Positions 1 through 64,000 of a DNA stretch of 64,000 nucleotides are shown one piece after another (position 1 is the first letter of the stretch; each line of letters starts with the position of its first letter). This DNA comes from Theionarchaea archaeon (GTDB lineage: Archaea; Methanobacteriota_B; Thermococci; Methanofastidiosales; SZ-28-30): the NCBI GenBank assembly GCA_018992685.1, contig JACVGT010000003.1, positions 77,050 to 141,049 of the forward strand, in the 5' to 3' direction. A model generated the notes under the pieces. It saw only the letters and a program-made list of their open reading frames with translations, did not search any database and was not told where the DNA came from. Both the position numbers and the translations under genes were made by a program.

Positions 1-311
1 TACCCTACCAGAAAAGCAAGACAAAAAGGAAGTCCCACTCCTCCCAGGGCCGCAAGCAGCGAGACCAGGCCGGTTTTCTTCATTTCCTCAAGGTCAGTTT
101 CAAGCCCTGCCAGAAACATCAGAAGAATAATGCCGATTCCTGAAATATCATTCATGGCGGGGTCAGGGGAAAAAAGGCGGAGCAAGGAGGGACCAAGAGC
201 AAGACCCACCAGGAGTTCCCCCAAAACAGATGGAAGTTTAGCTCTTTCGGCTAATTCTCCTCCAATTTTGGCCATCAGCAAAAAAAACATAATCTGTATT
301 AGAAATTCCAT
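1..311 (-). CDS. Kef/NapA-type Na+(K+)/H+ antiporter, N-terminal part
   Basis: Only the first 103 codons lie in the window; the gene runs off its left edge. The start is the ATG at 309-311. Seen: three hydrophobic segments, with an early stretch reading GELAERAKLPSVLGELLVG followed by LALGPS and GIILLMFLAGLETD. These patterns are typical of the first helices of CPA2 monovalent cation/proton antiporters, which are membrane proteins. The gene begins 10 bp after the stop of the CBS-domain gene on the same strand, so the two are probably co-transcribed. Inference: the CBS protein could sense nucleotides and modulate transport. Confidence 0.8.
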   Translation of the reverse strand, partial: MEFLIQIMFFLLMAKIGGELAERAKLPSVLGELLVGLALGPSLLRLFSPDPAMNDISGIGIILLMFLAGLETDLEEMKKTGLVSLLAALGGVGLPFCLAFLVG

Positions 312-321
312 GATATCACTG

Positions 322-834
322 TCATATGAGTATTCTCAAGATGAGGAGCAGGTCCTTGACTCCTATGAGGCCAATGCACTTCCTGTTCTTGGTCACGGGC
401 AGATGTCGAATCTTGTTATTGCGCATGATACGGGCAGCATCCTCCAATTTTGCATCAGGAGAAATGCAAATTGGATTCCGGGTCATAATGTCACCGACTG
501 TTTCTGCACTTCTAAAAAACAGAGATCTGTACCCCAGCCCACCAATGCCGGTATGAGGAAGGGGTTTAGAAATCAGCTTCATCAGATCACTTTCTGTCAC
601 CAATCCCACAACGTCTCCCTTAGAACTGACAACGGTAAAACAGGTTTCCTCCTTTTCTTTGAGCTCATGCAGGAGATCCTGAAGAGACATGTCCTCCTTC
701 ACTGAAGGGATGTCTCTCATGATGTCTTTCACCTTCATTTTTGCAGGAAATACAATTTCTTTCCGAGTTTCAGCTTTCTGAGAGGTTTTCATCTCCTCGA
801 GAGCTTCGTGCAGAAAACTCCTCTTGATGGGCAT
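322..834 (-). CDS. Two-CBS-domain protein
   Basis: A 170-residue protein with an N-terminal charged helix and two CBS motifs, about residues 34-90 (VKDIMRDIPSVKEDMSL ... VVGLVTESDLM) and 110-168 (VGDIMTRNPICISPDAKLED ... LIGVKDLL). CBS pairs bind adenosyl ligands and regulate attached or neighbouring proteins. A TATA box (CTTATAAG on the minus strand, 858-866) is centred 27 bp before the ATG and no ribosome-binding site is visible, so the mRNA is probably leaderless. It sits directly upstream of an antiporter gene, which suggests a regulatory subunit or partner for that transporter; this link is inference. Confidence 0.85.
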   Translation of the reverse strand: MPIKRSFLHEALEEMKTSQKAETRKEIVFPAKMKVKDIMRDIPSVKEDMSLQDLLHELKEKEETCFTVVSSKGDVVGLVTESDLMKLISKPLPHTGIGGLGYRSLFFRSAETVGDIMTRNPICISPDAKLEDAARIMRNNKIRHLPVTKNRKCIGLIGVKDLLLILRILI

Positions 835-1003
835 CGTTGATTCTTTCTTAGAATAGACTTATAAGGTTTTCCCAGCAATGAAAATGGCTACCAGCAGGAG
901 CAAAAGTGACAGGAAAGAACCCACAGCCTGACAAGCCCCCAGTATCTGACGGTCGAATGACGTGACGTACCACCAAAAAGAATGGACACAGAAGGGTACA
1001 TTC

Positions 1004-1411
1004 TCAGCTGAACTCTAAGAATCTAATTTCCACTATTTCTGGTAGGCTTTTCAATTCTCTCTCCAGCTCACTGCTCACGACATCTGCCGTGCACATATCC
1101 AGCATTTTTACTGACGTGTACAGACCAGGGTCATCTTCTACCATTTCGCCTTCTGCATAGATGATGTTAATGTTGTGGGTCCCCAGCATGGAATCCACTT
1201 TGGCCATAGCCCCGGGAACATTTTTCATAAGCAGATTCATTTCCACCAGTTTGACCCCTGAGGATGCGAGCTTGGTAATAACAGCTTCCCGTGACCGCGT
1301 GTCTGCCTCGATGAGGACGTATGCACCTGAGTCGATTCTGAGTATCTCTGAGAGTTCTTGGGGAAGAATCAGCGACTTGCCTTTGACCTTGACGATCCAG
1401 TAATTCTTCAT
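1004..1411 (-). CDS. AbrB-like/ACT-domain regulator
   Basis: A 135-residue protein. Residues 1-50 resemble a SpoVT/AbrB swapped-hairpin domain (VKGKSLILPQELSEILRIDS). Residues 55-135 form an ACT domain (EMNLLMKNVPGAMAKVDSML ... LPEIVEIRFLEF), the fold that binds amino acids or other small ligands. Inference: a small ligand-responsive regulator. A minus-strand TATA box at 1445-1454 and a GAGGTG ribosome-binding site 4 nt before the ATG give a short leader. No co-transcribed neighbour is evident. The AbrB assignment is weaker than the ACT assignment. Confidence 0.7.
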   Translation of the reverse strand: MKNYWIVKVKGKSLILPQELSEILRIDSGAYVLIEADTRSREAVITKLASSGVKLVEMNLLMKNVPGAMAKVDSMLGTHNINIIYAEGEMVEDDPGLYTSVKMLDMCTADVVSSELERELKSLPEIVEIRFLEFS

Positions 1412-1616
1412 AGCAACACCTCAAGCTCAGATTCCAGAAGCCTTCTTATTAAGGTTTTTGGCTTCTCATCGTACGTCACTTCTTGATTCATGAAGCTCAT
1501 CATACAGGCAATTGAGGAAATGTCGCAGCTTCTCCAAGCTCCGGGCGGCTTCATGAATTTCACCATGATCCTGGCTACAAGTTCTTGATTATTGTTCCCT
1601 TTTGTACTTAAAAACC

Positions 1617-1639
1617 TGTAGATATTAGCTTAATCTACA
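1617..1639. promoter_or_regulatory. Inverted repeat TGTAGAT-N9-ATCTACA
   Basis: Perfect 7-bp arms separated by 9 bp. It shares the GTAGAT/ATCTAC core with the repeat at 1711-1728, as expected of paired operator sites. The binding protein is unknown; the adjacent HTH regulator is one candidate. Confidence 0.5.
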
Positions 1640-1710
1640 ATTTCCTTTCTCGTGTGAAAATCACAGTCCCATTTTTCGCAAGAATGACCCAACTCATGGT
1701 ATATTCTGTT

Positions 1711-1728
1711 GTAGATTTCGCAATCTAC
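1711..1728. promoter_or_regulatory. Inverted repeat GTAGATT-TCGC-AATCTAC
   Basis: Perfect 7-bp arms with a 4-bp spacer, in the same intergenic region as the related repeat at 1617-1639. Probably an operator rather than a terminator, as no T-tract follows and no gene ends here. Confidence 0.5.
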
Positions 1729-1870
1729 TGAGTCCCTGGGAGGGTAAGATTGGAGATTCTTGAGAAATTATGAAAGGATCGTAGAGTGTAACCCGAAAAA
1801 CTTATATCCTCGGTGTGCTATAATAAGGTAGTCAGGAGAACTGAGCATATCAATCAAGACGGAACGAAAG

Positions 1871-1880
1871 GTTTATAAAC
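1871..1880 (+). promoter_or_regulatory. TATA box of the HTH regulator gene
   Basis: GTTTATAAAC preceded by purine-rich CGAAAG (BRE-like). It predicts transcription start near 1900, just ahead of the AAAGGTG ribosome-binding site and the ATG at 1914. Confidence 0.65.
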
Positions 1881-1913
1881 GCTCAGTGGGAAGTCCAGAG
1901 AAAAGGTGTAGAA

Positions 1914-3050
1914 ATGGATAAGCGAGATCTTAAAATCCTGGAAAAGCTGTACGAACATGGTCCGAAGAATCTGCCACAGTTGGTTCGTTCTCTAGAAATC
2001 CCTGAAAAGACTACCTACAGACGAATCAGAAATATGGAACAACGGGGATATCTCATTGCCACAGTAAAACCTAACTACAAGGCCTTGCGAATGCGATACA
2101 TCGTAGTTTTCTCTGAGGCTCTTTCTCACAAGGCAAAGGACATGTTATGTTCTCCCGACATCAAAGGTGTGTCCAATTGCATCGGATATATGAATGGATA
2201 CTGCACTACTCACGCAGTAGCAGAGAAGAATGTAGATGACTTCAAACGCTATGTAGAGTACCTGCGAGGAGAAGATATCGTCAGCAAGTATAGAATGTAT
2301 GAGACTGTGCGGTTCCATCAGATTCCGGTAAAGTCGGACGCATATCTCGAAAGAAGACCCTTTGATTGGGATGCCTGGATTGATTCGGTGCAAGAAGGAA
2401 AACCAGAAGAAGAGAAAAAGAGGAAGAGAAAAACGAAGTTCGATAAGTTAGACCTCTTCATGCTTAAGGAGCTGGAGCTTAACCCACGACAGGAATGGGT
2501 GGAGATCGCTGAAAAGTGGAAGAAGGTTACTGATGATGAGCTTTCCATTGACTCGCTTTCCAAGAAGATTGGATGGCGATTCTCCAATCGTCATCAGAAC
2601 CTGATTGAAACGTTTTTCGTGGCTGCTTCCAAGATGCGCGGAGAAAGACTTTTCGACTTGACCAATCTCTTCTACGTTGCATTGCATGCCAAGAATGAAA
2701 ACTACGCTTACGGAATCGGACGGGCACTCAATGGTCTCTCCGGTCTTCCTGCCTTTGCATACTGGTCAAAGGTGCAGGGAATCCCATCTGTAATCTGCAA
2801 GTTCCAGATGTACAAAGAAGATTGTTTCGACTTCTTTGAAGCACTGTTGCGTCTGCAGGACTCAGGCGTCTTAACTGGTGTGGAAACCTACATGCTTTCA
2901 CGACAGAAGGCACTTTCTCGAACAATTCCACTGGAACTGTTCGAGAGTGGAGACTGGAAGAAGATCAACTTCGAAGACTACAAGGGGGGTGAAAATTGTG
3001 AAGAAGTCTTCAGCACGACTACTGGCACTGGGAGGTCTGGTCAGCCCTGA
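1914..3050 (+). CDS. Large Lrp-like/HTH transcriptional regulator
   Basis: A 378-residue protein starting with an Lrp-type helix-turn-helix (residues 1-50: DLKILEKLYEHGPKNLPQLV ... TTYRRIRNMEQRGYL) followed by an alpha/beta region. A second HTH-like region follows a Lys-rich linker, about residues 173-240 (DKLDLFMLKELELN ... LSIDSLSKKIGWRFSNR). Inference: two tandem DNA-binding/effector units. The architecture recalls the regulators at 27986-28981 and 47115-48059, forming a local family. The Shine-Dalgarno AAAGGTG precedes the ATG. Targets are unknown; the GTAGAT repeats upstream suggest possible autoregulation. Confidence 0.7.
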   Translation: MDKRDLKILEKLYEHGPKNLPQLVRSLEIPEKTTYRRIRNMEQRGYLIATVKPNYKALRMRYIVVFSEALSHKAKDMLCSPDIKGVSNCIGYMNGYCTTHAVAEKNVDDFKRYVEYLRGEDIVSKYRMYETVRFHQIPVKSDAYLERRPFDWDAWIDSVQEGKPEEEKKRKRKTKFDKLDLFMLKELELNPRQEWVEIAEKWKKVTDDELSIDSLSKKIGWRFSNRHQNLIETFFVAASKMRGERLFDLTNLFYVALHAKNENYAYGIGRALNGLSGLPAFAYWSKVQGIPSVICKFQMYKEDCFDFFEALLRLQDSGVLTGVETYMLSRQKALSRTIPLELFESGDWKKINFEDYKGGENCEEVFSTTTGTGRSGQP

Positions 3051-3090
3051 GCAAGCAGATCTCTCCGGCGACTGCAATCCGGGAGTGAAA

Positions 3091-3182
3091 TGCAGGTCTT
3101 CGTGGAAACCTGCAGGGAATCATCCGGATTGAAACGTACTTCTCTTTTTCATTTTGTTTTTTTTGTTTTATTTTTTCTCTTG
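3091..3182 (+). terminator. Stem-loop and T-rich terminator after the HTH gene
   Basis: A hairpin with 7-bp arms TGCAGGT/ACCTGCA (3091-3114), with an inner TTC/GAA stem, is followed by long oligo-T runs at about 3139-3182. T-tracts are the usual archaeal termination signal. Confidence 0.65.
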
Positions 3183-3360
3183 ATCCTTTGTCCTCCTAAG
3201 CATCATATACAGGTCTCACACAGTTTTGATACAGTTTTCTCATATTGATAATTCTTTAGATCTGAAAAGAGTGTTAATACAGGAATGGAATTCCTGAACT
3301 CCTTCCATCTTGGCCAGAATATTCATTCTCTTTCGCATTTCCATATCCTACGGACCGAAA

Positions 3361-3371
3361 GATTTATATAC
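3361..3371 (+). promoter_or_regulatory. TATA box of hsp20
   Basis: GATTTATATAC preceded by purine-rich CCGAAA. The palindrome GTTAAC and the repeat TTAACTTAAC lie just downstream near the expected transcription start, possibly a heat-shock control site (inference). Confidence 0.65.
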
Positions 3372-3419
3372 TTGAAGTTAACTTAACATTAGGTAAAGGT
3401 AAGAAAGAGGTGATAAATA

Positions 3420-3887
3420 ATGGCATGGGACATCTTTGATGAAATACAGAGGATGCAGGAAGAGATGGACCGGATGTTCAATGACTTCTTTCGACGTCCT
3501 TATTATCGATCACTGGGGCCAGGAAGGTCACCACAGGAATCGGAACTGAGGGCGACCCCCCGAAAGAGGGAAGCCTTAACTGACGTACAGGAGACTGACA
3601 AGGAGGTTATCATAACAGCAGAGCTGCCAGGAATGACCAAGGAAGATATTGAGCTGAGCATAACCTCTGAAAGACTGGAAATAAGGGCAGAGTCTAAAGA
3701 TGAACATAGCGAGTCAAGAGAAGGCTTCAAGGCATCAGGAAGGCAGTACACGGGCTTCTATCGGAGCATCCCGTTCCCAGTACCTGTGAAGGCTGACGAG
3801 GCCAGAGCAACCTACAAGAACGGTGTCCTGGAGGTCTTTCTGCCCAAGAAAGACGTCGCTGAATCAAGGAATATCGAGATAGACTAG
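3420..3887 (+). CDS. hsp20: Small heat-shock protein, Hsp20/alpha-crystallin family
   Basis: A 155-residue cytosolic chaperone that binds unfolding proteins in oligomers. An N-terminal arm (WDIFDEIQRMQEEMDRMFND) is followed by an alpha-crystallin domain, about residues 55-145 (VIITAELPGMTKEDIELSIT ... ARATYKNGVLEVFLPK), with the conserved A/NGVLEV-type motif. The C-terminal I-X-I-like tail appears as NIEID. A GAGGTG ribosome-binding site precedes the ATG. The cdc48 gene follows after 44 bp, making a proteostasis pair; the T-rich spacer may partly terminate transcription. Confidence 0.95.
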   Translation: MAWDIFDEIQRMQEEMDRMFNDFFRRPYYRSLGPGRSPQESELRATPRKREALTDVQETDKEVIITAELPGMTKEDIELSITSERLEIRAESKDEHSESREGFKASGRQYTGFYRSIPFPVPVKADEARATYKNGVLEVFLPKKDVAESRNIEID

Positions 3888-3919
3888 TAGCATCAGTACT
3901 TTTCCTCTTTCTTTTTTGA

Positions 3920-6061
<2,142 letters not shown>

Positions 6062-6064
6062 ATC

Positions 6065-6115
6065 TTTCCCTTTCTTTCTTTGGCTTCTTCCTTTTCGGAT
6101 TATTTTTTTCCTGCA
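6065..6115 (+). terminator. T-rich terminator after cdc48
   Basis: Repeated pyrimidine and T runs immediately after the stop, ending in TTTTTTT near 6108. No stem-loop is evident. This is the common archaeal type. Confidence 0.6.
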
Positions 6116-6248
6116 TTGTGATGCTGCCTTCCCCTCAGGGTGGCCTTACACTCTGGAATTCTTGGCTTCATTGGCATCACATTGGGCACGTTTTCAAGAT
6201 TCTCTTTTTGACCCGGGTGATTTGAACGACTGCATGACCATGCAAAAA

Positions 6249-6258
6249 CTTATATAGG
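6249..6258 (+). promoter_or_regulatory. TATA box of the GH3-radical SAM operon
   Basis: CTTATATAGG predicts transcription start near 6279, leaving an unusually long leader of about 155 nt before the GH3 start at 6434. Confidence 0.6.
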
Positions 6259-6326
6259 TCGTATCAGAAGACAAAGGTGGAGGAAAGGAGGATAGAACTG
6301 TGTGTCTATCTAAATACTGGGTGTCT

Positions 6327-6426
6327 GCTGTAGTTCTGGCTATATGCCAGGAAGCTGCAGCGTAGCTGTTCGCGAAGAGCGGACAGAGAACGCAGTAGTC
6401 CCTTTCTCCTCCTGATTTTGAGGAGG
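6327..6426 (+). promoter_or_regulatory. Structured 5' leader with three stem-loops
   Basis: Three consecutive hairpins lie between the TATA box and the GH3 start. SL1 (6327-6361) pairs GCTGTAG with CTGCAGC (one G-U) around an inner CTGGC-TATAT-GCCAG hairpin. SL2 (6366-6386) pairs CTGTTCGC with GCGGACAG around GAAGA (one G-U). SL3 (6408-6426) pairs CCTCCT with AGGAGG around a 7-nt loop. The AGGAGG of SL3 is the Shine-Dalgarno sequence itself, so folding would hide it. Inference: translational control element or riboswitch-like leader; no known class is recognised. Confidence 0.5.
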
Positions 6427-6433
6427 TGGAAAG

Positions 6434-7942
6434 ATGAATACACATCTACTGCAGAGAGTAGAGAAACTTGCAGGAGACGATAGTGCTCTAGAACATGCTG
6501 AAAAAGTGCAAGAACAAGTTCTACGCAGTATTCTAAAGGCAAACAGAAATACTGTATTCGGCAAGGACCATTCATTCTGTGAGATTGATTCCATAGAGTC
6601 TTACCAGAAGAGACTACCTCTGGCTCGTTACGATGACTTCAGACTGTATCTTGAACTGATGAAGGCCGGTGTCCCACATATCCTTCTAGCAGAGGATTTT
6701 CCTCGTTGGGCAGAAACCAGTGGAACGCTCTCTTCTCCAAAGCTGTACCCGATTCCCGAGGTCATGGCAGAGCATTTTGGCAGAACCCTGGCCAAGATTG
6801 TGGTGAGCTGCGTGGAGGAAGAGCCATCCAGAAAATTCCTCCTGGAAGGCAAGATGCTCATGGTGGTGGCTGATGTGGCAAGCCGGTATGTAGCAGGCAA
6901 ACCGGTGGGGTACATTTCAGGTGTGGTATCCCATGATGTACAGCAGCTGCCAGGGATGGCAGAGGCCTTCACTCCTTCTCAGAAGGTGTTAGCTATGGGA
7001 GATTGGGAAGAACGGTGGCTGGAACTGACGAGGCATGCTTCGAGAGAGAATGTTACCATGAGCTGTTCCACGCCTCCCATTCTTCTGTCATACTTCAAGA
7101 AAGTGATTTCAGAATACCGTCCTCTCCTAGGCCTACCCGACACCATACCAACGATCTGGCCCAACCTTGAGCTTATAACAGGAGCAGGGGTAAGAATGTC
7201 CCTGTACAGGAAGCAGTACCAGAAGCTTCTGGGAGACCAGGTGTGTTGCCGGGAGTTCTACTGTGCCACAGAAGGGTTCTTCGCCTATCAGAAAGATGAG
7301 AGAGAGGGGCTTACACCTATTCTCAACCATGTGTTCTACGAGTTCATTCCGCTTGACGAGTGGAACCAGATGGAAGAACCCCACAACTACAAGACTCATC
7401 CCCTGACGCGACTTTCCTACACTCGGGTTTCCCTCAACACGGACTACGTGCTGGCAGTGACTACTCCCGGTGGGCTGTACAGCTACATCATTGGGGATAT
7501 CGTTCGGTTCATTGGGCCTGACAGACTGTTTTGGGTTGGCCGGCTAGGATGGGAAAGCAGTGTGGCTGGAGAGAAGTTCAACGAAATGCACATGTCCATG
7601 CTGAGGCAGTCAATGGAATCTACGCTGGGTGTTGAGATCACCAACCACATGGCAGCAGTGAAGGACGACCCTTTGCGGTACGTCTTTGCCTTTGAATTCG
7701 AGGAGAGCATTGATGTGAACACAGTCGTTGAGACAGTGGACAGGTCACTACGGGAGGTAAATGCCATATATGATGATTTGAGGAAAAAAAATGTACTCAA
7801 ATGTCCAGATATCGTTGCTCTCCAGAAAGGAACTTTTGATCGCTATATCAAGCGGAAACAGAAAGAGGAAAAGTCACTTGGGCAGATTAAGCCACCGTTG
7901 TTTGCAGATTCCGCCTTGATAGATGAGTTGGCAGAAGACTAG
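6434..7942 (+). CDS. GH3-family adenylate-forming acyl-acid synthetase
   Basis: A 502-residue member of the GH3 (auxin-responsive promoter) family. Plant members adenylate a carboxylic acid and conjugate it to an amino acid; prokaryotic functions are largely unknown. Visible motifs match the GH3 ATP-binding signatures: TSGTLSSPKLYP (motif 1), YCATEGFFAYQ (motif 2), YSYIIGDIVRF (motif 3) and GEKFNEMHM near the hinge. The ATG follows GAGGAGG by 8 nt. The radical SAM gene starts 26 nt downstream, so they likely form an operon. Inference: activation of an unknown carboxylate made or modified by the radical SAM partner. Confidence 0.85.
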   Translation: MNTHLLQRVEKLAGDDSALEHAEKVQEQVLRSILKANRNTVFGKDHSFCEIDSIESYQKRLPLARYDDFRLYLELMKAGVPHILLAEDFPRWAETSGTLSSPKLYPIPEVMAEHFGRTLAKIVVSCVEEEPSRKFLLEGKMLMVVADVASRYVAGKPVGYISGVVSHDVQQLPGMAEAFTPSQKVLAMGDWEERWLELTRHASRENVTMSCSTPPILLSYFKKVISEYRPLLGLPDTIPTIWPNLELITGAGVRMSLYRKQYQKLLGDQVCCREFYCATEGFFAYQKDEREGLTPILNHVFYEFIPLDEWNQMEEPHNYKTHPLTRLSYTRVSLNTDYVLAVTTPGGLYSYIIGDIVRFIGPDRLFWVGRLGWESSVAGEKFNEMHMSMLRQSMESTLGVEITNHMAAVKDDPLRYVFAFEFEESIDVNTVVETVDRSLREVNAIYDDLRKKNVLKCPDIVALQKGTFDRYIKRKQKEEKSLGQIKPPLFADSALIDELAED

Positions 7943-7968
7943 GTACATCAGGGGTGGTGAGAAATCTC

Positions 7969-9447
7969 ATGGTTCGATTCCTGCTAGTGAACAGTCACAA
8001 GTGGGAACCTCCATCCCCTCCTGCTGCTCTGGATTATGTAGCAGAGCAGTTGGAGGGTGAGGGTGTTGCCACGGATCTTGTGGATGTAGCCTTTACCAGT
8101 GAAGATGATGTGAGAGCCTTGCTTCAGACCACGCACTACGATGGTGCGTGCATGACTATCCGCAACCTGGAACGCACCGCCTTTTCTGAGACTCTCCATT
8201 TTCCTCTCCCTGCCACGAGGTCCCTCGTCCACTTGATAAAGAGCTACTGCAAAGGGCCTGTTGTGGTGGGAGGAAATGGATTCTCCATCTTGCCAGAGAG
8301 GATTTTGGAGTATGTAGGAGCAGATTACGGCATCTACGGGTGTGGAGAGACTTCTCTTCCTTTACTACTCAGGTACATACTCCATGGGGCAGGAAACATA
8401 TCTGAAATTCCGTATGTGGTCCACCGTGAAGACGGCACAGTGAAGCGCAACCCACCTGGACCCTTCAGAAGAGAGCTCCCTGTGGTGAAGAGAGGGCGAG
8501 TAGACTATCACATGTATTACAGCCCGGGCCACCAGCACTTTTCTGGATTTGGAGTCGTTGAGACTAAGAGAGGATGCCCTCACCGGTGCATCTACTGTGT
8601 TGAACCCTTCATCAAGGGGAAGCAAGTGCGAGTAAAATCACCTGGTTCTGTGGCAGCAGAAATTGACTGGTTTCTTGACCAGGGTATCAGCTACTTGTTC
8701 ATTGCAGACAGTGAGTTCAATGCAGACTACGAAGCTGCAGTGAACCTGGTTACCTACCTTAAACAACATGGATATCACCGGAAGATCAGATGGATTGCAT
8801 ATGTGACCCCCACTCTTTTTACAGAGGAACTGGCAGCACTCTTGTCCCAATCGGGGGTTCTAAGTCTCATGATAGACTTCGGCCACGTCAACCCGACGAT
8901 CCTCTCAAACCTTGGGAAGGCCCACACACCTCGGGACATTGAACGTGTCATAGCATGGTGTGACGAATATGCCATACCCTTCAGGGGGAGTCTGATGCTG
9001 GGAGGTCCTGGGGAAACATATGGCACCATTGAGGAAGCTATAGAATTCTTCAAGAGGTACTCCTGCAAAGTATTCACGATTTTGGGGATCCGCGTGTTTC
9101 CCAATACTCCACTGGGAGAAGCTGTCCAGAGAGAAAGAATTTCAGAAAACCCACATCTCTGTGGAAAGGTACTCCAGAATGACGATCTCTTGGAGCCAGT
9201 CTACTATATTTCTCAGGACCTAGGAGAAAATGTCTTCACGTACTGCGAGACCCTCACTGGTGACTCAGAGCAGTTCTATACAGTTACTTCTCCCTTCAGA
9301 TTGACAAGAATCATGCACGGACCTTTCAGAGGAGTCCATCCTGAATATGAACTCTATGGCTGTCCCAAGACCCGCTATCTAACCCGCCTTTCGAGAGATG
9401 CAGTTGAAGCTCCGCTTTTTGAGGAAGATGAGGAGAGGTCTTCATGA
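7969..9447 (+). CDS. B12-binding-type radical SAM protein
   Basis: A 492-residue protein. An N-terminal Rossmann-like, cobalamin-binding-type domain (residues 1-140, with VVVGGNGFSILPERILEY and YGIYGCGE) is followed by a radical SAM core with the cluster motif CPHRCIYC (CxxxCxxC) and a C-terminal region. The canonical DxHxxG cobalamin motif is not evident, so cobalamin binding is uncertain. Such proteins do radical methylation, ring closure or methylthiolation. The ATG at 7969 is preferred to the GTG at 7954, which overlaps the GGGGTGGTGA ribosome-binding site. It sits behind the GH3 gene in the same operon; substrate unknown. Confidence 0.8.
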   Translation: MVRFLLVNSHKWEPPSPPAALDYVAEQLEGEGVATDLVDVAFTSEDDVRALLQTTHYDGACMTIRNLERTAFSETLHFPLPATRSLVHLIKSYCKGPVVVGGNGFSILPERILEYVGADYGIYGCGETSLPLLLRYILHGAGNISEIPYVVHREDGTVKRNPPGPFRRELPVVKRGRVDYHMYYSPGHQHFSGFGVVETKRGCPHRCIYCVEPFIKGKQVRVKSPGSVAAEIDWFLDQGISYLFIADSEFNADYEAAVNLVTYLKQHGYHRKIRWIAYVTPTLFTEELAALLSQSGVLSLMIDFGHVNPTILSNLGKAHTPRDIERVIAWCDEYAIPFRGSLMLGGPGETYGTIEEAIEFFKRYSCKVFTILGIRVFPNTPLGEAVQRERISENPHLCGKVLQNDDLLEPVYYISQDLGENVFTYCETLTGDSEQFYTVTSPFRLTRIMHGPFRGVHPEYELYGCPKTRYLTRLSRDAVEAPLFEEDEERSS

Positions 9448-9492
9448 ACGAAATGTCTTTGAAAAATCTCCTTTGATGCTCTGGAGTGTGGC

Positions 9493-9542
9493 GTCAGGTG
9501 TTGGTCTTTCTGCCTGACATGGGAGTCACTACGTGCAACACC
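9493..9542 (+). other. Alternative stem-loops after the radical SAM gene
   Basis: Two mutually exclusive pairings overlap: GTCAGG/CCTGAC (9493-9518) and GGTGTTG/CAACACC (9497-9542). They lie in the gap between the convergent radical SAM and membrane-protein genes, so they may be a 3'-end structure. No T-tract follows closely. Confidence 0.3.
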
Positions 9543-9606
9543 CAGCATTGCCTAGATATTTCTTCACGGGGATCCACAATATGATACTGTTGATCTCCCT
9601 ACGTCT

Positions 9607-10281
9607 CTAGTGACCTGTAGCCTTTCCCAGGGTCATTCCGTAAAGCAGTACCAGAAAAGCGATGATACACAGTGTATAGAATATCCAATCGAAGGCAGTA
9701 CCGAAGTAGAAGGACCCGATTCCATTGGCCAGGCTATAGGTTAACCAGGCCGCTGCCACAAGAAGGACGCTGATTCTCCGGGGATTGTCGGGTTCGAGCC
9801 GCAACCAGATGTAGAAGAAAATCACAGCCACTAAGGATAGTATGGGAAAAATGAATCCCGTGGCCACTACCACGAATACGTTTTTGAGAATAGCCTCTGT
9901 GGAAAGCGTGAAGGGAAAACACAGGATGACTGCCAGCATAACCACAAAAAGCAGGATGCTGAAGGGTTTGCGCATGAATGAGTGCGCCTTGAAGTACAGG
10001 AGAGATGTGCCGTAATACAAGAGGGCAAGGGACAAAGCAGCCAGAAAGGCACCCAAGAGGGCAAAGTACATGTTAGTAGTGGGATCATCAAAGTAGCGCA
10101 TGGAGAGAATGGGAATCTGCGACAGACCAAAAAAGGAAAATCCAGTTCCCAGTATCAATGGAACTTCCGATTTCTTCTGAGAGTAAATCCTGAAAAAATA
10201 CACTGCCAGCAAGAATTTCACACCAATGCTTACAAGGGTACTGGTCCATCTCAGAATCTCCAAAGTAAGGATTATGATCAC
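9607..10281 (-). CDS. Seven-transmembrane protein of unknown function
   Basis: A 224-residue protein with about seven hydrophobic helices spread over the whole length and no soluble domain. It resembles in topology the 7TM sensor modules of archaeal signalling proteins, but no kinase or output domain is attached. A good TATA box (CTATTTAAG on the minus strand, 10311-10319) places transcription start near 10290. The GTG at 10279-10281, preceded by GGAGAAG, is therefore preferred over the in-frame GTG at 10302. It is convergent with the radical SAM gene and transcribed alone. Confidence 0.6.
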   Translation of the reverse strand: MIIILTLEILRWTSTLVSIGVKFLLAVYFFRIYSQKKSEVPLILGTGFSFFGLSQIPILSMRYFDDPTTNMYFALLGAFLAALSLALLYYGTSLLYFKAHSFMRKPFSILLFVVMLAVILCFPFTLSTEAILKNVFVVVATGFIFPILSLVAVIFFYIWLRLEPDNPRRISVLLVAAAWLTYSLANGIGSFYFGTAFDWIFYTLCIIAFLVLLYGMTLGKATGH

Positions 10282-10443
10282 CTCTTCTCCCCCTTTTTCC
10301 ACCCATTTTACTTAAATAGTTTTCGGTTGAGGCTGCAAGATGTTGTTTTGACTCGAACCAAGGATAGAGGAGAATTCTCATGAACACATGTTGAAACGTA
10401 CGTGATCTTGCTCATGGGATAATCACGCCCATATGTGGGAATC

Positions 10444-10480
10444 AGGAGAAGGTTCGTAGAAACCTTTTTTAGGTTCTCCT
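10444..10480 (+). promoter_or_regulatory. Attenuator-like alternative hairpins before the PHP gene
   Basis: AGGAGAA (10444-10450) can pair with TTCTCCT (10474-10480). Inside, GGTT/AACC (10451-10464) competes with AACCT/AGGTT (10461-10475), which has an oligo-T loop. The PHP start codon follows 16 nt later. Mutually exclusive pairing suggests a control element, but no experiment supports it. Confidence 0.35.
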
Positions 10481-10495
10481 TTGTCCTGAGGGGAC

Positions 10496-11254
10496 ATGAT
10501 TGACTATCACATTCATTCCACGTTTTCCATCGATGGAAGATCACATGCCAGAGACTATCTGTTCTCAGCCATGGTCCTCGATCTCGAGGAAATTGGCTTC
10601 TCAGAACACGTGGATCTGGATCCCACGTTGGGAGGATTCAACTACCTGGACTACCCCGGGTATGAAGAAGCTCTTGAACACCTGAAGGTTGAATCCCCTG
10701 TGGTCATCAGGCGCGGAATAGAGGTCAGTCACCAGAAGCATCTGGAACCATCGATCCGGGACTACATATCCTCTACATCATGTGACTATGTGATAGGATC
10801 TGTTCATGAAGTGGATGGCGTGACAATGGATGACACTTTTCTAGACCATTCAACTCCTCACTCTTATTTTGAAGCAGTCCAATCGATGGCAGCTTCTGGT
10901 CTGGTGGATGTGGTGGGCCACCTTGAGTATTTCAAGAGGTGGGGAGGTAACTACTCTTCTTCAGACTGTAAATCAGTCATTTTGCCCGTATTGCAGACGA
11001 TTGTTGAGAAGAGCCTGGTCCTGGAGATCAATACTTCCGGGCTGCGCCATCCTGTGTGTGACACCTACCCGTCTCTCAACGTCCTGAAGTGGTACAGGGA
11101 CCTTGGAGGGATCCTCATAACACTGGGGTCTGATGCCCATGAAGCTTCCCAGGTTGCATTCCAATTCGAACCTGTGCTTCTCCAGCTCAAGGAAATTGGG
11201 TTTAGTCATCTCGTCACCTTTGACCACAGAACCCGTAGCTATCACCGTTTTTGA
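10496..11254 (+). CDS. PHP-domain phosphoesterase, histidinol-phosphatase-like
   Basis: A 252-residue metal-dependent PHP-family phosphoesterase. The N-terminal metal motif DYHIHSTFSIDG is intact, followed by GFSEHVDLDP, RRGIEVSHQ, DYVIGSVHEVDG, DVVGHLEYFKR and the C-terminal ITLGSDAHEASQV. These match the trinuclear metal ligands of HisJ/HisK-type enzymes. Histidinol phosphatase is the nearest named activity, but no his genes are near, so another phosphate ester may be the substrate. The ATG follows GAGGGG. The upstream region holds possible attenuator hairpins and no obvious TATA box. Confidence 0.8.
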   Translation: MIDYHIHSTFSIDGRSHARDYLFSAMVLDLEEIGFSEHVDLDPTLGGFNYLDYPGYEEALEHLKVESPVVIRRGIEVSHQKHLEPSIRDYISSTSCDYVIGSVHEVDGVTMDDTFLDHSTPHSYFEAVQSMAASGLVDVVGHLEYFKRWGGNYSSSDCKSVILPVLQTIVEKSLVLEINTSGLRHPVCDTYPSLNVLKWYRDLGGILITLGSDAHEASQVAFQFEPVLLQLKEIGFSHLVTFDHRTRSYHRF

Positions 11255-11334
11255 TTCCAGGACTCTCACTTCCACTCCTGCTTTTCTATCCCCACTACCG
11301 AAAAGTTTATATTATGCAACATTGATTAATAACT

Positions 11335-12039
11335 ATGATTAAAGCTTTCGCCATCACCATGTTAATAGCAATAATGGGAAGCTCGATCTCGGAATTCAGT
11401 CTTTCTCCACATGATGAGTTCAGACTGCATTTCCAGCATGATTACGTGTTCAGTATAGAAGAATGCGGTGCCCAGTGTATTACCTTGACCGTTTCTCAGA
11501 TGACTGATGGAATCCCCACATGGACGGGTCAGTTGTTTGACCTCCAGGAGAAAAAGAGTTATCCACTGCAGATGGAATTTGAGGACGTTCAATTCGAGTC
11601 TGTCTATGTAGTGTCCATTGATGCAGTAAGTGTCTTGAGGATCAGCTATCGGGAACCTGTGGTCACACAGTCTCAGGAGCGGCTGGTGAAAGCTTCCTCT
11701 GAGAAGGAGACAATGAGAACCGCCTCGTGGGTGATCATTCTTGAGCTGAGTGCGGTAGTTTTTTTGGTTTTCTTGGCGGCCTACCGCATCCTGCACAAAG
11801 ACAAGAGCAGGTCACCTGAGGAGGAAGGTGAATTTACCGGGAGCCCACACTTGCCTCGTCCTGTTCTAGGATTTCATGACGAGTGGCAGCCGGGAATCCC
11901 ACGTTGTGAAGAGGAAGACTCAGATCTAGAACTGCTTCAGCGCATCAGGGAACTGGAGAACCTCAAAGAAATGGAGATGCAGCGCAGAATGAGGAGAAGG
12001 CAGGAAGAAGCAGAAAACATGGGACTGGACTGGATCTAA
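11335..12039 (+). CDS. Membrane-anchored protein with extracellular domain and coiled-coil tail
   Basis: A 234-residue protein not recognised as a known family. Visible: N-terminal signal peptide (residues 1-19), an extracytoplasmic domain of about 105 residues with two cysteines, one transmembrane helix (about 128-150, WVIILELSAVVFLVFLAAY), and an acidic cytoplasmic tail ending in a charged helix (residues 195-230). A TATA box (TTTATATT, 11306-11313) is centred about 26 bp before the ATG, and no ribosome-binding site is present, so the transcript should be leaderless. It ends 3 bp before the convergent DUF835 gene. Confidence 0.6.
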   Translation: MIKAFAITMLIAIMGSSISEFSLSPHDEFRLHFQHDYVFSIEECGAQCITLTVSQMTDGIPTWTGQLFDLQEKKSYPLQMEFEDVQFESVYVVSIDAVSVLRISYREPVVTQSQERLVKASSEKETMRTASWVIILELSAVVFLVFLAAYRILHKDKSRSPEEEGEFTGSPHLPRPVLGFHDEWQPGIPRCEEEDSDLELLQRIRELENLKEMEMQRRMRRRQEEAENMGLDWI

Positions 12040-12042
12040 CAA

Positions 12043-12648
12043 TCAGATACAGACAGATTCTTTTTCCAGGAATCCCATTTCTTTCTCCGAGAAAGCTTCG
12101 GGATCCACGGGAATGAGTATAATCCCCCCGTGACGGGAGATGACTTCACGGATGATGTAGAGCTGTTTGAGAACTGGTTCGAATTTGTTGTGGACGATGA
12201 GGTATTCCAGTCCATCCAGCAGGATGACGGGGTCCTTCTGGTCAAATACGGCTTCACTGATTATGTAGGACAGCTTGTGCAGCTGCGTTGGGTACAGGAC
12301 ATTCTCATCTTCTTTTTGACTCAGCCACAGAGTGGGGGCCTCACACAGGTTGTAGACAGTTCTTATTCGAGGAGGGCTCATCCGGGTTATGATAAGACCG
12401 GTGGCATTCTTACTGAACCAGTCTGCAAAAAGTGAATAGGAGCGTCCCACATCTCTTCCTTTTACCAGATACATGGTTCCTTTTTCCAGATGCGGTCGTT
12501 CTGAAGGTACTTCTGTGGGCTGGGCAAAAAATCGGGTCAACTTGAAAGCAGCGAGAGCAAGAAGGGCCAGTACTGCAGTGTGTAGCCCTGAGTACTGAAC
12601 CATGCTTTGAATTACTACCCTTGTCTCAGCCTGTATCACGAGCACCAT
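12043..12648 (-). CDS. DUF835 family membrane-anchored protein
   Basis: A 201-residue protein with an N-terminal transmembrane helix (about residues 20-42, HTAVLALLALAAFKLTRFF) and a cytoplasmic DUF835 domain (about 60-195) containing GTMYLVKGRDVGRSY, GLIITRMSPPRIR and the hallmark LLDGLEYLIVHNKFEPVL. DUF835 occurs in archaeal signalling proteins and its biochemical role is unknown. The ATG at 12648 has AGGAGG 6 nt upstream; the longer ORF to 12720 would overlap gyrB by 62 bp. It starts 10 bp after the gyrB stop, so it is probably co-transcribed with it. Confidence 0.8.
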   Translation of the reverse strand: MVLVIQAETRVVIQSMVQYSGLHTAVLALLALAAFKLTRFFAQPTEVPSERPHLEKGTMYLVKGRDVGRSYSLFADWFSKNATGLIITRMSPPRIRTVYNLCEAPTLWLSQKEDENVLYPTQLHKLSYIISEAVFDQKDPVILLDGLEYLIVHNKFEPVLKQLYIIREVISRHGGIILIPVDPEAFSEKEMGFLEKESVCI

Positions 12649-12658
12649 GCTTTTCCTC

Positions 12659-14623
<1,965 letters not shown>

Positions 14624-14710
14624 CTACAAAGGGATACCATTCCGCATGAGGTATCTCTTTTCCTCAGCGGATGAAAAGACTGCTTCAGTCATGAGAAAAG
14701 AGAATACAGA

Positions 14711-15280
14711 TCAGCTTACAACTTTGGCTTTGACAATTTCAACTCTTCTCAAAGGATACACACTCTTTGCAGCTCTGAAAGCATCAGAAGCCACTTTGCT
14801 GAGGAATAGCTCCTGTACGAATTGCTCAAGCGTCAAATTCGAAGCAGATTCTGAAATTGCTTGACTGATCGCCTTTCGCAAAGCCGCTTCCTGCTGGTTG
14901 GTGGTAGTCCGGTAGCACAGCCCTGCCGCAGTGACCCGTACCTTCTTTCCATCTTTCGTGGCAATGTCGGTGATGGCCTCTACTTTCGTGTTCCGTCTCC
15001 TAATCTGAGCCCTCATGTACGAGCGAGAAACCTCGTGACGCAGAAACTCGGTATGAGCTTCATTGCCCTGCACCTCGTTTATCTTGAAACAGAGTTTGAG
15101 GTGACTTTTCTTGAAGTCTCCACTGAGTTCCTTTCCACTGACATCCACAGTTCTTCCAATGAGTTTCTTGGGGTCATCTGTAGGAGTCTCCCCCACATGC
15201 TGCTTTCCGAACATGGAGGGAGCATAGATGCCATACCATTCTTTTGCTTTCCATGGGTCTTTCTTTCGAAGTTTTGCCAT
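14711..15280 (-). CDS. rps3ae: 30S ribosomal protein S3Ae (eS1)
   Basis: A 189-residue archaeal/eukaryotic small-subunit protein located near the mRNA exit channel. Recognisable stretches include KDPWKAKEWYGIYAP, LIGRTVDVSGKELSGDF, FLRHEVSRSYMRAQIRRR and YPLRRVEIVKAKVV. The ATG at 15280 (MAKLRKKDPW) is preferred because GGTGA lies 5 nt upstream and the TATA box (minus strand 15317-15325) places transcription start near 15297. The ORF extension to 15301 would lack this spacing. It lies near, but apart from, the rps15-DHH locus with which it clusters in some archaea. Confidence 0.95.
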   Translation of the reverse strand: MAKLRKKDPWKAKEWYGIYAPSMFGKQHVGETPTDDPKKLIGRTVDVSGKELSGDFKKSHLKLCFKINEVQGNEAHTEFLRHEVSRSYMRAQIRRRNTKVEAITDIATKDGKKVRVTAAGLCYRTTTNQQEAALRKAISQAISESASNLTLEQFVQELFLSKVASDAFRAAKSVYPLRRVEIVKAKVVS

Positions 15281-15490
15281 CAAATCACCTTGATAGAGCA
15301 CACGAGAAATTTCCCCCTTATAAGGTTAATCCTCGGTGATCATCATAGTACAAGATGACACAGACTCTTATTGGCTCGTTTTAAAGGTTTCCCTCATGAG
15401 ACGTCAATATGAATAAGGGCAGCTCTTTTCAGAGGGTCAAGCTGGGGATAGGTTAAAAAGCGTTGGGCGTGAGCTGCAATCACGGAAGAA

Positions 15491-15518
15491 TCTGAGACCT
15501 TTGAATCACTGTCTCAGA
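15491..15518 (+). promoter_or_regulatory. Stem-loop in the adenosine deaminase leader
   Basis: Eight-bp arms TCTGAGAC/GTCTCAGA with a 12-nt loop. It lies between a TATA-like AGGTTAAAAAGC (about 15449-15460) and the start codon at 15550, so it would be in the 5' leader. Function unknown. Confidence 0.35.
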
Positions 15519-15549
15519 AAGGTTACAGCAAGAAGGGAGAGCGATCTCA

Positions 15550-16596
15550 ATGTTACCTTCAGAAACCATAGGACACATTGCAGTAAACGTGCCAAAGGTG
15601 GAACTTCATCTTCATCTAGAAGGGGCCATTCCTTTGGAAACACTGTTCCACCTCATTCAGAAAAAGGGAGAACCTTCTATTGAAAATATTGACGATCTGC
15701 AAAGAAAACTGACGTACACTGACTTCGATCACTTTATTGACACATGGATCTGGAAGAACACCTTTATTACGGAGGAAAGAGACTTTGAGTGGATTACGTA
15801 CGATGTACTGCGTAGTCTTACTTACCATCATGTGAAGTATGTGGAGGCCTTCTATTCACCGAGTGATTATTTTGGACAGGGATTTTCCACACAAAAGATT
15901 ACCGAGTACGTTATCAAGGGCAAAGAAAGGGCCTACCGTGAATGTGGTATTCAGTGTGAACTGATCCTGGATGTTGTCCGGGGGAACAGTCTGGATTTGT
16001 GCATGCAGCAAGTTGAGGATGTGGAACCGTACCTGGGAAAGGGTGTGATTGGCATTGGACTTGGAGGAAGAGAGCAGAAATACCCTGCAGACACGTACAG
16101 CCTGGTATACAGGCAGGCCAAACAGAAAGGGTTCAGAGTTACAGCACATGCGGGAGAAGCAGATGGTCCTAAATCCATCTGGGCAGCCATCAGGGCATTG
16201 GGCTGTGAACGCATAGGGCACGGCGTGAGAGCCTTTGAAGATCCTGAACTGGTGCGTCTGCTCAGGGAGAAGAACCTCCCCCTGGAAATGTGCGTGATCA
16301 GCAATGTCCGAACAGGAGTTATTCCTTCTGTTGAAGCCCATCCCATTACAGAGTACTTCAGAAAAGGATTGCTGGTTACTGTCAATTCTGATGATCCCAC
16401 CATGTTCAACACCACGGTGAGCAGAGAGTACAGCGTGCTGGCAGAGCAATTGGGATTTTCTTTGGAGGACCTGAAACGTATTAGTTTCAATGGGATTACT
16501 GCTTCTTTCTTGCCTGAAAAGGATAAAGAATCATTGAAATGTTCTTTCGAGAAGGAGTGGGATGCCGTACTGGATACGTTCGTGCAGCACAGTTAG
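15550..16596 (+). CDS. add: Adenosine/adenine deaminase family protein
   Basis: A 348-residue Zn-dependent deaminase that converts adenosine (or a related aminopurine) to inosine. Metal and catalytic motifs are intact: ELHLHLEGA (HxH), TAHAGEADGPKSIWAA (His plus catalytic Glu), IGHGVRAFEDPEL and VNSDDPTMFNT (Asp pair). The GHG and SNVRTGVIPS segments favour adenosine deaminase over adenine deaminase, but SDDP is seen in both, so substrate is not certain. The ATG follows a GGGAGAG stretch. The enzyme could supply purine salvage alongside the AMP-linked RuBisCO pathway (inference). Confidence 0.88.
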   Translation: MLPSETIGHIAVNVPKVELHLHLEGAIPLETLFHLIQKKGEPSIENIDDLQRKLTYTDFDHFIDTWIWKNTFITEERDFEWITYDVLRSLTYHHVKYVEAFYSPSDYFGQGFSTQKITEYVIKGKERAYRECGIQCELILDVVRGNSLDLCMQQVEDVEPYLGKGVIGIGLGGREQKYPADTYSLVYRQAKQKGFRVTAHAGEADGPKSIWAAIRALGCERIGHGVRAFEDPELVRLLREKNLPLEMCVISNVRTGVIPSVEAHPITEYFRKGLLVTVNSDDPTMFNTTVSREYSVLAEQLGFSLEDLKRISFNGITASFLPEKDKESLKCSFEKEWDAVLDTFVQHS

Positions 16597-16644
16597 CCTT
16601 TGAAAGAGCGACAACATTTTTAAACCAGCAGGAAGATTTGAACC

Positions 16645-17181
16645 ATGGTGCACTTCATCACATCCAATGCCCACAAATTTGCTGAAGTAAAGAAGCTGAC
16701 AGACATTCCTCTGGTCCAGATGAATCTCCCCTATCCTGAGATCCAGGCAGATACTCTCCAGGAAGTCGCGGAATATGGTGCTGAATATTGCTATGAACGA
16801 GTAGGAGAACCGTGCTTTGTGGAGGATTCAGGGCTATTCTGTGATGCGCTCCTGGGATTTCCGGGACCATACTCCAACTATGTGGATCGGACTCTTGGAT
16901 GTGATGGGATCTTGCGCTTGGTTTCCCAGAATAGGAAAGCACACTTCACTTCTGTAATTGCCTACCATGACGGTTCAAAGGTCAACCTTTTTATGGGCGA
17001 GGTCGGAGGTACCCTCACAGAAACCAAAAAAGGCGAAAAAGGCTTCGGGTTTGACCCTATATTTGTCCCCGAAGGTGAAACCAGAACCTTTGCTGAAATG
17101 GAGACTGAAGAGAAAAACTTATATTCCCATAGAGGAAAAGCGTTTACAGCGTTTATTAGCTATTTGAATCAGGTGAGATAA
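16645..17181 (+). CDS. rdgB: XTP/dITP pyrophosphatase (RdgB/HAM1)
   Basis: A 178-residue house-cleaning enzyme that hydrolyses non-canonical purine triphosphates (XTP, ITP, dITP) to monophosphates. Motifs: [12 protein letters not shown] near the N terminus, [36 protein letters not shown] and the C-terminal SHRGKAF. The TATA element ATTTTTAAACC (16616-16626) is centred 25 bp upstream of the ATG, predicting leaderless transcription. Its TAA overlaps the ATG of rps15 by one base, making it the first gene of the rdgB-rps15-DHH-serS-DUF6504 operon. Confidence 0.95.
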
Positions 17182-17633
17182 TGGCAAAAATGCATTCAAA
17201 GAAAAGAGGAAAATCACGATCAAAACGTCCCCTGCGGACTGCTTCCCCCACGTGGTCAGAGTACTCCAGAGAAGAGGTCACCGATCTCGTCCTGAGATAC
17301 AGGAAGGAGGAGTTTTCACCGAGCACGATCGGGGTTGTGCTGCGCGATCGGCACGGCATTCCTTCTGTAAGACTGGCAACGGGGAAGAAAATCACCAAGA
17401 TTTTGGAGGAACAAGATGAGGCTCCCAGTCTTCCTGAAGACTTGATGAATTTGATGAGGCAGGCTGTAAACCTGCGCAAACACATGGAAGAACATCCCGG
17501 AGACTTACATTCCAGGAGGGGGCTGCAGCTGTGTGAGTCCAAGATCAGACGTCTGGTCAAGTACTATCGCGGAAAGAAGCTCCCTGCAGACTGGAGGTAT
17601 GAACCCGAAAGGGCCGAGCTTCTGGTGAGATAG
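17181..17633 (+). CDS. rps15: 30S ribosomal protein S15 (uS15), archaeal type
   Basis: A 150-residue small-subunit protein with the N-terminal extension of archaeal/eukaryotic S15 ([39 protein letters not shown]) and the conserved core [21 protein letters not shown] that binds 16S rRNA. Translation is coupled to rdgB by a TAATG overlap. The downstream DHH phosphoesterase starts 2 bp after the stop, an arrangement known in many archaea. Confidence 0.95.
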
Positions 17634-17635
17634 AC

Positions 17636-18859
17636 GTGTCTGAATTCGAAGAGGCGCTTGTTGAAGCTTCCCGAACCCTGCAGGATAATCAACCTTTTCA
17701 GGTCGTCACACACGGAGATGTGGATGGAGTAGCTGCGGGCGCTCTTGCTGTATCTGCGTTTGATTGCAGAGTGATTATTCAGAAGCGACTGGCTCTGCAG
17801 AACCTGGATTCTTCCCAGTTCACGCTGTTTCTGGATATGGGAAGCTCTCAATCCCGAGAGATTGAAGAGAGGCTCTCACAGTACCTGATCATTGATCATC
17901 ACCCTTCACCAGATTATGGTCCCCGGACTGTCAATCCATGGAAATACGGCATTGATGGAACCCGTGAACTGTGTGCTGCATCCACCTTCTATCTCGTGAT
18001 AAAGAGGTTGGGCGATGAATTCAAAAGACTGAGCTATCTCGGTCTGGTGGGTGCACTGGGTGACAGACAGAGTGTGGAACCCAGGAATGCTGAACTCTGG
18101 AAAGACGCAGTGGAGGCAGGAGTGCTCCACGGAACGGTCCTGTTCAATGCATATGAGCTCTCAGAGTTCGTGCAGGTAGTCAATGCGTGCTGCAGAAACA
18201 GCAAGAAAGAACTGGGGATGGATGTATGTCTGCTCAGAAACTATCAACAGGGAAAGAGAGAGCTGGAAACATATAATCGTGTTTTTGAAAGAGATTTGCA
18301 GCACCTCACCGATAAATGGGAAATGATAATCAGAGAGAATGAAGGAAGAATCTCTCTCTACATATACGATGATGCTATCACCAGAAAGTATGCTGGGGAA
18401 CTGGCCACAAGACTGGCCCGGTCCTATGAAAGACCAGTGATCATCTTGGCCCATGATGGAGAAGGAATCAAGATCTCAGGGAGAGCCACTTCCGCACTTG
18501 TTAGAAAAGGTGTGCACCTGGGAAATGCATTTCAGGGATTCGGGGGTGGGCATGATGTGGCAGCGGGTGCTTTTCTTGAGGATGAAGACATGATAGAAAC
18601 ATTTATACAGGTCACTGACCAAAGGCTTCATCGCATGATTGCTCCTGTCAGAGTAGAGCTTGATATTCCGGTCAAGGACGCTTCTCAGGTAATGAAAGCT
18701 TTGGCCGTCGATAACAAGGGATATGACACTGTTGACATTGTGGCAAAAGGAGATCACATCCTGGTGACTGCTTGGGGCCAGCCGGGAACAGTGAAGAATA
18801 CTATCGATGATATTCTGGCCTGCGTCATATCTGCGTTGAGCATGATGGAGGGAGAGTAA
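17636..18859 (+). CDS. Archaeal RecJ-like DHH phosphoesterase with Pcc1-like C-terminal domain
   Basis: A 407-residue protein beginning with GTG, 2 bp after rps15. The DHH domain shows THGDVDGVAAGALAVSA, LFLDMGSS, YLIIDHHPSPDYG and GALGDRQ. The DHHA1 domain shows ISGRATSALVRKG and FGGGHDVAAGA. Archaeal relatives are RecJ/Cdc45-like exonucleases (GAN) of the replisome. Residues about 330-407 (VRVELDIPVKDASQVMKALA ... VKNTIDDILACVISALSMM) look like the KEOPS subunit Pcc1, usually a separate small gene next to this one. A fusion is inferred. serS follows with a TAATG overlap. Confidence 0.85.
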   Translation: MSEFEEALVEASRTLQDNQPFQVVTHGDVDGVAAGALAVSAFDCRVIIQKRLALQNLDSSQFTLFLDMGSSQSREIEERLSQYLIIDHHPSPDYGPRTVNPWKYGIDGTRELCAASTFYLVIKRLGDEFKRLSYLGLVGALGDRQSVEPRNAELWKDAVEAGVLHGTVLFNAYELSEFVQVVNACCRNSKKELGMDVCLLRNYQQGKRELETYNRVFERDLQHLTDKWEMIIRENEGRISLYIYDDAITRKYAGELATRLARSYERPVIILAHDGEGIKISGRATSALVRKGVHLGNAFQGFGGGHDVAAGAFLEDEDMIETFIQVTDQRLHRMIAPVRVELDIPVKDASQVMKALAVDNKGYDTVDIVAKGDHILVTAWGQPGTVKNTIDDILACVISALSMMEGE

Positions 18860-20136
18860 TGCTTGATATCAATTTGATAAGGGAATCACCGGAAATAGTG
18901 AAAGAATCCATGAGAAGACGTCAAATGGATACCGCTGTGGTAGATGAGGTTAGGACTCTGGATGAACAGTGGAGAGACGTCCTCACTGAAGGAAACAGGC
19001 TGCGGCACAGGAAGAACATTCTTGCAGATGAAATCAAAGAGTTGAGAAAGCAGGGAATGGATATTTCTGAGAAGATAGAAGAATCAAAAGCACTTCCACA
19101 GAAAATCCGTGATCTGGAAGAAAAAGAGAGGAATCTCAGATCACAAATTCAGCAGTCGATGTTGCAGATACCAAATCTGCTTCATGAATCCGTTCCGTAC
19201 GGGTTGGACGACACTGAAAATGAAGAAGTGAAACGCTGGGGAACATTGCGGGAATATGATTTTGAACTGAAAAGTCATGTAGACGTCATGGAAGCACTGG
19301 GTTTACTCGATACGGAACGAGCAGGCAAGGTAGCAGGATCACGGTTCTTCTACCTGAAAAATGAGGCAGTTCTCCTGGACATGGCGCTGATTCATGTTGC
19401 TCTCCAGCATATGAGATCAAAAGGGTTCAACCTCATGGAAACTCCTTACATGCTCAACAGGAAATCAGTTGAGGGCTGTGTGGATATGAGTGCTTTTGAA
19501 GATGTTTTGTATAAGATTGAGGGTGAAGATTTGTATTTGACCGCCACGTCAGAACATACGTTGGCTGCCTATCATATGGATGAGATTCTTGAAGAAGAAG
19601 TGTTGCCTCTGAGATACGCAGGGTTCTCAGCATGCTTCAGAAGGGAAGCCGGGCCCCATGGAAAGGACACGAAGGGGGTGTTCAGAGCCCACCAGTTCAA
19701 TAAAGTTGAACAGTTTGTATTCTGCACACCACAGCAATCATGGGATGAGCACGAGAAGCTTGTCCAGAATGCAGAAGAAATCTTCCAGAAACTGGAACTG
19801 CCGTACCGGGTGGTCAATGTGTGCACAGGGGACCTTGGGGGAGTTGCAGCTAAGAAATATGATATTGAAGCGTGGATGCCAAAACAGGAAACATTCAGAG
19901 AGGTCGTATCCTGCAGTAACTGTACTGATTATCAGGCAAGGGAGCTCAATGTGAGGTTCAGAACTCCTGAAGGGAATGAGTTTGTCCACACCCTGAACAG
20001 TACTGCTCTGGCTACATCGAGGGCCCTGGTGGCCATCTTTGAGAATTACCAGCAGGAAGATGGCTCGGTGATAGTCCCCAGCGTGCTCAGGGATCTGGTG
20101 GGCTGCGACGTACTCACGCCGCCTGAAGGAACATGA
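18859..20136 (+). CDS. serS: Seryl-tRNA synthetase, bacterial/common type
   Basis: A 425-residue class II synthetase that charges tRNA-Ser. It has an N-terminal tRNA-binding coiled coil (residues 1-110, starting MLDINLIRESPEIVKESMRR), then the catalytic core with motif 2 CFRREAGPHGKDTKGVFR and HQFNKVEQF, and motif 3 region LNSTALATSRALVAIFEN ending in VPSVLR. It is the common SerS type, not the methanogen-specific type. The ATG overlaps the upstream TAA, and the stop overlaps the next ATG (ATGA). Confidence 0.96.
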   Translation: MLDINLIRESPEIVKESMRRRQMDTAVVDEVRTLDEQWRDVLTEGNRLRHRKNILADEIKELRKQGMDISEKIEESKALPQKIRDLEEKERNLRSQIQQSMLQIPNLLHESVPYGLDDTENEEVKRWGTLREYDFELKSHVDVMEALGLLDTERAGKVAGSRFFYLKNEAVLLDMALIHVALQHMRSKGFNLMETPYMLNRKSVEGCVDMSAFEDVLYKIEGEDLYLTATSEHTLAAYHMDEILEEEVLPLRYAGFSACFRREAGPHGKDTKGVFRAHQFNKVEQFVFCTPQQSWDEHEKLVQNAEEIFQKLELPYRVVNVCTGDLGGVAAKKYDIEAWMPKQETFREVVSCSNCTDYQARELNVRFRTPEGNEFVHTLNSTALATSRALVAIFENYQQEDGSVIVPSVLRDLVGCDVLTPPEGT

Positions 20137-20486
20137 ACACATTCTATTGTGAACCAATAACTGTCACCTTTGCCAGTGAACCGCTCCTGGAAAAGAAACC
20201 CGGCCCCCCCTCAGCCTTTGTGTGGAGAGAAACTCGTTACAGCGTTACCGCAGTGCTCAAGATGTGGCACGACTACAGCGTTCGTGGAACACTCCAGTCT
20301 TTCTATAATGAGAAGAGAGGTAATGCTCCTGAGATGACTCAGCGTGAGAGAGGCTCCTGGGGAGTGGGGAGAGACTACTACCGGGTTGAGACCGACTCTG
20401 GCGAAATCTTCGACGTCTATTATGACCGAGCCCCGAGAAAGCACACAAAAGGGGAGTGGATACTGCTCAGGAAAGTGGGGCCATGA
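20133..20486 (+). CDS. DUF6504-like small protein
   Basis: A 117-residue soluble protein. The pattern FVWRETRYSVTAVLKMWHDY ... YYRVETDSGEIFDVYYDR ... GEWILLRKV matches the small beta-rich DUF6504 family (conserved W-R-Y/V, L/W and YRV elements). Function unknown; in bacteria such domains lie near DNA-repair genes. It overlaps the serS stop by 4 bp (ATGA), so it is the last gene of the rdgB-rps15 operon. Confidence 0.65.
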   Translation: MNTFYCEPITVTFASEPLLEKKPGPPSAFVWRETRYSVTAVLKMWHDYSVRGTLQSFYNEKRGNAPEMTQRERGSWGVGRDYYRVETDSGEIFDVYYDRAPRKHTKGEWILLRKVGP

Positions 20487-20600
20487 ATTCTGAAGTCTTC
20501 TCAAGGTCATGTGGGGAACACGCTCGGAAAGGCCTGGACTCAATGAAAACATTTATTAACCCCAGATCAATCACAGGGACAGTAGCATGAGGTTGTAACA

Positions 20601-20822
20601 ATGAACGACATAGAGTGGGAAAATATATTTCAGGATGAAGAGACTCTCCTCAAGGTGTCAGCCCTCTCTTACTTGGGACTAGCCCTGTACTTGTCTTTGA
20701 GGAAGAAATCACCTCCCAGGAAGGTGCAACCTCCTCCAGAAGAGCGACCCAAGAAGAGACCCCTTACTCTGAGTGAAATGATTGCAAAGATGATTGAAGA
20801 AACATATGGGGTTCAGAAATAG
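20601..20822 (+). CDS. Small protein with a hydrophobic segment
   Basis: A 73-residue protein of unknown function with one hydrophobic stretch (about residues 16-33, LLKVSALSYLGLALYLSLR), a Lys/Pro-rich middle and an amphipathic C-terminal helix. It has its own TATA box (ATTTATTAAC, 20551-20560) and a GAGGTT ribosome-binding site, which supports a real gene. It may be membrane-associated. Confidence 0.55.
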   Translation: MNDIEWENIFQDEETLLKVSALSYLGLALYLSLRKKSPPRKVQPPPEERPKKRPLTLSEMIAKMIEETYGVQK

Positions 20823-20978
20823 GCTCCTTGTCAGATAGAAGCTTTCTTCAGAGTACCGTATCACCGATCTCTTGCCCCGGGGCTGCCACCGCCATTGCCT
20901 ATATTATATGTGATTTTTCTACAAATACACTCTTGAAAGTACGTCATTAATCATACCCTGTTGATATCGCTGCACAAT

Positions 20979-20987
20979 CTTTATATG
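20979..20987 (+). promoter_or_regulatory. TATA box before the small upstream ORF
   Basis: CTTTATATG. Its position predicts transcription start near 21007-21010, right at the ATG of a 25-codon ORF. Confidence 0.6.
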
Positions 20988-21006
20988 TCCCGATGCTATG
21001 AGCGCC

Positions 21007-21084
21007 ATGAGCGAGAGGCAGGTATTGCAGGAGACCTGTTCTCCTCGAATCAATGCCGAGAAGGCTAAGGAGTATGAGAAATGA
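21007..21084 (+). CDS. Candidate 25-residue leaderless upstream ORF
   Basis: A short ORF whose ATG lies about 24 bp from the TATA box centre, the spacing used by leaderless genes here. It ends in ATGA, overlapping the start of the membrane protein gene at 21081. The peptide begins MSERQVLQE and contains one Cys and several charged residues. A hairpin AGGAGA-CCTGT-TCTCCT (21029-21045) lies inside it. It may be a leader peptide coupling translation to the downstream gene, or merely the 5' leader. Confidence 0.45.
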   Translation: MSERQVLQETCSPRINAEKAKEYEK

Positions 21085-22073
21085 GCAAAGTACGTTCCAT
21101 AATCTTGCTGCTCGTGGGAGTCAGTATCCTCTTCCTGATGGTGCATCTTGCGGGAGCTGCTGACGTTGCAGATGTTCTGAGAAAGGCAGATGTCTCCTTT
21201 TTCGCACTGGCGTTACTGTGCGAAGGACTAGCGATTCTTCTGTGGGCATTTCGATGGAGAATCCTCCTGAGTCCCTTCAAGTCGGTGTCTCTGAGGAACA
21301 CAGCCAAAGGGATCCTCATTGGAGTGTTTTTCAACAACATAACTCCCGTAGCCAGAGCGGGTGGAGAACCTTTCAGAGCATACTACATGGAGAAAAAAGA
21401 AGGTGTTCCCCTTGAGGATGCTTTTGCCACAGTGACTATTGATCGTATTCTGGACAGCGTTCCTTTCATGGTTATCATCACCGCCTCTCTTGCCTACTTT
21501 GTGATTCTTCTGGACATCAGTCTCAGAATAACTATAATTTTGTGTGTGGCCCTGTTCCTTAATTTAATGTTACTATCAGTGGTTCTGTACTTTTCTTTCA
21601 ATTTGAAGGCAGCCAAGAAATTGATGTTTTCTATATTGCGATTTGTGGCCCATTTCTCTAATAGACTGGAGAAGTATGAGAGCAGGATTGAGGCTGCAGT
21701 GGAACAATACCATGAAGCGGTGAGGACGCTTTCTTCACAGGGCGGGGATTTGATGAAATCTCTTTCGATATCATTTGGGTTTTGGCTTCTCATGATCTTG
21801 AGAAACTACATGATCGTTTTGGCCCTTGGTTATAAGATTAATTTCATGGTTATCATGGTTATACAAGCCATGAGTATTCTTGTCGGGATTGTTCCCTTCC
21901 TTCCAGGAGGATTGGGGTCTATTGATGGAATTATGGTTTTCCTGTTCATGTCGTTCAAGTTCCCAGCAGCGGCTGCAGTGACTGTTTCTCTTTTGGATCG
22001 ATTTGTCAGTTTCTGGATGATGATGGGTGTGGGAGCAGTTGTGGTATTTGTGGAGCGGCAGTACTTGAAATAG
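21081..22073 (+). CDS. LPG-synthase transmembrane-domain/UPF0104 family membrane protein
   Basis: A 330-residue integral membrane protein with about eight helices. Conserved features of the UPF0104 family (the transmembrane part of lysylphosphatidylglycerol synthase, MprF and archaeal AglD) are visible: LWAFRWRILLSPF, FFNNITPVARAGGEPFRAYY, TVTIDRILDSVPF and GIVPFLPGGLGSIDG. There is no lysyl-transferase domain, so a lipid or lipid-linked sugar flippase-like role is likelier (family knowledge plus inference). An AAGGAG motif precedes the ATG, which overlaps the small upstream ORF by ATGA. Confidence 0.85.
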   Translation: MSKVRSIILLLVGVSILFLMVHLAGAADVADVLRKADVSFFALALLCEGLAILLWAFRWRILLSPFKSVSLRNTAKGILIGVFFNNITPVARAGGEPFRAYYMEKKEGVPLEDAFATVTIDRILDSVPFMVIITASLAYFVILLDISLRITIILCVALFLNLMLLSVVLYFSFNLKAAKKLMFSILRFVAHFSNRLEKYESRIEAAVEQYHEAVRTLSSQGGDLMKSLSISFGFWLLMILRNYMIVLALGYKINFMVIMVIQAMSILVGIVPFLPGGLGSIDGIMVFLFMSFKFPAAAAVTVSLLDRFVSFWMMMGVGAVVVFVERQYLK

Positions 22074-22154
22074 CGAACTGAAAGGTATCATCTTGAGTGG
22101 CAGAAGAGTGCTGGAACGACTATTGCATCAGTGTTATGTAGGGTTGGACAGCTC

Positions 22155-23129
22155 TCAACCTCTTTGAGATGATTTTTCCCTCTTTTCAGATTCTGGATTG
22201 CTCTCTCCTGAGAACGTCACATTGAGATGATCCACTTCCCCGAGTCTTTTCAAGACTCGCAATGCTCTCAATGTAATCCACTTTGAGGGCTTTCCTCGCT
22301 CCCCCAACAATTCAAACTTCTTGGGATATGTTCTCTCAAGAATCCACCTGCCTTCAGCCTGCTTTGATCGTACGAGGGTCACAGACTCATCCATTCTCTC
22401 GTCTCTTACACCCAGTTCTGTAAGAACGTCAAGTACATCCAGAACATCAGATTGCCAGAACAGTGGAAAGGCAAACCGCGTCCAGGAAGGTTTCTTGGTT
22501 CTCTCCCCCTGAGCATCTCTTCGATACCAGTATATTCGATTCTCAAGATACAGTTCAGCATTGCGCTCGATGACCTCTCTTACCTGTCTTGTGACCAGTG
22601 TAGATGGGAGCTTGGCAAGGGCAGAAAGAGCCTTGATACCCCCCATATAACATGCTGTTGGAATCACCTTGTCTTTCTCCAGAGGATACCACGCACAGGA
22701 CCAGTCTTCCCCGGCACCAATGAGAAAATCAAGGGCTTTGTGCAGTCGTGAATCTGCTTCGTATCCGAACAAGAGAAGAAATTTCATGATTATTCCAGTG
22801 AGGCAGAATTCATCTGTCAACCATTCCTTTTTCTTCCTGCTGGCAGCAGAGCTGAAGGATCCATCTTCCAATTGAAAGCTGAAGACGAATTCCAGCGCTT
22901 TCTCGATGCGTGGATCTCTCTCAAATCCCAGTTCAGACAGCAGCAATAGCTGGAACACGCTATTCTTATAGCCCCAGAGTCGTCGTGGATTTCCCCACGA
23001 TCCCTGTTCATCTTGCAAGGAAAGGATCTTCATGACTGCTTCCTGACGGGTGATCAGCTGCCGCGATCTCTGAACTCTTGGATCGTGTTCTGGGATATCC
23101 AGTAGGTCCCTCAAGGTCCAATATTGCAC
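22155..23129 (-). CDS. Prenyltransferase/squalene-cyclase-like alpha-toroid protein
   Basis: A 324-residue protein built of helical repeats with motifs such as LSLQDEQGSWGNPRR, ALEFVFSFQLEDGSFSS and ALDFLIGAGEDWSC. The Q-x-x-DGSW-like signatures are typical of alpha/alpha toroids in terpene cyclases and prenyltransferases. No DxDD cyclase motif is evident, so enzymatic activity is doubtful. The start is a GTG at 23127-23129; an in-frame stop lies just upstream. The TATA box CTATTTAAAGG (minus strand, around 23186-23197) gives a leader of about 35 nt. Confidence 0.65.
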   Translation of the reverse strand: MQYWTLRDLLDIPEHDPRVQRSRQLITRQEAVMKILSLQDEQGSWGNPRRLWGYKNSVFQLLLLSELGFERDPRIEKALEFVFSFQLEDGSFSSAASRKKKEWLTDEFCLTGIIMKFLLLFGYEADSRLHKALDFLIGAGEDWSCAWYPLEKDKVIPTACYMGGIKALSALAKLPSTLVTRQVREVIERNAELYLENRIYWYRRDAQGERTKKPSWTRFAFPLFWQSDVLDVLDVLTELGVRDERMDESVTLVRSKQAEGRWILERTYPKKFELLGERGKPSKWITLRALRVLKRLGEVDHLNVTFSGESNPESEKREKSSQRG

Positions 23130-23344
23130 AGCTGGATTTGAATCAGAGAGGAGCAGTCACATTCATACAATTATTCCAGCTACCGCCTTTAAATAGCTTC
23201 TTCCGTCATCCGTCATCACGAGAATCTCTTGTATATCTGATGACGTGTGTTCCTGCCACGAATTGATCCTCCAGATGCCTGCACAGCAGTCATATCACGA
23301 GTATCAATCCATAGGTTTTTATTTCTCCTCGAGATGGTAAAGAA

Positions 23345-23872
23345 ATGCAGCATGAAATTTCGGGAGAGCTGTTCCAGTGGATCAGAATTGACATTTCCTC
23401 AGAAAGCGTGTGGGGAAACCGCCATTACCTCCTGTGTAAGAGTGAGGAAATCCAGAACAGGGGGGAGAATGTTTTCTTTGGGACTGGATGGATCGTCTTC
23501 GCAGGGAACGGAAAAATCAAAGAGTTCTACCTCCATGCTGCAGACAGCTTGATCTTCAATAGCGCCAGCCTTTTAGCGTCAGATGTCACTGCAAACCAGA
23601 CATCTTTATCCACTTCTTATCTGTCACTGGTAAAAGTCTCTGGCCCAGGAGTGGTATTTGCACACGGCAAAGACTTTGCAGAATTCTATCTTGAGGAATC
23701 TGAATTCATCGAAGCCAGGACAGATTGTATTGCCGCCATGGATGACAGTGTCACTTTTGAACTGGGAGCCAAAACCTCAGTGCTATCGGGGCCAGGAGCT
23801 GTTCTGCTGGATTGTGGATTCTCTGAGAAGGAGGAGGAATCAAAACCCTACACTTTTTTTGATCAAGTATGA
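23345..23872 (+). CDS. AIM24-like beta-sandwich protein
   Basis: A 175-residue protein resembling the AIM24/TIGR00266 family: repeated segments GWIVFAGNGKIKEFYLHAAD and GPGVVFAHGKDFAEFYLEES have the F-G-x-(I/F)-x-E/F pattern of that fold. Biochemical role unknown. A TATA-like element (GGTTTTTATTT, 23314-23324) is centred 26 bp before the ATG, so it may be leaderless. It overlaps the RNA methyltransferase start by 4 bp (ATGA), so both are probably one operon. Confidence 0.55.
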   Translation: MQHEISGELFQWIRIDISSESVWGNRHYLLCKSEEIQNRGENVFFGTGWIVFAGNGKIKEFYLHAADSLIFNSASLLASDVTANQTSLSTSYLSLVKVSGPGVVFAHGKDFAEFYLEESEFIEARTDCIAAMDDSVTFELGAKTSVLSGPGAVLLDCGFSEKEEESKPYTFFDQV

Positions 23873-24801
23873 TTCAGAAGCTGGCAAAGACATATGGATA
23901 TAGACAGGAGATTCTTGAAAGGTACTGTGAACTCTTTGGCGATGATATCGAACTGTTCCTGAAGGCGAACGAGGCAGAGCCTCGGACATACATCAGAAGC
24001 AATTCGCTGAAGATTTCATCTTCTGAGCTGGAACAACGGTTATTGAAAAGGGGAGTGCAGTTGCGAGAGGTTGAACATGGGTTTCTCATTGAAAGATCCC
24101 CTTTTTCAGCAAGCTCCACTCCGGAATATTTGTTGGGATACTTTTATATCCAGGGGATTGCAGAAATGCAGATTGCACCTTTGTTACATCCCGAAGATGT
24201 GGTTATTGATATGTGCGCAGCACCGGGCGGAAAGACAACCCATTTAGCACAATTAATGAGGAACGAGGGAGTCATATTAGCCCTGGATGTGAATGAGGAA
24301 AAAATAAAAGCGTTGAAGGCCAACATTCAGAGGATGGGAGTTACAAATACCATCGTGTATGCTGTGAGTGCTCTTGATTTTTCCTACACGTGTTCCCGGA
24401 TCTTGCTGGACGCTCCCTGTACAGGGTCGGGCATAATCAGAAAAGATCCCACCCGAAAGTATTCACGGGGTTCCACAGATATTGCCTTTTGTTCGAGGCT
24501 GCAGAGGGATTTGCTCAGAAAGGGTGTGGAATCCCTGGTTCCTGGTGGCATCCTGCTCTATTCAACCTGCAGTCTGGAACCAGAAGAGAACGAGATGGTC
24601 ATTGATTGGTCACTGAGAGAACTTCCCGTCGTTGTGGAACCTCTTGAATTTACCGTCAATGGGGTTTCTGCGGCAGAAGGCATCACCAGCCCCTTTGGCA
24701 TGGTCCTTCACAGAGACATCAGGAAATGCAGGAGAATCTTCCCTCATGTTCATGACAGTAACGGGATGTTTGTGGCACGGCTGAGAAAGTGTCATGACTG
24801 A
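23869..24801 (+). CDS. NOL1/NOP2/Sun-family RNA m5C methyltransferase
   Basis: A 310-residue SAM-dependent enzyme that methylates cytosine C5 in tRNA or rRNA. Motifs: SAM-binding IDMCAAPGGKTTHLAQLM, LALDVNEEKIKALKAN, the motif IV cysteine in LLDAPCTGSGIIRKDP and the catalytic motif VI in LLYSTCSLEPEENE. An N-terminal extension of about 100 residues contains the RSNSLKIS element typical of the family. The start overlaps the AIM24-like gene. The exact RNA target cannot be told from sequence alone. Confidence 0.92.
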   Translation: MIQKLAKTYGYRQEILERYCELFGDDIELFLKANEAEPRTYIRSNSLKISSSELEQRLLKRGVQLREVEHGFLIERSPFSASSTPEYLLGYFYIQGIAEMQIAPLLHPEDVVIDMCAAPGGKTTHLAQLMRNEGVILALDVNEEKIKALKANIQRMGVTNTIVYAVSALDFSYTCSRILLDAPCTGSGIIRKDPTRKYSRGSTDIAFCSRLQRDLLRKGVESLVPGGILLYSTCSLEPEENEMVIDWSLRELPVVVEPLEFTVNGVSAAEGITSPFGMVLHRDIRKCRRIFPHVHDSNGMFVARLRKCHD

Positions 24802-24876
24802 AGGTAAAAAGGTGGGAGGGCCGATTTCTCATTCAGGCGGGGAATGATTTTTAAACAGTGACTGCATCACCTTTCC

Positions 24877-25224
24877 ATGTATGAAGCAGGTCTCACCTAT
24901 GCTCTGGTGGCTGGATTTACAGCTACGGTACTCATGTTGTACGCTGTGGAGAAGAGAGATGACCGTCTCTTTGTGTTTTCCCTGATGTTCCTGATCATTT
25001 CATGGAGTGGTATTGAATGGGCTCTGTGGCTGGAGGGGTGGAACTTGTTTGAGATGGTATTCACACCCATTGTTCCTTTGGCCAGCTTCTTTGTGGGTTG
25101 GACCCTCTTTGTGATATATGTAGCAGAGAAGTATTTCAAGAGGCGATACTGGATTACTTTCTTGATAGTTCTGGGATTCTTCACCTGGGTGTCCACATTC
25201 TGCATGAACTGTCTTGCTGATTAA
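24877..25224 (+). CDS. Small four-helix membrane protein
   Basis: A 115-residue hydrophobic protein of unknown function with about four transmembrane segments and a conserved-looking WSGIEWALWLEGWN stretch between helices. TATA box GATTTTTAAAC (24846-24856) is centred 26 bp before the ATG with no ribosome-binding site, indicating a leaderless single-gene transcript. Its end is 27 bp from the convergent thymidylate kinase gene. Confidence 0.6.
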   Translation: MYEAGLTYALVAGFTATVLMLYAVEKRDDRLFVFSLMFLIISWSGIEWALWLEGWNLFEMVFTPIVPLASFFVGWTLFVIYVAEKYFKRRYWITFLIVLGFFTWVSTFCMNCLAD

Positions 25225-25251
25225 GTGCATTCCTGTTCTTGAATTGTTGCT

Positions 25252-25863
25252 TCAGAAGATCTTACTGATTTCTGATGCAATTGCTTCTTTCACATTGGGC
25301 AGCTCTCTGTTTGCGTCAATTTCAATCCATTTTTTCCCCAGAAAAGACTCCTGGCACAACCTGTCATACACGTGAACGACCTTCCCAAGGAAGGCAGTGT
25401 CAGCTTCGTGCCTGTCAAGTTCATCTTTCTGTCTTTTCTTCCGTATTCTTCCAATATTTGGAGGGACTCTCAAGTAGAACACGATATCTGGAAGTACAAC
25501 TTCCAGGAGTCTGACGATGGTTTTGGCCTTTTCATAGTCGAGCCCATGGGCACACTGAAAAGCAATTGTTGATGTAATGTATCGGTCAGCCAATACAACT
25601 TTACCTGACTTCAGGTGTCCCCTGATATCTGATTGATCCTTTAGTATGTCTGCAGCGTACGTTAGAAATTGTACAGAAGGAGAGAGATGTTTCTCCCCCA
25701 GAAGGAACTCCTCAATGACTCTCCCCCACGGACTTTCATAATCGGGGTAGTGGTAGGTTTCTGTCAGGATGCCTCTGGATTCTAATAGTTCATGGGCGTA
25801 AGTACACACGGTTTGTTTTCCTGATCCATCTATACCTTCAAAGGCCAGAAAGGTTCTACTCAT
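25252..25863 (-). CDS. tmk: Thymidylate kinase
   Basis: A 203-residue nucleoside monophosphate kinase that makes dTDP from dTMP. P-loop FEGIDGSGKQT at residues 8-18, the DRY motif in LADRYITSTIAFQ and a LID-like RKKRQKDELDRHE region. The P-loop has Gln after the Lys, where Thr/Ser-Thr is common; otherwise motifs look normal. TATA box CCTTTTTATGC (minus strand, 25882-25892) is centred 25 bp from the ATG, predicting leaderless mRNA. Confidence 0.92.
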   Translation of the reverse strand: MSRTFLAFEGIDGSGKQTVCTYAHELLESRGILTETYHYPDYESPWGRVIEEFLLGEKHLSPSVQFLTYAADILKDQSDIRGHLKSGKVVLADRYITSTIAFQCAHGLDYEKAKTIVRLLEVVLPDIVFYLRVPPNIGRIRKKRQKDELDRHEADTAFLGKVVHVYDRLCQESFLGKKWIEIDANRELPNVKEAIASEISKIF

Positions 25864-26028
25864 GGTGCAGATATTGTCTGAGCATAAAAAGGATTTCCTT
25901 TGACGAGAGTTCCCATCAGATATGTTGGGACCTCAGTAATCATGAAAGACACTCATAGAGAGGCACATGAATAGAGGGGGAGGACCTGACGGAGCAAATT
26001 TATAAGGGTTCCTGTACTGTAGCATCTC

Positions 26029-27768
26029 ATGAATGTCAAAGCGATTGGTTTGGTAGTATTTCTACTTATAGCGTGTTCACACTCTGTTAATTCGCAGGGA
26101 TATCAGGTGATGAATGCCTTTATTGAGACAGAGAGTGGAAAGCGCACAGTAGAAATCCGGTTTACCCCTGGAAATCAGGAGTGGGCAAAAGATATTTTCA
26201 ATACGGTAAGAAAAGGGTTTCCGCTTCTAGAAGAACACATTGGGGTCCCTTGTCCTGTCGACTGGGACATTAAGATCATTGAGGCCAGCAGTCTTAAACA
26301 AGGGGTTGGAGGCGTCAACAGAGGTCCTGATGGCATCGAAGTTCCTGCTGACACATCGCCAGGAGTGATAATCCATGAACTATCCCACTACTGGTTCGGG
26401 CAGCAGCCTTCCCTCAGGTGGAGCAATTGGGTGCTGGAAGGGTTTCCCGAAGCATATTCGGTATCTGTCCTGAAAGAGTTGGGACATTCTGAGGCCTACT
26501 CCTTGTGGTATGGCAGACTGGATCAATACGAAGAAGCCAGAGCAGCTATTGGAGACCTGCCCTTGAATGAAGTGGGATACACACCTAATTTTGAAGATCC
26601 CCGGGTCAGCATGCTGTACAGCAAGGCCATGGTATTCAGCACGTGGATGATCTTGTACTTTGGGGAAGAGACCATGCACACAATTAATCAAAGAGTTATC
26701 TTTGAGAACCCCCTCTATTCTGAGGATTACCAGGCTATTGTTGAAGAGATTACTGGAGAGGATCTAGACTGGCTGTTTTCAGGATGGGTCTACCAGGGCG
26801 ATTACTTCTATCAGAAGGAAAAGGTGTCTTTCCGGTGGTTTGCAGGTGATGGAGACAACGATGGGATCAGTACTCTGGAGGAAATAAGGGCAGGCACTTC
26901 CCCGTTGGTGGGAGATACTGACGAGGACGGACTGCCAGATGGATATGAAGCACTGATCAAGACTGATCCAAACAGCAAGGACACAGACAATGACGGACTT
27001 GAAGACGCGGAAGAGGTCTTGGTTAACATGGATGGGAAAAACACTGAATGGGGAGAACCCGTCCTCTCCGATGGGGAAGGTGGAAGCTCTCTTTCAGAGT
27101 CTCAGGACATCAGAGGACTTTATGCTGCTGCTGATAAGAGATACCTCTACTTTATGATAGAAATGGACAGCCCTTCAACAGTGTATCACACTGGCATACG
27201 GATTGATGTGGACAATGATGAGAAGACTGATTTCATCTTCTTCAGAGTGTACGATAACCTTTACTTGAGTATCTGGGAAGAAGGAGAGTGGGTGGAGACT
27301 ATTGCAGATCCTTCTCTCCTGAAGGGAACCTTCATGGTGGTGGACACGGTAATGGAAATCAGGATACCGCGGAGAATGAGCCAGGTCACCTTTCCTGATA
27401 CCTTCTCCGTGTGGGCGTACGAGTTCTCGGTCGTGGAAGGTGAGGTTGGAGACAAGACTTCCACAGTGACTCTTTCTGTAGATGAACTGGTGCAGGACAC
27501 GAGCAGCCCATTGAATCCAGATACAGATAGAGATGGGTTGCTGGACGGTGAAGATCCTAATCCTTTGGTTCCGTCTCCAGAGATATCATCCCCCGAGACT
27601 CCCTCAGCACCTCAGGAAGAGGAAGCACCACTCGAACCTCAGCCCTCAGAATCCCCAGTACAGACTTCAGAACCACCCACAGCAGAATCCCCTCAGGAGA
27701 CACCCCTTGCAGGGTGGGCTGCGGTTGCAGGAATGATTCTTTTCTTACGCTTCTTGAGAGCACGGTAG
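26029..27768 (+). CDS. Secreted M1-like gluzincin peptidase with thrombospondin type 3 repeats
   Basis: A 579-residue exported protein. Signal peptide at residues 1-22. The peptidase region has the zinc motif HELSHYWFG (about 116-124) and the downstream Glu in NWVLEGFPEAYS. Four Ca-binding, type 3 repeat-like stretches follow: DGDNDGISTLEE, DTDEDGLPDGYEA, DTDNDGLEDAEE and, near the end, DTDRDGLLDGED. Between them is a beta-rich, DOMON/CBM9-like domain. A Pro/Glu-rich linker leads to a C-terminal helix (AVAGMILFLRFLRAR) that may anchor it to the membrane. The TATA box at 25998-26007 predicts leaderless transcription. Confidence 0.8.
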   Translation: MNVKAIGLVVFLLIACSHSVNSQGYQVMNAFIETESGKRTVEIRFTPGNQEWAKDIFNTVRKGFPLLEEHIGVPCPVDWDIKIIEASSLKQGVGGVNRGPDGIEVPADTSPGVIIHELSHYWFGQQPSLRWSNWVLEGFPEAYSVSVLKELGHSEAYSLWYGRLDQYEEARAAIGDLPLNEVGYTPNFEDPRVSMLYSKAMVFSTWMILYFGEETMHTINQRVIFENPLYSEDYQAIVEEITGEDLDWLFSGWVYQGDYFYQKEKVSFRWFAGDGDNDGISTLEEIRAGTSPLVGDTDEDGLPDGYEALIKTDPNSKDTDNDGLEDAEEVLVNMDGKNTEWGEPVLSDGEGGSSLSESQDIRGLYAAADKRYLYFMIEMDSPSTVYHTGIRIDVDNDEKTDFIFFRVYDNLYLSIWEEGEWVETIADPSLLKGTFMVVDTVMEIRIPRRMSQVTFPDTFSVWAYEFSVVEGEVGDKTSTVTLSVDELVQDTSSPLNPDTDRDGLLDGEDPNPLVPSPEISSPETPSAPQEEEAPLEPQPSESPVQTSEPPTAESPQETPLAGWAAVAGMILFLRFLRAR

Positions 27769-27792
27769 CAGCGTTCACACTCTGTTTTTTTA

Positions 27793-27836
27793 TGAGCTTC
27801 TGGAGAGTCAGAAGCTCACTCCTTCGTTCTTTTTTT
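27793..27836 (+). terminator. Rho-independent-like terminator
   Basis: Perfect 10-bp arms TGAGCTTCTG/CAGAAGCTCA around a 6-nt loop (27793-27818), followed by a T-rich run (27826-27836), 25 bp after the peptidase stop. Such stem-loop terminators are less usual in Archaea than plain T-tracts. Confidence 0.65.
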
Positions 27837-27908
27837 CGAGATTTCTTACTACATTACTGGTAAGAAAGCCAGTCAGTCTCCTGAGAAAGACGTGATCTTT
27901 CCGAAAGA

Positions 27909-27946
27909 CTTATAAACTATCTCACTAGTTGGTAGTTTAGCTAAAC
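27909..27946 (+). promoter_or_regulatory. Promoter and palindromic operator of an HTH regulator
   Basis: TATA box CTTATAAAC (27909-27917) and, at the expected transcription start, the perfect 12-bp palindrome GTTTAGCTAAAC (27935-27946). A related 9-mer TAGCTAAAC lies upstream of the paralogous regulator (48122-48130). Position over the start site suggests autorepression. Confidence 0.5.
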
Positions 27947-27985
27947 ACGCTGACTGGAGCTTGGATTAAGGAAATAAATTCAAAA

Positions 27986-28981
27986 ATGAAGGTTCTGGTG
28001 ATCTACATGGGCGAATTATCGCGCCTGAGAAAAACGAGAAACTTTCACAAGATATTTGAGCAAATTTTTGAGGTGCCTGGAATACCCATATATGAGATAG
28101 CCCAGAAAGTTGGAGTGTCTCGAAATACCGCGTCCAAGTACCTGCAGGAGATGTATGAGGATCAAGTTCTTGTAGGACCTCAGCTCAGGCTGCTGCCAAC
28201 GGTCAACTACAAAGAATTTGTTTATCTAATGAATTTTAAGAATCCTTTTCACTTATTTGAGGGATTAAGGGAGTTCCCTCACGTTCTCTATCATGGAATG
28301 GCTTTTGGAGACTGGAATGCCATGGTAGTTACTGACCGGCTACTGGATTTTTCTCAACTGCTCGGGTTTGAGAACACTGTGTACCAGGGGGTACGATATC
28401 GATCGTACACTCCCAAGGTGGATCATCTTCTCTGGGAGAAAACATTTCATAGATGTGCTGATTATATGAAGACCTTTACCAAGAGAAGAGAACACAAGAG
28501 TCGGGTCCTGGCCCCTTCACTGGATTGGGGAGAAGATCAGTGGAACATATACCAGGCGTTTCGGTTCAATACCAGAAAGACTGTCACTACCACACTGAAA
28601 AGAATTGGAGTACGCTATGAGACGTACGTTGCATGGATAGAGAATCTGGACTCGCACTGTACGGTTCATGCTGGGTTCTATCCCGAAGGATACGAGACCT
28701 ACATGACCTACTGCTTCTTGTTCTCAACAGAATATGAACAATCAATAAAGACTCTCTTTTCTTTTTTCCCCACTACACCTGTCATCATCGAAGTGGGAGA
28801 TCAATTGATGGTGTTCGTTAATGTTGCCCTCTCTGGTGTGAATAGAGAGTTATTCTGTTCAATCTATGATATGAAAGCCCGGGACATCATACAGGGGTTC
28901 AAACAGGCAGTAGCAGTCTTTCATTACCCGCATGCCACACCGTGGAAAAGATTTCTTTCAGAAGAGAAGCGTACCCAATAG
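27986..28981 (+). CDS. HTH transcriptional regulator (paralogue of 47115-48059)
   Basis: A 331-residue protein with an N-terminal winged-HTH (residues 35-70: IAQKVGVSRNTASKYLQEM) and a long C-terminal region containing YKEFVYLMNFKNPFHLFEGL. The regulator at 47115-48059 has the matching LKEYVYFMQFDKPMRVFQEL in the same place, so they are paralogues of a large Lrp-like family. Start could also be the ATG at 28007, which has GGTGAT upstream. It heads the PaaK/FemAB block and may control it; this is inference. Confidence 0.65.
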   Translation: MKVLVIYMGELSRLRKTRNFHKIFEQIFEVPGIPIYEIAQKVGVSRNTASKYLQEMYEDQVLVGPQLRLLPTVNYKEFVYLMNFKNPFHLFEGLREFPHVLYHGMAFGDWNAMVVTDRLLDFSQLLGFENTVYQGVRYRSYTPKVDHLLWEKTFHRCADYMKTFTKRREHKSRVLAPSLDWGEDQWNIYQAFRFNTRKTVTTTLKRIGVRYETYVAWIENLDSHCTVHAGFYPEGYETYMTYCFLFSTEYEQSIKTLFSFFPTTPVIIEVGDQLMVFVNVALSGVNRELFCSIYDMKARDIIQGFKQAVAVFHYPHATPWKRFLSEEKRTQ

Positions 28982-29078
28982 GCGCGCGTGGCGCTGTCTT
29001 CGACATTGTTGCTGTCAGAATAAAGCTCTCAAGCACGGGAATGATTCCACTCTGAACGATACGGCGCTACATGAAAAG

Positions 29079-29282
29079 GCTTATAAGACAAAACGAAGAG
29101 GGCTTACTGAGCGAAAGCGGAAGGTGAGAAGTGTGCCGAAGGAATCTACTTTCTCAGATACTCCTCTTTTCGGAGAAGAATCCTGGATTGAACCCCTCAG
29201 GATATTCTTTCGATCACCTTCTTACAACCTCTGGATCGTAGCTGGATTTTGTTACCATTTCTGCTCAGAGAGGAGGTTCTCT
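29079..29282 (+). promoter_or_regulatory. TATA box and leader with Shine-Dalgarno in a hairpin loop
   Basis: GCTTATAAGA (29079-29088) predicts transcription start near 29110 and a leader of about 175 nt. Just before the ATG, AGAGA-GGAGGT-TCTCT (29267-29282) forms a 5-bp stem whose loop is the Shine-Dalgarno GGAGGT. The stretch 28982-29283 otherwise shows no convincing gene. Confidence 0.45.
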
Positions 29283-29283
29283 A

Positions 29284-30360
29284 ATGACAAGAATTATCCA
29301 GACTGTTGAAGACGTTAATAGGAATACGTGGAACGCCCTTGTGGGCACAGATAAAGTGGAGACAACGTATGATTGGTTTCTATTCTGCGAAGACGTGAAG
29401 CTATCTCCATCCCTTACCTTCTGTCATGCAGTATATACAGAAGACGACGAGATAAAGGGCATCATGCCAGCTTACTCTTATCCCATCTATCTGTACAACT
29501 TCGTCCGAGAGTCAGGCGTGCGTCCTTTGGCACGGTTGTTCCCGAGGATGAAGACCAGGTTCAACATGTCCAAGGTACACATTCCTCTTTCGTGCGACTT
29601 TCGATTTTTCGGAAATATGTCCTATTTTCACGCCTGCCTAAAGGGAATAGAAGAGCACATCAGAATCAATAATCATTTCCTTCTCGTTCTTCAGGATTAT
29701 AAGGAGTCACTCAGCCTCCCAGGATATGTAAAAACAAATGGGTGGCCAGAGGTATGCCTGGATCCCTATCCTTCATGGGAGAGATACCTTGAATCACAGA
29801 AAGGCAAGAGAGCAAAAAGCATTCGGTATGAATACAGAAAAAGTGTTGACTTAGGAACAAAGACTTTCATGACGGACGACATCGATCAGTACACAGACCT
29901 GCTCTATGACATGTATCTGAACGTATGCGATAGGAACGAAGGCATGATTACATATCCCGGAGATTTCTTCAGGAAAATGGAAGATCATCTCTCGCCGTAT
30001 TCGAGGTGTATATTTGCAGAAGATGGCAACGACATTACAGCATACCTCTATCTTCTGGAGAACGAGAACTGGATCTCGTGCAAGTATGCGGGGCGAACCT
30101 ACGAGTCCGAGGACCCGTATGTGTACTTTCGACTGATGTACGAGATGATAAAGTACGCTGCCCGGAAAAAGAAGCCAATTTCGGCAGAAAAAGCAGCATA
30201 CGAGGCAAAACTGAGGAGAGGATTTAGAATTGTGCCACGGTTCAACTATCATCGCTCATACTACCCCGTTGTGGGAGATTTATACCTCAAAATGTATAAG
30301 ACGATTGTTCAGTTCAAGAAAATAGAGAATCTGGAACTTCTGGAATCCCTTCAGGATTGA
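29284..30360 (+). CDS. FemAB/BioF2-like GNAT transferase
   Basis: A 358-residue protein with the fold pattern of GNAT-like FemAB/CelD proteins: two related halves, with SIRYEYRKSVDLGTKT marking the start of the second and RCIFAEDGNDITAYLYLLEN, WISCKYAGRTYES and KPISAEKAAYEAKLRRGF towards the end. Family members transfer aminoacyl or acyl groups onto cell-envelope or lipid-linked precursors. The ATG follows GGAGGT by 6 nt. It overlaps the convergent flippase gene by 10 bp at the 3' ends. Substrate unknown. Confidence 0.65.
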   Translation: MTRIIQTVEDVNRNTWNALVGTDKVETTYDWFLFCEDVKLSPSLTFCHAVYTEDDEIKGIMPAYSYPIYLYNFVRESGVRPLARLFPRMKTRFNMSKVHIPLSCDFRFFGNMSYFHACLKGIEEHIRINNHFLLVLQDYKESLSLPGYVKTNGWPEVCLDPYPSWERYLESQKGKRAKSIRYEYRKSVDLGTKTFMTDDIDQYTDLLYDMYLNVCDRNEGMITYPGDFFRKMEDHLSPYSRCIFAEDGNDITAYLYLLENENWISCKYAGRTYESEDPYVYFRLMYEMIKYAARKKKPISAEKAAYEAKLRRGFRIVPRFNYHRSYYPVVGDLYLKMYKTIVQFKKIENLELLESLQD

Positions 30361-31811
30361 ATTTCTTCCCGGTCGAAAAGGAATTTACGCAGATCAATGA
30401 TCTTGAACGCCACAATGCACAACGCGTAGAATCCCATGCCCAGTCCAATGCCCAGGAACATTCTCTGGTAAAATGCGACAGCAAAGGCCAATACACCTAG
30501 AGAGAGGCATCCCATCTTCAAGATGTCTGATTTCACCGGAGTATAGTACGCATGGTTTCTCATCTTCATACTCAGATACACAAACTTCACAACCATTGAG
30601 GTCAGTGTGGCAAGTGCAGCTCCGGTTATTCCCATTTTCGGAATGAGATATATATTGAGGAGTACGTTCAAAATAAGAGCGAATACGGTAATGTACATGG
30701 GAATCCTTGGCTTGCCCATCCCCTGAAAAGTGACAGAGAATATTGAGCAGAACGACATGAAGAACATTGCCAGGGAGAGCACCATCAATGCAGTGGATGC
30801 CACAACATATTCGACTCCAAAGAAAAGTTTGATCAATCCCTCAGCATACACTACAAACAGAATAGTCAGGGGAAAGGTGGCACCAGACGTGTATTTTAAA
30901 GCATCACAGAGGTATGTGCCCACGTAGCCTTTTTCTCTGGCCATGTCTTCTGAGACTGCAGGGAGCAGGGGCAGAGCCACACTTGAGGCGACAGATGTCA
31001 TGATTCGGGCAATGGGAACTGCTGCATTGTACAGCCCAGCATATGTAACTCCCAGAAAGTAGGTAATGCAGAAGATGTCAAAGCTCATCAGAATCATCAT
31101 GGACACACTGGTAATGGTTTTGGGAATGGCAAAGTCAATGAGCTTTCCCAGGAGACGTACTGACTTTGATCCCCCGGTGAGTGTGAGTTCGCCCCTGAAC
31201 TTCCTTCTGTAGAACAGGTATGCAGCTGCCAATCCTGAGATGTCACCCAAGAGGATTCCGAAGACTGCACCCTCAGCGCCCATACCAGAAGAAACCAGTA
31301 CTATGGCAGCCGCCAGGACTACGAGGTTGTACACCAGGAGTGAATAGGTGTAGAAAGGAGATTCCTGGTATCCCAGAAATATTCCGTCAATGACTAACCA
31401 CAGAGCTTCTACAGGCATGACCAGAACCACAATTCTAATGAGGATGCCCAGGTCAGGTTCGTGGAAAATGGTGTTGGCAATGAAACTGGCAGCCAGGAGG
31501 ACGAGTACAGTAACAACCAGAGACAGAGGAAAAAGATAGTGCATGGCTGTGGCCAGATAATTCTGAGCAGTCTTCATGTTTTTCCTGGCTATCTCTTCAG
31601 AAAGGTACTTTGAGAGGGCTGCTGCAAATCCTGTGAGAGTAAAGGAAGCAGTGATGATGATAACAGGTTCTACTGCACTGATAAGTCCGTATCCTCTTAC
31701 ATCCAGCATACGGGCCATGCTGATCTTGTAGAAGTATCGCACGAACCCAATGGCAAACATAGCCATGAAGACATTAAAGGTATGGCGGGCCAGTCTGTTA
31801 CTTCGATCCAT
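30351..31811 (-). CDS. MOP-superfamily (Wzx/MurJ/MATE-like) flippase
   Basis: A 486-residue membrane protein with about 14 transmembrane helices. It starts SNRLARHTFNVFMAMFAIGF, with FRGELTLTGGSKSVRLLGKL between the halves, as in polysaccharide or lipid-linked oligosaccharide exporters. The ATG at 31811 is chosen because GAGGAG lies 6 nt upstream; the longer frame to 31865 starts inside the likely leader. TATA element at 31866-31877 (minus strand ACTATTAAAAGG). It is the only transporter in the 28-38 kb block and probably moves the block's product across the membrane (inference). Confidence 0.85.
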   Translation of the reverse strand: MDRSNRLARHTFNVFMAMFAIGFVRYFYKISMARMLDVRGYGLISAVEPVIIITASFTLTGFAAALSKYLSEEIARKNMKTAQNYLATAMHYLFPLSLVVTVLVLLAASFIANTIFHEPDLGILIRIVVLVMPVEALWLVIDGIFLGYQESPFYTYSLLVYNLVVLAAAIVLVSSGMGAEGAVFGILLGDISGLAAAYLFYRRKFRGELTLTGGSKSVRLLGKLIDFAIPKTITSVSMMILMSFDIFCITYFLGVTYAGLYNAAVPIARIMTSVASSVALPLLPAVSEDMAREKGYVGTYLCDALKYTSGATFPLTILFVVYAEGLIKLFFGVEYVVASTALMVLSLAMFFMSFCSIFSVTFQGMGKPRIPMYITVFALILNVLLNIYLIPKMGITGAALATLTSMVVKFVYLSMKMRNHAYYTPVKSDILKMGCLSLGVLAFAVAFYQRMFLGIGLGMGFYALCIVAFKIIDLRKFLFDREEIQS

Positions 31812-32034
31812 GGAGAACTCCTCGGCAGTTAACGATATGACGTCGTGATACGCTACCCGAAGCACCCTTTTAATAGTTTGTGTTGAGGAGGAGAGGGAAT
31901 CCCTTGGTGTGACATTTCATTGTGACAGTGTCCAGGAGACAGGAAGGGAACGAATGGTGCCCTCGCCACAGATATTTTTCTTGCTGTAGAGGGAGGTTCT
32001 TTGGCTGTCGATAGTAAATGATTCCTGTTCGTGG

Positions 32035-33318
32035 CTATTTTCTGGGTTTGTGCGCAAGATCAACCTTCACGTGAGAGACTACTGTTCTGAACTTCCCTCT
32101 GCCAGTTTCAGGGATGTGATCCACCCGCTCAAATTCCACCGTCACATCTGAACCCACAGCACATTTGACATTGGTCACGAGCAGATTCTCCAATTCTACC
32201 GTAAATGAAGGGTGAGGTATCACCTGTACGGTTATGTGCTCGCAGGTATTCTGAGTTACCCTGAACTGCTTGATATGAGGAATAGAAAAGAAATGCGCAA
32301 TGAGGCGAGTGGGAGGTATCAATTCTCCAGAAGGCGAAACAATAAAATCGTCGCACCTCCCTTCAATATCCTTGAGAACAGGTAGTGTTCTGCCGCACTG
32401 GCAGGGCTCGTCAGAAGGGATTCCAATGTCCTGTAACCGATATCTGATGAATGGCATGGCTCTATTCCACAAGTTTGTAACAACGATCTCACCTCGCTCT
32501 CCTGGAGCCACAGCCTCTCCATCTCTCAGGAATTCTACAATTCCCCCATCTACGTCAATGTGCATGGAATGGTGTTTACATTCCCAGGCGATTGAGATCA
32601 TTTCATATGCGCCATACTTATTATAGGTGGGGCAGTTGAAGATTCTTTCTATGTAGGCTCTATGCCAGGGCAGTGAGAGTTCTCCTCCCAAGAGTATCAT
32701 TCTTGGGTTACTTCTCACACGAGATCTTTCTGCTGCGTGAGCAAGAGCCACCATAGCAGATGGATGCCCAGCCAGTATGTACGGACGCTCTTTTTCTATT
32801 TCCTTGACAAGTTCTGTATCAGATCGCCCTTCCATGATACCCTGGGTTCTCAGAAACGACATGTTCTCGTAAAGTTCATACTCTTCTGGGTCTCTGCAAA
32901 GGATACAGAACTTATGCCAAGGCCTCACTCCCTGGGCCAGGTGGCTTCGCAATGATACTGCTCGCATCCTGCTGACTGCATATGGATCATGCAAGACTCT
33001 GAGCACGCTCCCTGATGCCCCCGAAGTCAACTCCACTGAACAATTCTCTTCAGAAAACCCTGCAGCTACACTTCTCACAGGATACCCCTCCTTGATTTCT
33101 GCCTTGGACGTGAAGGGGATCTTCTTCAGGTCGTCCAGCGTCTTGATGTCCCATGGGTTGATGCCTGCATTTCTAAATTTCTCTTTGTAAAGCAGGGTAT
33201 TTCTGTATGCAAACCTCACGATATATCTCATTCGTTTTTCCTGGAATCTTTTCACGTATTCTGGAGAAGCATATTGTGTTTTGTATGCTACAGGAACGTA
33301 TGCAAATGCTTTCCACAT
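32035..33318 (-). CDS. PaaK/CapK-like adenylate-forming ligase 1
   Basis: A 427-residue member of the phenylacetate-CoA ligase/CapK (coenzyme F390 synthetase-like) family, which activates carboxylates as adenylates. Motifs: VELTSGASGSVLRVLHD (P-loop type), NKYGAYEMISIAWEC, RGEIVVTNLWNRAMPFIRYR and CQCGRTLPVLKDIEGRCDD. In the P-loop the usual STG is ASG. The ATG at 33318 with GAGGTG upstream is preferred over the longer ORF to 33348. Two further paralogues follow on the other strand. Substrate unknown. Confidence 0.85.
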   Translation of the reverse strand: MWKAFAYVPVAYKTQYASPEYVKRFQEKRMRYIVRFAYRNTLLYKEKFRNAGINPWDIKTLDDLKKIPFTSKAEIKEGYPVRSVAAGFSEENCSVELTSGASGSVLRVLHDPYAVSRMRAVSLRSHLAQGVRPWHKFCILCRDPEEYELYENMSFLRTQGIMEGRSDTELVKEIEKERPYILAGHPSAMVALAHAAERSRVRSNPRMILLGGELSLPWHRAYIERIFNCPTYNKYGAYEMISIAWECKHHSMHIDVDGGIVEFLRDGEAVAPGERGEIVVTNLWNRAMPFIRYRLQDIGIPSDEPCQCGRTLPVLKDIEGRCDDFIVSPSGELIPPTRLIAHFFSIPHIKQFRVTQNTCEHITVQVIPHPSFTVELENLLVTNVKCAVGSDVTVEFERVDHIPETGRGKFRTVVSHVKVDLAHKPRK

Positions 33319-33359
33319 GAATTCACCTCTGACAAGACTCAGCAGCATTAGAGCGGAAA

Positions 33360-33426
33360 GAACTTCTAAAGTTCCTGGTTTGACCGCAATAGCAACTGCT
33401 CCAATGACTACTTCTACCTGTAGAAG
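33360..33426. promoter_or_regulatory. Two palindromes between divergent PaaK-like genes
   Basis: GAACTTCTAAAGTTC (33360-33374; 6-bp arms) and CTTCTACCTGTAGAAG (33411-33426; 7-bp arms, 2-bp centre). They lie between the start at 33318 and the divergent start at 33600 and are likely operator sites; the cognate regulator is unknown. Confidence 0.45.
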
Positions 33427-33599
33427 ATCTTAATAAGCTTTTCTTCAGCATCCTGCAAGGAGATACTGACGTCTCCTGGGACCATTGGCATACCTGTTCT
33501 AAAATCTGTGCATAACCTCTTCAGGGGTATACTTGATGTGTGGTCTGAACCCATTGGATGGTGGCACAACCTTTATTAGTAATATCCTAAATTTTTCAT

Positions 33600-34859
33600 A
33601 TGCTGCTCGAAACAGCTCGTCTCTTGTGGAAGATCCGAAATGAACAATGGCTTTCTCCTGAGATATTGGATGACATTCGACAAAAGAGACTGAGAGAAAT
33701 AGTTCATCATGCGTACAACAATACTCGGTTCTACAGGGACTTGTTCACCAAGAATGGTATTGCCCCTTCAGACATCAAAACCAAAGAGGACTTGACTCTT
33801 CTTCCACCCACTACCAAGAGTGATCTTCAGGACAGGTTCCAAGACCTGGTGGCTGTCGGGTATTCTCCTGAGAACTGTTACGTGTACCACACGTCAGGGT
33901 CCACCGGTACCCCTGCTACCATGTTGTATGATTCCTTTGCCAAAGCCTACACAGGGGCTGAAGACTACGTTTTCATGTTTGACGTGGGGTACAAGCCCTG
34001 GGAGAAGATTGCCTACACCAAGAGAACGCCCTGGACGTCCCATCCCTTACAGGCTCTTGGAATCATGCGGGCCTGCCACATATTGTCCTCTCTTCCTGAG
34101 GAAGAACAGGCGCGTCTCCTCCAGAAAGTGAATCCTTCACTCGTCGTTTCCTATCCCCTTCTTCTCCATTCCATTGCCAGGGCTGCTCGCAATGAGGGCT
34201 GCAACATCCATCCGAAGGCCGCAATCGTCGGTGGGGAACTCCTCACCCCACAGGTACGCGCTTTCATTGAAGAGGTTCTCTCTACCTCAATCTTCGAGAC
34301 CTATGCTACGGTAGAATTCGCCACCATAGCCAAGGAATGTTCTCTCCACAACTGGCACATACACAGTACCCGCTGCCTGGTTGAATTCGTGGACGGAAGA
34401 ATACTAGTTAGCGGGCTTATCAACAAAGCCCTTCCATTACTGCGTTATGAGATTGGAGATAGAGGAGCACCTAAAGAAGGGGTCTGCCCCTGCGGAAGGG
34501 GGTACCCCATGATGCAGATTCTTGAAGGACGATCTGGAGATCTCTTCATTCTTCCCAATGGGAGGGAAATCCCTCCGCTCCGCGTGTTCAAGACACGGCT
34601 GATACTGGACAGCAATGAGGCGGCCAAAAGGTATCAGATAATCCAGGAGGATTATGACCATTTCACCATTCGCGTGGTTCCCACTCCAGCTTTCACGGAT
34701 GTCATAGCCCAGCAACTGAAAGCACAATTAGTAGAAGACCTGCAGTATCCTGCGACTGTGGACATTGAGGAGGTAGACACCATACCCCTGATTGATGACC
34801 GCAAGTTGAGGGTCAATATCTCTCGCGTCAGGAAGAAGTGCTGTGAAGATTCCGGATAG
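33600..34859 (+). CDS. PaaK/CapK-like adenylate-forming ligase 2
   Basis: A 419-residue paralogue of the ligases at 32035 and 34980. P-loop VYHTSGSTGTPATMLYD, TYATVEFATIAKECS and CPCGRGYPMMQILEGRSGD are present, so the adenylation site looks intact. The region between is more divergent (ILVSGLINKALPLLRYEIGD). The TATA box CTTTATTAG (33571-33579) is centred 25 bp before the ATG, predicting leaderless mRNA and its own promoter. The three paralogues may handle different acids or steps; this is inference. Confidence 0.85.
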   Translation: MLLETARLLWKIRNEQWLSPEILDDIRQKRLREIVHHAYNNTRFYRDLFTKNGIAPSDIKTKEDLTLLPPTTKSDLQDRFQDLVAVGYSPENCYVYHTSGSTGTPATMLYDSFAKAYTGAEDYVFMFDVGYKPWEKIAYTKRTPWTSHPLQALGIMRACHILSSLPEEEQARLLQKVNPSLVVSYPLLLHSIARAARNEGCNIHPKAAIVGGELLTPQVRAFIEEVLSTSIFETYATVEFATIAKECSLHNWHIHSTRCLVEFVDGRILVSGLINKALPLLRYEIGDRGAPKEGVCPCGRGYPMMQILEGRSGDLFILPNGREIPPLRVFKTRLILDSNEAAKRYQIIQEDYDHFTIRVVPTPAFTDVIAQQLKAQLVEDLQYPATVDIEEVDTIPLIDDRKLRVNISRVRKKCCEDSG

Positions 34860-34979
34860 CTGCAGCTGTGGATCAGGGAACAAAGTGACTCAAAAAGACA
34901 CCGATTGATGCGAGTGTGAGAAGATGAGAGACATTCATGAGAGGACTACACTTATAAGGAACAAAAAGAAGGGAATCAA

Positions 34980-36236
34980 ATGCTAGTCCAGACACTGTCT
35001 TGTCTGCCACAGGTTCTAGCCAGGGAGTGGAAGACCACAGCTTCTATTCAGAGATATTCACTGGCTGAGATGCGCTCTCTATTACGAGAGGTATTTCGCA
35101 CCAATCCATTCTACAAGACAAAACTGGAGAATCTCAATATTGAGAAAATACGATCAATCGAAGATCTGTCTGCTATCCCTTTTACCACAAAGGGTGAGTT
35201 GCGGAAAGCATTTCCTGGTGCCATTTCTGAAGGGTACACTCCCGAGAAATGTGTCCATGAATCAACCTCAGGTTCGACAGGTGATGTGCTGAGCATCTAT
35301 CATGATCCCTTCGCCTGCAGTTACTATGACGCGATATCTCTCAGGGAGTACATCGGACTACACATGTGGCCCTGGTACAAAATGTCGTACATCAGATTCG
35401 AGCCTCAACCCAGGAGGGCCTTCGAGCAGATAGGTCTCCTCCGCAAGTACTACATCCCTGTTACTGCCTCTGCAGAAGAACAGCTTCGCCTGGCGCAGAG
35501 TCACAATCCACAGGTTATTAGCGGGTACCCTTCCTCACTATATGAAATAGCCCGTATTTACAGGGAGGATTCAGTCTCTTGGGATTTGAAAATGATCCTG
35601 TCGAACTCTGAACTGCTTACCGATTCCATGAGGGAGTACATGGAATCTGCGTTCGGCTGCCCTGTCTACAACGACTACTCTTCCTTTGAACTGCATAACA
35701 TAGCGGCTGAATGCCCCTTTAAAAGCTTGCACATACATGTTGACAATAACATTGTAGAAATCATCAGAGAAGGAGAACAGGCAGCTCCAGGAGAGACTGG
35801 TGAGATAGTGGTCACCAACATTAGAAACAGGGCCATGCCCTTCATACGGTACCGGACAGGTGACTATGGAGCACTCGATGAAGAACCCTGCCCCTGCGGG
35901 AGAGGACTACCAGTTCTCAAGAGTATTGAAGGACGGAAAGACGAGTATCTGATCTTGCCATCAGGGGGCCACGTTTCTCCCCGCGTATTTGATCCACTGG
36001 ATTCAATCTTTCACCAGTACGTTTCCAAGTTCCAGATTATTCAAGAGCGGAAAGACAGATTTCTGATAAAGGTGGTCAGGGAAGGGAATTACCATGATGG
36101 CGTGACAGACATGCTTGTCAAGGAGGCTAAGAGGTGTTTTCCGCAGCCAATAGAGGTGGAGGTCATACCAGTGGAAGATATTTCCAGAACTGGAAGGGGA
36201 AAGCTCCGTGCAGTCTTGTGCGAGGTGGCCTCATGA
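34980..36236 (+). CDS. PaaK/CapK-like adenylate-forming ligase 3
   Basis: A 418-residue third paralogue. P-loop STSGSTGDVLSIYHD, YNDYSSFELHNIAAEC, GEIVVTNIRNRAMPFIRYRT and CPCGRGLPVLKSIEGRKDE match the family; the C-terminal lysine region ends in TGRGKLRAV. TATA box CTTATAAGG (34951-34959) centred 25 bp before the ATG, so leaderless. The GNAT gene downstream overlaps its stop by ATGA, and a FemAB-like gene follows, so activation and transfer functions are co-transcribed. Confidence 0.87.
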   Translation: MLVQTLSCLPQVLAREWKTTASIQRYSLAEMRSLLREVFRTNPFYKTKLENLNIEKIRSIEDLSAIPFTTKGELRKAFPGAISEGYTPEKCVHESTSGSTGDVLSIYHDPFACSYYDAISLREYIGLHMWPWYKMSYIRFEPQPRRAFEQIGLLRKYYIPVTASAEEQLRLAQSHNPQVISGYPSSLYEIARIYREDSVSWDLKMILSNSELLTDSMREYMESAFGCPVYNDYSSFELHNIAAECPFKSLHIHVDNNIVEIIREGEQAAPGETGEIVVTNIRNRAMPFIRYRTGDYGALDEEPCPCGRGLPVLKSIEGRKDEYLILPSGGHVSPRVFDPLDSIFHQYVSKFQIIQERKDRFLIKVVREGNYHDGVTDMLVKEAKRCFPQPIEVEVIPVEDISRTGRGKLRAVLCEVAS

Positions 36237-37168
36237 TCCGGAGGCTTCGCATCTCTGATACTGATCAGTTTGTGGAGATTTTGAACAGTGCCTTTGGCAG
36301 GGAGCTCCATCACATTGGAGGACAATATGGAGCCACCAAGAGGAAAATGATGGTTCAGTATCTGGGAATTCGAATGCTGCAGAGACTGTTTGGAGATGTC
36401 AGGGATCTGCAGGACATATTTGCGTACTATGATGGGCGCACTGTGCTGGGTATCACTCAAATGGTCCTCATGAACGCGCACAAGAATCACTGGTATTCTG
36501 AGATGACTGCAGTCAGGGAAAACCTCCAGAAGAAGGGAGTGGGCACAGCTCTGAAGCAATTCACCATAGAGTATTACACAGGGAAGGCACGACGGTTTTT
36601 TGGGAATTTGAGGGAAGAAAACGTGGCTTCATTGAAAACTAACGCTCGGGTGGGGTATGTCCCATATGTGAGGGATATTCTGTTCAAGAGAGAACCTTCC
36701 AGAAAAGGTGAGAGGAGACATATTGAAGGCTTCAGACACTTTAAAGGAGATGAGAAAGGAGTATTCGATCTGTATATGAGAACCACTCCTCCAGACATTA
36801 GAGAACTGGAGGACAAAGTCCTCGATGACTTCGGTCTGGGGGCAGTGATGAAGGTACTGGCTCTTCTGGGCGCGGTCACAGGCGTAGGAGATAATCGGTA
36901 CGTCATTGAACGTGATGGCAGAATCTGTGCCTACTTTTCCTTTGAAAAGCTGTGGTCAACCTACGAGAATGTTGAGCTCATGGTGGACCCTACATGCCCT
37001 GAAGGCCCGGACATGGTAAAGGATGTTGTCCTGGCAGTGTCACCCTCAAGTCACTTGGTCTGTTTTGTCCCCGAATACCGGGCAATTGAGAAGCAGGGGC
37101 TGATCAAGGCCGGGTTTGAGGAAGAAGAGCCATATCTGAGAATTGTGCGAGTTTTTCAAGGTGGGTGA
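36233..37168 (+). CDS. GNAT-family acyltransferase
   Basis: A 311-residue protein starting MIRRLRISDTDQFVEILNSA, with the acyl-CoA binding motif A in EMTAVRENLQKKGVGTALK and ENVASLKTNARVGY at the end of the first GNAT domain. A second domain (about residues 165-311) looks like a degenerate GNAT. The ATG overlaps the stop of PaaK-like ligase 3 (ATGA), so it is in the same operon. The longer ORF beginning at 36134 would overlap the ligase by 100 bp and is not used. Substrate unknown. Confidence 0.75.
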   Translation: MIRRLRISDTDQFVEILNSAFGRELHHIGGQYGATKRKMMVQYLGIRMLQRLFGDVRDLQDIFAYYDGRTVLGITQMVLMNAHKNHWYSEMTAVRENLQKKGVGTALKQFTIEYYTGKARRFFGNLREENVASLKTNARVGYVPYVRDILFKREPSRKGERRHIEGFRHFKGDEKGVFDLYMRTTPPDIRELEDKVLDDFGLGAVMKVLALLGAVTGVGDNRYVIERDGRICAYFSFEKLWSTYENVELMVDPTCPEGPDMVKDVVLAVSPSSHLVCFVPEYRAIEKQGLIKAGFEEEEPYLRIVRVFQGG

Positions 37169-37173
37169 GGTTA

Positions 37174-38202
37174 ATGAATGAGGAATCAGAGGTATCTGTA
37201 CACAGGACTGTCCGTGATTTCACTGAGAAAGAGTGGAACAGGGTGGCGGGCAGTATGTTTCCTGAACGTTGCCATGGCTGGTATCGGGCTGTCGAAGATT
37301 CCCGGATGCGGGACTTGTACTATGTGGCGTTCAGGGAAAAGCGTACCCTGGCTGCAGCCCTTGGCTGCTATCCTTTTGTTGAGAAGCAATTCGGGATTAG
37401 TGTTCCCTTTCTTGAGGTGGGATGTCCTCTCGGCACAGCATCATCATTCTTCCCTCAGAACCCCGAGCATATTCCACCCCTTTTGAGAGGGATAGAACAG
37501 ATCAGGAAACAGGAGAAGATCAGAGGAACACTGATTTTTGATCTCAAACAGGAAGAAGCTGATTTTGTCAAGGAAGGTCTTAAGGGATTCTCACTGTTCC
37601 GTGCACTGGAGAGAACGTACATTGATCTCGATTTCTCTGATTTTGACGACTACCTGGATTCCCTCGATTCGAGTGACAGGAGGAGTATCAGGAAGACTCT
37701 CAATAGGGCTGAGAAGCGGTGGAAAATAAACCACGTTCTCACAGGCGAACTGTCAAAATGGGGGCACACTGCTCACCAGTTGCAGGGGTATCTGTGCGGA
37801 GAGCACCGTGACTTCCGTATGCATCTCAGTGAGCAGTTCTATGAAGCTCTGGAGACGAACATGAAGGGCTCAGCAGAACTGACTGTGTTCCTGAAAGACG
37901 ACATACCTCTGGCCACTGGGCTGGTGCTTAACTCTCAAGAAGCAGCTGTCCACAAGTTCCCGGGAATAGATCCTCAATACAGACAGTATCAGGCTTATTT
38001 TCTGCTGTACTACGAGGGGATCAGAACAGCCATTGAACGGAAGCAAAAAAGAATCTATTTCGGCACGACTACCTATGGTTTCAAGGAAAAGATAGGCTGC
38101 GGAAGAGAACCGCTGCTGGGGTTTGTCAAGTTCATGAATCCAGTGACCACTCGTTTGTTGGGACACTATCTTGCCTGGAGATCATCGCAAATGAATCGGT
38201 AG
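37174..38202 (+). CDS. FemAB/BioF2-like GNAT transferase
   Basis: A 342-residue protein related in layout to the gene at 29284: two GNAT-like halves, with TYIDLDFSDFDDYLDSLDSS and SIRKTLNRAEKRW before the second half and YRQYQAYFLLYYEGIRTAIE and IYFGTTTYGFKEKIGCGREP near the end. These traits are typical of FemAB-like/CelD transferases. The ATG at 37174, with GGTGAGG upstream, is preferred over the GTG at 37165, although either is possible. It is the third gene of the ligase 3 - GNAT operon. Confidence 0.65.
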   Translation: MNEESEVSVHRTVRDFTEKEWNRVAGSMFPERCHGWYRAVEDSRMRDLYYVAFREKRTLAAALGCYPFVEKQFGISVPFLEVGCPLGTASSFFPQNPEHIPPLLRGIEQIRKQEKIRGTLIFDLKQEEADFVKEGLKGFSLFRALERTYIDLDFSDFDDYLDSLDSSDRRSIRKTLNRAEKRWKINHVLTGELSKWGHTAHQLQGYLCGEHRDFRMHLSEQFYEALETNMKGSAELTVFLKDDIPLATGLVLNSQEAAVHKFPGIDPQYRQYQAYFLLYYEGIRTAIERKQKRIYFGTTTYGFKEKIGCGREPLLGFVKFMNPVTTRLLGHYLAWRSSQMNR

Positions 38203-38370
38203 CTCAGATTGTCGTTCTCAAGGAAAAGAAGAGAAAGACGAGAACCTGGGTTTCATTTGTCCTATTTGAGTGCGGGGACCAAATTGAAGCCAGAAGGATC
38301 AGAACACAGCTGCAAAGATGCAGAGTATCATTCCTATGCTCTCTGAGGTAATTTGACGCCCTCCGGTAAT

Positions 38371-38378
38371 ATTATAAA
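38371..38378 (+). promoter_or_regulatory. TATA box of the KaiC-HAD gene
   Basis: ATTATAAA, centred 26.5 bp before the GTG at 38401. This spacing argues for that GTG as the start of a leaderless transcript, instead of the TTG at 38353. Confidence 0.6.
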
Positions 38379-38400
38379 GGTAACCTGCAAAGAACCCTCG

Positions 38401-39717
38401 GTGACAGAAGAGCTTACTCCAACGGAGATACTGGAACTGGAACTTCCTCCAGGAATAAGTGTCCTGATTGTCGGTCCTCCTGGGAGTGGGAAGACTATTC
38501 TTGCCCAGCAGCTGGTATATCGGGCTTTGAGAAAAGGAAAGTCTGCCATTGTAATGGCATCCAAGAGTCAGATTAATGCACTACGCCTGCAGGAGAAGAT
38601 TTTCGGATGGGATGTTTCTCTGGACCTCAGCGAAGGAAGGCTGGGCCTCATGGAAATCGAGAACGTCGGTGATCCAGCAGAACTGAATATTGGGCTTGCC
38701 CAGATCATACAGGAAGTGACGCCTCCTCTGGCCCTTGTGGTTGTGGATTCATTGACAGTGCTGATGGTGGCCATGGAAGAGAGGAACATTATGAAGTTCA
38801 CAGAAGGACTGGCCAGGAAACTTCAGGACCACAGAGTCAGTTCACTGCTCCTTGCTACTCCCACCAAGGAGACGGAGGATTTTCTCACCAAGATGAAGTC
38901 GCTGGTTTCGTCTGTCATCGAAATACGCCTGACTGAAATCGGGACAATCCGCAGGTACATGCGGATTTTCAAATTCCTGGACAGAAAGCATTCAACCTTA
39001 TGGTACCCTTTTGAGATTACAAATGAAGGGATCAGGTTTGCAGCCTCTGCGGTAAAGACTCCAGATACTTTTCTATTTGATTTGGATGGCACCTTGGTGA
39101 CCATGGAACTGGATTTTGTGAGCATCAGAAAAGAAGTGGACGACATTCTTGTCAGATGGGGATATCCTGGTGAGCTTCTGGATGAGGTCAAGTCCACGCT
39201 GGAAATCATCCAGGATGCAGTGTTCTACCTCAAGACTCACAACCAAGACGGAGAAGGACTGAAGAAGGAGGCAGAGACGTATCTGGAGCAGGTGGAGATG
39301 GAAGCTGCATCCAGAGCTCAGCCCATCCAGGGAGCCAGGACTGTTCTGCAGATACTGAAGAAAAAGAAGAGGAAAGTGGGAATCATTACCCGGAATCATC
39401 GTGAAGTAGCATGTCGGGTGTTGAAGCGATGCAACCTGGAACAGTATGTGGACCTTCTGCTGGCAAGAGATGATGTCGAACGGGTCAAGCCCCATCCTGA
39501 CCATGTTCTCGAAGCTATAAAGAGACTGGGATCAGAGCCTGAGAAGACAGTGGTCCTGGGAGACCATCACTACGAGATTGAGGCGGGAAATGAGGCAGGC
39601 TGTTTTACCATTGGCGTCCTGACTGGGTCGGGAACCAGAAAAACCTTGAAAGATGCAGATCTCATCTTGAATTCTGTTGAGGATTTAAGAGAAGTATTTA
39701 GAACTGTGGGACGATAA
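38401..39717 (+). CDS. KaiC/RecA-like ATPase fused to a HAD-family phosphatase
   Basis: A 438-residue two-domain protein. Residues 1-215: KaiC-like RecA-fold ATPase with Walker A GPPGSGKT (25-32), Walker B ALVVVDSLTVLM and a segment LLLATPTKETEDFLTKM. Residues 220-438: HAD phosphatase with the nucleophile motif TFLFDLDGTLVTME, motif II GIITRNHREV, Lys in RVKPHPDHV and motif IV VVLGDHHYEIEAGNEAG. Both sites look complete. The join is in frame. It overlaps the convergent DUF429 gene by 20 bp. Role unknown; it may couple an ATP-dependent switch to dephosphorylation. Confidence 0.85.
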   Translation: MTEELTPTEILELELPPGISVLIVGPPGSGKTILAQQLVYRALRKGKSAIVMASKSQINALRLQEKIFGWDVSLDLSEGRLGLMEIENVGDPAELNIGLAQIIQEVTPPLALVVVDSLTVLMVAMEERNIMKFTEGLARKLQDHRVSSLLLATPTKETEDFLTKMKSLVSSVIEIRLTEIGTIRRYMRIFKFLDRKHSTLWYPFEITNEGIRFAASAVKTPDTFLFDLDGTLVTMELDFVSIRKEVDDILVRWGYPGELLDEVKSTLEIIQDAVFYLKTHNQDGEGLKKEAETYLEQVEMEAASRAQPIQGARTVLQILKKKKRKVGIITRNHREVACRVLKRCNLEQYVDLLLARDDVERVKPHPDHVLEAIKRLGSEPEKTVVLGDHHYEIEAGNEAGCFTIGVLTGSGTRKTLKDADLILNSVEDLREVFRTVGR

Positions 39718-40195
39718 TCATGTCCTGTTTTCCAAAGGCGGTGTACTGTCCTTGGAGATAGAATTTTCCTGTTATGGCGGCTACTGCTGCATCCAGTTCG
39801 TGGGGGTTGGCTGGGACCTCGTCGATCTCGTAGGAGGCAAGATCTTCCACTCCAGCGATTCTGAGGATTTTCTTTGCAGCATAAGGGTACACTTCAATTA
39901 CCGGACAGGCAATGCGATCTCTTATTGCCATCCCTCTCTGCGTGAGAGACTGCATGCCCTTGAAGGTGAGAGGAAGTATAGGGAAGCGGGTTCGGAGTTC
40001 TCTGTCACCATCTCTGAAGGGCTTCCCATGGAATGAGAGAGGAGCATCGATTGCTGCAAGATCAATGCTGTTCTCACCGAGTATGGTGAGGATTTCAGTG
40101 TCCTCGTATATGGTATAGAACCGGGTCCTGGCATTGAGGATACACAGTCCCGTAGGTCGAGATGCTACTCCAGCCAAATCTATGCCTGCAATCAT
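39698..40195 (-). CDS. DUF429 predicted nuclease-like protein
   Basis: A 165-residue protein of the DUF429 family, thought to have an RNase H-like fold. Motifs: MIAGIDLAGVASRPTG, DLAAIDAPLSFHGKPF, ACPVIEVYPYAAKKIL and NPHELDAAVAAITG, with the acidic residues expected of a metal site. TATA element (minus strand, around 40216-40225) is centred 25 bp before the ATG, so leaderless. Its 3' end overlaps the KaiC-HAD gene by 20 bp. Confidence 0.8.
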   Translation of the reverse strand: MIAGIDLAGVASRPTGLCILNARTRFYTIYEDTEILTILGENSIDLAAIDAPLSFHGKPFRDGDRELRTRFPILPLTFKGMQSLTQRGMAIRDRIACPVIEVYPYAAKKILRIAGVEDLASYEIDEVPANPHELDAAVAAITGKFYLQGQYTAFGKQDMIIVPQF

Positions 40196-40271
40196 ATACT
40201 GAATGCGAGGGATATGGTAATAAGGATGTGTACACTATCTCAGGATTACGCTTGAAGAGGGAAACCGCAAA

Positions 40272-40283
40272 CCATATATATGG
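40272..40283 (+). promoter_or_regulatory. Palindromic TATA box
   Basis: CCATATATATGG, a perfect palindrome centred 25.5 bp before the ATG at 40303. Confidence 0.6.
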
Positions 40284-40302
40284 AAGTTGTGTAGAAAAAG
40301 AG

Positions 40303-41643
40303 ATGATTAGCAAAGGATTGCTTCTGCTGGGCATTGTTATCCCTTATCTTCTGATGGTTCCTACTCAGGAAAAGATTACCATTACACAATTTGACCAGTA
40401 CTATGTTTTATTGCCATCAGGGAATCTGGGAGCCACCTGGGACATTACCATTTTACCCGAAGGCTATGTGAATAGCATGATTCTCCATGCCTTTTTTTCG
40501 AAGAGAGCGTATGTAAATGATGTAATTGTATCCGATGCTCAAGGCAGTCTCAACTCACGGATGATTGACAGGGAGGGCGTTCCCCTGATGGAAATAACCT
40601 TCAGAGAGCGACTGATCCAAGGAGAGGAATATCACTTTACGTGTGAGCTGGATGTGTGGAAGGCCGTGGACATCGGAGAAACAGAAGGAAGTTTCACCTT
40701 ACTCACAGGATACAACTTCCCCATTGAGAAGCTCAATGTCACAACCGAACTGCCCACGGGGTCCAAGTTGAGGAGCTACTTTCCCGCAGACGGAAAGGTG
40801 ACTTCAGGAGAGAAATCTTCAGTCTTCTGGTCCATGGGTTCTGTTCCTGCAGGATACAATATCCAGATCAGTGTCTCGTTTGATCTCCTGTCTCAGGCTT
40901 TTGCCGACGGCTTATTCGCAGATGGAGTGAACCTTTACAACCTTCAGGATTTCGACAATGCTGCTGAAAAGTTCCAGCAGGCTGAAGACGTCTACCAATC
41001 ACTGAACCTGCACCAGAACGTGACTGAGTGCAGCGTCTATTTGGATCGTATTGAAGGAATGAAGATCGGACTTCCCGTTTTTGAAGAAGCTCTCACCCTG
41101 TATCAGAACAGAGACTATGCGCAAGCAGCTCTGAAGTATGCTGAAGTACTGGCCGTGTACCAGCTGCATCAAATACCCACAGACGACGTTGATGAATATA
41201 TTGAGAAATGTAATACATTCGTTGAAGCCTACAGCGAGCTCGAAAAAGGAGATGAACAGACTGACATGGGAAACCTCACAGAGGCTGTCAATCACTATAA
41301 GAAGGCCAGAGAGCTTTTTTCCCAGCTCGGGGATACTGTCATGGTTTCACAAGTTGATTCCACAATTCAACAGGTTACACAAGCTACCCCGCAGCCAGAG
41401 GACGCGCCCACTGAGAGGAGGGGAGGGAAAGGTGTGGTACTGATTGGACTGGTGGCCGTAGTCGGCATTGGAGTTGCATTGTATGTCATGAAGATGAAGA
41501 AGCCCACCCCTCTGCGTACTGAGGATGAGATTAGGGAAGAGATGCGGCAGCTTAAAGCACGATTTGTCTATGGAGAAATCAACAAGACAGAATATGAAGA
41601 ACAACTCGCTTCTCTGGAGCAGCAAATCAAGGAATTCAAGTGA
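40303..41643 (+). CDS. Membrane protein with TPR-like helices and SHOCT-like tail
   Basis: A 446-residue protein. Signal peptide (residues 1-20), an extracellular beta-rich domain, then TPR-like helical repeats (about 205-375, with LYNLQDFDNAAEKFQQAEDV, LYQNRDYAQAALKYAEVL and GNLTEAVNHYKKARELF). A transmembrane helix (about 387-406, GVVLIGLVAVVGIGVALYV) is followed by a cytoplasmic SHOCT-like end (MRQLKARFVYGEINKTEYEE). The ATG at 40303 is 25.5 bp from the TATA centre (leaderless). The longer ORF from 40162 would overlap the DUF429 start and is rejected. Function unknown. Confidence 0.65.
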   Translation: MISKGLLLLGIVIPYLLMVPTQEKITITQFDQYYVLLPSGNLGATWDITILPEGYVNSMILHAFFSKRAYVNDVIVSDAQGSLNSRMIDREGVPLMEITFRERLIQGEEYHFTCELDVWKAVDIGETEGSFTLLTGYNFPIEKLNVTTELPTGSKLRSYFPADGKVTSGEKSSVFWSMGSVPAGYNIQISVSFDLLSQAFADGLFADGVNLYNLQDFDNAAEKFQQAEDVYQSLNLHQNVTECSVYLDRIEGMKIGLPVFEEALTLYQNRDYAQAALKYAEVLAVYQLHQIPTDDVDEYIEKCNTFVEAYSELEKGDEQTDMGNLTEAVNHYKKARELFSQLGDTVMVSQVDSTIQQVTQATPQPEDAPTERRGGKGVVLIGLVAVVGIGVALYVMKMKKPTPLRTEDEIREEMRQLKARFVYGEINKTEYEEQLASLEQQIKEFK

Positions 41644-41657
41644 TTCTTCTCGATTCT

Positions 41658-41706
41658 GGGAAAAGGTGAAGGGAGCAGGTACACTCATATGCAGTTTTCC
41701 CTTTTT
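41658..41706 (+). terminator. Stem-loop plus T-tract terminator
   Basis: Arms GGGAAAA (41658-41664) and TTTTCCC (41695-41701), followed directly by TTTTT. It lies 14 bp after the stop of the TPR/SHOCT gene. Confidence 0.5.
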
Positions 41707-41759
41707 CAGCTGGTGAACTGAATGGAACTGATTGGAGTGAGTTGTAGTCACATATCCGC

Positions 41760-41770
41760 TAAAAAAAAAG
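41760..41770 (-). terminator. T-tract terminator of the clostripain-like gene
   Basis: A run of nine A on the plus strand reads as T9 on the minus strand, about 90 bp after the protease stop, in the convergent intergenic region. Confidence 0.5.
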
Positions 41771-41852
41771 ATGAAGGAGGAATGCGGGGGTGATCTCTTT
41801 TTCTTGACCCTCTTTTTGCGAGCATTTTCGGTTACTGTGCCCTTATTTCTCT

Positions 41853-43700
41853 TCACAGCTCGTCAAGGCATTTTTCAGCCCTTTCCATGGCAGCTGTTGC
41901 CTGCAGTGCCCAATAGTTGGCTGCTATGTAGTTACTTTTTTGGTAGTTTTCTTCTGCGAGCCTGAGATATTCCTCGACCTGATTGAGCAAGTCTTCACAT
42001 GGTGTTGTGTCTTTTCCTTCACTTTCCAGCAAGGCGAATTGCTCATTGAGCGATTCCAGAATGTTTCGTGCTTCTTGTATTCGATTATTGGCCAGCGTCT
42101 GGATTTGTTGGTTGCTGTCGGTGGGTTTGGTGATTAGCTGGGCGGCACCAGGAATTGCGACTTTGTTCGAAATTGCCAGGGGAGAAAATACTGTTTCAGA
42201 AGAAACGCTGTCTGTCCCCGAAGCATTGCCTGAGAATAGTACTACACCTCCAGTACTCCCTGAAAAAACGGTGTATTCCCAGACGAAGTTGACAGACTGA
42301 CCGCTCACCAGATCAGCCTTAACCGGAGCAGGCCCTGAACTCAGTGCTGCTGAAGCTGTTCCTATGGTGATTACTGTTAAAGGAGAAGGAGTGACAGCAG
42401 TTATTGTGACACCTGAGAGGTTCGTTACTTCCATTGTGACAGTCACCGTATCACCAGAGAGAGCGAGGTCGGGCTCTGCAACCAGTGTTGCACTCAGCGG
42501 ATAGGTGGCACTGTAGTACTGTTTGAGGAACTCATCCCAGAATGTATTCTCTGCCAGCGCAGTGGACGTTTCATAGCTTGATTGGTATCCCGTGGATGTT
42601 GAGGGAAAGTAGATGGACATCCCATGGGCATTACGGCTCCCGTATCCGTGACCTTCTGCAACCACCGCTTGATCTATGGCTTTCATCACCTGGCCAGCAT
42701 CGCGCTGAAGCGTGGGATGAGGTACAGAACTGGCTATGAGCTGAGCGAAATGGTATAGATCAATGTAGTCTAAATCTGAAAACGCTTCTGCTTGAGTTCT
42801 GGCTGCTTGAATGAGTGGTTCATATCCTTTTGCTCCAGCCAGATGTTGGGCAAATACATTCAGTGATTCCACGACCGTGCTGGTGGGGTTTAGATGTGCT
42901 GCAGACTGCGTTTCTGGTCCCAGTCTTCCGTAAAAATTGACGTATGTTTCTACTATCTTGCTGCAAACAGCTTCCAAGGAAGCCTCAGGAGTATTGACCA
43001 AATAGTCTAGGAATCCTATGTAGTCCCAGCCGTCTCCCGGTTCATATTCTTCTGAACCCACAGCAAAGTGAGCGAAGGGTAAAATCTCATGATCGACTTC
43101 CACCATAGCCATAAAGCAGGCATCGAATCCCACAATATCCAGCGGACAGTCCCCATTGCAGGTGATACTGTCCAGAGCCGTTCTTACCTCGGACAATGAA
43201 AGCTCGTCACTATCGGTGTCGTCAACGCACACTGCCCTGACCGGGGCTGGGACTCCCTTCCATCCAGATCCATGATCCCAGAATACGAGCAGGTAGTGAT
43301 CTGCTGAATAATTGGTCTGGGCCCACTGTACAAAATCCACTAGTGTATTAGGGTTTCCCATATTGACTTCGCCCAGGTCGCCAACCAGCTCGGAGGTAAT
43401 GAGCGTATCGTACCCGTTCGTATCACGGGTAACACGGTATCTCTTGGCAGTTTCCCAGTCTCCATTGGAGTTGTCATAATCGTCATGTCGATCAATTTGC
43501 ACGACAATGTTGACTTTGGATGTTGAGCCGACAGCTTCCATCTCGTTGAGATCATCGATGGCAGAAGGCTCCAGGTTGTTGTCTCCGTCCATGTACACCA
43601 TGACTGTCCAGTTGGCTGTTGCATGAAGGGGAAAAGGGGCTACAGAAATCAGAATGCAGAATAAAAGAGGGGCAACTACGGTCAATTTCTTGCTGTACAT
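41853..43700 (-). CDS. Secreted clostripain-family (C11) cysteine protease
   Basis: A 615-residue exported protease. Signal peptide (starts MYSKKLTVVAPLLFCILIS). The catalytic domain has NWTVMVYMDGDNNLE, the catalytic His in LLVFWDHGSGW and the catalytic Cys in DIVGFDACFMAMVE. A beta-sandwich region and a C-terminal helical segment (YLRLAEENYQKSNYIAANYW) follow. The ATG at 43700 is used because GGAGGAAAAAG lies directly upstream; the 6-residue longer form would include that ribosome-binding site. TATA box at 43745-43755. C11 proteases cleave after Arg/Lys; the target is unknown. Confidence 0.9.
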   Translation of the reverse strand: MYSKKLTVVAPLLFCILISVAPFPLHATANWTVMVYMDGDNNLEPSAIDDLNEMEAVGSTSKVNIVVQIDRHDDYDNSNGDWETAKRYRVTRDTNGYDTLITSELVGDLGEVNMGNPNTLVDFVQWAQTNYSADHYLLVFWDHGSGWKGVPAPVRAVCVDDTDSDELSLSEVRTALDSITCNGDCPLDIVGFDACFMAMVEVDHEILPFAHFAVGSEEYEPGDGWDYIGFLDYLVNTPEASLEAVCSKIVETYVNFYGRLGPETQSAAHLNPTSTVVESLNVFAQHLAGAKGYEPLIQAARTQAEAFSDLDYIDLYHFAQLIASSVPHPTLQRDAGQVMKAIDQAVVAEGHGYGSRNAHGMSIYFPSTSTGYQSSYETSTALAENTFWDEFLKQYYSATYPLSATLVAEPDLALSGDTVTVTMEVTNLSGVTITAVTPSPLTVITIGTASAALSSGPAPVKADLVSGQSVNFVWEYTVFSGSTGGVVLFSGNASGTDSVSSETVFSPLAISNKVAIPGAAQLITKPTDSNQQIQTLANNRIQEARNILESLNEQFALLESEGKDTTPCEDLLNQVEEYLRLAEENYQKSNYIAANYWALQATAAMERAEKCLDEL

Positions 43701-43895
43701 CTTTTTCCTCCTATTCATCTTATTCTTCTAATAAGGATTAGTATCTTTATAAAGCTTTCGGTAATAAGTAAGAATTCCATGTGATTTTCAACGATACTTC
43801 AAGATTTGCAAGTTCAAATTTTGAGAAAAGTTCTCACATAGCTGCAAGATATGTAATAGTAGAAGTTCATGCATGATTAGGTCTGGTCAGAAAAT

Positions 43896-44300
43896 TCAGT
43901 CGACGTGAGAAAGAGTAATATGCATCTTCTGACGAGGATTCTTCATCTTGCTGATGAGATCCCTATTGAGGTCGATGGCAGCTTTTGAAGCATGTATCAA
44001 GAGAGTTCGGGGGCACAGGAATGAACTCTTTCTTAGTATGATTGCTCTCGTATCGGTGAATTGCAGGGAAGGATGGATGAAGCCAGTAATTCTTTCCACT
44101 ATACCGCCTGCTGCGATCACAAGTGTGACATGTGAATTCTTCAGAGAGAGCAACTCGTCTCTTAGATCGGACAATGCGTGAGAGGCACGAACTCCTATGA
44201 TGCAGTCTCCTTTTCTGGTAAGCCAGTCCTCCGTGGTGACTTCGATAGTGGTACGGTGCAGGGCTAACATATTTGGATGGCCGTATGCTGTAATGTCCAT
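43896..44300 (-). CDS. DUF371 family archaeal protein
   Basis: A 134-residue protein with the DUF371 signatures ITAYGHPNMLALHRTTIEVT, LTRKGDCIIGVRASHAL and IILRKSSFLCPRTLLIHASK. Conserved across archaea, function unknown. The ATG lies 24.5 bp from the centre of a TATA element (44321-44328) shared with the divergent GNAT gene, with no ribosome-binding site, so it should be leaderless. Confidence 0.85.
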   Translation of the reverse strand: MDITAYGHPNMLALHRTTIEVTTEDWLTRKGDCIIGVRASHALSDLRDELLSLKNSHVTLVIAAGGIVERITGFIHPSLQFTDTRAIILRKSSFLCPRTLLIHASKAAIDLNRDLISKMKNPRQKMHITLSHVD

Positions 44301-44320
44301 GAACCCTGTTGGGACAAAGG

Positions 44321-44328
44321 CTTAAATC
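44321..44328. promoter_or_regulatory. Shared bidirectional TATA box
   Basis: CTTAAATC reads as GATTTAAG on the other strand. The DUF371 ATG (44300) and GNAT ATG (44351) lie 24.5 and 26.5 bp from its centre, and only 50 bp separate the two start codons, leaving no room for a second TATA box at normal spacing. Confidence 0.65.
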
Positions 44329-44350
44329 TATTGCTCTTCTACGCACTGGC

Positions 44351-45145
44351 ATGATACGGAAGGCCGTCGGAGCCGATGAGGAGGATCTGAGACGACTGTG
44401 TATGGCTGTGAATGAAAAGGATTACGTTCTGAACCTTCTGTCCGGGTGGCTGAAGGAGGGTTCGTTGTGCGTACACGAGAAGGAAGGGGCCATTGTGGGC
44501 ATGATACGGTGCACCTCTTCCAGAGATCATCAGGGACACCTCGGCGCAGTGAGAGTTCATCCCCGACACCGGAGACGGGGCATTGCAGCTGCCTTGACTG
44601 AGCACTGCATTGCACAATGCCGGGCTCCAGTGGTCAGGCTGGCCGTTGTGGACAACGAAGCCAGCGAGAACCTCGCCAGAAAGATGGGATTCACCCAGGT
44701 GGCAGTGTTCACTCCACTCACTCACCCTCTTCTGGATGTGTCTCCCGTGTCATACAGAGCAGGGACAGGAAAAGAGGCCCTCCGCCTACTCAGAACCTCC
44801 GGAATGTTCAAAGAGAACGCTTCTCTGCTTTCCACCAGTTTCATGTTCTATACTCCAACAGAGGAGCTCTTGGATCCCCTCTTTGTTGCAATGAGTCAAG
44901 ACCAGGAGCATCTGATAGTAGTTGATTTTATGGTTGAAGAGGCTTTGGGATATGCATCGCAGATTGCCTACTGTGATTGTGACCCTCAGCTTGTTCGCGC
45001 AGCCCTCTATGAGTCCCAAGAGAGAGGCATGAAAGAGGTCTGGGCAATCATCCCCAAGAAAGACACGGTGGTGAATATGTTGACAGCACTTGGATTCGAG
45101 GGGCGGGGAAAGACCATCAAAGTGTTCGAAAGGCAAGCAGAATGA
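44351..45145 (+). CDS. GNAT-family acetyltransferase (tandem GNAT)
   Basis: A 264-residue protein. The first GNAT domain (residues 1-125) has the acetyl-CoA motif AVRVHPRHRRRGIAAALTE and ENLARKMGFTQVAVF. The C-terminal half (about 150-264) looks like a second, degenerate GNAT, ending MLTALGFEGRGKTIKVFER. The ATG at 44351 is fixed by the TATA element at 44321-44328 (leaderless); the ORF extension to 44309 lies inside the promoter and is rejected. Divergent from DUF371; substrate unknown. Confidence 0.75.
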   Translation: MIRKAVGADEEDLRRLCMAVNEKDYVLNLLSGWLKEGSLCVHEKEGAIVGMIRCTSSRDHQGHLGAVRVHPRHRRRGIAAALTEHCIAQCRAPVVRLAVVDNEASENLARKMGFTQVAVFTPLTHPLLDVSPVSYRAGTGKEALRLLRTSGMFKENASLLSTSFMFYTPTEELLDPLFVAMSQDQEHLIVVDFMVEEALGYASQIAYCDCDPQLVRAALYESQERGMKEVWAIIPKKDTVVNMLTALGFEGRGKTIKVFERQAE

Positions 45146-45209
45146 ATCACTTTGCTTGGAATACATGTTTTCTTTCTTCTGTGTTATCTTGGATCACTTT
45201 CATAGAAAG

Positions 45210-45220
45210 CTATATATAGG
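45210..45220 (+). promoter_or_regulatory. alba: TATA box of the alba gene
   Basis: CTATATATAGG, centred about 35 bp before the ATG; transcription would start near 45241, just at the GAGGTG ribosome-binding site. Confidence 0.6.
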
Positions 45221-45249
45221 GAAGACTGAACACAGTACGAGGTGTTTGC

Positions 45250-45552
45250 ATGCCGGAGAAGAAAACGAAGCAAGAAGTGAAAGATGAAGACGTCGTGTAC
45301 ATCGGTAGAAAGCCGGTGATGAGCTACGTGCTCGCTGCCGTAACTCAGTTCAATATTGGAAATTCAAACAAGGTGGTGCTCAAGGCCAGAGGGAGGGCTA
45401 TATCCAAAGCTGTCGACGTGTCTGAGATTGTCAGGAACAAGTTCATTCAAGAGCTCAAGGTCGATGACATAAAGATCGGGACAGAGGAGGTCAAGCGCGA
45501 AGACGGGTCTGCATCAAATGTGTCCTCCATTGAGATCTACATGTCGAAGTAG
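45250..45552 (+). CDS. alba: DNA/RNA-binding protein Alba
   Basis: A 100-residue chromatin protein that coats DNA and also binds RNA. Motifs: [39 protein letters not shown] and a C-terminal SSIEIYM, all typical of Alba. The lysine in GRKPVM (deacetylation/DNA-contact site) is present. Strong promoter context and single-gene transcript with a T-rich terminator at 45565-45595. Confidence 0.97.
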
Positions 45553-45564
45553 TCCACCTCATCA

Positions 45565-45595
45565 TATTTCCTTTTTAATTCTTTCCTTTTCCTGG
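45565..45595 (+). terminator. T-rich terminator after alba
   Basis: Pyrimidine-rich stretch with TTTTT and TTTT runs, 13 bp after the stop. No stem-loop. Confidence 0.5.
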
Positions 45596-45751
45596 AGCCA
45601 GTGGCATGTGATTCCGAACTGCAATATGATTCTACTTATTCTCTCACTGTCTGGGGAGGTACCAGATTCTTCTCACGTCCAATGATCTGGCTTTTCCACA
45701 GTGGCAGTGATGAGAGTAAACCTTTTTATTTCCACCAAAGAAACCACACCC

Positions 45752-46705
45752 ATGATGCGAGGAAAACTGGACCCAGAAAGGCTCAAGAATCTTGTTATGC
45801 CTTATCTGGGAGCACTGAACCCCATGGTTTGTGTTCCTCCGAGGCTAGGTGAGGATGCTGCAGTGATAGACCTGGGCTGCACGTACCTAGTACTCGCTTC
45901 AGACCCCATTACCGGAGCAATAGATAATATCGGCATGTATTCCGTCAATGTGAATGCTAACGATGTAGCCTGTATGGGGGGGACTCCTCAATTCTTCTTG
46001 TCTGTGATATTACTCCCTGAGGCTTATACTGATAGCCAGCTGCAAAAGATAGCTTCAGATATCTCAAACGAGGCCAAGACCCTCAATGTGGCCATTGTGG
46101 GGGGACATACAGAGACCTTTCCCTTTGATGACCCAATAGTAGTGGGGACAATGGTGGGAACCACTGATACTGTTGTCACGTCTGCAGGAGCACATTTTGG
46201 TGATAATATTCTCCTCACAAAGGGAGCAGCAATTGAAGGAACCAGTATTCTTGCCACAGATTTGTATGACGTGCTCAAAGAGAAGGTAGACCTCCATCTC
46301 CTGAAGAGGGCACAGAAGTACCTCGCGCGAATTTCAGTGGTAGAGGAAGCCTTGCTTTCCAGAGAATACGCTACAGCCATGCATGATCCCACAGAAGGAG
46401 GAATTGCAGGGGCTTTGAATGAACTTGCCGATGCCTCCAAGGTCGGGTTCTCTGTGGACACGGACAAGATTCCAGTGTCTCAGGAGACGAGGGCTATCTG
46501 TTCTGCACTCTCTGTAGACCCACTGAGGCTCATCAGTTCAGGTTCACTGCTCATCACCGTTCCGAAAAATACCACTCCCGATCTTGTGGAGTCGCTGAAA
46601 AAGAACGGAATACCGGTTGCCATAATTGGTGAAATCACAGAGGGCAGAAATCTTGAACCTGCAAAACAGGATGAATTGTGGCGAATACTTGAAGAGTCTC
46701 CATAG
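45752..46705 (+). CDS. AIR synthase (PurM/HypE) superfamily protein
   Basis: A 317-residue protein of the PurM/HypE/ThiL ATP-binding superfamily: GEDAAVIDLGCTYLVLASDP, NVNANDVACMGGTPQFFL, VAIVGGHTETFP and MHDPTEGGIAGALNELADAS are intact. It lacks the C-terminal cysteine motif of HypE, and the purine-synthesis context of PurM is missing, so the reaction is not assigned. The ATG at 45752 is centred 26 bp from the TATA element (45720-45731), so leaderless; the upstream in-frame ATG at 45701 is rejected. It ends 9 bp before the convergent RAM-domain gene. Confidence 0.8.
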   Translation: MMRGKLDPERLKNLVMPYLGALNPMVCVPPRLGEDAAVIDLGCTYLVLASDPITGAIDNIGMYSVNVNANDVACMGGTPQFFLSVILLPEAYTDSQLQKIASDISNEAKTLNVAIVGGHTETFPFDDPIVVGTMVGTTDTVVTSAGAHFGDNILLTKGAAIEGTSILATDLYDVLKEKVDLHLLKRAQKYLARISVVEEALLSREYATAMHDPTEGGIAGALNELADASKVGFSVDTDKIPVSQETRAICSALSVDPLRLISSGSLLITVPKNTTPDLVESLKKNGIPVAIIGEITEGRNLEPAKQDELWRILEESP

Positions 46706-46714
46706 AATTTATGA

Positions 46715-46942
46715 TCAAATGGCAATCATCGTAGAAGTCATCTGAACAGATGGGATGGTTCTCACATTTTCTGTAATAAAGGTATCCAGTTTCTTCAGTT
46801 CATCAACAGTGATCTTGGCAATGACATCATACTCCCCGTACACCACGTAGGCTTCTTCCACATAAGGCATACTTTTCATCTTCTGGACAACCTCTCTTTC
46901 TTTTCCTGCGTCTGTCACGCACAGTACAAATGCTGTAACCAT
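46715..46942 (-). CDS. Stand-alone Lrp/AsnC ligand-binding (RAM) domain protein
   Basis: A 75-residue protein equal to the C-terminal domain of Lrp/AsnC regulators (MKSMPYVEEAYVVYGEYDVI; KITVDELKKLDTFI; IPSVQMTSTMIAI) without the HTH. Such proteins form oligomers that bind amino acids or partner with full Lrp proteins. TATA box ACTTATAAACC (minus strand, 46972-46982) and GGTGAG ribosome-binding site with a very short leader. Gene is independent. Confidence 0.88.
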   Translation of the reverse strand: MVTAFVLCVTDAGKEREVVQKMKSMPYVEEAYVVYGEYDVIAKITVDELKKLDTFITENVRTIPSVQMTSTMIAI

Positions 46943-47114
46943 GTTCTCACCAGATGTGAGGGGTTTCCTGTACTTATAAACCTTTTGATTTCCAGTTCCA
47001 AAGTCCTACTGAAGTGATCTCTCTCGTTCTCGAAACATAAACCCTCTGGAAAGCTGCAGCACCCGGATTCGGACCATACGTGAATTGAATCGACAGACAC
47101 TCTCAATTTCCCTC

Positions 47115-48059
47115 TTATAGCGGATGTTCTCTCCTATTCTGGTAGATGGGAAGCACGTATTTCAGGTCTTCTGCAATTCCATTGTCCTGCATCCAGTGAA
47201 GGATGCCGAAGAATTCTGTGAAAGAAGAACTGCGCAGAATGTTGACCCAGGCAACGAGATGATTCTCCACTTTGAAGGTCAACCCCGTGCAGGGGAGCTG
47301 CAGGAGGAAGTCTGACAGCCCTTTCTCGTAGTCAGTCTTCAGGAGGAGGTAGAAATCCGCATACATGGAAGCTCCTTCAGGATAGTAGGGGACTGTGACA
47401 ATGCAATTTTCTTTGACTCGATCATAGCTCTGATAGAAGAGCCACTTCGAGATCTTGTGTTTCTTTACAATTTCAGTGAACGTTCTTCTCATATTGTACT
47501 TCAGATCGTAAAATAACCGCCATTCCAAATCAGTCCAGACGATTTTTCTTGAGGGGAGGTCTGTAGAGAGAAACCCTGGTTCCAATTTCTCCTCCTGCAA
47601 GTTTTTCTTGAATTCATCGAATACATCCCGATAGGTCGTATGTGTCACGTGGGTGAAGGAGTAGTCTCCTCGAAATCCTTCCAGTACTGTTTCTTTATGA
47701 CTGGGATGCGACTCGAAATCCATGGGAGAATCCGTAAACACAATCAGGTCAAAAGCACCTGACGTTAAACACTGGAAAATTACTCGGGGATTCCCTTCGA
47801 GTTCTTGAAAAACTCTCATAGGTTTGTCAAATTGCATGAAGTACACATATTCCTTCAGATCTTGAAACATCTTGAGTCGTAGTCCGGGAGGGAAAAGGAT
47901 CTCGTGGTCGATCATGTGGTTGTAGTGAGAGGTTACTGTATTCCTCGCCAGCCCCAATTTGCGAGATATGCTTGTGAGGGAAATCCTTTCATCCTGAACA
48001 AGTTGCTCATAAATGCTGAGACGAATATCCGCTTTTTGTGGTTCAGTCAATCTGCTCAC
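47115..48059 (-). CDS. HTH transcriptional regulator (paralogue of 27986-28981)
   Basis: A 314-residue protein starting with a GTG. An N-terminal winged HTH (residues 8-50: SIYEQLVQDERISLTSISRK, LARNTVTSHYNHM) is followed by LKEYVYFMQFDKPMRVFQEL, which matches the paralogue at 27986. The remaining region may bind a ligand. A TATA box (minus strand TTTATATAG, about 48091-48101) and the related half-operator TAGCTAAAC (48122-48130) lie upstream. Its target genes are unknown. Confidence 0.65.
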   Translation of the reverse strand: MSRLTEPQKADIRLSIYEQLVQDERISLTSISRKLGLARNTVTSHYNHMIDHEILFPPGLRLKMFQDLKEYVYFMQFDKPMRVFQELEGNPRVIFQCLTSGAFDLIVFTDSPMDFESHPSHKETVLEGFRGDYSFTHVTHTTYRDVFDEFKKNLQEEKLEPGFLSTDLPSRKIVWTDLEWRLFYDLKYNMRRTFTEIVKKHKISKWLFYQSYDRVKENCIVTVPYYPEGASMYADFYLLLKTDYEKGLSDFLLQLPCTGLTFKVENHLVAWVNILRSSSFTEFFGILHWMQDNGIAEDLKYVLPIYQNRREHPL

Positions 48060-48121
48060 TTTATCTACCCATGTTTTTTTATACAGAAAGTCTATATAAA
48101 GATTTGTACCGTTCAGCTCGA

Positions 48122-48130
48122 TAGCTAAAC
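48122..48130 (-). promoter_or_regulatory. TAGCTAAAC half-operator upstream of an HTH regulator
   Basis: Matches nine bases of the 12-bp palindrome GTTTAGCTAAAC at 27935-27946 near the paralogous regulator. It lies about 20 bp upstream of the TATA box. Confidence 0.35.
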
Positions 48131-48156
48131 TGGCACAATGTACTATCGCCCCCCTC

Positions 48157-48181
48157 GAGATCGGTCCACTGGACCGATCTC
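48157..48181. repeat. Perfect 12-bp-arm palindrome
   Basis: Arms GAGATCGGTCCA and TGGACCGATCTC flank a single central C. It overlaps the stop codon of the AsnB-like gene and lies upstream of the HTH regulator promoter, so it could be a terminator hairpin (loop of 5 nt if inner pairs open) or an operator. No T-tract follows on the minus strand. Confidence 0.6.
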
Positions 48182-49355
48182 ACACCTTCTTTTGGCAGTA
48201 TTTCTGGGACAGAGCATTCAGGAGCGAGGTGTGAGCTCTGACAATGTGGTGGATACCGCTCCCGTATTGCAGTGCTTTCTTAGATTTTGAAACAAGTGGC
48301 TTCGGGATACCGGCCAAAGCTGCGATCTTTCTGAGGAATTCCTTTCTCCGGGGGACAAAGTGACGATACGTTGGCACGCCCAGTACTGCTTCTACAAGGT
48401 CAGTACCCAGGTAGGGGTACCGTATTATTTTTGAGAAATGTTCAGCAACCTCACAATCCCGTTCCAGTCCCAGATAGAGATTCTCAAGATCCTTTCTCAT
48501 CACAGGGTGGACGTGAACTCCCTCCCTGAATGCTTTTTCATATTTGAAGTATCCGCCAAAAAGCTCATCTGCTCCCTGGCCAGATATGAGAAGAGTTCCT
48601 TCATATTCCCGACAGAGGAAAAAAAGGAGCAGCCCAATTTCAACATTCAGCAGTGTCACCTCAGAGAGCAACGCACAGACCTGAGGAATGGCTTCCACGA
48701 TATCATGCGGGGACACCACTATCTCTAGAAGTTCTTCTCCAAGAATGGAGGCTGCCTCTCGGGCATTTGCTATGTCCTGGGAAGTCTGTAGGCCACAGCT
48801 GATAAGAAAGCTGTCAGAAAGAAAAGCCAGCAAGGTACTGTCAATTCCTCCCGAAAACATGACGGCTGATCCCTTGTCGGTCTGTTGTTGAGTAGTCTTT
48901 CGCAGTATGTCCAGAACTTCTGCAGGATTGTCAGTGAACCTCTCTTCCAGCATGTGGCGGTAGCAAATGGTTCCCGGCAATCGGACTAGCTCCCCGGGAA
49001 GAACTGGCCGGCCACCCTCAATGTTATGGGAGGCAAAATTCTGTCTGCGGTAATACAGTGGTTTAAGTCCCACAGGGTCTTTCAAGAGATAGGTTCTCCC
49101 TTCTTTCCTTACAGCACACGCATATCCGCCTTTGACGGTGTTGAATATGGTCCTTGCTGCCTGTATGGGATCTGGTTCCACCTCAAAAAAGGTATTCAGG
49201 TAGTGAGCAGGATCAGATATTCCGTAAAGGTCTGCATCGCACACCAGATTCTCACTGATTCCTTCGACCTGAGAACATGCCATGTCCCCCCGCTGCAGGG
49301 AAATTTCCATGGATGCTGCCAGTTCTTTCACTTTGTTTCCGCCGCATATTCTCAT
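48180..49355 (-). CDS. Asparagine synthase (AsnB)-like protein
   Basis: A 391-residue protein. The C-terminal PP-loop synthetase domain has VMFSGGIDSTLLAFLSD and LLISGQGADELFGGYFKYE, intact for adenylating aspartate or another carboxylate. The N-terminal class II glutaminase-like half (residues 1-150) is short. It starts MRICGG: the expected N-terminal nucleophile cysteine is at position 4 and not 2, so glutaminase activity is doubtful. The ATG is fixed by the TATA element at 49376-49386, 26 bp away (leaderless). It shares this element with the divergent CDIN1-like gene. Confidence 0.8.
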   Translation of the reverse strand: MRICGGNKVKELAASMEISLQRGDMACSQVEGISENLVCDADLYGISDPAHYLNTFFEVEPDPIQAARTIFNTVKGGYACAVRKEGRTYLLKDPVGLKPLYYRRQNFASHNIEGGRPVLPGELVRLPGTICYRHMLEERFTDNPAEVLDILRKTTQQQTDKGSAVMFSGGIDSTLLAFLSDSFLISCGLQTSQDIANAREAASILGEELLEIVVSPHDIVEAIPQVCALLSEVTLLNVEIGLLLFFLCREYEGTLLISGQGADELFGGYFKYEKAFREGVHVHPVMRKDLENLYLGLERDCEVAEHFSKIIRYPYLGTDLVEAVLGVPTYRHFVPRRKEFLRKIAALAGIPKPLVSKSKKALQYGSGIHHIVRAHTSLLNALSQKYCQKKV

Positions 49356-49375
49356 GAAATGGATTCCGGACGAAA

Positions 49376-49386
49376 GATTTTTAAGG
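49376..49386. promoter_or_regulatory. Shared bidirectional TATA box
   Basis: GATTTTTAAGG; its centre (49381) is exactly 26 bp from both the AsnB-like ATG (49355) and the CDIN1-like ATG (49407). Read on the other strand it is CCTTAAAAATC. Confidence 0.7.
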
Positions 49387-49406
49387 TTTTGGCAAAAGGA
49401 TGAATA

Positions 49407-50177
49407 ATGAATGAGGATTTATACCTTCGCATTTATCGCAGATTAAACAAAAAAGGGGACGTATTTGATCTTTCCAGCAACCTTGAAATCTCTAAGGAAG
49501 TATTATTCGCGATTCTATCTCAAAAGATCGTCAGGAAAACAAAACGAGACTATCACGGATTGAAACGGCAGAGTTCCAGACTGCTTGAGCAATGGAAAAA
49601 AGGGAAGAGCCTCTTGAGATTATCAGAAGAAAGGCACTTTGCCCCCGTCCTGATTTCATCCTTTGTCCTGAGGGAATTTGGTATCACGAGAAAGGAATTC
49701 TATGAGTATCTCAGGAATCCAGAGAAAATAGGAGATCCTAGGATACGGAAGGAACTTCTGGAAGTTCTTGCGGAAGAGGTGGTATATTCCCCTGAAGCCA
49801 TTGAGATTCAACACAAGAACGGAAAGTCTGCTGAGAAAAGAATCAGCCAGTGGCTGGACGAAAAGGGCGTTTCGTACATTACAGAGGGCGACGTCCGTGA
49901 CCTGTACAAGAAAACCCCTGATTTCCTCCTGCAGGAATGCTTCACCGTTGACGGGAATGCAGTGCACTGGGTGGAAAGCAAGGCCTCCTTTGGGGACAAG
50001 ATCCAGATGAAAGGAGATTATCACAGACAGCTCAAATACTATGTAGATCTCTTTGGGAGGGGCCTGGTCATATACTGGCATGGATACTTGAATGATTCTG
50101 CATGCGTCCAGGACTTCAATTACGATTCTCAGATCCTGATCGCCAATTCTGGCATAATTGAGGGAGATAATGTTTGA
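49407..50177 (+). CDS. CDIN1 (C15orf41)-like predicted nuclease, TPD family
   Basis: A 256-residue protein. An N-terminal helical/HTH-like region (residues 1-110) is followed by a PD-(D/E)XK-type domain with KTPDFLLQECFTVDG, VHWVESKASFGDKIQMKGDY and GRGLVIYWHGYLND. From memory, the human CDIN1 protein (mutated in congenital dyserythropoietic anaemia type I) shows close matches to these stretches (TPDF, HWxESKASFGD, GPGLVIYWYG). The acidic residue and Lys of the ESK motif suggest a metal-dependent nuclease. Leaderless start. The dolichol-kinase-like gene overlaps its last 8 bp. Confidence 0.85.
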   Translation: MNEDLYLRIYRRLNKKGDVFDLSSNLEISKEVLFAILSQKIVRKTKRDYHGLKRQSSRLLEQWKKGKSLLRLSEERHFAPVLISSFVLREFGITRKEFYEYLRNPEKIGDPRIRKELLEVLAEEVVYSPEAIEIQHKNGKSAEKRISQWLDEKGVSYITEGDVRDLYKKTPDFLLQECFTVDGNAVHWVESKASFGDKIQMKGDYHRQLKYYVDLFGRGLVIYWHGYLNDSACVQDFNYDSQILIANSGIIEGDNV

Positions 50178-50721
50178 GCTGAAACGGAAGCTCATACATG
50201 GTCTTGGATTATGTGTGCCTGTGATATATTGGATGACCTCAAGGGAGTATACGTTGCTGTTTCTGGGAATTGCTGCAACCGGAGCAGTGATCATTGAAGT
50301 GTTACGTGCAGTTTGGGAGGATTTTAATAGTTTGCTATTGAAATTATTTGGCAAGTTTGCCAGAGATCATGAAAGAACGCACATTACTGGAGCAACGTGC
50401 TTTTCAATGGCAGCTCTGCTTGTAGTGGCGTTGTTTTCAAAACCTGTGGCAGTTTCCAGTTTGTTGTTTCTGACTTTGGGGGATTCAATGGCTGCAGTCA
50501 TTGGAACTCGATTTGGAGTACATCGGATTCAGGGGAAATCTCTGGAAGGAAGTGCAGCCTGTTTCGGTGTGTGTTCTGTAGTAGGATGGTGTGCTCTGGG
50601 ATGGGTGGGTGTTGCAGGAGCTGCAGCAGCCACAGTGGTTGAATTGCTGCCCAGTCCTCTTGATGATAATGTGAGGATTCCCCTGGCATCTGGCAGTGTC
50701 ATGCATTTACTTCTGATCTAG
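50170..50721 (+). CDS. Dolichol kinase/CTP-dependent polyprenol kinase-like protein
   Basis: A 183-residue polytopic membrane protein of the dolichol kinase/phosphatidate cytidylyltransferase-like family (SEC59/VTE5). Visible: KRKLIHGLGLCVPV and LFLTLGDSMAAVIGTRFG followed by GKSLEGSAACFG, the CTP-binding-type motif. It would phosphorylate a polyprenol or prenyl alcohol, for example for lipid-linked glycan or ether-lipid salvage. The ATG at 50170 lies inside the CDIN1-like gene with GAGGGA upstream. Two-gene operon. Confidence 0.75.
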   Translation: MFELKRKLIHGLGLCVPVIYWMTSREYTLLFLGIAATGAVIIEVLRAVWEDFNSLLLKLFGKFARDHERTHITGATCFSMAALLVVALFSKPVAVSSLLFLTLGDSMAAVIGTRFGVHRIQGKSLEGSAACFGVCSVVGWCALGWVGVAGAAAATVVELLPSPLDDNVRIPLASGSVMHLLLI

Positions 50722-50816
50722 TTTCTTCTGGGCAATGATATGACTTCGATTGTAAGAAAGCTGCCATCCCGATAGAAGCTTCGAAACCTTTAAATAGCTG
50801 TGTCTCTTCTCACACC

Positions 50817-51758
50817 ATGATGAAGCTCCCGATAGTAGTGTGTCTTTTGATTGTAGCAGCAATAACTGCCTACAGGGATCCAAACATGACTGTCCCAGAC
50901 CAGGTTGAAATTAAGAGTGGGGAAACGGGACGAATCGAGGTTACCCTGGAACACAACCAGACCACCATGTGGAACGTTAACGTCTATGTAGATACTGCGC
51001 AAATTGATCCCACCTTTCTACAACGGTTGGAAATATCTGCTGATGAGGAGAACCCCATTGATCTGGGCGAAGAAATATCGTTTGGAACTCCAGTCACGGC
51101 CACGATAGATATTACAGTGGAGGCCAACTCACCTGCGGGAGAGGTAAGGATTCCCATTGTTGCTGCGGGTAAGAAGGGTCCATGTTTGAAAGGATGTGAG
51201 CCATTTCTCATGCAGAAGTCCACCACCCTGGTCATCAAGAGACAGGACCCGAAACTTGCACTGTTTCTGCCCGAGTCCAGTTTTGAAGTTCTTCAGGGAG
51301 AAAATGTCACCCTCACGGTGCAGTTGAGAAACTATGGTGCATCCACAGCATTCGTAGAAGAGCTGGATGCTGTGCCTGACAGCCAGCTGACCTATAAAAT
51401 GCAAGATCCACCTCGTCAGATAGAGCCAGGTACCACTCAATCTACCTTCATGACGGTCTTTACAGAGAATGCGACACCAGGAGCATACTTGATTCAGGTG
51501 AAGCTGGTGTACAGAGATGAAATACAGAACAGGTTTACAGACAGTAAGACAGTATATATTACCGTGGTTCAGGAGAGAACCGAAGTGCCCACCATAACCC
51601 CAACTCCCAGTTCGTCTCCTACAACTCCTCCTGTGGAAGAACCTGGAATCTCCGCTCAATACCAGTACTTCCTGGCAGGGATGTTTACCGGAGGCAGTAG
51701 TTTTGGCATTGCAGTGATGCTGGGCTTATTCCTGAAAAAACGGCGTCCTCCAAAATAA
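50817..51758 (+). CDS. Secreted membrane-anchored beta-domain protein
   Basis: A 313-residue protein of unknown function: signal peptide (residues 1-18), two beta-sandwich (CARDB/Ig-like) repeats (for example VEIKSGETGRIEVTLEHNQT and SFEVLQGENVTLTVQLRNYG), a Thr/Pro-rich linker, and a C-terminal transmembrane helix with a positive tail (FLKKRRPPK). TATA box CCTTTAAATAGC (50787-50798) is centred 25 bp before the ATG, so leaderless. Probably a cell-surface protein. Confidence 0.7.
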   Translation: MMKLPIVVCLLIVAAITAYRDPNMTVPDQVEIKSGETGRIEVTLEHNQTTMWNVNVYVDTAQIDPTFLQRLEISADEENPIDLGEEISFGTPVTATIDITVEANSPAGEVRIPIVAAGKKGPCLKGCEPFLMQKSTTLVIKRQDPKLALFLPESSFEVLQGENVTLTVQLRNYGASTAFVEELDAVPDSQLTYKMQDPPRQIEPGTTQSTFMTVFTENATPGAYLIQVKLVYRDEIQNRFTDSKTVYITVVQERTEVPTITPTPSSSPTTPPVEEPGISAQYQYFLAGMFTGGSSFGIAVMLGLFLKKRRPPK

Positions 51759-51814
51759 ATAGGAGGTTGCCGCCGATTTCTGGGCTGAATTGGGACTGCC
51801 TGTCACCACAAAGG

Positions 51815-51822
51815 TTTATATG
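51815..51822 (+). promoter_or_regulatory. rbcL: TATA box of rbcL
   Basis: TTTATATG, centred 24.5 bp before the RuBisCO ATG; leaderless transcription predicted. Confidence 0.65.
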
Positions 51823-51842
51823 TTACAACTCCTCTCAATATC

Positions 51843-53138
51843 ATGAGCGGGATTGATTGGTACAATGAATTCGTGGACATGCATTACACACCAGCACAAG
51901 ATGATCTTGTTGTTCTCTATTACTTTGAATCACCTGAAGGAATGACTAAAGAGGAGTCTGCGGGGAGGATAGCGTCTGAGAGCTCAACAGGAACCTGGAC
52001 AACACTAACAAACCTCCCTCCTAGAATGGAATCCCTCAAAGCCACGGCATTCGACATTGAAGAACGGTATGTGAAAGTGGCATATCCCAGGGATTTGTGG
52101 GAAGATGGGAACTTCTGCCAGCTTAAGAGTGGAATAGCAGGTAATATATTTGGCATGAAAGGAGTTAAGAATCTACGGCTGCTGGATTGTCGATTTCCCG
52201 AGAACTACATCAAGTATTTCAAGGGCCCGATTCTGGGGATGGACGGACTGAGAAAGAGATGGAACATACCCAAGAGGCCCTTGACTGGGGCCGTCCCCAA
52301 GCCGAAGATTGGGTTCAGTGCTCAGGAACATGCAGAGATTGGGTACGAGACCTGGATGGGCGGCTTTGATTTTGTGAAAGATGACGAGAATCTGACATCC
52401 GTGAAGTTCAACAGGTTCGAAGAAAGGGTAAGGATTCTGGCCAAGTACAGAGATAAGGCAGAAAACGAAACTGGAGATCGAAAAGGAGCATTCATTAATA
52501 TTACAGCCGAAACAGAGGAAATGAAACGGAGAGCTAGCCTTATTCATCAATATGGATTTGATTACGTCATGATAGATGCGGTGATTGTGGGCACCGCGTC
52601 CCTAATGACCATGCGAGACTATCTCGGAGACCTCGGGATTGCCATCCATGCACATCGGGCCATGCACGCAGCTTTTGACAGAAATCCAAAGCATGGAATC
52701 ACCATGCAGTTTATTGCCAAAGAGATGCGGCTAATTGGAGTGAACCAGCTGCACTCGGGGACAGCTGTGGGAAAGCTGGTGGGAAATAGGGAGGAGGTCA
52801 CCTCTGTTGCAGACGTCCTCAGAGAGAAACAGACCCCTGAAAAAGAACATGTGCTTCTGGGGCAGGACTGGGGTTCAATCAAAAGTGCGTTCCCTGTGTC
52901 CTCAGGGGGTCTGCATCCAGGGCTGGTGCCTGATGTGGTTGACATTTACGGGCCAGATATGATTTTGCTCATCAGTGGAGGGATACATGGCCATCCCAAG
53001 GGTACGCGCGCAGGTGCAAGGGCGTCAATGCAGGCTATTGAAGCAGTTATGGACGGAGAAACGCTGGAGGAGAAGGCCAGAACCTCCCCGGAGCTCAGGT
53101 CTGCGTTGGATAAATGGGATCGTCACACGCCCAAATAG
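51843..53138 (+). CDS. rbcL: RuBisCO large subunit, archaeal form III
   Basis: A 431-residue enzyme that carboxylates ribulose-1,5-bisphosphate to 3-phosphoglycerate, in archaea usually in the AMP-degradation pathway. Active-site motifs are present: ESSTGTWTT, VPKPKIGFS, carbamylated lysine in GGFDFVKDDE (Lys about residue 179), HAHRAMHAAF, loop 6 QLHSGTAVGKLVG and PVSSGGLHPGL. The third phosphate-binding glycine triad reads SGG in LISGGIHGHPKG, where GGG is usual. The start is fixed by the leaderless promoter. No AMP phosphorylase or ribose-1,5-bisphosphate isomerase gene is in the window. Confidence 0.95.
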   Translation: MSGIDWYNEFVDMHYTPAQDDLVVLYYFESPEGMTKEESAGRIASESSTGTWTTLTNLPPRMESLKATAFDIEERYVKVAYPRDLWEDGNFCQLKSGIAGNIFGMKGVKNLRLLDCRFPENYIKYFKGPILGMDGLRKRWNIPKRPLTGAVPKPKIGFSAQEHAEIGYETWMGGFDFVKDDENLTSVKFNRFEERVRILAKYRDKAENETGDRKGAFINITAETEEMKRRASLIHQYGFDYVMIDAVIVGTASLMTMRDYLGDLGIAIHAHRAMHAAFDRNPKHGITMQFIAKEMRLIGVNQLHSGTAVGKLVGNREEVTSVADVLREKQTPEKEHVLLGQDWGSIKSAFPVSSGGLHPGLVPDVVDIYGPDMILLISGGIHGHPKGTRAGARASMQAIEAVMDGETLEEKARTSPELRSALDKWDRHTPK

Positions 53139-53251
53139 CAGCAGGCGTGTCCAGTAATCAAGGAAGAAGGAAAAGGGCACAGTCCTCCAGTCACGCCTGG
53201 CTAGTACAGATTCCACAAAGGCGATTCACAGAGTCCACAAAGCCAGCAGTA

Positions 53252-54253
53252 CTAAAGTGGGATATACTCGATCAATGGTTGGTTATAGGTGGGATACCTC
53301 TTCTCGATGCCGATGTGTTTGGTGCAGGTCAGGGGTTTGACCCATGGGACAGCTTCCTCGATGAGGGCCCAGTGAGTTTCCACTCGCTCTCCCAGAACCT
53401 CGACAAAGGTTGTGGGGATATCCACTCTTTCCAGCAGCAGTGTCCTTACTTGCAGGGCTGCTTCATGGCTGCAACACACAATGACTCCTTTCACCAGCAG
53501 TCCGTCTTCAATATCTTCGTATGGTTTACGTATCATTGTTGCTCGACGAATGAACCTGTTTCTTAGCTGGGTACTGTCCTTATCGCGAGCGGAACAGTAG
53601 TGGACAATCTCATCCTCCACCACCTGGGCAACAGCTTTTCTGCTTTCTTCCACAACGCACGAGTCACTGCTGAGTGTGAGCTTCCGTTTTTTCATCTCTT
53701 CAACGGTCCGATCTGCATATTCTAGCTCGTTGATGTTGACAAAATGGACACCTATTCCCTTGAGGCGCTGTATGAGCCACCGGGTCTCCTTAACTCTCGA
53801 AGGAATCATGGGAATTTCCACCCCCACTTCAAACTGGTATCTCAGTGCCTGACGGACAACGGAAATGTCAGAAAAATCAGTAAGGTGGAATCGCACCTCA
53901 TCAATAAGCCCTTCCATCTCCTTGAGTGTGTCATCTCTCACGTGAGATGCCGTGTAGAGATGAATGTGGTGGTCAGGCCATTCGTTCTTCAGTAATGCTG
54001 CATAATGCAGTGTTCTCTCCAACCGTACCACAGGATCGCCCCCAGTGATCCCTGTTCCCAATGCATTCATAGCCTTGGCCTCTTCCAGCACATCGTCATC
54101 ACACCCAACAGGTCGTTCATTTGCGTACACGACATCCTTTTGCCACCTCTCCTCTGAGAGGGGACAGTACCAGCAGGACAACCTGCACACACCGGTGACA
54201 AACAACACCATTTTTGCCCCTTTCAGGCACAGGCTACAGCCCGTGGACACCAT
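53252..54253 (-). CDS. Radical SAM protein (COG2108-like)
   Basis: A 333-residue radical SAM protein with the cluster motif GVCRLSCWYCPLSEERW (CxxxCxxC) and an extra N-terminal cysteine pair (STGCSLCLKGAK). The pattern VYANERPVGCDDDVLEEAKA and GTGITGGDPVV resemble the pyruvate formate-lyase-activating-like COG2108 family of archaea. Substrate unknown. It starts 1 bp after the stop of the zinc-ribbon gene, so both are in one operon. Convergent with RuBisCO. Confidence 0.8.
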   Translation of the reverse strand: MVSTGCSLCLKGAKMVLFVTGVCRLSCWYCPLSEERWQKDVVYANERPVGCDDDVLEEAKAMNALGTGITGGDPVVRLERTLHYAALLKNEWPDHHIHLYTASHVRDDTLKEMEGLIDEVRFHLTDFSDISVVRQALRYQFEVGVEIPMIPSRVKETRWLIQRLKGIGVHFVNINELEYADRTVEEMKKRKLTLSSDSCVVEESRKAVAQVVEDEIVHYCSARDKDSTQLRNRFIRRATMIRKPYEDIEDGLLVKGVIVCCSHEAALQVRTLLLERVDIPTTFVEVLGERVETHWALIEEAVPWVKPLTCTKHIGIEKRYPTYNQPLIEYIPL

Positions 54254-54254
54254 G

Positions 54255-55268
54255 TTATCCCTCTTGAGACTTCAGGGGCTCCGCCTTATCCTCAAGTTCC
54301 TTGATTACTAGGTTCAATTCTTGAGCTTTCCTGAGTTTCTCTGCAATGTACATCTCAAACCAGTCAGCAACCTGTAATTTCAGCTGCAACCGATTTACCT
54401 CTGTTAAAGATCCTAACTCACGGATGCCCAATTCTGCCAAGAGGCTTGCATTCTCTGTGTTCCCCATCTCCAATTGACGGGCAGCTTCAGACAGACTGTC
54501 AAGAGCTTTTTCCAGATGCTCCATGTTGGTCAGAGAATCATCTATGTACGGAATGTCAATGACTCTTGCAGCCGCAGTATAGGCCTTCTCAGCATCTGTA
54601 AGATTCTCAATGGCAGACTCATAGGCTGTAAAGGCAAACTGGTAGTCTTTCATCTCCAGATGGTCATTCCCTCTGTTCATGTCAGTCATGACAGTCAGAA
54701 GGAGTTGTTCTCCCTCCAGATAGCAGGCAGCAAACTCATAGTACATGACGTATGACTCGCTCACCGTCTGCAGGACATCACAGCACTCTTTTCGAGTGCT
54801 CACGATCTTGAGCTGCAGCTCAACATACTCATGATACTGCCCTGGAAGTCTCAGTTCTTCACAGGAAGCAAGAAAAGTGTCTGCCCTTTCAAAGGAGGAC
54901 GAAGCATCTTCAAGAAGAGGAAGAAGACATTGAACGTCTCCCTTCATCTTTTCTACATACTCCAGTTCAGATCTGGTATGATTTTCTGATTCAAACTGAA
55001 CTTCTTCTGCTCCAAAGAGTTCCCCCTCCACTGTCTGAAGAATCTCATCACCTCTCTGCATTTCTTTGAGAGCAGCCCTCACGAGGTTGTCTGCATCCTC
55101 TGTCTCATAGTTCATGAAATAGACAGCGGAAATTCCCAGCACGATCATCACTGCGAATGCTGCGATCTTGTCCACAGGAAGTCTTTTCTTCGGTCTGAAA
55201 TCCAGTCCACAGTGCTCACATCCTGGGCTATCTGCTGGGACATATCGGCCGCAGTTCGGGCAGAACAT
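54255..55268 (-). CDS. Zinc-ribbon membrane protein with long helical domain
   Basis: A 337-residue protein. An N-terminal zinc ribbon (CPNCGRYVPADSPGCEHCGL) is followed by a transmembrane helix (about residues 36-52, IAAFAVMIVLGISAVYF) and a long helical/TPR-like region rich in charged residues. Function unknown. The ATG at 55268 is 27 bp from the TATA box centre (minus strand, 55290-55299), so it is leaderless and the longer ORF starting at 55280 is not used. It is the first gene of an operon with the radical SAM gene. Confidence 0.65.
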   Translation of the reverse strand: MFCPNCGRYVPADSPGCEHCGLDFRPKKRLPVDKIAAFAVMIVLGISAVYFMNYETEDADNLVRAALKEMQRGDEILQTVEGELFGAEEVQFESENHTRSELEYVEKMKGDVQCLLPLLEDASSSFERADTFLASCEELRLPGQYHEYVELQLKIVSTRKECCDVLQTVSESYVMYYEFAACYLEGEQLLLTVMTDMNRGNDHLEMKDYQFAFTAYESAIENLTDAEKAYTAAARVIDIPYIDDSLTNMEHLEKALDSLSEAARQLEMGNTENASLLAELGIRELGSLTEVNRLQLKLQVADWFEMYIAEKLRKAQELNLVIKELEDKAEPLKSQEG

Positions 55269-55633
55269 ATTCTGTAACACCAGAGCATTGATATAAAGGT
55301 TGTCACATCATCATGTAGCGAGAACAATGCTTACACGTTCATAGCACTCTTATCCTCTCAACCAGATCCACGTAGTCTCATCTTTCTTTTGCACGATTCT
55401 TCCTATTTTGAAAGATCATGAAGCACTAAAGGGAAAGCAATATCTCAATCTTGGGATGTATGATTATGTTATCTGGAAATTCCAACAGGCATACTTTCAA
55501 GTTTTGATGTGATGATATGTGACTCTGTGAGAATGTGTGACAAAAAGATATTTAAGGATATGAAACGTGGTGCTATATATCCGAGCATCCGTATAATTGC
55601 AGTTCTTGGGCATGAATTTCGGTCTGAGAGGCC
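55269..55633. other. 365-bp intergenic region
   Basis: Apart from the minus-strand TATA box at 55290-55299 it has AT-rich plus-strand elements AGATATTTAAGG (about 55546-55557) and GCTATATATCC (about 55572-55582). Short reading frames here overlap the CorC-type gene end and show no family match, so no gene is called. It might encode a small RNA. Confidence 0.4.
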
Positions 55634-56902
55634 TCAGACCTCCTCTTCTCCGGAATGGCGAGGGACACGTTTAGCCTTCACCTTCATGATACGTACTTTA
55701 TCAGTCTGGAATACAGCAAAATCCACTCCGTTATAGGTGATTTTTTCGCCTTCTTCTGGGATATGGCCAAACTGATCCAGCATGAACCCCCCGATTGTTT
55801 CAAACCCATTTTCAGGGATGTTCACATTGAGCAGTTCATTGACCTCATCAATAGGAACCATGCCATTGATGAGAACAGTGTGATCATCCAGCACTCGTAT
55901 GGGAATTCGAGTCACATCGTATTCATCAAAGATTTCCCCCACGATTTCTTCCAACAGATCTTCAATAGTCACGATGCCAGCAGTTCCGCCATACTCATCC
56001 ACTACGATTGCCAGGTGCACCTTGCTTTTCTGCATTTTCTCTAGCAGCTCATCAACTTTCTTGGTTTCAGGAATGAAATACGGGTCCCGCAAAAGATCTC
56101 TCAAAACAGTTTTTCCCTTTGTGCGCAGCAGGTCCTTGGCATACAGAATACCGACGATGTGGTCCACATTGTCTTCATACACGGGAATTCGAGAAAATCC
56201 ACTTTTGACAATGAGGTTCTTTGCGTCTTCCAGCGAGGTTTCCACATCCAGACATACCATGTCTGTACGGGGGGTCATCACTTCCCTGGCTACAGTGTCT
56301 GAGAATTCAAAGACATTATAGATACGCTCCCGTTCCTCCTCTTCTAGACTGCCTTCTTCTTCTGCAATGGTGAGAAACGTTTTAAATTCTTCTTCAGTCA
56401 AGAAAACGCTCTTATCCAGCTCTCCACCTAGGAGACGGGAGACTCCTCTGGAGATGGCATTCAGGGCTGTGGCCACAGGTGAGAGTACCTTGGTTATAAT
56501 GTACAGCGGTCTTGAAAAAGTCAGAACCAGGTGCTCCGCATTTTTCACGGCAAAGCCTTTGGGAGTGATCTCTCCCACCACCAGAATGAGAAATGTCATG
56601 ATGCCAATGGCAGCACCCACGCCCTGATTCCCAAAAACGGTGATTGCCATTGATGTGGCAACAGATGAGGCCGCAACATTCACAATGTTGTTTCCAATGA
56701 CAACCGCAGCTACCACCTTGTCTGGCTCTTCCATCATGCGACGGATTGTCTCTGCTTTGGAATTCCCTTCCTCAGCCAGGTGTCGTATTCGGATTTTTCG
56801 AGAGGAAAGAAAAGCAGTTTCGGAACTGGAGAAAAAAGCAGAGAGTAAGAGGAGAACAGCAAGACTCATCAATTCGAGCCACAAATATGATATTTCGAAC
56901 AT
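55634..56902 (-). CDS. CorC/HlyC-type membrane protein (DUF21-CBS)
   Basis: A 422-residue CNNM/CorC-family protein. DUF21 membrane domain with three to four helices (residues 5-145, with [17 protein letters not shown] and [16 protein letters not shown]), then a CBS pair ([53 protein letters not shown]) and a C-terminal CorC_HlyC domain. Members export or regulate Mg2+/divalent cations. TATA box on the minus strand at 56945-56956. It is a single-gene transcript. Confidence 0.92.
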
Positions 56903-56966
56903 GGTATATCCTGTCCTTTTGTTCTGCCCTTTATTCTACATGAAGGCTTAAAAACCTTTTCCCAAG

Positions 56967-57842
56967 TTACGTAAAGATGTCGCATCCTTCTTCTGTTACG
57001 ATTACTGAGTGTTCTGCCTGGGTGACAGGGGCTCCCGTTTTTTCCTTGAGTACATGATAGGGGAATAGGATCCCATTCCTGATGAGCAACCTCAGCAAGA
57101 ATTCTCCTTTCTTGTCCTTTACAACCCACCGTTCTGCAAAGGGAAGTTGAGGATAGGTATTTTGGATGTGGTGCATCAGTTTTCTGGCAGGCTCCAGTCG
57201 CAATGGACGAGGAGCAACAAAACTGAAAATATAGACCTTGTCGTCGTCCACCACCCTGCCTGCACCCGTGGTGGCAAAGGGTTCCACCGCGACCACATCT
57301 CCTTCCCGCAACTTGACTGTGGATCCATCGTCAAAGTTGGGAATGGAAGGTGACGCATGGATGGAGTACTGTGACAGACCATGCCCGGTGAGGTTTTCGA
57401 TGGGACGGAACCCATGAGCAGTAATTGCCTTCTCAATGACTTTTCCGACTTCACCGGTTGTGATGCCTGCCCGGATGACAGAAAGGGCAGCATCCAATCC
57501 CTCCTGGCTTGCTTGTATGAGCTCGTCTTCAGGTTCTCCCACTTTCACTGTGTAGGCAGTATCTGCTATGTACCCCTCGACATGGCAGCCAATATCAAGA
57601 GTGAGGTAATCACCTTTTTCCAGTACGGTTTCATCCTGGGAGGGAGGAGTATAGTGAGCTGCAACTTCATTGAGAGAAATATTCACTGGAAAAGCAGTCT
57701 CTGCTCCGTACTCTGTGATCTTCCCTTCAATGAAGGTGGCAACATCCAGAAGCTTCACGCCTTCCTTAATCTTCGCCCTGGATTCCTCTACAACTTTCTT
57801 AACAACCTCGCCTGCTTGACGATGCTTTTCCAAATAGTCCAT
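56967..57842 (-). CDS. map: Methionine aminopeptidase, type II
   Basis: A 291-residue enzyme that removes the initiator methionine. Metal ligands: YLTLDIGCHVEGYIADTAYT (two Asp), LTGHGLSQYSIH (His), VVAVEPFATTGAG (Glu) and TQAEHSVIVTEEG (Glu). The insertion typical of type II enzymes lies between these. Minus-strand TATA box at 57874-57884 with a leader of about 11 nt and GGTG near the start. It lies just upstream of the CorC gene but has a separate promoter. Confidence 0.96.
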   Translation of the reverse strand: MDYLEKHRQAGEVVKKVVEESRAKIKEGVKLLDVATFIEGKITEYGAETAFPVNISLNEVAAHYTPPSQDETVLEKGDYLTLDIGCHVEGYIADTAYTVKVGEPEDELIQASQEGLDAALSVIRAGITTGEVGKVIEKAITAHGFRPIENLTGHGLSQYSIHASPSIPNFDDGSTVKLREGDVVAVEPFATTGAGRVVDDDKVYIFSFVAPRPLRLEPARKLMHHIQNTYPQLPFAERWVVKDKKGEFLLRLLIRNGILFPYHVLKEKTGAPVTQAEHSVIVTEEGCDIFT

Positions 57843-58157
57843 AAATACACCAGTATGTCCATTTTTAGTCTGTGTTATAAACTTTTGCCCGAATGATGTG
57901 GTGACAACCGATTGACTGTGAAGAGATGTGTCTCACGTTCTCCAGCCATTCTACCCGGGCCATCAACGGTTCCCTGTAGCAATGCGTTCACAGCCTATGA
58001 TCCACACCGTGTGAATATCACAGATCACACAATCTGGAGACGCTCTTCTGTTCTGACCAGAATGTGGAAAACCCGTTACAATGTTGTAAATCTCAGCCAC
58101 CATACCCATGCGAGTAGAACATTTTTAAGGAGTTGACCAAAGTAAAGTTGTGATACA
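57843..58157. other. 315-bp intergenic region
   Basis: Holds the minus-strand TATA box of map (57874-57884) and the plus-strand TATA box of the fumarase genes (ATTTTTAAGG, 58121-58130). No convincing gene or RNA between them. Confidence 0.5.
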
Positions 58158-59024
58158 ATGATTAGTGAGGAAACAATTCAAACCACGGTGGTGGAGTTGC
58201 TGAGAAGAGCAGTGACCAAGCTCCCTCCTGATATTGAAGCTGCTCTCAACACAGCGTACAAAAAAGAAACCTCTGAAGCAGCAAAGATGCAATTCAAGGC
58301 AATCCTGGACAATATCAAGCTGGCAGGAGAGACAACCACCCCCATGTGTCAGGACACGGGTATACATATCTTTTATGTCAACAAAGGGAACCCTGCTACT
58401 GGTAATATTGAGAAAGCCATCAGGGCAGGAGTAAAAGAGGCAACGGAGAAAATTCCTCTGCGTCCCAATGCAGTTCATCCTCTGACCAGAAAGAATCCTG
58501 GGACTAACCTGGGAGAGAAAATGCCATACATCAACTACACTGTCTCAGATAATGACTTCCTGGAGATCCATGTGATGCCCAAAGGGGCAGGAAGTGAAAA
58601 TATGTCCAAGATGGCAATGCTTAACCCCTCACAGGGAATCAAGGGAATCAAGCAGTTTGCCCTGGACACCCTGCTCAATGCAGGATCAAAACCGTGTCCC
58701 CCTGTGGTACTCGGTATGGGTATTGGGGGCAGTGCAGACATTTCGTTGAAACTGGCCAAGCAGGCACTGCTGCGTCCTGTGACCAGTCATCATTCAGAGC
58801 CAGATATTTCAGCCTTAGAAGACGAATTGCTGGAAGCCTTGAATGAAACAGGCATCGGCCCCATGGGGTTAGGAGGTAATACAACCGTCCTGGGACTGAA
58901 CATTGAGTACGCCTCCTGTCATACTGCTTCTCACCCTGTGGCCATAAATGTACAGTGCTGGGCCGCTCGGAGGGCTTCAGCCAGAATCTATGAAGATAAA
59001 GTTGACTACGGGTGGTTCACATGA
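58158..59024 (+). CDS. fumA: Class I fumarate hydratase, alpha subunit
   Basis: A 288-residue N-terminal subunit of the two-subunit Fe-S fumarase that interconverts fumarate and malate. Iron-sulfur cysteines are in PMCQDTGIHIF, CPPVVLGMGIGGSAD and NIEYASCHTASHPV. It begins MISEETIQTTVVELLRRA. The TATA box (58121-58130) predicts start near 58152. The beta subunit overlaps the stop by ATGA, so the pair is translated together. Confidence 0.95.
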   Translation: MISEETIQTTVVELLRRAVTKLPPDIEAALNTAYKKETSEAAKMQFKAILDNIKLAGETTTPMCQDTGIHIFYVNKGNPATGNIEKAIRAGVKEATEKIPLRPNAVHPLTRKNPGTNLGEKMPYINYTVSDNDFLEIHVMPKGAGSENMSKMAMLNPSQGIKGIKQFALDTLLNAGSKPCPPVVLGMGIGGSADISLKLAKQALLRPVTSHHSEPDISALEDELLEALNETGIGPMGLGGNTTVLGLNIEYASCHTASHPVAINVQCWAARRASARIYEDKVDYGWFT

Positions 59025-59617
59025 AGACATTGTCTATACCATTGTCTGAGAAAGATGTGCGGGAATTAAAGCTTGGAGAGACAATCTACCTCAATGGAGA
59101 ATTCTATACAGCACGCGACGAGGCACACATGACGGCTCTTGAACATGTGAAAGAGGGAAAGCCTCTTCCAGTTGACTTTAAAGATAAAGCGGTCTTTCAC
59201 TGCGGGCCCATCATGCGGAAGCTCAACGGGACATGGGAGCTCGTGGCTGCAGGTCCCACTACCAGTACCCGAATGAACTCACTGGAACCTGAATTCATAA
59301 GAACGTTTGGACCGAGAGCCATTATTGGTAAAGGTGGCATGGGGAAGGAGACCTCAGAAGCCATGAAAGAGTACGGATGTGTCTACCTGGCCATTACTGG
59401 AGGAGCGGCAGTTCTTGCAGCCAGAGGAATAAAGAAGGTCAAAGGTGTGGAATGGCTGGAACTCGGAATGCCGGAAGCAGTCTGGATTCTGGAAGGAGAG
59501 AACTTTGGACCTTTGATTGTGGCAATGGATGCAAACGGAAATAGTCTCTTTGAGAACGTAGAAGCACAGGTCAGGGAAAATGCTCAGAAGATTAGAAAGA
59601 ACCTGGGATTAGTATAA
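59021..59617 (+). CDS. fumB: Class I fumarate hydratase, beta subunit
   Basis: A 198-residue C-terminal subunit. Motifs: LKLGETIYLNGEFYTARDEA, HCGPIMRKLNGTWELVAAGP, TSTRMNSLEPEFIRTFGPRA, IIGKGGMG and YLAITGGAAVLAARGIKKVK. The ATG at 59021 overlaps the alpha-subunit stop and is preferred to the upstream in-frame GTG at 59012. Completes the active enzyme with the alpha subunit. Confidence 0.95.
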   Translation: MKTLSIPLSEKDVRELKLGETIYLNGEFYTARDEAHMTALEHVKEGKPLPVDFKDKAVFHCGPIMRKLNGTWELVAAGPTTSTRMNSLEPEFIRTFGPRAIIGKGGMGKETSEAMKEYGCVYLAITGGAAVLAARGIKKVKGVEWLELGMPEAVWILEGENFGPLIVAMDANGNSLFENVEAQVRENAQKIRKNLGLV

Positions 59618-59625
59618 CTATCCAT

Positions 59626-59653
59626 TCCTTTTCCCTTTTCATGCCTTTTTCTT
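59626..59653 (+). terminator. T-rich terminator after the fumarase genes
   Basis: Several TTTT runs in a pyrimidine-rich stretch 9 bp after the stop. No stem-loop seen. Confidence 0.5.
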
Positions 59654-59715
59654 TGGAATGAAATCATACTTCACTTAGTGGGAAGCACAACACAACAATC
59701 CTGGACGCATCACGC

Positions 59716-60027
59716 CTATCTGTACACGCTGAACCTGGAAAGCAGTCTGGTCAATCGCAGTGCCACGTCATGTTCCAATACACCTTCTCTCTGTTTTTCC
59801 CAGATGAAGTCTTTCGCCTCTCGAACACCGATTTTTGAAGCTTTTGCATAAATTGCACCTTTTACTGCAGATACATTCTGGTCATCGACATCATCAAGAA
59901 TTTGTGAGAGATTCCATTTGAAATCATCGATTCTTCTCATGTTCAACTTTCGTACCCTCTTGGACCTCCTGGGCACTCTGCTGGGTGAATATCTGGATTT
60001 TGTTCCGCTTGGTCTTGGCCTAGCCAT
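59716..60027 (-). CDS. Small basic protein with helical C-terminal domain
   Basis: A 103-residue protein not recognised as a known family. The first 31 residues are very basic (Arg/Lys/Pro/Ser-rich, KSRYSPSRVPRRSKRVRKLN), suggesting nucleic-acid binding, followed by a helical region (EAKDFIWEKQREGVLEHDVA; LRLTRLLSRFS). The TATA box GGCTTTAAAAGG (60047-60058) is centred 25.5 bp before the ATG, so it is leaderless. It is a real gene by promoter evidence, but function is unknown. Confidence 0.6.
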   Translation of the reverse strand: MARPRPSGTKSRYSPSRVPRRSKRVRKLNMRRIDDFKWNLSQILDDVDDQNVSAVKGAIYAKASKIGVREAKDFIWEKQREGVLEHDVALRLTRLLSRFSVYR

Positions 60028-60236
60028 TGGTTCCTTTTCGAGACGGGGCTTTAAAAGGTTTTGGGCAGGTTCTTCTTTGTATACCGCTTATGTTGAAGTT
60101 CTTCTCCCCGATGGGCACACAGAGAGGAATGAATGGGAATTCGGCGTTGACGGCCACGTCTTCAGTACCCAATCGTGAAGACAACGTCGGATCAGGCATT
60201 GAGAAGCCAGTGTGTTCTTTTCAGGAAGGAGTAGAG

Positions 60237-60344
60237 TTAACGTTGCCTCACAGATGTCTTTCGAGTACCGCGGCCGGCCATCACCATCAAAAGATTCACA
60301 ACCCCAATGAGAATGAACCCTCCAAGAAGACTGAGAACGAGCAA
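60237..60344 (-). CDS. Possible 35-residue single-helix membrane microprotein
   Basis: From a TTG start the frame reads LVLSLLGGFILIGVVNLLMV followed by a basic tail, like a small membrane protein with one helix. The GGAGG near the start is poorly spaced and no ATG/GTG is in frame. An AT-rich element (CCCTAAAATAAAG on the minus strand, around 60395-60407) could be a promoter. It may be chance; included because of its clear hydrophobic segment. Confidence 0.25.
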   Translation of the reverse strand: MLVLSLLGGFILIGVVNLLMVMAGRGTRKTSVRQR

Positions 60345-60445
60345 TTCCGAAGATCGGGCTCACTCCTCCCTGTCCTCATGCAGTTCTTCTGAACTTTATT
60401 TTAGGGTAGGGTTTTCATGAACTCTGGTCGATTCTTCTGCAAACT

Positions 60446-60455
60446 GTTATATAGC
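60446..60455 (+). promoter_or_regulatory. nadM: TATA box of nadM
   Basis: GTTATATAGC, centred 24.5 bp before the ATG, without a ribosome-binding site (leaderless). Confidence 0.6.
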
Positions 60456-60474
60456 GTGACGTTCTGTTTCTTCT

Positions 60475-60990
60475 ATGCGTGCACTGTATGTCGGTCGATT
60501 CCAGCCCTTTCATAATGGACACCTGGAAATCCTGAAGCGAATACTCAGAGAGCACCATGAGTTGATTATTATTGTGGGTTCGGCCCAGAATTCCCATACT
60601 CTGGAGAATCCCTTTACAGCAGGAGAGCGCATCCAGATGATTACGGAAACACTCGATGAAGAGAGGATCACCCAGAGAATATATATCATTCCCGTGGACG
60701 ACATTCATCGGCACGCAGTGTGGGTGAAGCAGGTAGAATCTCTAACTCCCGCCTTTGACTGTGTAATCTCCAATGAACCCATAACTACCCGGCTTTTCAG
60801 GGAAGCAGGGTACACGGTGAGGAACACAGAGCTCTTGCACAGAGATGAGTGGTCGGGAACAGAAATCAGGAAGATGATTCTCAATAATGAGCAATGGGAA
60901 TCATGTGTTCCTCCTGCTGTGGTCAGGGTCATCAAGGAGATTGCTGGAGTCACCAGAATACAAGAGCTGGCACACAGTGATACCCTTTGA
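60475..60990 (+). CDS. nadM: Nicotinamide-nucleotide adenylyltransferase, archaeal type
   Basis: A 171-residue enzyme that joins NMN and ATP to make NAD+. Nucleotidyltransferase motif GRFQPFHNGHLEILKRI with the HNGH signature at the N terminus and the downstream TEIRKMI (ISSTxxR-like) are both present. It matches the short archaeal NadM type. Single-gene, leaderless transcript. Confidence 0.95.
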   Translation: MRALYVGRFQPFHNGHLEILKRILREHHELIIIVGSAQNSHTLENPFTAGERIQMITETLDEERITQRIYIIPVDDIHRHAVWVKQVESLTPAFDCVISNEPITTRLFREAGYTVRNTELLHRDEWSGTEIRKMILNNEQWESCVPPAVVRVIKEIAGVTRIQELAHSDTL

Positions 60991-61097
60991 TGTGGCGGGA
61001 TTTTTCCTCTTCATGTGGCTGATTCAGATCCTTCTAAACTGCAAATGATTCGTAAAGAAAGATCAGTGGCCGAAGCAGAAGAGGTGCACGCCAGGGA

Positions 61098-61123
61098 TCA
61101 GGTGGTTGCACCTGCACACCTGA
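61098..61123. repeat. Inverted repeat TCAGGTG-N12-CACCTGA
   Basis: Perfect 7-bp arms around a 12-nt loop, about 108 bp after the nadM stop. Possible 3'-end structure or small-RNA element. Confidence 0.35.
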
Positions 61124-61486
61124 TGTTGCTGCTCCTCTAGTTTCACCGAAAAAACGTGGAAAGTACGGTTTCTCAGTATTTGAGGTTATCTGACAGAATC
61201 AACATATTTATCCTTCTTCAATTAGACATAGCCTCGTCCTTAAGCTCACGATCACGATACGGAGGACAGTGAATTTTTTCGATGGCTTCCAGATTGCTTC
61301 TCTGGGTTGGATGTGAAATTACGGGGTGAAGAGTATCATTAACACGATAAAGAGGCCTTGATCTTCTCTGTCAATGCGTGCACAGCAGTATCTTCATAGG
61401 GCAACCCATGGAAAGTCTTTTAAGTGTGCAATGCAACACTATACTGAGAACATCAAGAGTGTTTCCAGCAATTTTTTCACCGAAAA

Positions 61487-61497
61487 GTTTATAAAGG
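61487..61497 (+). promoter_or_regulatory. TATA box of the FN3-repeat gene
   Basis: GTTTATAAAGG after CACCGAAAA (BRE-like). It predicts start near 61517 and a leader of about 27 nt with GAGGTGAA (61532-61539) as ribosome-binding site. The inverted repeat TTACTA/TAGTAA (61503-61520) overlaps the expected start site. Confidence 0.65.
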
Positions 61498-61543
61498 GCA
61501 ACTTACTATCTAAGTAGTAACTTAACCCCATGAGGTGAATATT

Positions 61544-64000
61544 ATGACCATGAGCTTGAAAGGAAAGGTAGTTACAGGTCTGTTAGCGTTCCTTCTTATT
61601 ATTAGTGTAGTTGATATTGGCGCATATGTGGCTGCACCTACCATAAAGTCCCCTAGCATTGGTTCCACCGGAGTAAGCTGCACGCCCCTTCTGAAGTGGG
61701 ATGCAGTCGTAGGAGCTTCTAGTTATGAACTGCAACTCTCGAAATACACTACTTTCACCAGCAACCTTGTTGATAAGTCACTCAGTACCAACTCCTATCA
61801 GGTTGTTACTACTCTTGAAGCATCCACCAAGTACTACTGGAGAGTGAGAACTGTGAGTTATGACGATGTGAGTGTATGGGCTACTGCCTATTTCACCACA
61901 GGTACATGCGGTGGAGATGGAAGCACAACAACGCTTTCTGCTCCCACGCTGGTGTCTCCAGCGAATAATACGTCCTGGACCCAGAATCTATATCCTACTT
62001 TCCAGTGGCAGGCCGTTACCGGTGCCACTAGCTATACGATTCAGATTTCCCGCAGCACGGACTTTTCAAGTACTTACAAGGAAAAAGAAGCCACAGTGTA
62101 CAACACGTATTATATTATTGATACTGCCTTGACCAACTGTTCCAGCTACTATTGGAGGGTACGGGCTCTGAACAGTGATGGTGCAGGAAGCTGGTCAAGT
62201 ACTTGGAAGTTCACTATCCTGTTTCCGCCGAGCCAGCCCATACTGACCTCCCCCACCAACGGAGCAGTCGTTACTATTCGGAGGCCAGCCTTCACGTGGG
62301 AGAGTTCTACAGGTGCAACGGCCTATACGATAGAAATTGACGGTTCCACGTATTCTGTATCCACCACAACCTTCACCCCCTATTCCAACCTCAGTACAGG
62401 AGCCCACACGTGGCGGGTGAGAGCAACCAGCTGTGGTGGCGGTCAGAATAGCGACTGGTCTCAGTCGAGAACCTTTACTATAAACCTAGACGATGTGGTC
62501 CTGAAGAAACCCGCCAACAACAGTACCGTTACCACTGCCACTCCAACATTCGAATGGGGGACGGTGGAAGGAGCCACCAAGTACAAGTTGGAAGTGAGAA
62601 AAGATACAGTTGATGGCACAAAGGTGTTTGAAGTTGAAGTGACCGGAACCTCTTTTACTCCCACAGCAATCCTCAATCCCGGTGTCTACGTGTGGCGGGT
62701 CATGTCTTTCATGAATGACGCCTGGACTGGTTCCTGGTCCAGCCAACCCTTCACGTTCACTGTTGAGACAGCGGGGGCTCTAACAGCACCACAGCTTCAA
62801 TCCCCCACAAATGGATCGACAGTTGACTTCCCCTTGACCATCCGCTGGTCTTCAGTGACCAGTGCATACAGCTATACCCTTGAGTATTCCCGCAGTGATG
62901 ATTTCAGCGACTCCACCTCGGTGACGTTGTATGGAACAGAATACACAATAAGCTCCGATCTCGAGGAGGGCCGCTGGTACTGGCACGTGCGGGCCAACAC
63001 CTCTCAGGGAGATTCAGGCCCCTGGTCCACCACGTGGAGCTTCGAAGTGGGGCTTCCTGTTCCCCAATTGGCATCTCCAGAAAACGGTTCCACTCAGGGA
63101 ACCTCCTCAGTTGCTTTTGACTGGAGCGATGTTACGGGCTCTCAGATTGAGGGACAGTTGTACGATCTCAGCTACTATGTGCTGCAGTATTCTACCAGCA
63201 GTTCTTTTGAGAGCCAGAGTACCATCAGTATCAGCAGTGTGAGTGGTTCCCCGTTAAGAGAGTCACGTTACGGGCCCATCAACCTGGGGGATGGTACTTA
63301 CTACTGGAGAGTTAAGGCCGTCTACGTCAAATATCCTGAAGGCACCCTCCGTGAGGGCTCATGGTCCACTGCATATTCCTTCACCATTTCCACGGGGGGA
63401 ACAAGCGTTCCTACACTGGTCTCACCGATTGCTGGCTCCATCATGAAAGGCACCAGGATAACGCTTGCTTGGAGCCCTGTGGAGAGCACAGGTATTACGG
63501 GTTATGTCCTGGTGTACATGAAAGGAACCAGTACGAACCCAGGTAACCCATCTCTCTGGACTGCAGGGTCTTATACTGAGGTCATCATCACGGGACAGGC
63601 AACGTCTTCGTATTCAGTGACTCTGGTTGAGAATACGCAGGACAAGCCTTACTACTGGTGGGCTGTAGCCACTGTCAATAGCAGTGGCCAGAAGGGAGCC
63701 TTTCCATCTCCAATCAACTTTTCAATTGACAATACCCCACCCAGTATTTCTACCGTAGAACTTGTTCAGCCAGTGAACACAACACTGGCTACTCGAATTC
63801 CCACCTTTACGTGGAGAATTCCCCTTGCTAATTATCAGGATGTGGCGAGCTGGACGCTAGAATATGCCAGCGATACTCAGCTCCAGGAGAATAGAAGAAC
63901 GATCTCCGGGCTGACTAACCTTTCCACAATTATTTCAGGAGACAAGGCTTCCATCTCGTATACGTTGCCTTCTTCTCAGGCGTTGACCAACGGGACCTGG
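61544..64000 (+). CDS. Large secreted FN3-like repeat protein, 5' part
   Basis: An open frame of 819 codons from the ATG at 61544 runs to the window edge without a stop. Signal peptide at residues 1-32 (starts MTMSLKGKVVTGLLAFLL). The rest is a chain of about seven to eight domains, each with SPxNGSxx ... F-x-W ... Y-x-L/I-x-x ... G-x-Y-Y-W-x-V-R. The signature appears as YYWRVRT, YYWRVRA, HTWRVRA, YVWRVMS, WYWHVRA and YYWRVKA, spaced about 260-350 bp. These are FN3/Ig-like beta sandwiches typical of surface adhesins or S-layer-associated proteins. Function is inferred from that. Confidence 0.85.
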   Translation, partial: MTMSLKGKVVTGLLAFLLIISVVDIGAYVAAPTIKSPSIGSTGVSCTPLLKWDAVVGASSYELQLSKYTTFTSNLVDKSLSTNSYQVVTTLEASTKYYWRVRTVSYDDVSVWATAYFTTGTCGGDGSTTTLSAPTLVSPANNTSWTQNLYPTFQWQAVTGATSYTIQISRSTDFSSTYKEKEATVYNTYYIIDTALTNCSSYYWRVRALNSDGAGSWSSTWKFTILFPPSQPILTSPTNGAVVTIRRPAFTWESSTGATAYTIEIDGSTYSVSTTTFTPYSNLSTGAHTWRVRATSCGGGQNSDWSQSRTFTINLDDVVLKKPANNSTVTTATPTFEWGTVEGATKYKLEVRKDTVDGTKVFEVEVTGTSFTPTAILNPGVYVWRVMSFMNDAWTGSWSSQPFTFTVETAGALTAPQLQSPTNGSTVDFPLTIRWSSVTSAYSYTLEYSRSDDFSDSTSVTLYGTEYTISSDLEEGRWYWHVRANTSQGDSGPWSTTWSFEVGLPVPQLASPENGSTQGTSSVAFDWSDVTGSQIEGQLYDLSYYVLQYSTSSSFESQSTISISSVSGSPLRESRYGPINLGDGTYYWRVKAVYVKYPEGTLREGSWSTAYSFTISTGGTSVPTLVSPIAGSIMKGTRITLAWSPVESTGITGYVLVYMKGTSTNPGNPSLWTAGSYTEVIITGQATSSYSVTLVENTQDKPYYWWAVATVNSSGQKGAFPSPINFSIDNTPPSISTVELVQPVNTTLATRIPTFTWRIPLANYQDVASWTLEYASDTQLQENRRTISGLTNLSTIISGDKASISYTLPSSQALTNGTW

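What the first reader, a model, noticed from the sequence alone, without database searches (positions are those of the whole stretch)
27986..38202. Accessory block of three PaaK/CapK-like ligases, two FemAB-like transferases, a GNAT and a flippase without glycosyltransferases
Three paralogous adenylate-forming ligases, two FemAB/BioF2-like transferases, one GNAT and one MOP-type flippase sit together under an HTH regulator. In capsule loci, CapK-like ligases and flippases occur beside glycosyltransferases, which are absent here. This suggests a pathway that activates one or more carboxylates, transfers them to a carrier, lipid or peptide-like acceptor and exports the product. The combination could be an undescribed cell-surface or metabolite assembly system. 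The link between the genes is inferred from adjacency and family.
Basis: partly seen in the sequence, partly recalled or inferred. Interest (0 to 1): 0.75.

Follow-up and report, generated by a model that had tools for sequence, protein, structure and literature searches.

The report
Archaeal surface-acylation gene block
A sediment archaeon carries an eight-gene block of three predicted carboxylate-activating ligases, three predicted acyl-group transferases, a predicted membrane flippase and a predicted regulator, with no match to the two main sugar-linking enzyme families within about 48 kb, and it would likely fasten acyl groups onto a surface precursor made elsewhere in the genome, a lineage-specific variant of a set known from bacterial slime-polymer loci.

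Summary
Window 27986-38202 encodes an HTH protein, two FemAB-fold proteins, a MOP flippase, three PaaK/CapK-like ligases and a tandem GNAT. None of 35 window proteins scanned with Pfam is a glycosyltransferase; the nearest PF00534/PF00535 match lies 47.9 kb upstream, none in the 105 kb downstream. The host is a Theionarchaeon. A congener keeps the block in order under purifying selection, but its flanks are syntenic too.

The set has precedent: bacterial PEP-CTERM exopolysaccharide loci combine CapK, FemAB and Wzx, with glycosyltransferases. The same archaeal genome has a second ligase/FemAB locus with a GT2 and a DUF3473 polysaccharide deacetylase. No exosortase or PP-binding carrier domain was detected.

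Best reading: ligases make acyl-CoAs, GNAT and FemAB proteins N-acylate a precursor built by glycosyltransferases encoded elsewhere, and the flippase exports it. Substrate, donor and acceptor are inferred. New variant of a known kind; moderate interest.

The parts
27986..28981 (+). HTH-domain protein, predicted local regulator (331 aa); TATA-like cttataaac at 27909-27917
   Evidence: paralogue at 47115-48059; 79% identical over 298 codons in G001
29284..30360 (+). FemAB1, FemX-fold transferase (358 aa); 3' end overlaps flippase by 10 nt, convergent
30351..31865 (-). MOP-superfamily flippase (504 aa, SpoVB/MurJ/Wzx-like)
   Evidence: PF13440 78 bits, MurJ 61 bits; TIGR02900 114 bits vs cut-off 372
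32035..33348 (-). Ligase A, PaaK/CapK-like adenylate-forming ligase (437 aa)
   Evidence: NF045666 126 bits vs cut-off 300; 4r1l 4.7e-31; motifs
33600..34859 (+). Ligase B, PaaK/CapK-like ligase (419 aa), long branch in tree, divergent from ligase A (251 nt between starts)
34980..36236 (+). Ligase C, PaaK/CapK-like ligase (418 aa); TATA-like cttataag 22-29 nt upstream of ATG
36233..37168 (+). Tandem GNAT, predicted N-acyltransferase (311 aa), ATGA overlap with ligase C; 13 homologues detected
   Evidence: PF00583 31 bits; tandem-GNAT fold; QxxGVG motif
37174..38202 (+). FemAB2, FemAB-fold transferase (342 aa from ATG 37174; ORF opens at GTG 37165)
   Evidence: PF04339 53.2, PF13480 49.2, PF02388 30.3 bits; paralogues 45-52% at C12/C68/C49

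Best explanation
The block encodes three PaaK/CapK-like ligases, a tandem GNAT, two FemAB-fold proteins, a MOP flippase and an HTH protein, and most likely works as an acyl-decoration cassette in which the ligases would activate carboxylates (probably as acyl-CoAs), the GNAT and FemAB proteins would transfer the acyl groups to amines of a lipid-linked glycan or glycolipid precursor, and the flippase would carry the product outward. The precursor itself is inferred to be built by glycosyltransferases encoded elsewhere in the genome. Shown: gene content, family matches, conserved ligase motifs, the ligase C-GNAT-FemAB2 gene run, purifying selection against one congener, no PF00534/PF00535 match within about 48 kb, no PP-binding domain detected. 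Inferred: CoA as acyl carrier, free amines as acceptors, a glycan or glycolipid as the acceptor molecule, export by this flippase.
For: (1) Ligase C, GNAT and FemAB2 overlap or abut (36233/36236; 37168/37174). (2) Identical longest-contig lengths: ligase C-GNAT 6 pairs and ligase C-FemAB1 3 pairs (own genome counted once in each; one further ligase C-GNAT pair, 283,403, carries the name Theionarchaea archaeon and may be the congener), among 30 ligase C, 13 GNAT and 27 FemAB1 hits; at 120 shifted offsets the mean was 0.03 and 0.02, max 1. One contig (2,699 nt) holds little more than the two genes. (3) dN/dS 0.06-0.15 for the eight genes against the congener, HTH and FemAB1 over partial sequence, dS near saturation (0.9-2.3). 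(4) Second locus in the same genome (C12; C68 in the congener): GT2, 2 FemAB (4 in congener), DUF3473 polysaccharide deacetylase, methyltransferase, 2 ligases (3 in congener, one partial). FemAB2-type gene beside an O-antigen polymerase in the congener (C49); FemAB1-type gene beside a polyprenyl synthetase (C1). (5) 2 of 4 FemAB loci lie at ligase loci, P 0.004-0.016 under a uniform, after-the-fact model. (6) Bacterial precedent: deacetylase, FemAB, CapK and Wzx in Rubrivivax psc1; FemX-like HfsK proposed to acylate amines exposed by deacetylase HfsH; FemAB in 14 of 78 ligase loci here, 12 of the 14 with a GT. (7) No PF00550 match in the genome; 11 of 14 control genomes have one. (8) The GNAT model matches tandem GNATs including glucosamine N-acetyltransferase and mycothiol synthase.
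Against: No acceptor, deacetylase or GT was found in the block. Congener synteny extends over the flanks, so it does not show selection on the cluster as a unit. The genes form at least three transcription units on two strands. 7 of 13 GNAT and 24 of 27 FemAB1 hits have no contig-length match to ligase C, and GNAT and FemAB1 share only the own contig. FemAB1's closest folds (FemX, Sbb17, MprF) are aminoacyl-tRNA users (MprF's donor recalled). Ligase pairs also sit in fetched stretches without FemAB (C25, C113) and an A-type ligase sits next to an aldehyde ferredoxin oxidoreductase. No exosortase detected.
Confidence: 0.5

Rival explanations
1. FemAB1 and FemAB2 are aminoacyl-tRNA-dependent transferases that add amino acids to a lipid or glycan amine (like FemX, MprF or streptothricin Sbb17), and the ligases act in another, neighbouring step.
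Against: Ligase C, GNAT and FemAB2 are one tight gene run; ligases and FemAB recur together at C12/C68. A shared fold does not fix the donor.
Confidence: 0.22
2. The ligases are ordinary acyl-CoA ligases for fermentation or degradation of organic acids, and their neighbourhood with FemAB and flippase genes is incidental.
For: The A-type ligase at C8 lies next to an aldehyde ferredoxin oxidoreductase, and the same arrangement is in the congener; the two genomes have 8 and 10 such ligases, several in pairs without FemAB in the fetched stretches.
Against: Co-location of FemAB and ligase loci at P 0.004-0.016 under a simple model; contig-length linkage of ligase C and GNAT down to 55-61% identity; the C8 locus also has a deacetylase homologue about 6 kb away.
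Confidence: 0.13
3. The block makes and exports a small acylated metabolite (lipopeptide- or siderophore-like) rather than decorating a surface polymer.
For: PaaK-like ligases with solved structures include AjiA1 and 6siw (their natural-product context recalled); the GNAT model matches a clavulanate-pathway tandem GNAT; the flippase also matches MatE.
Against: No PP-binding domain detected in the genome; no scaffold or tailoring genes in the block; the flippase scores best with SpoVB and polysaccharide models.
Confidence: 0.1

Closest known systems
XrtA/PEP-CTERM-type bacterial exopolysaccharide loci (e.g. Rubrivivax gelatinosus psc1, PMC3684757, passages read)
   Same: CapK-like ligase, FemAB-type protein and Wzx-type flippase in one region; the same archaeal genome has a second ligase/FemAB locus with a DUF3473 deacetylase and a GT2
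   Different: No GT or deacetylase found at the block and no exosortase in the genome; three ligases and a tandem GNAT family seen in 13 proteins only; FemAB proteins score 19-26 bits against a TIGR03019 cut-off of 260
HfsK/HfsH holdfast modification in Caulobacter (PMC5362036, passages read)
   Same: FemX-like double-GNAT protein proposed to acylate amines of an exported polysaccharide
   Different: No partner ligase is mentioned in the passages read; here ligases and a second GNAT protein are adjacent and no deacetylase is
PaaK/CapK-type adenylate-forming ligases
   Same: Sequence family, P-loop, A5/A7/A8-type motifs and CPCGR motif aligned to 4r1l
   Different: A Theionarchaea-rich clade in the tree, far below curated PaaK cut-offs (103-117 vs 700 bits for NF041878)
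FemABX aminoacyl transferases (FemX, FemA)
   Same: FemAB1 fold over nearly the whole chain
   Different: Archaeal host, 10-14% identity, donor unknown; peptidoglycan is not expected in an archaeon (general knowledge)

Membership tests
XrtA/PEP-CTERM exopolysaccharide locus | Exosortase (PF09721) in the genome | tested here: not met
   0 matches in G000, 91% complete; the control rings in 1 of 14 genomes, M. jannaschii
XrtA/PEP-CTERM exopolysaccharide locus | FemAB protein over the TIGR03019 cut-off | tested here: not met
   19.3 and 25.9 bits vs 260.35
XrtA/PEP-CTERM exopolysaccharide locus | DUF3473-type polysaccharide deacetylase and glycosyltransferases in the locus | tested here: not met
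   None in the block; both present at the separate C12 locus
Wzx/Wzy capsule locus | MOP flippase | tested here: met
   PF13440/PF01943/PF03023 over cut-off
Wzx/Wzy capsule locus | Glycosyltransferases beside the flippase | tested here: not met
   No PF00534/PF00535 match within 47.9 kb upstream or 105 kb downstream; no GT family in 35 scanned window proteins
PaaK/CapK-like adenylate-forming ligases | Sequence relationship to PaaK with conserved adenylation motifs | tested here: met
   4r1l/2y27 matches; T96-S97-G98..G101, E237, D295, E317-G318-R319, K408 (ligase C numbering) invariant in the three ligases; motif roles recalled
PaaK/CapK-like adenylate-forming ligases | Ligase activity and substrate | not testable with these tools
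   needs enzyme assay
FemABX | Tandem-GNAT FemX fold | tested here: met
FemABX | Aminoacyl-tRNA as donor | not testable with these tools
   needs transfer assay

The most novel reading that the evidence does not exclude
A Theionarchaea-specific acylation pathway in which up to three ligase-made acyl donors are placed by FemX-fold transferases on a lipid-linked surface molecule in an archaeon: FemX chemistry rewired from aminoacyl-tRNA to acyl-CoA, giving a previously undescribed acylated archaeal envelope polymer or lipid.
Probability: 0.2. Interest if true: 0.65.

Novelty: new variant of a known kind. Interest (0 to 1): 0.42.

Why it matters
Archaeal envelope chemistry outside S-layers and N-glycans is poorly mapped (general knowledge). 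An expanded ligase family (8 and 10 copies in the two genomes seen), twice placed with FemAB-fold transferases, gives concrete, testable enzyme sets for acyl decoration of archaeal surface molecules. A block without detected GT genes separates the decoration step from polymer building, which in the bacterial loci examined come mixed together (a GT in 65 of 78 loci).

Tried and rejected
Exosortase-linked system: not supported, no PF09721 match. Carrier-protein (NRPS-like or Dlt-like) route: not supported, no PF00550 match. Ordinary capsule locus with GTs just outside: rejected for PF00534/PF00535. Broad archaeal conservation: not found. The four non-Theionarchaeal archaeal loci (L040, L092, L115, L116) lie in genomes without a PF04339 match. 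Solved-structure sequence searches with the flippase and with the FemAB profile gave nothing at E 0.01 and 0.1. Of those 80 loci, L037 and L038 (congener) were dropped for the counts, leaving 78; in 8 of 78 no ORF was labelled as ligase (probably displaced by longer overlapping ORFs), so ligase+FemAB counted on labelled ORFs is 11, 10 of them with a GT, and FemAB in any of the 78 loci is 14, 12 with a GT. Many loci have under 10 kb on a side, so these are lower bounds. The ligase tree used 77 rows: 19 ligases of the two genomes, 13 of the 120 listed proteins, and the 45 best remaining ligase hits of 380-480 aa; short search, SH-aLRT only, several long branches; the clade that holds the Theionarchaeal ligases also holds three named as Methanolobus, Herpetosiphonaceae and Pseudomonadota. 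Literature: FemAB + PEP-CTERM + phenylacetate 0 papers; Theionarchaea 34, 20 listed; CapK/FemAB/archaea/polysaccharide 17, 15 listed; PaaK-like + adenylate + amide + ligase 0; CapK/exopolysaccharide/FemAB 31, 15 listed; HfsK/acyltransferase/holdfast/FemX 28, 10 listed. Judging by titles and abstract starts, no listed paper describes this archaeal block; only open-licence papers are held. PMC7848895 passages mention FemAB domains in sponge Thaumarchaeota only.
Full report
What is there. Window 27986-38202 (contig C5:105035-115251 of the host genome G000, 3.03 Mb, 45 contigs) holds eight open genes: HTH protein, FemAB1, flippase (minus strand), ligase A (minus strand), ligase B, ligase C, tandem GNAT and FemAB2. 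Ligase C ends at 36236 and the GNAT starts at ATG 36233; the GNAT ends at 37168 and FemAB2 most likely starts at ATG 37174. FemAB1 and the flippase overlap tail to tail by 10 nt. Ligases A and B diverge. So there is one three-gene run and several single genes, not one operon.

Host. The best ligase C relatives with a name are called Theionarchaea or Candidatus Methanofastidiosia archaeon. G001, the same genus, has contig lengths equal to those of Theionarchaea isolate SZ_28-30. It carries all eight genes in the same order and strands, with HTH and FemAB1 cut by one 100-N assembly gap. The flanks are syntenic as well, so this pair of genomes shows survival, not clustering pressure. dN/dS is 0.064-0.146 for the eight genes and 0.028-0.129 for six flanking genes; dS is near saturation (0.9-2.3) and HTH and FemAB1 were compared over 298 and 225 codons.

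Glycosyltransferases. PF00534 has 13 and PF00535 14 matches in the genome; those on C5 all lie at 48486-57183, the last one 47.9 kb upstream of the block, and none lies downstream to the contig end at 220584. None of the 35 window proteins scanned with Pfam is a GT; 24 of the 59 ORFs were not scanned. HMMs grown from this genome's own GT4 and GT2 proteins and bacterial hits find none in the window; the GT2 one recovers the C12 GT2, but the GT4 one had no known positive in that file. The neighbourhood is mostly housekeeping: seryl-tRNA synthetase, ribosomal protein S15, Alba, AIR-synthase-like protein, RuBisCO.

Ligases. The three are 31-37% identical to each other. They align to PaaK structures 4r1l, 2y27 and 2y4o with the P-loop, the A5 glutamate, the RY...D motif and the EGR motif conserved, plus an invariant C-terminal lysine. 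The alignment of ligase C to 4r1l stops before the lysine, so that assignment is from the motif only (motif names recalled). The genome has eight such ligases plus one weak partial match: C5 x3, C12 x2, C25 x2, C8 x1. In a quick tree they fall in a Theionarchaea-rich clade apart from 45 mostly bacterial ligases (SH-aLRT 99), with an A-type subclade (window A, C12b, C25b, C8, and C113a of the congener) often paired with a ligase from another branch; ligase B sits on a long branch.

Linkage in more distant relatives. I could not fetch those contigs. As a substitute I compared longest-contig lengths. 6 ligase C-GNAT pairs have identical lengths (220584 own; 283403, named Theionarchaea archaeon and possibly the congener; 47311; 3677; 2699; 7203), 3 ligase C-FemAB1 pairs (220584 own; 50877; 75877), and one pair joins ligase C to another ligase (68759). 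Shifted offsets give means of 0.03 and 0.02. The 2,699-nt contig holds little more than ligase C and the GNAT, so adjacency is kept at 55-61% identity. GNAT and FemAB1 share only the own contig; 7 of 13 GNAT and 24 of 27 FemAB1 hits have no match.

Same genome, other loci. C12 (L009) holds a GT2, two FemAB2-like proteins (50-52% identical), a DUF3473 polysaccharide deacetylase, a methyltransferase and two ligases; the congener's C68 has four FemAB and three ligases, one partial. C49 of the congener has a FemAB2-like gene between an O-antigen polymerase and a solute-binding protein. C1 has a FemAB1-like gene (46%) next to a polyprenyl synthetase. C8 has an A-type ligase next to an aldehyde ferredoxin oxidoreductase, with a deacetylase homologue about 6 kb away. 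C25 and C113 have ligase pairs without FemAB in the fetched stretches. A different flippase with two GT4 genes is on C28.

Distribution. FemAB2 relatives at 1e-8: 2 of 115 genomes of the phylum. Ligase C relatives at 1e-60: 2 of 101. In 392 genomes of the phylum of G115: PF04339 in 6, ligase in 131, both only in G251, on different contigs of a draft. In 78 non-Theionarchaeal ligase loci: GT in 65, FemAB in 14 (12 with a GT), flippase in 22, deacetylase in 25, ligase+FemAB+flippase in 6.

How it most likely works. Three ligases would activate carboxylates as acyl-CoAs (no PP-binding carrier was found). The tandem GNAT and the FemAB proteins would move the acyl groups onto amines of a lipid-linked sugar or glycolipid. 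The flippase would carry it out. Glycosyltransferases encoded elsewhere, for instance on C12, C28, C6 or C5:48-57 kb, would supply the precursor. Every arrow here is inference; the genes, family matches, motifs and gene run are shown. The donor question (acyl-CoA or aminoacyl-tRNA for the FemAB proteins) is the weakest link.

Comparison. The combination is known in bacterial PEP-CTERM-type exopolysaccharide loci: Rubrivivax psc1 lists a PEP-CTERM-type polysaccharide deacetylase, a FemAB protein, CapK, Wzx, asparagine synthases and GTs (PMC3684757, passages). HfsK is a FemX-like protein proposed to acylate exopolysaccharide, perhaps at amines exposed by HfsH (PMC5362036, passages). The block is not a member of the XrtA system: no exosortase detected and FemAB scores far under TIGR03019. 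Verdict: new variant of a known kind.

Noticed in passing
window 38353-39717 (+): Fusion of a KaiC-like ATPase domain with a HAD-type phosphatase domain directly downstream of the block; kept in the congener.
   Followed up: no
window 47115-49355 (-): HTH paralogue of the block's regulator beside an asparagine-synthase-like protein; asparagine synthases are also listed in the bacterial psc1 locus.
   Followed up: no
window 21081-22073 (+): Lysylphosphatidylglycerol synthase TM-region protein (PF03706) 6 kb upstream of the block, a possible lipid-related membrane protein.
   Followed up: no
window 51843-53138 (+): RuBisCO large-chain protein.
   Followed up: no
L011 7070-10598 and L034 9832-13029: A-type PaaK-like ligase next to an aldehyde ferredoxin oxidoreductase (domains scanned in L011); the same arrangement in the congener by BLAST.
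   Followed up: partly
L010 886-7907: Ligase pair near an APH-type kinase and S-adenosylhomocysteine hydrolase, with no FemAB in the fetched 14 kb.
   Followed up: no
L119 8485-11252: FemAB2-like gene next to a putative O-antigen polymerase in the congener.
   Followed up: partly
L036 9347-11627: FemAB1-like gene next to a polyprenyl synthetase.
   Followed up: partly
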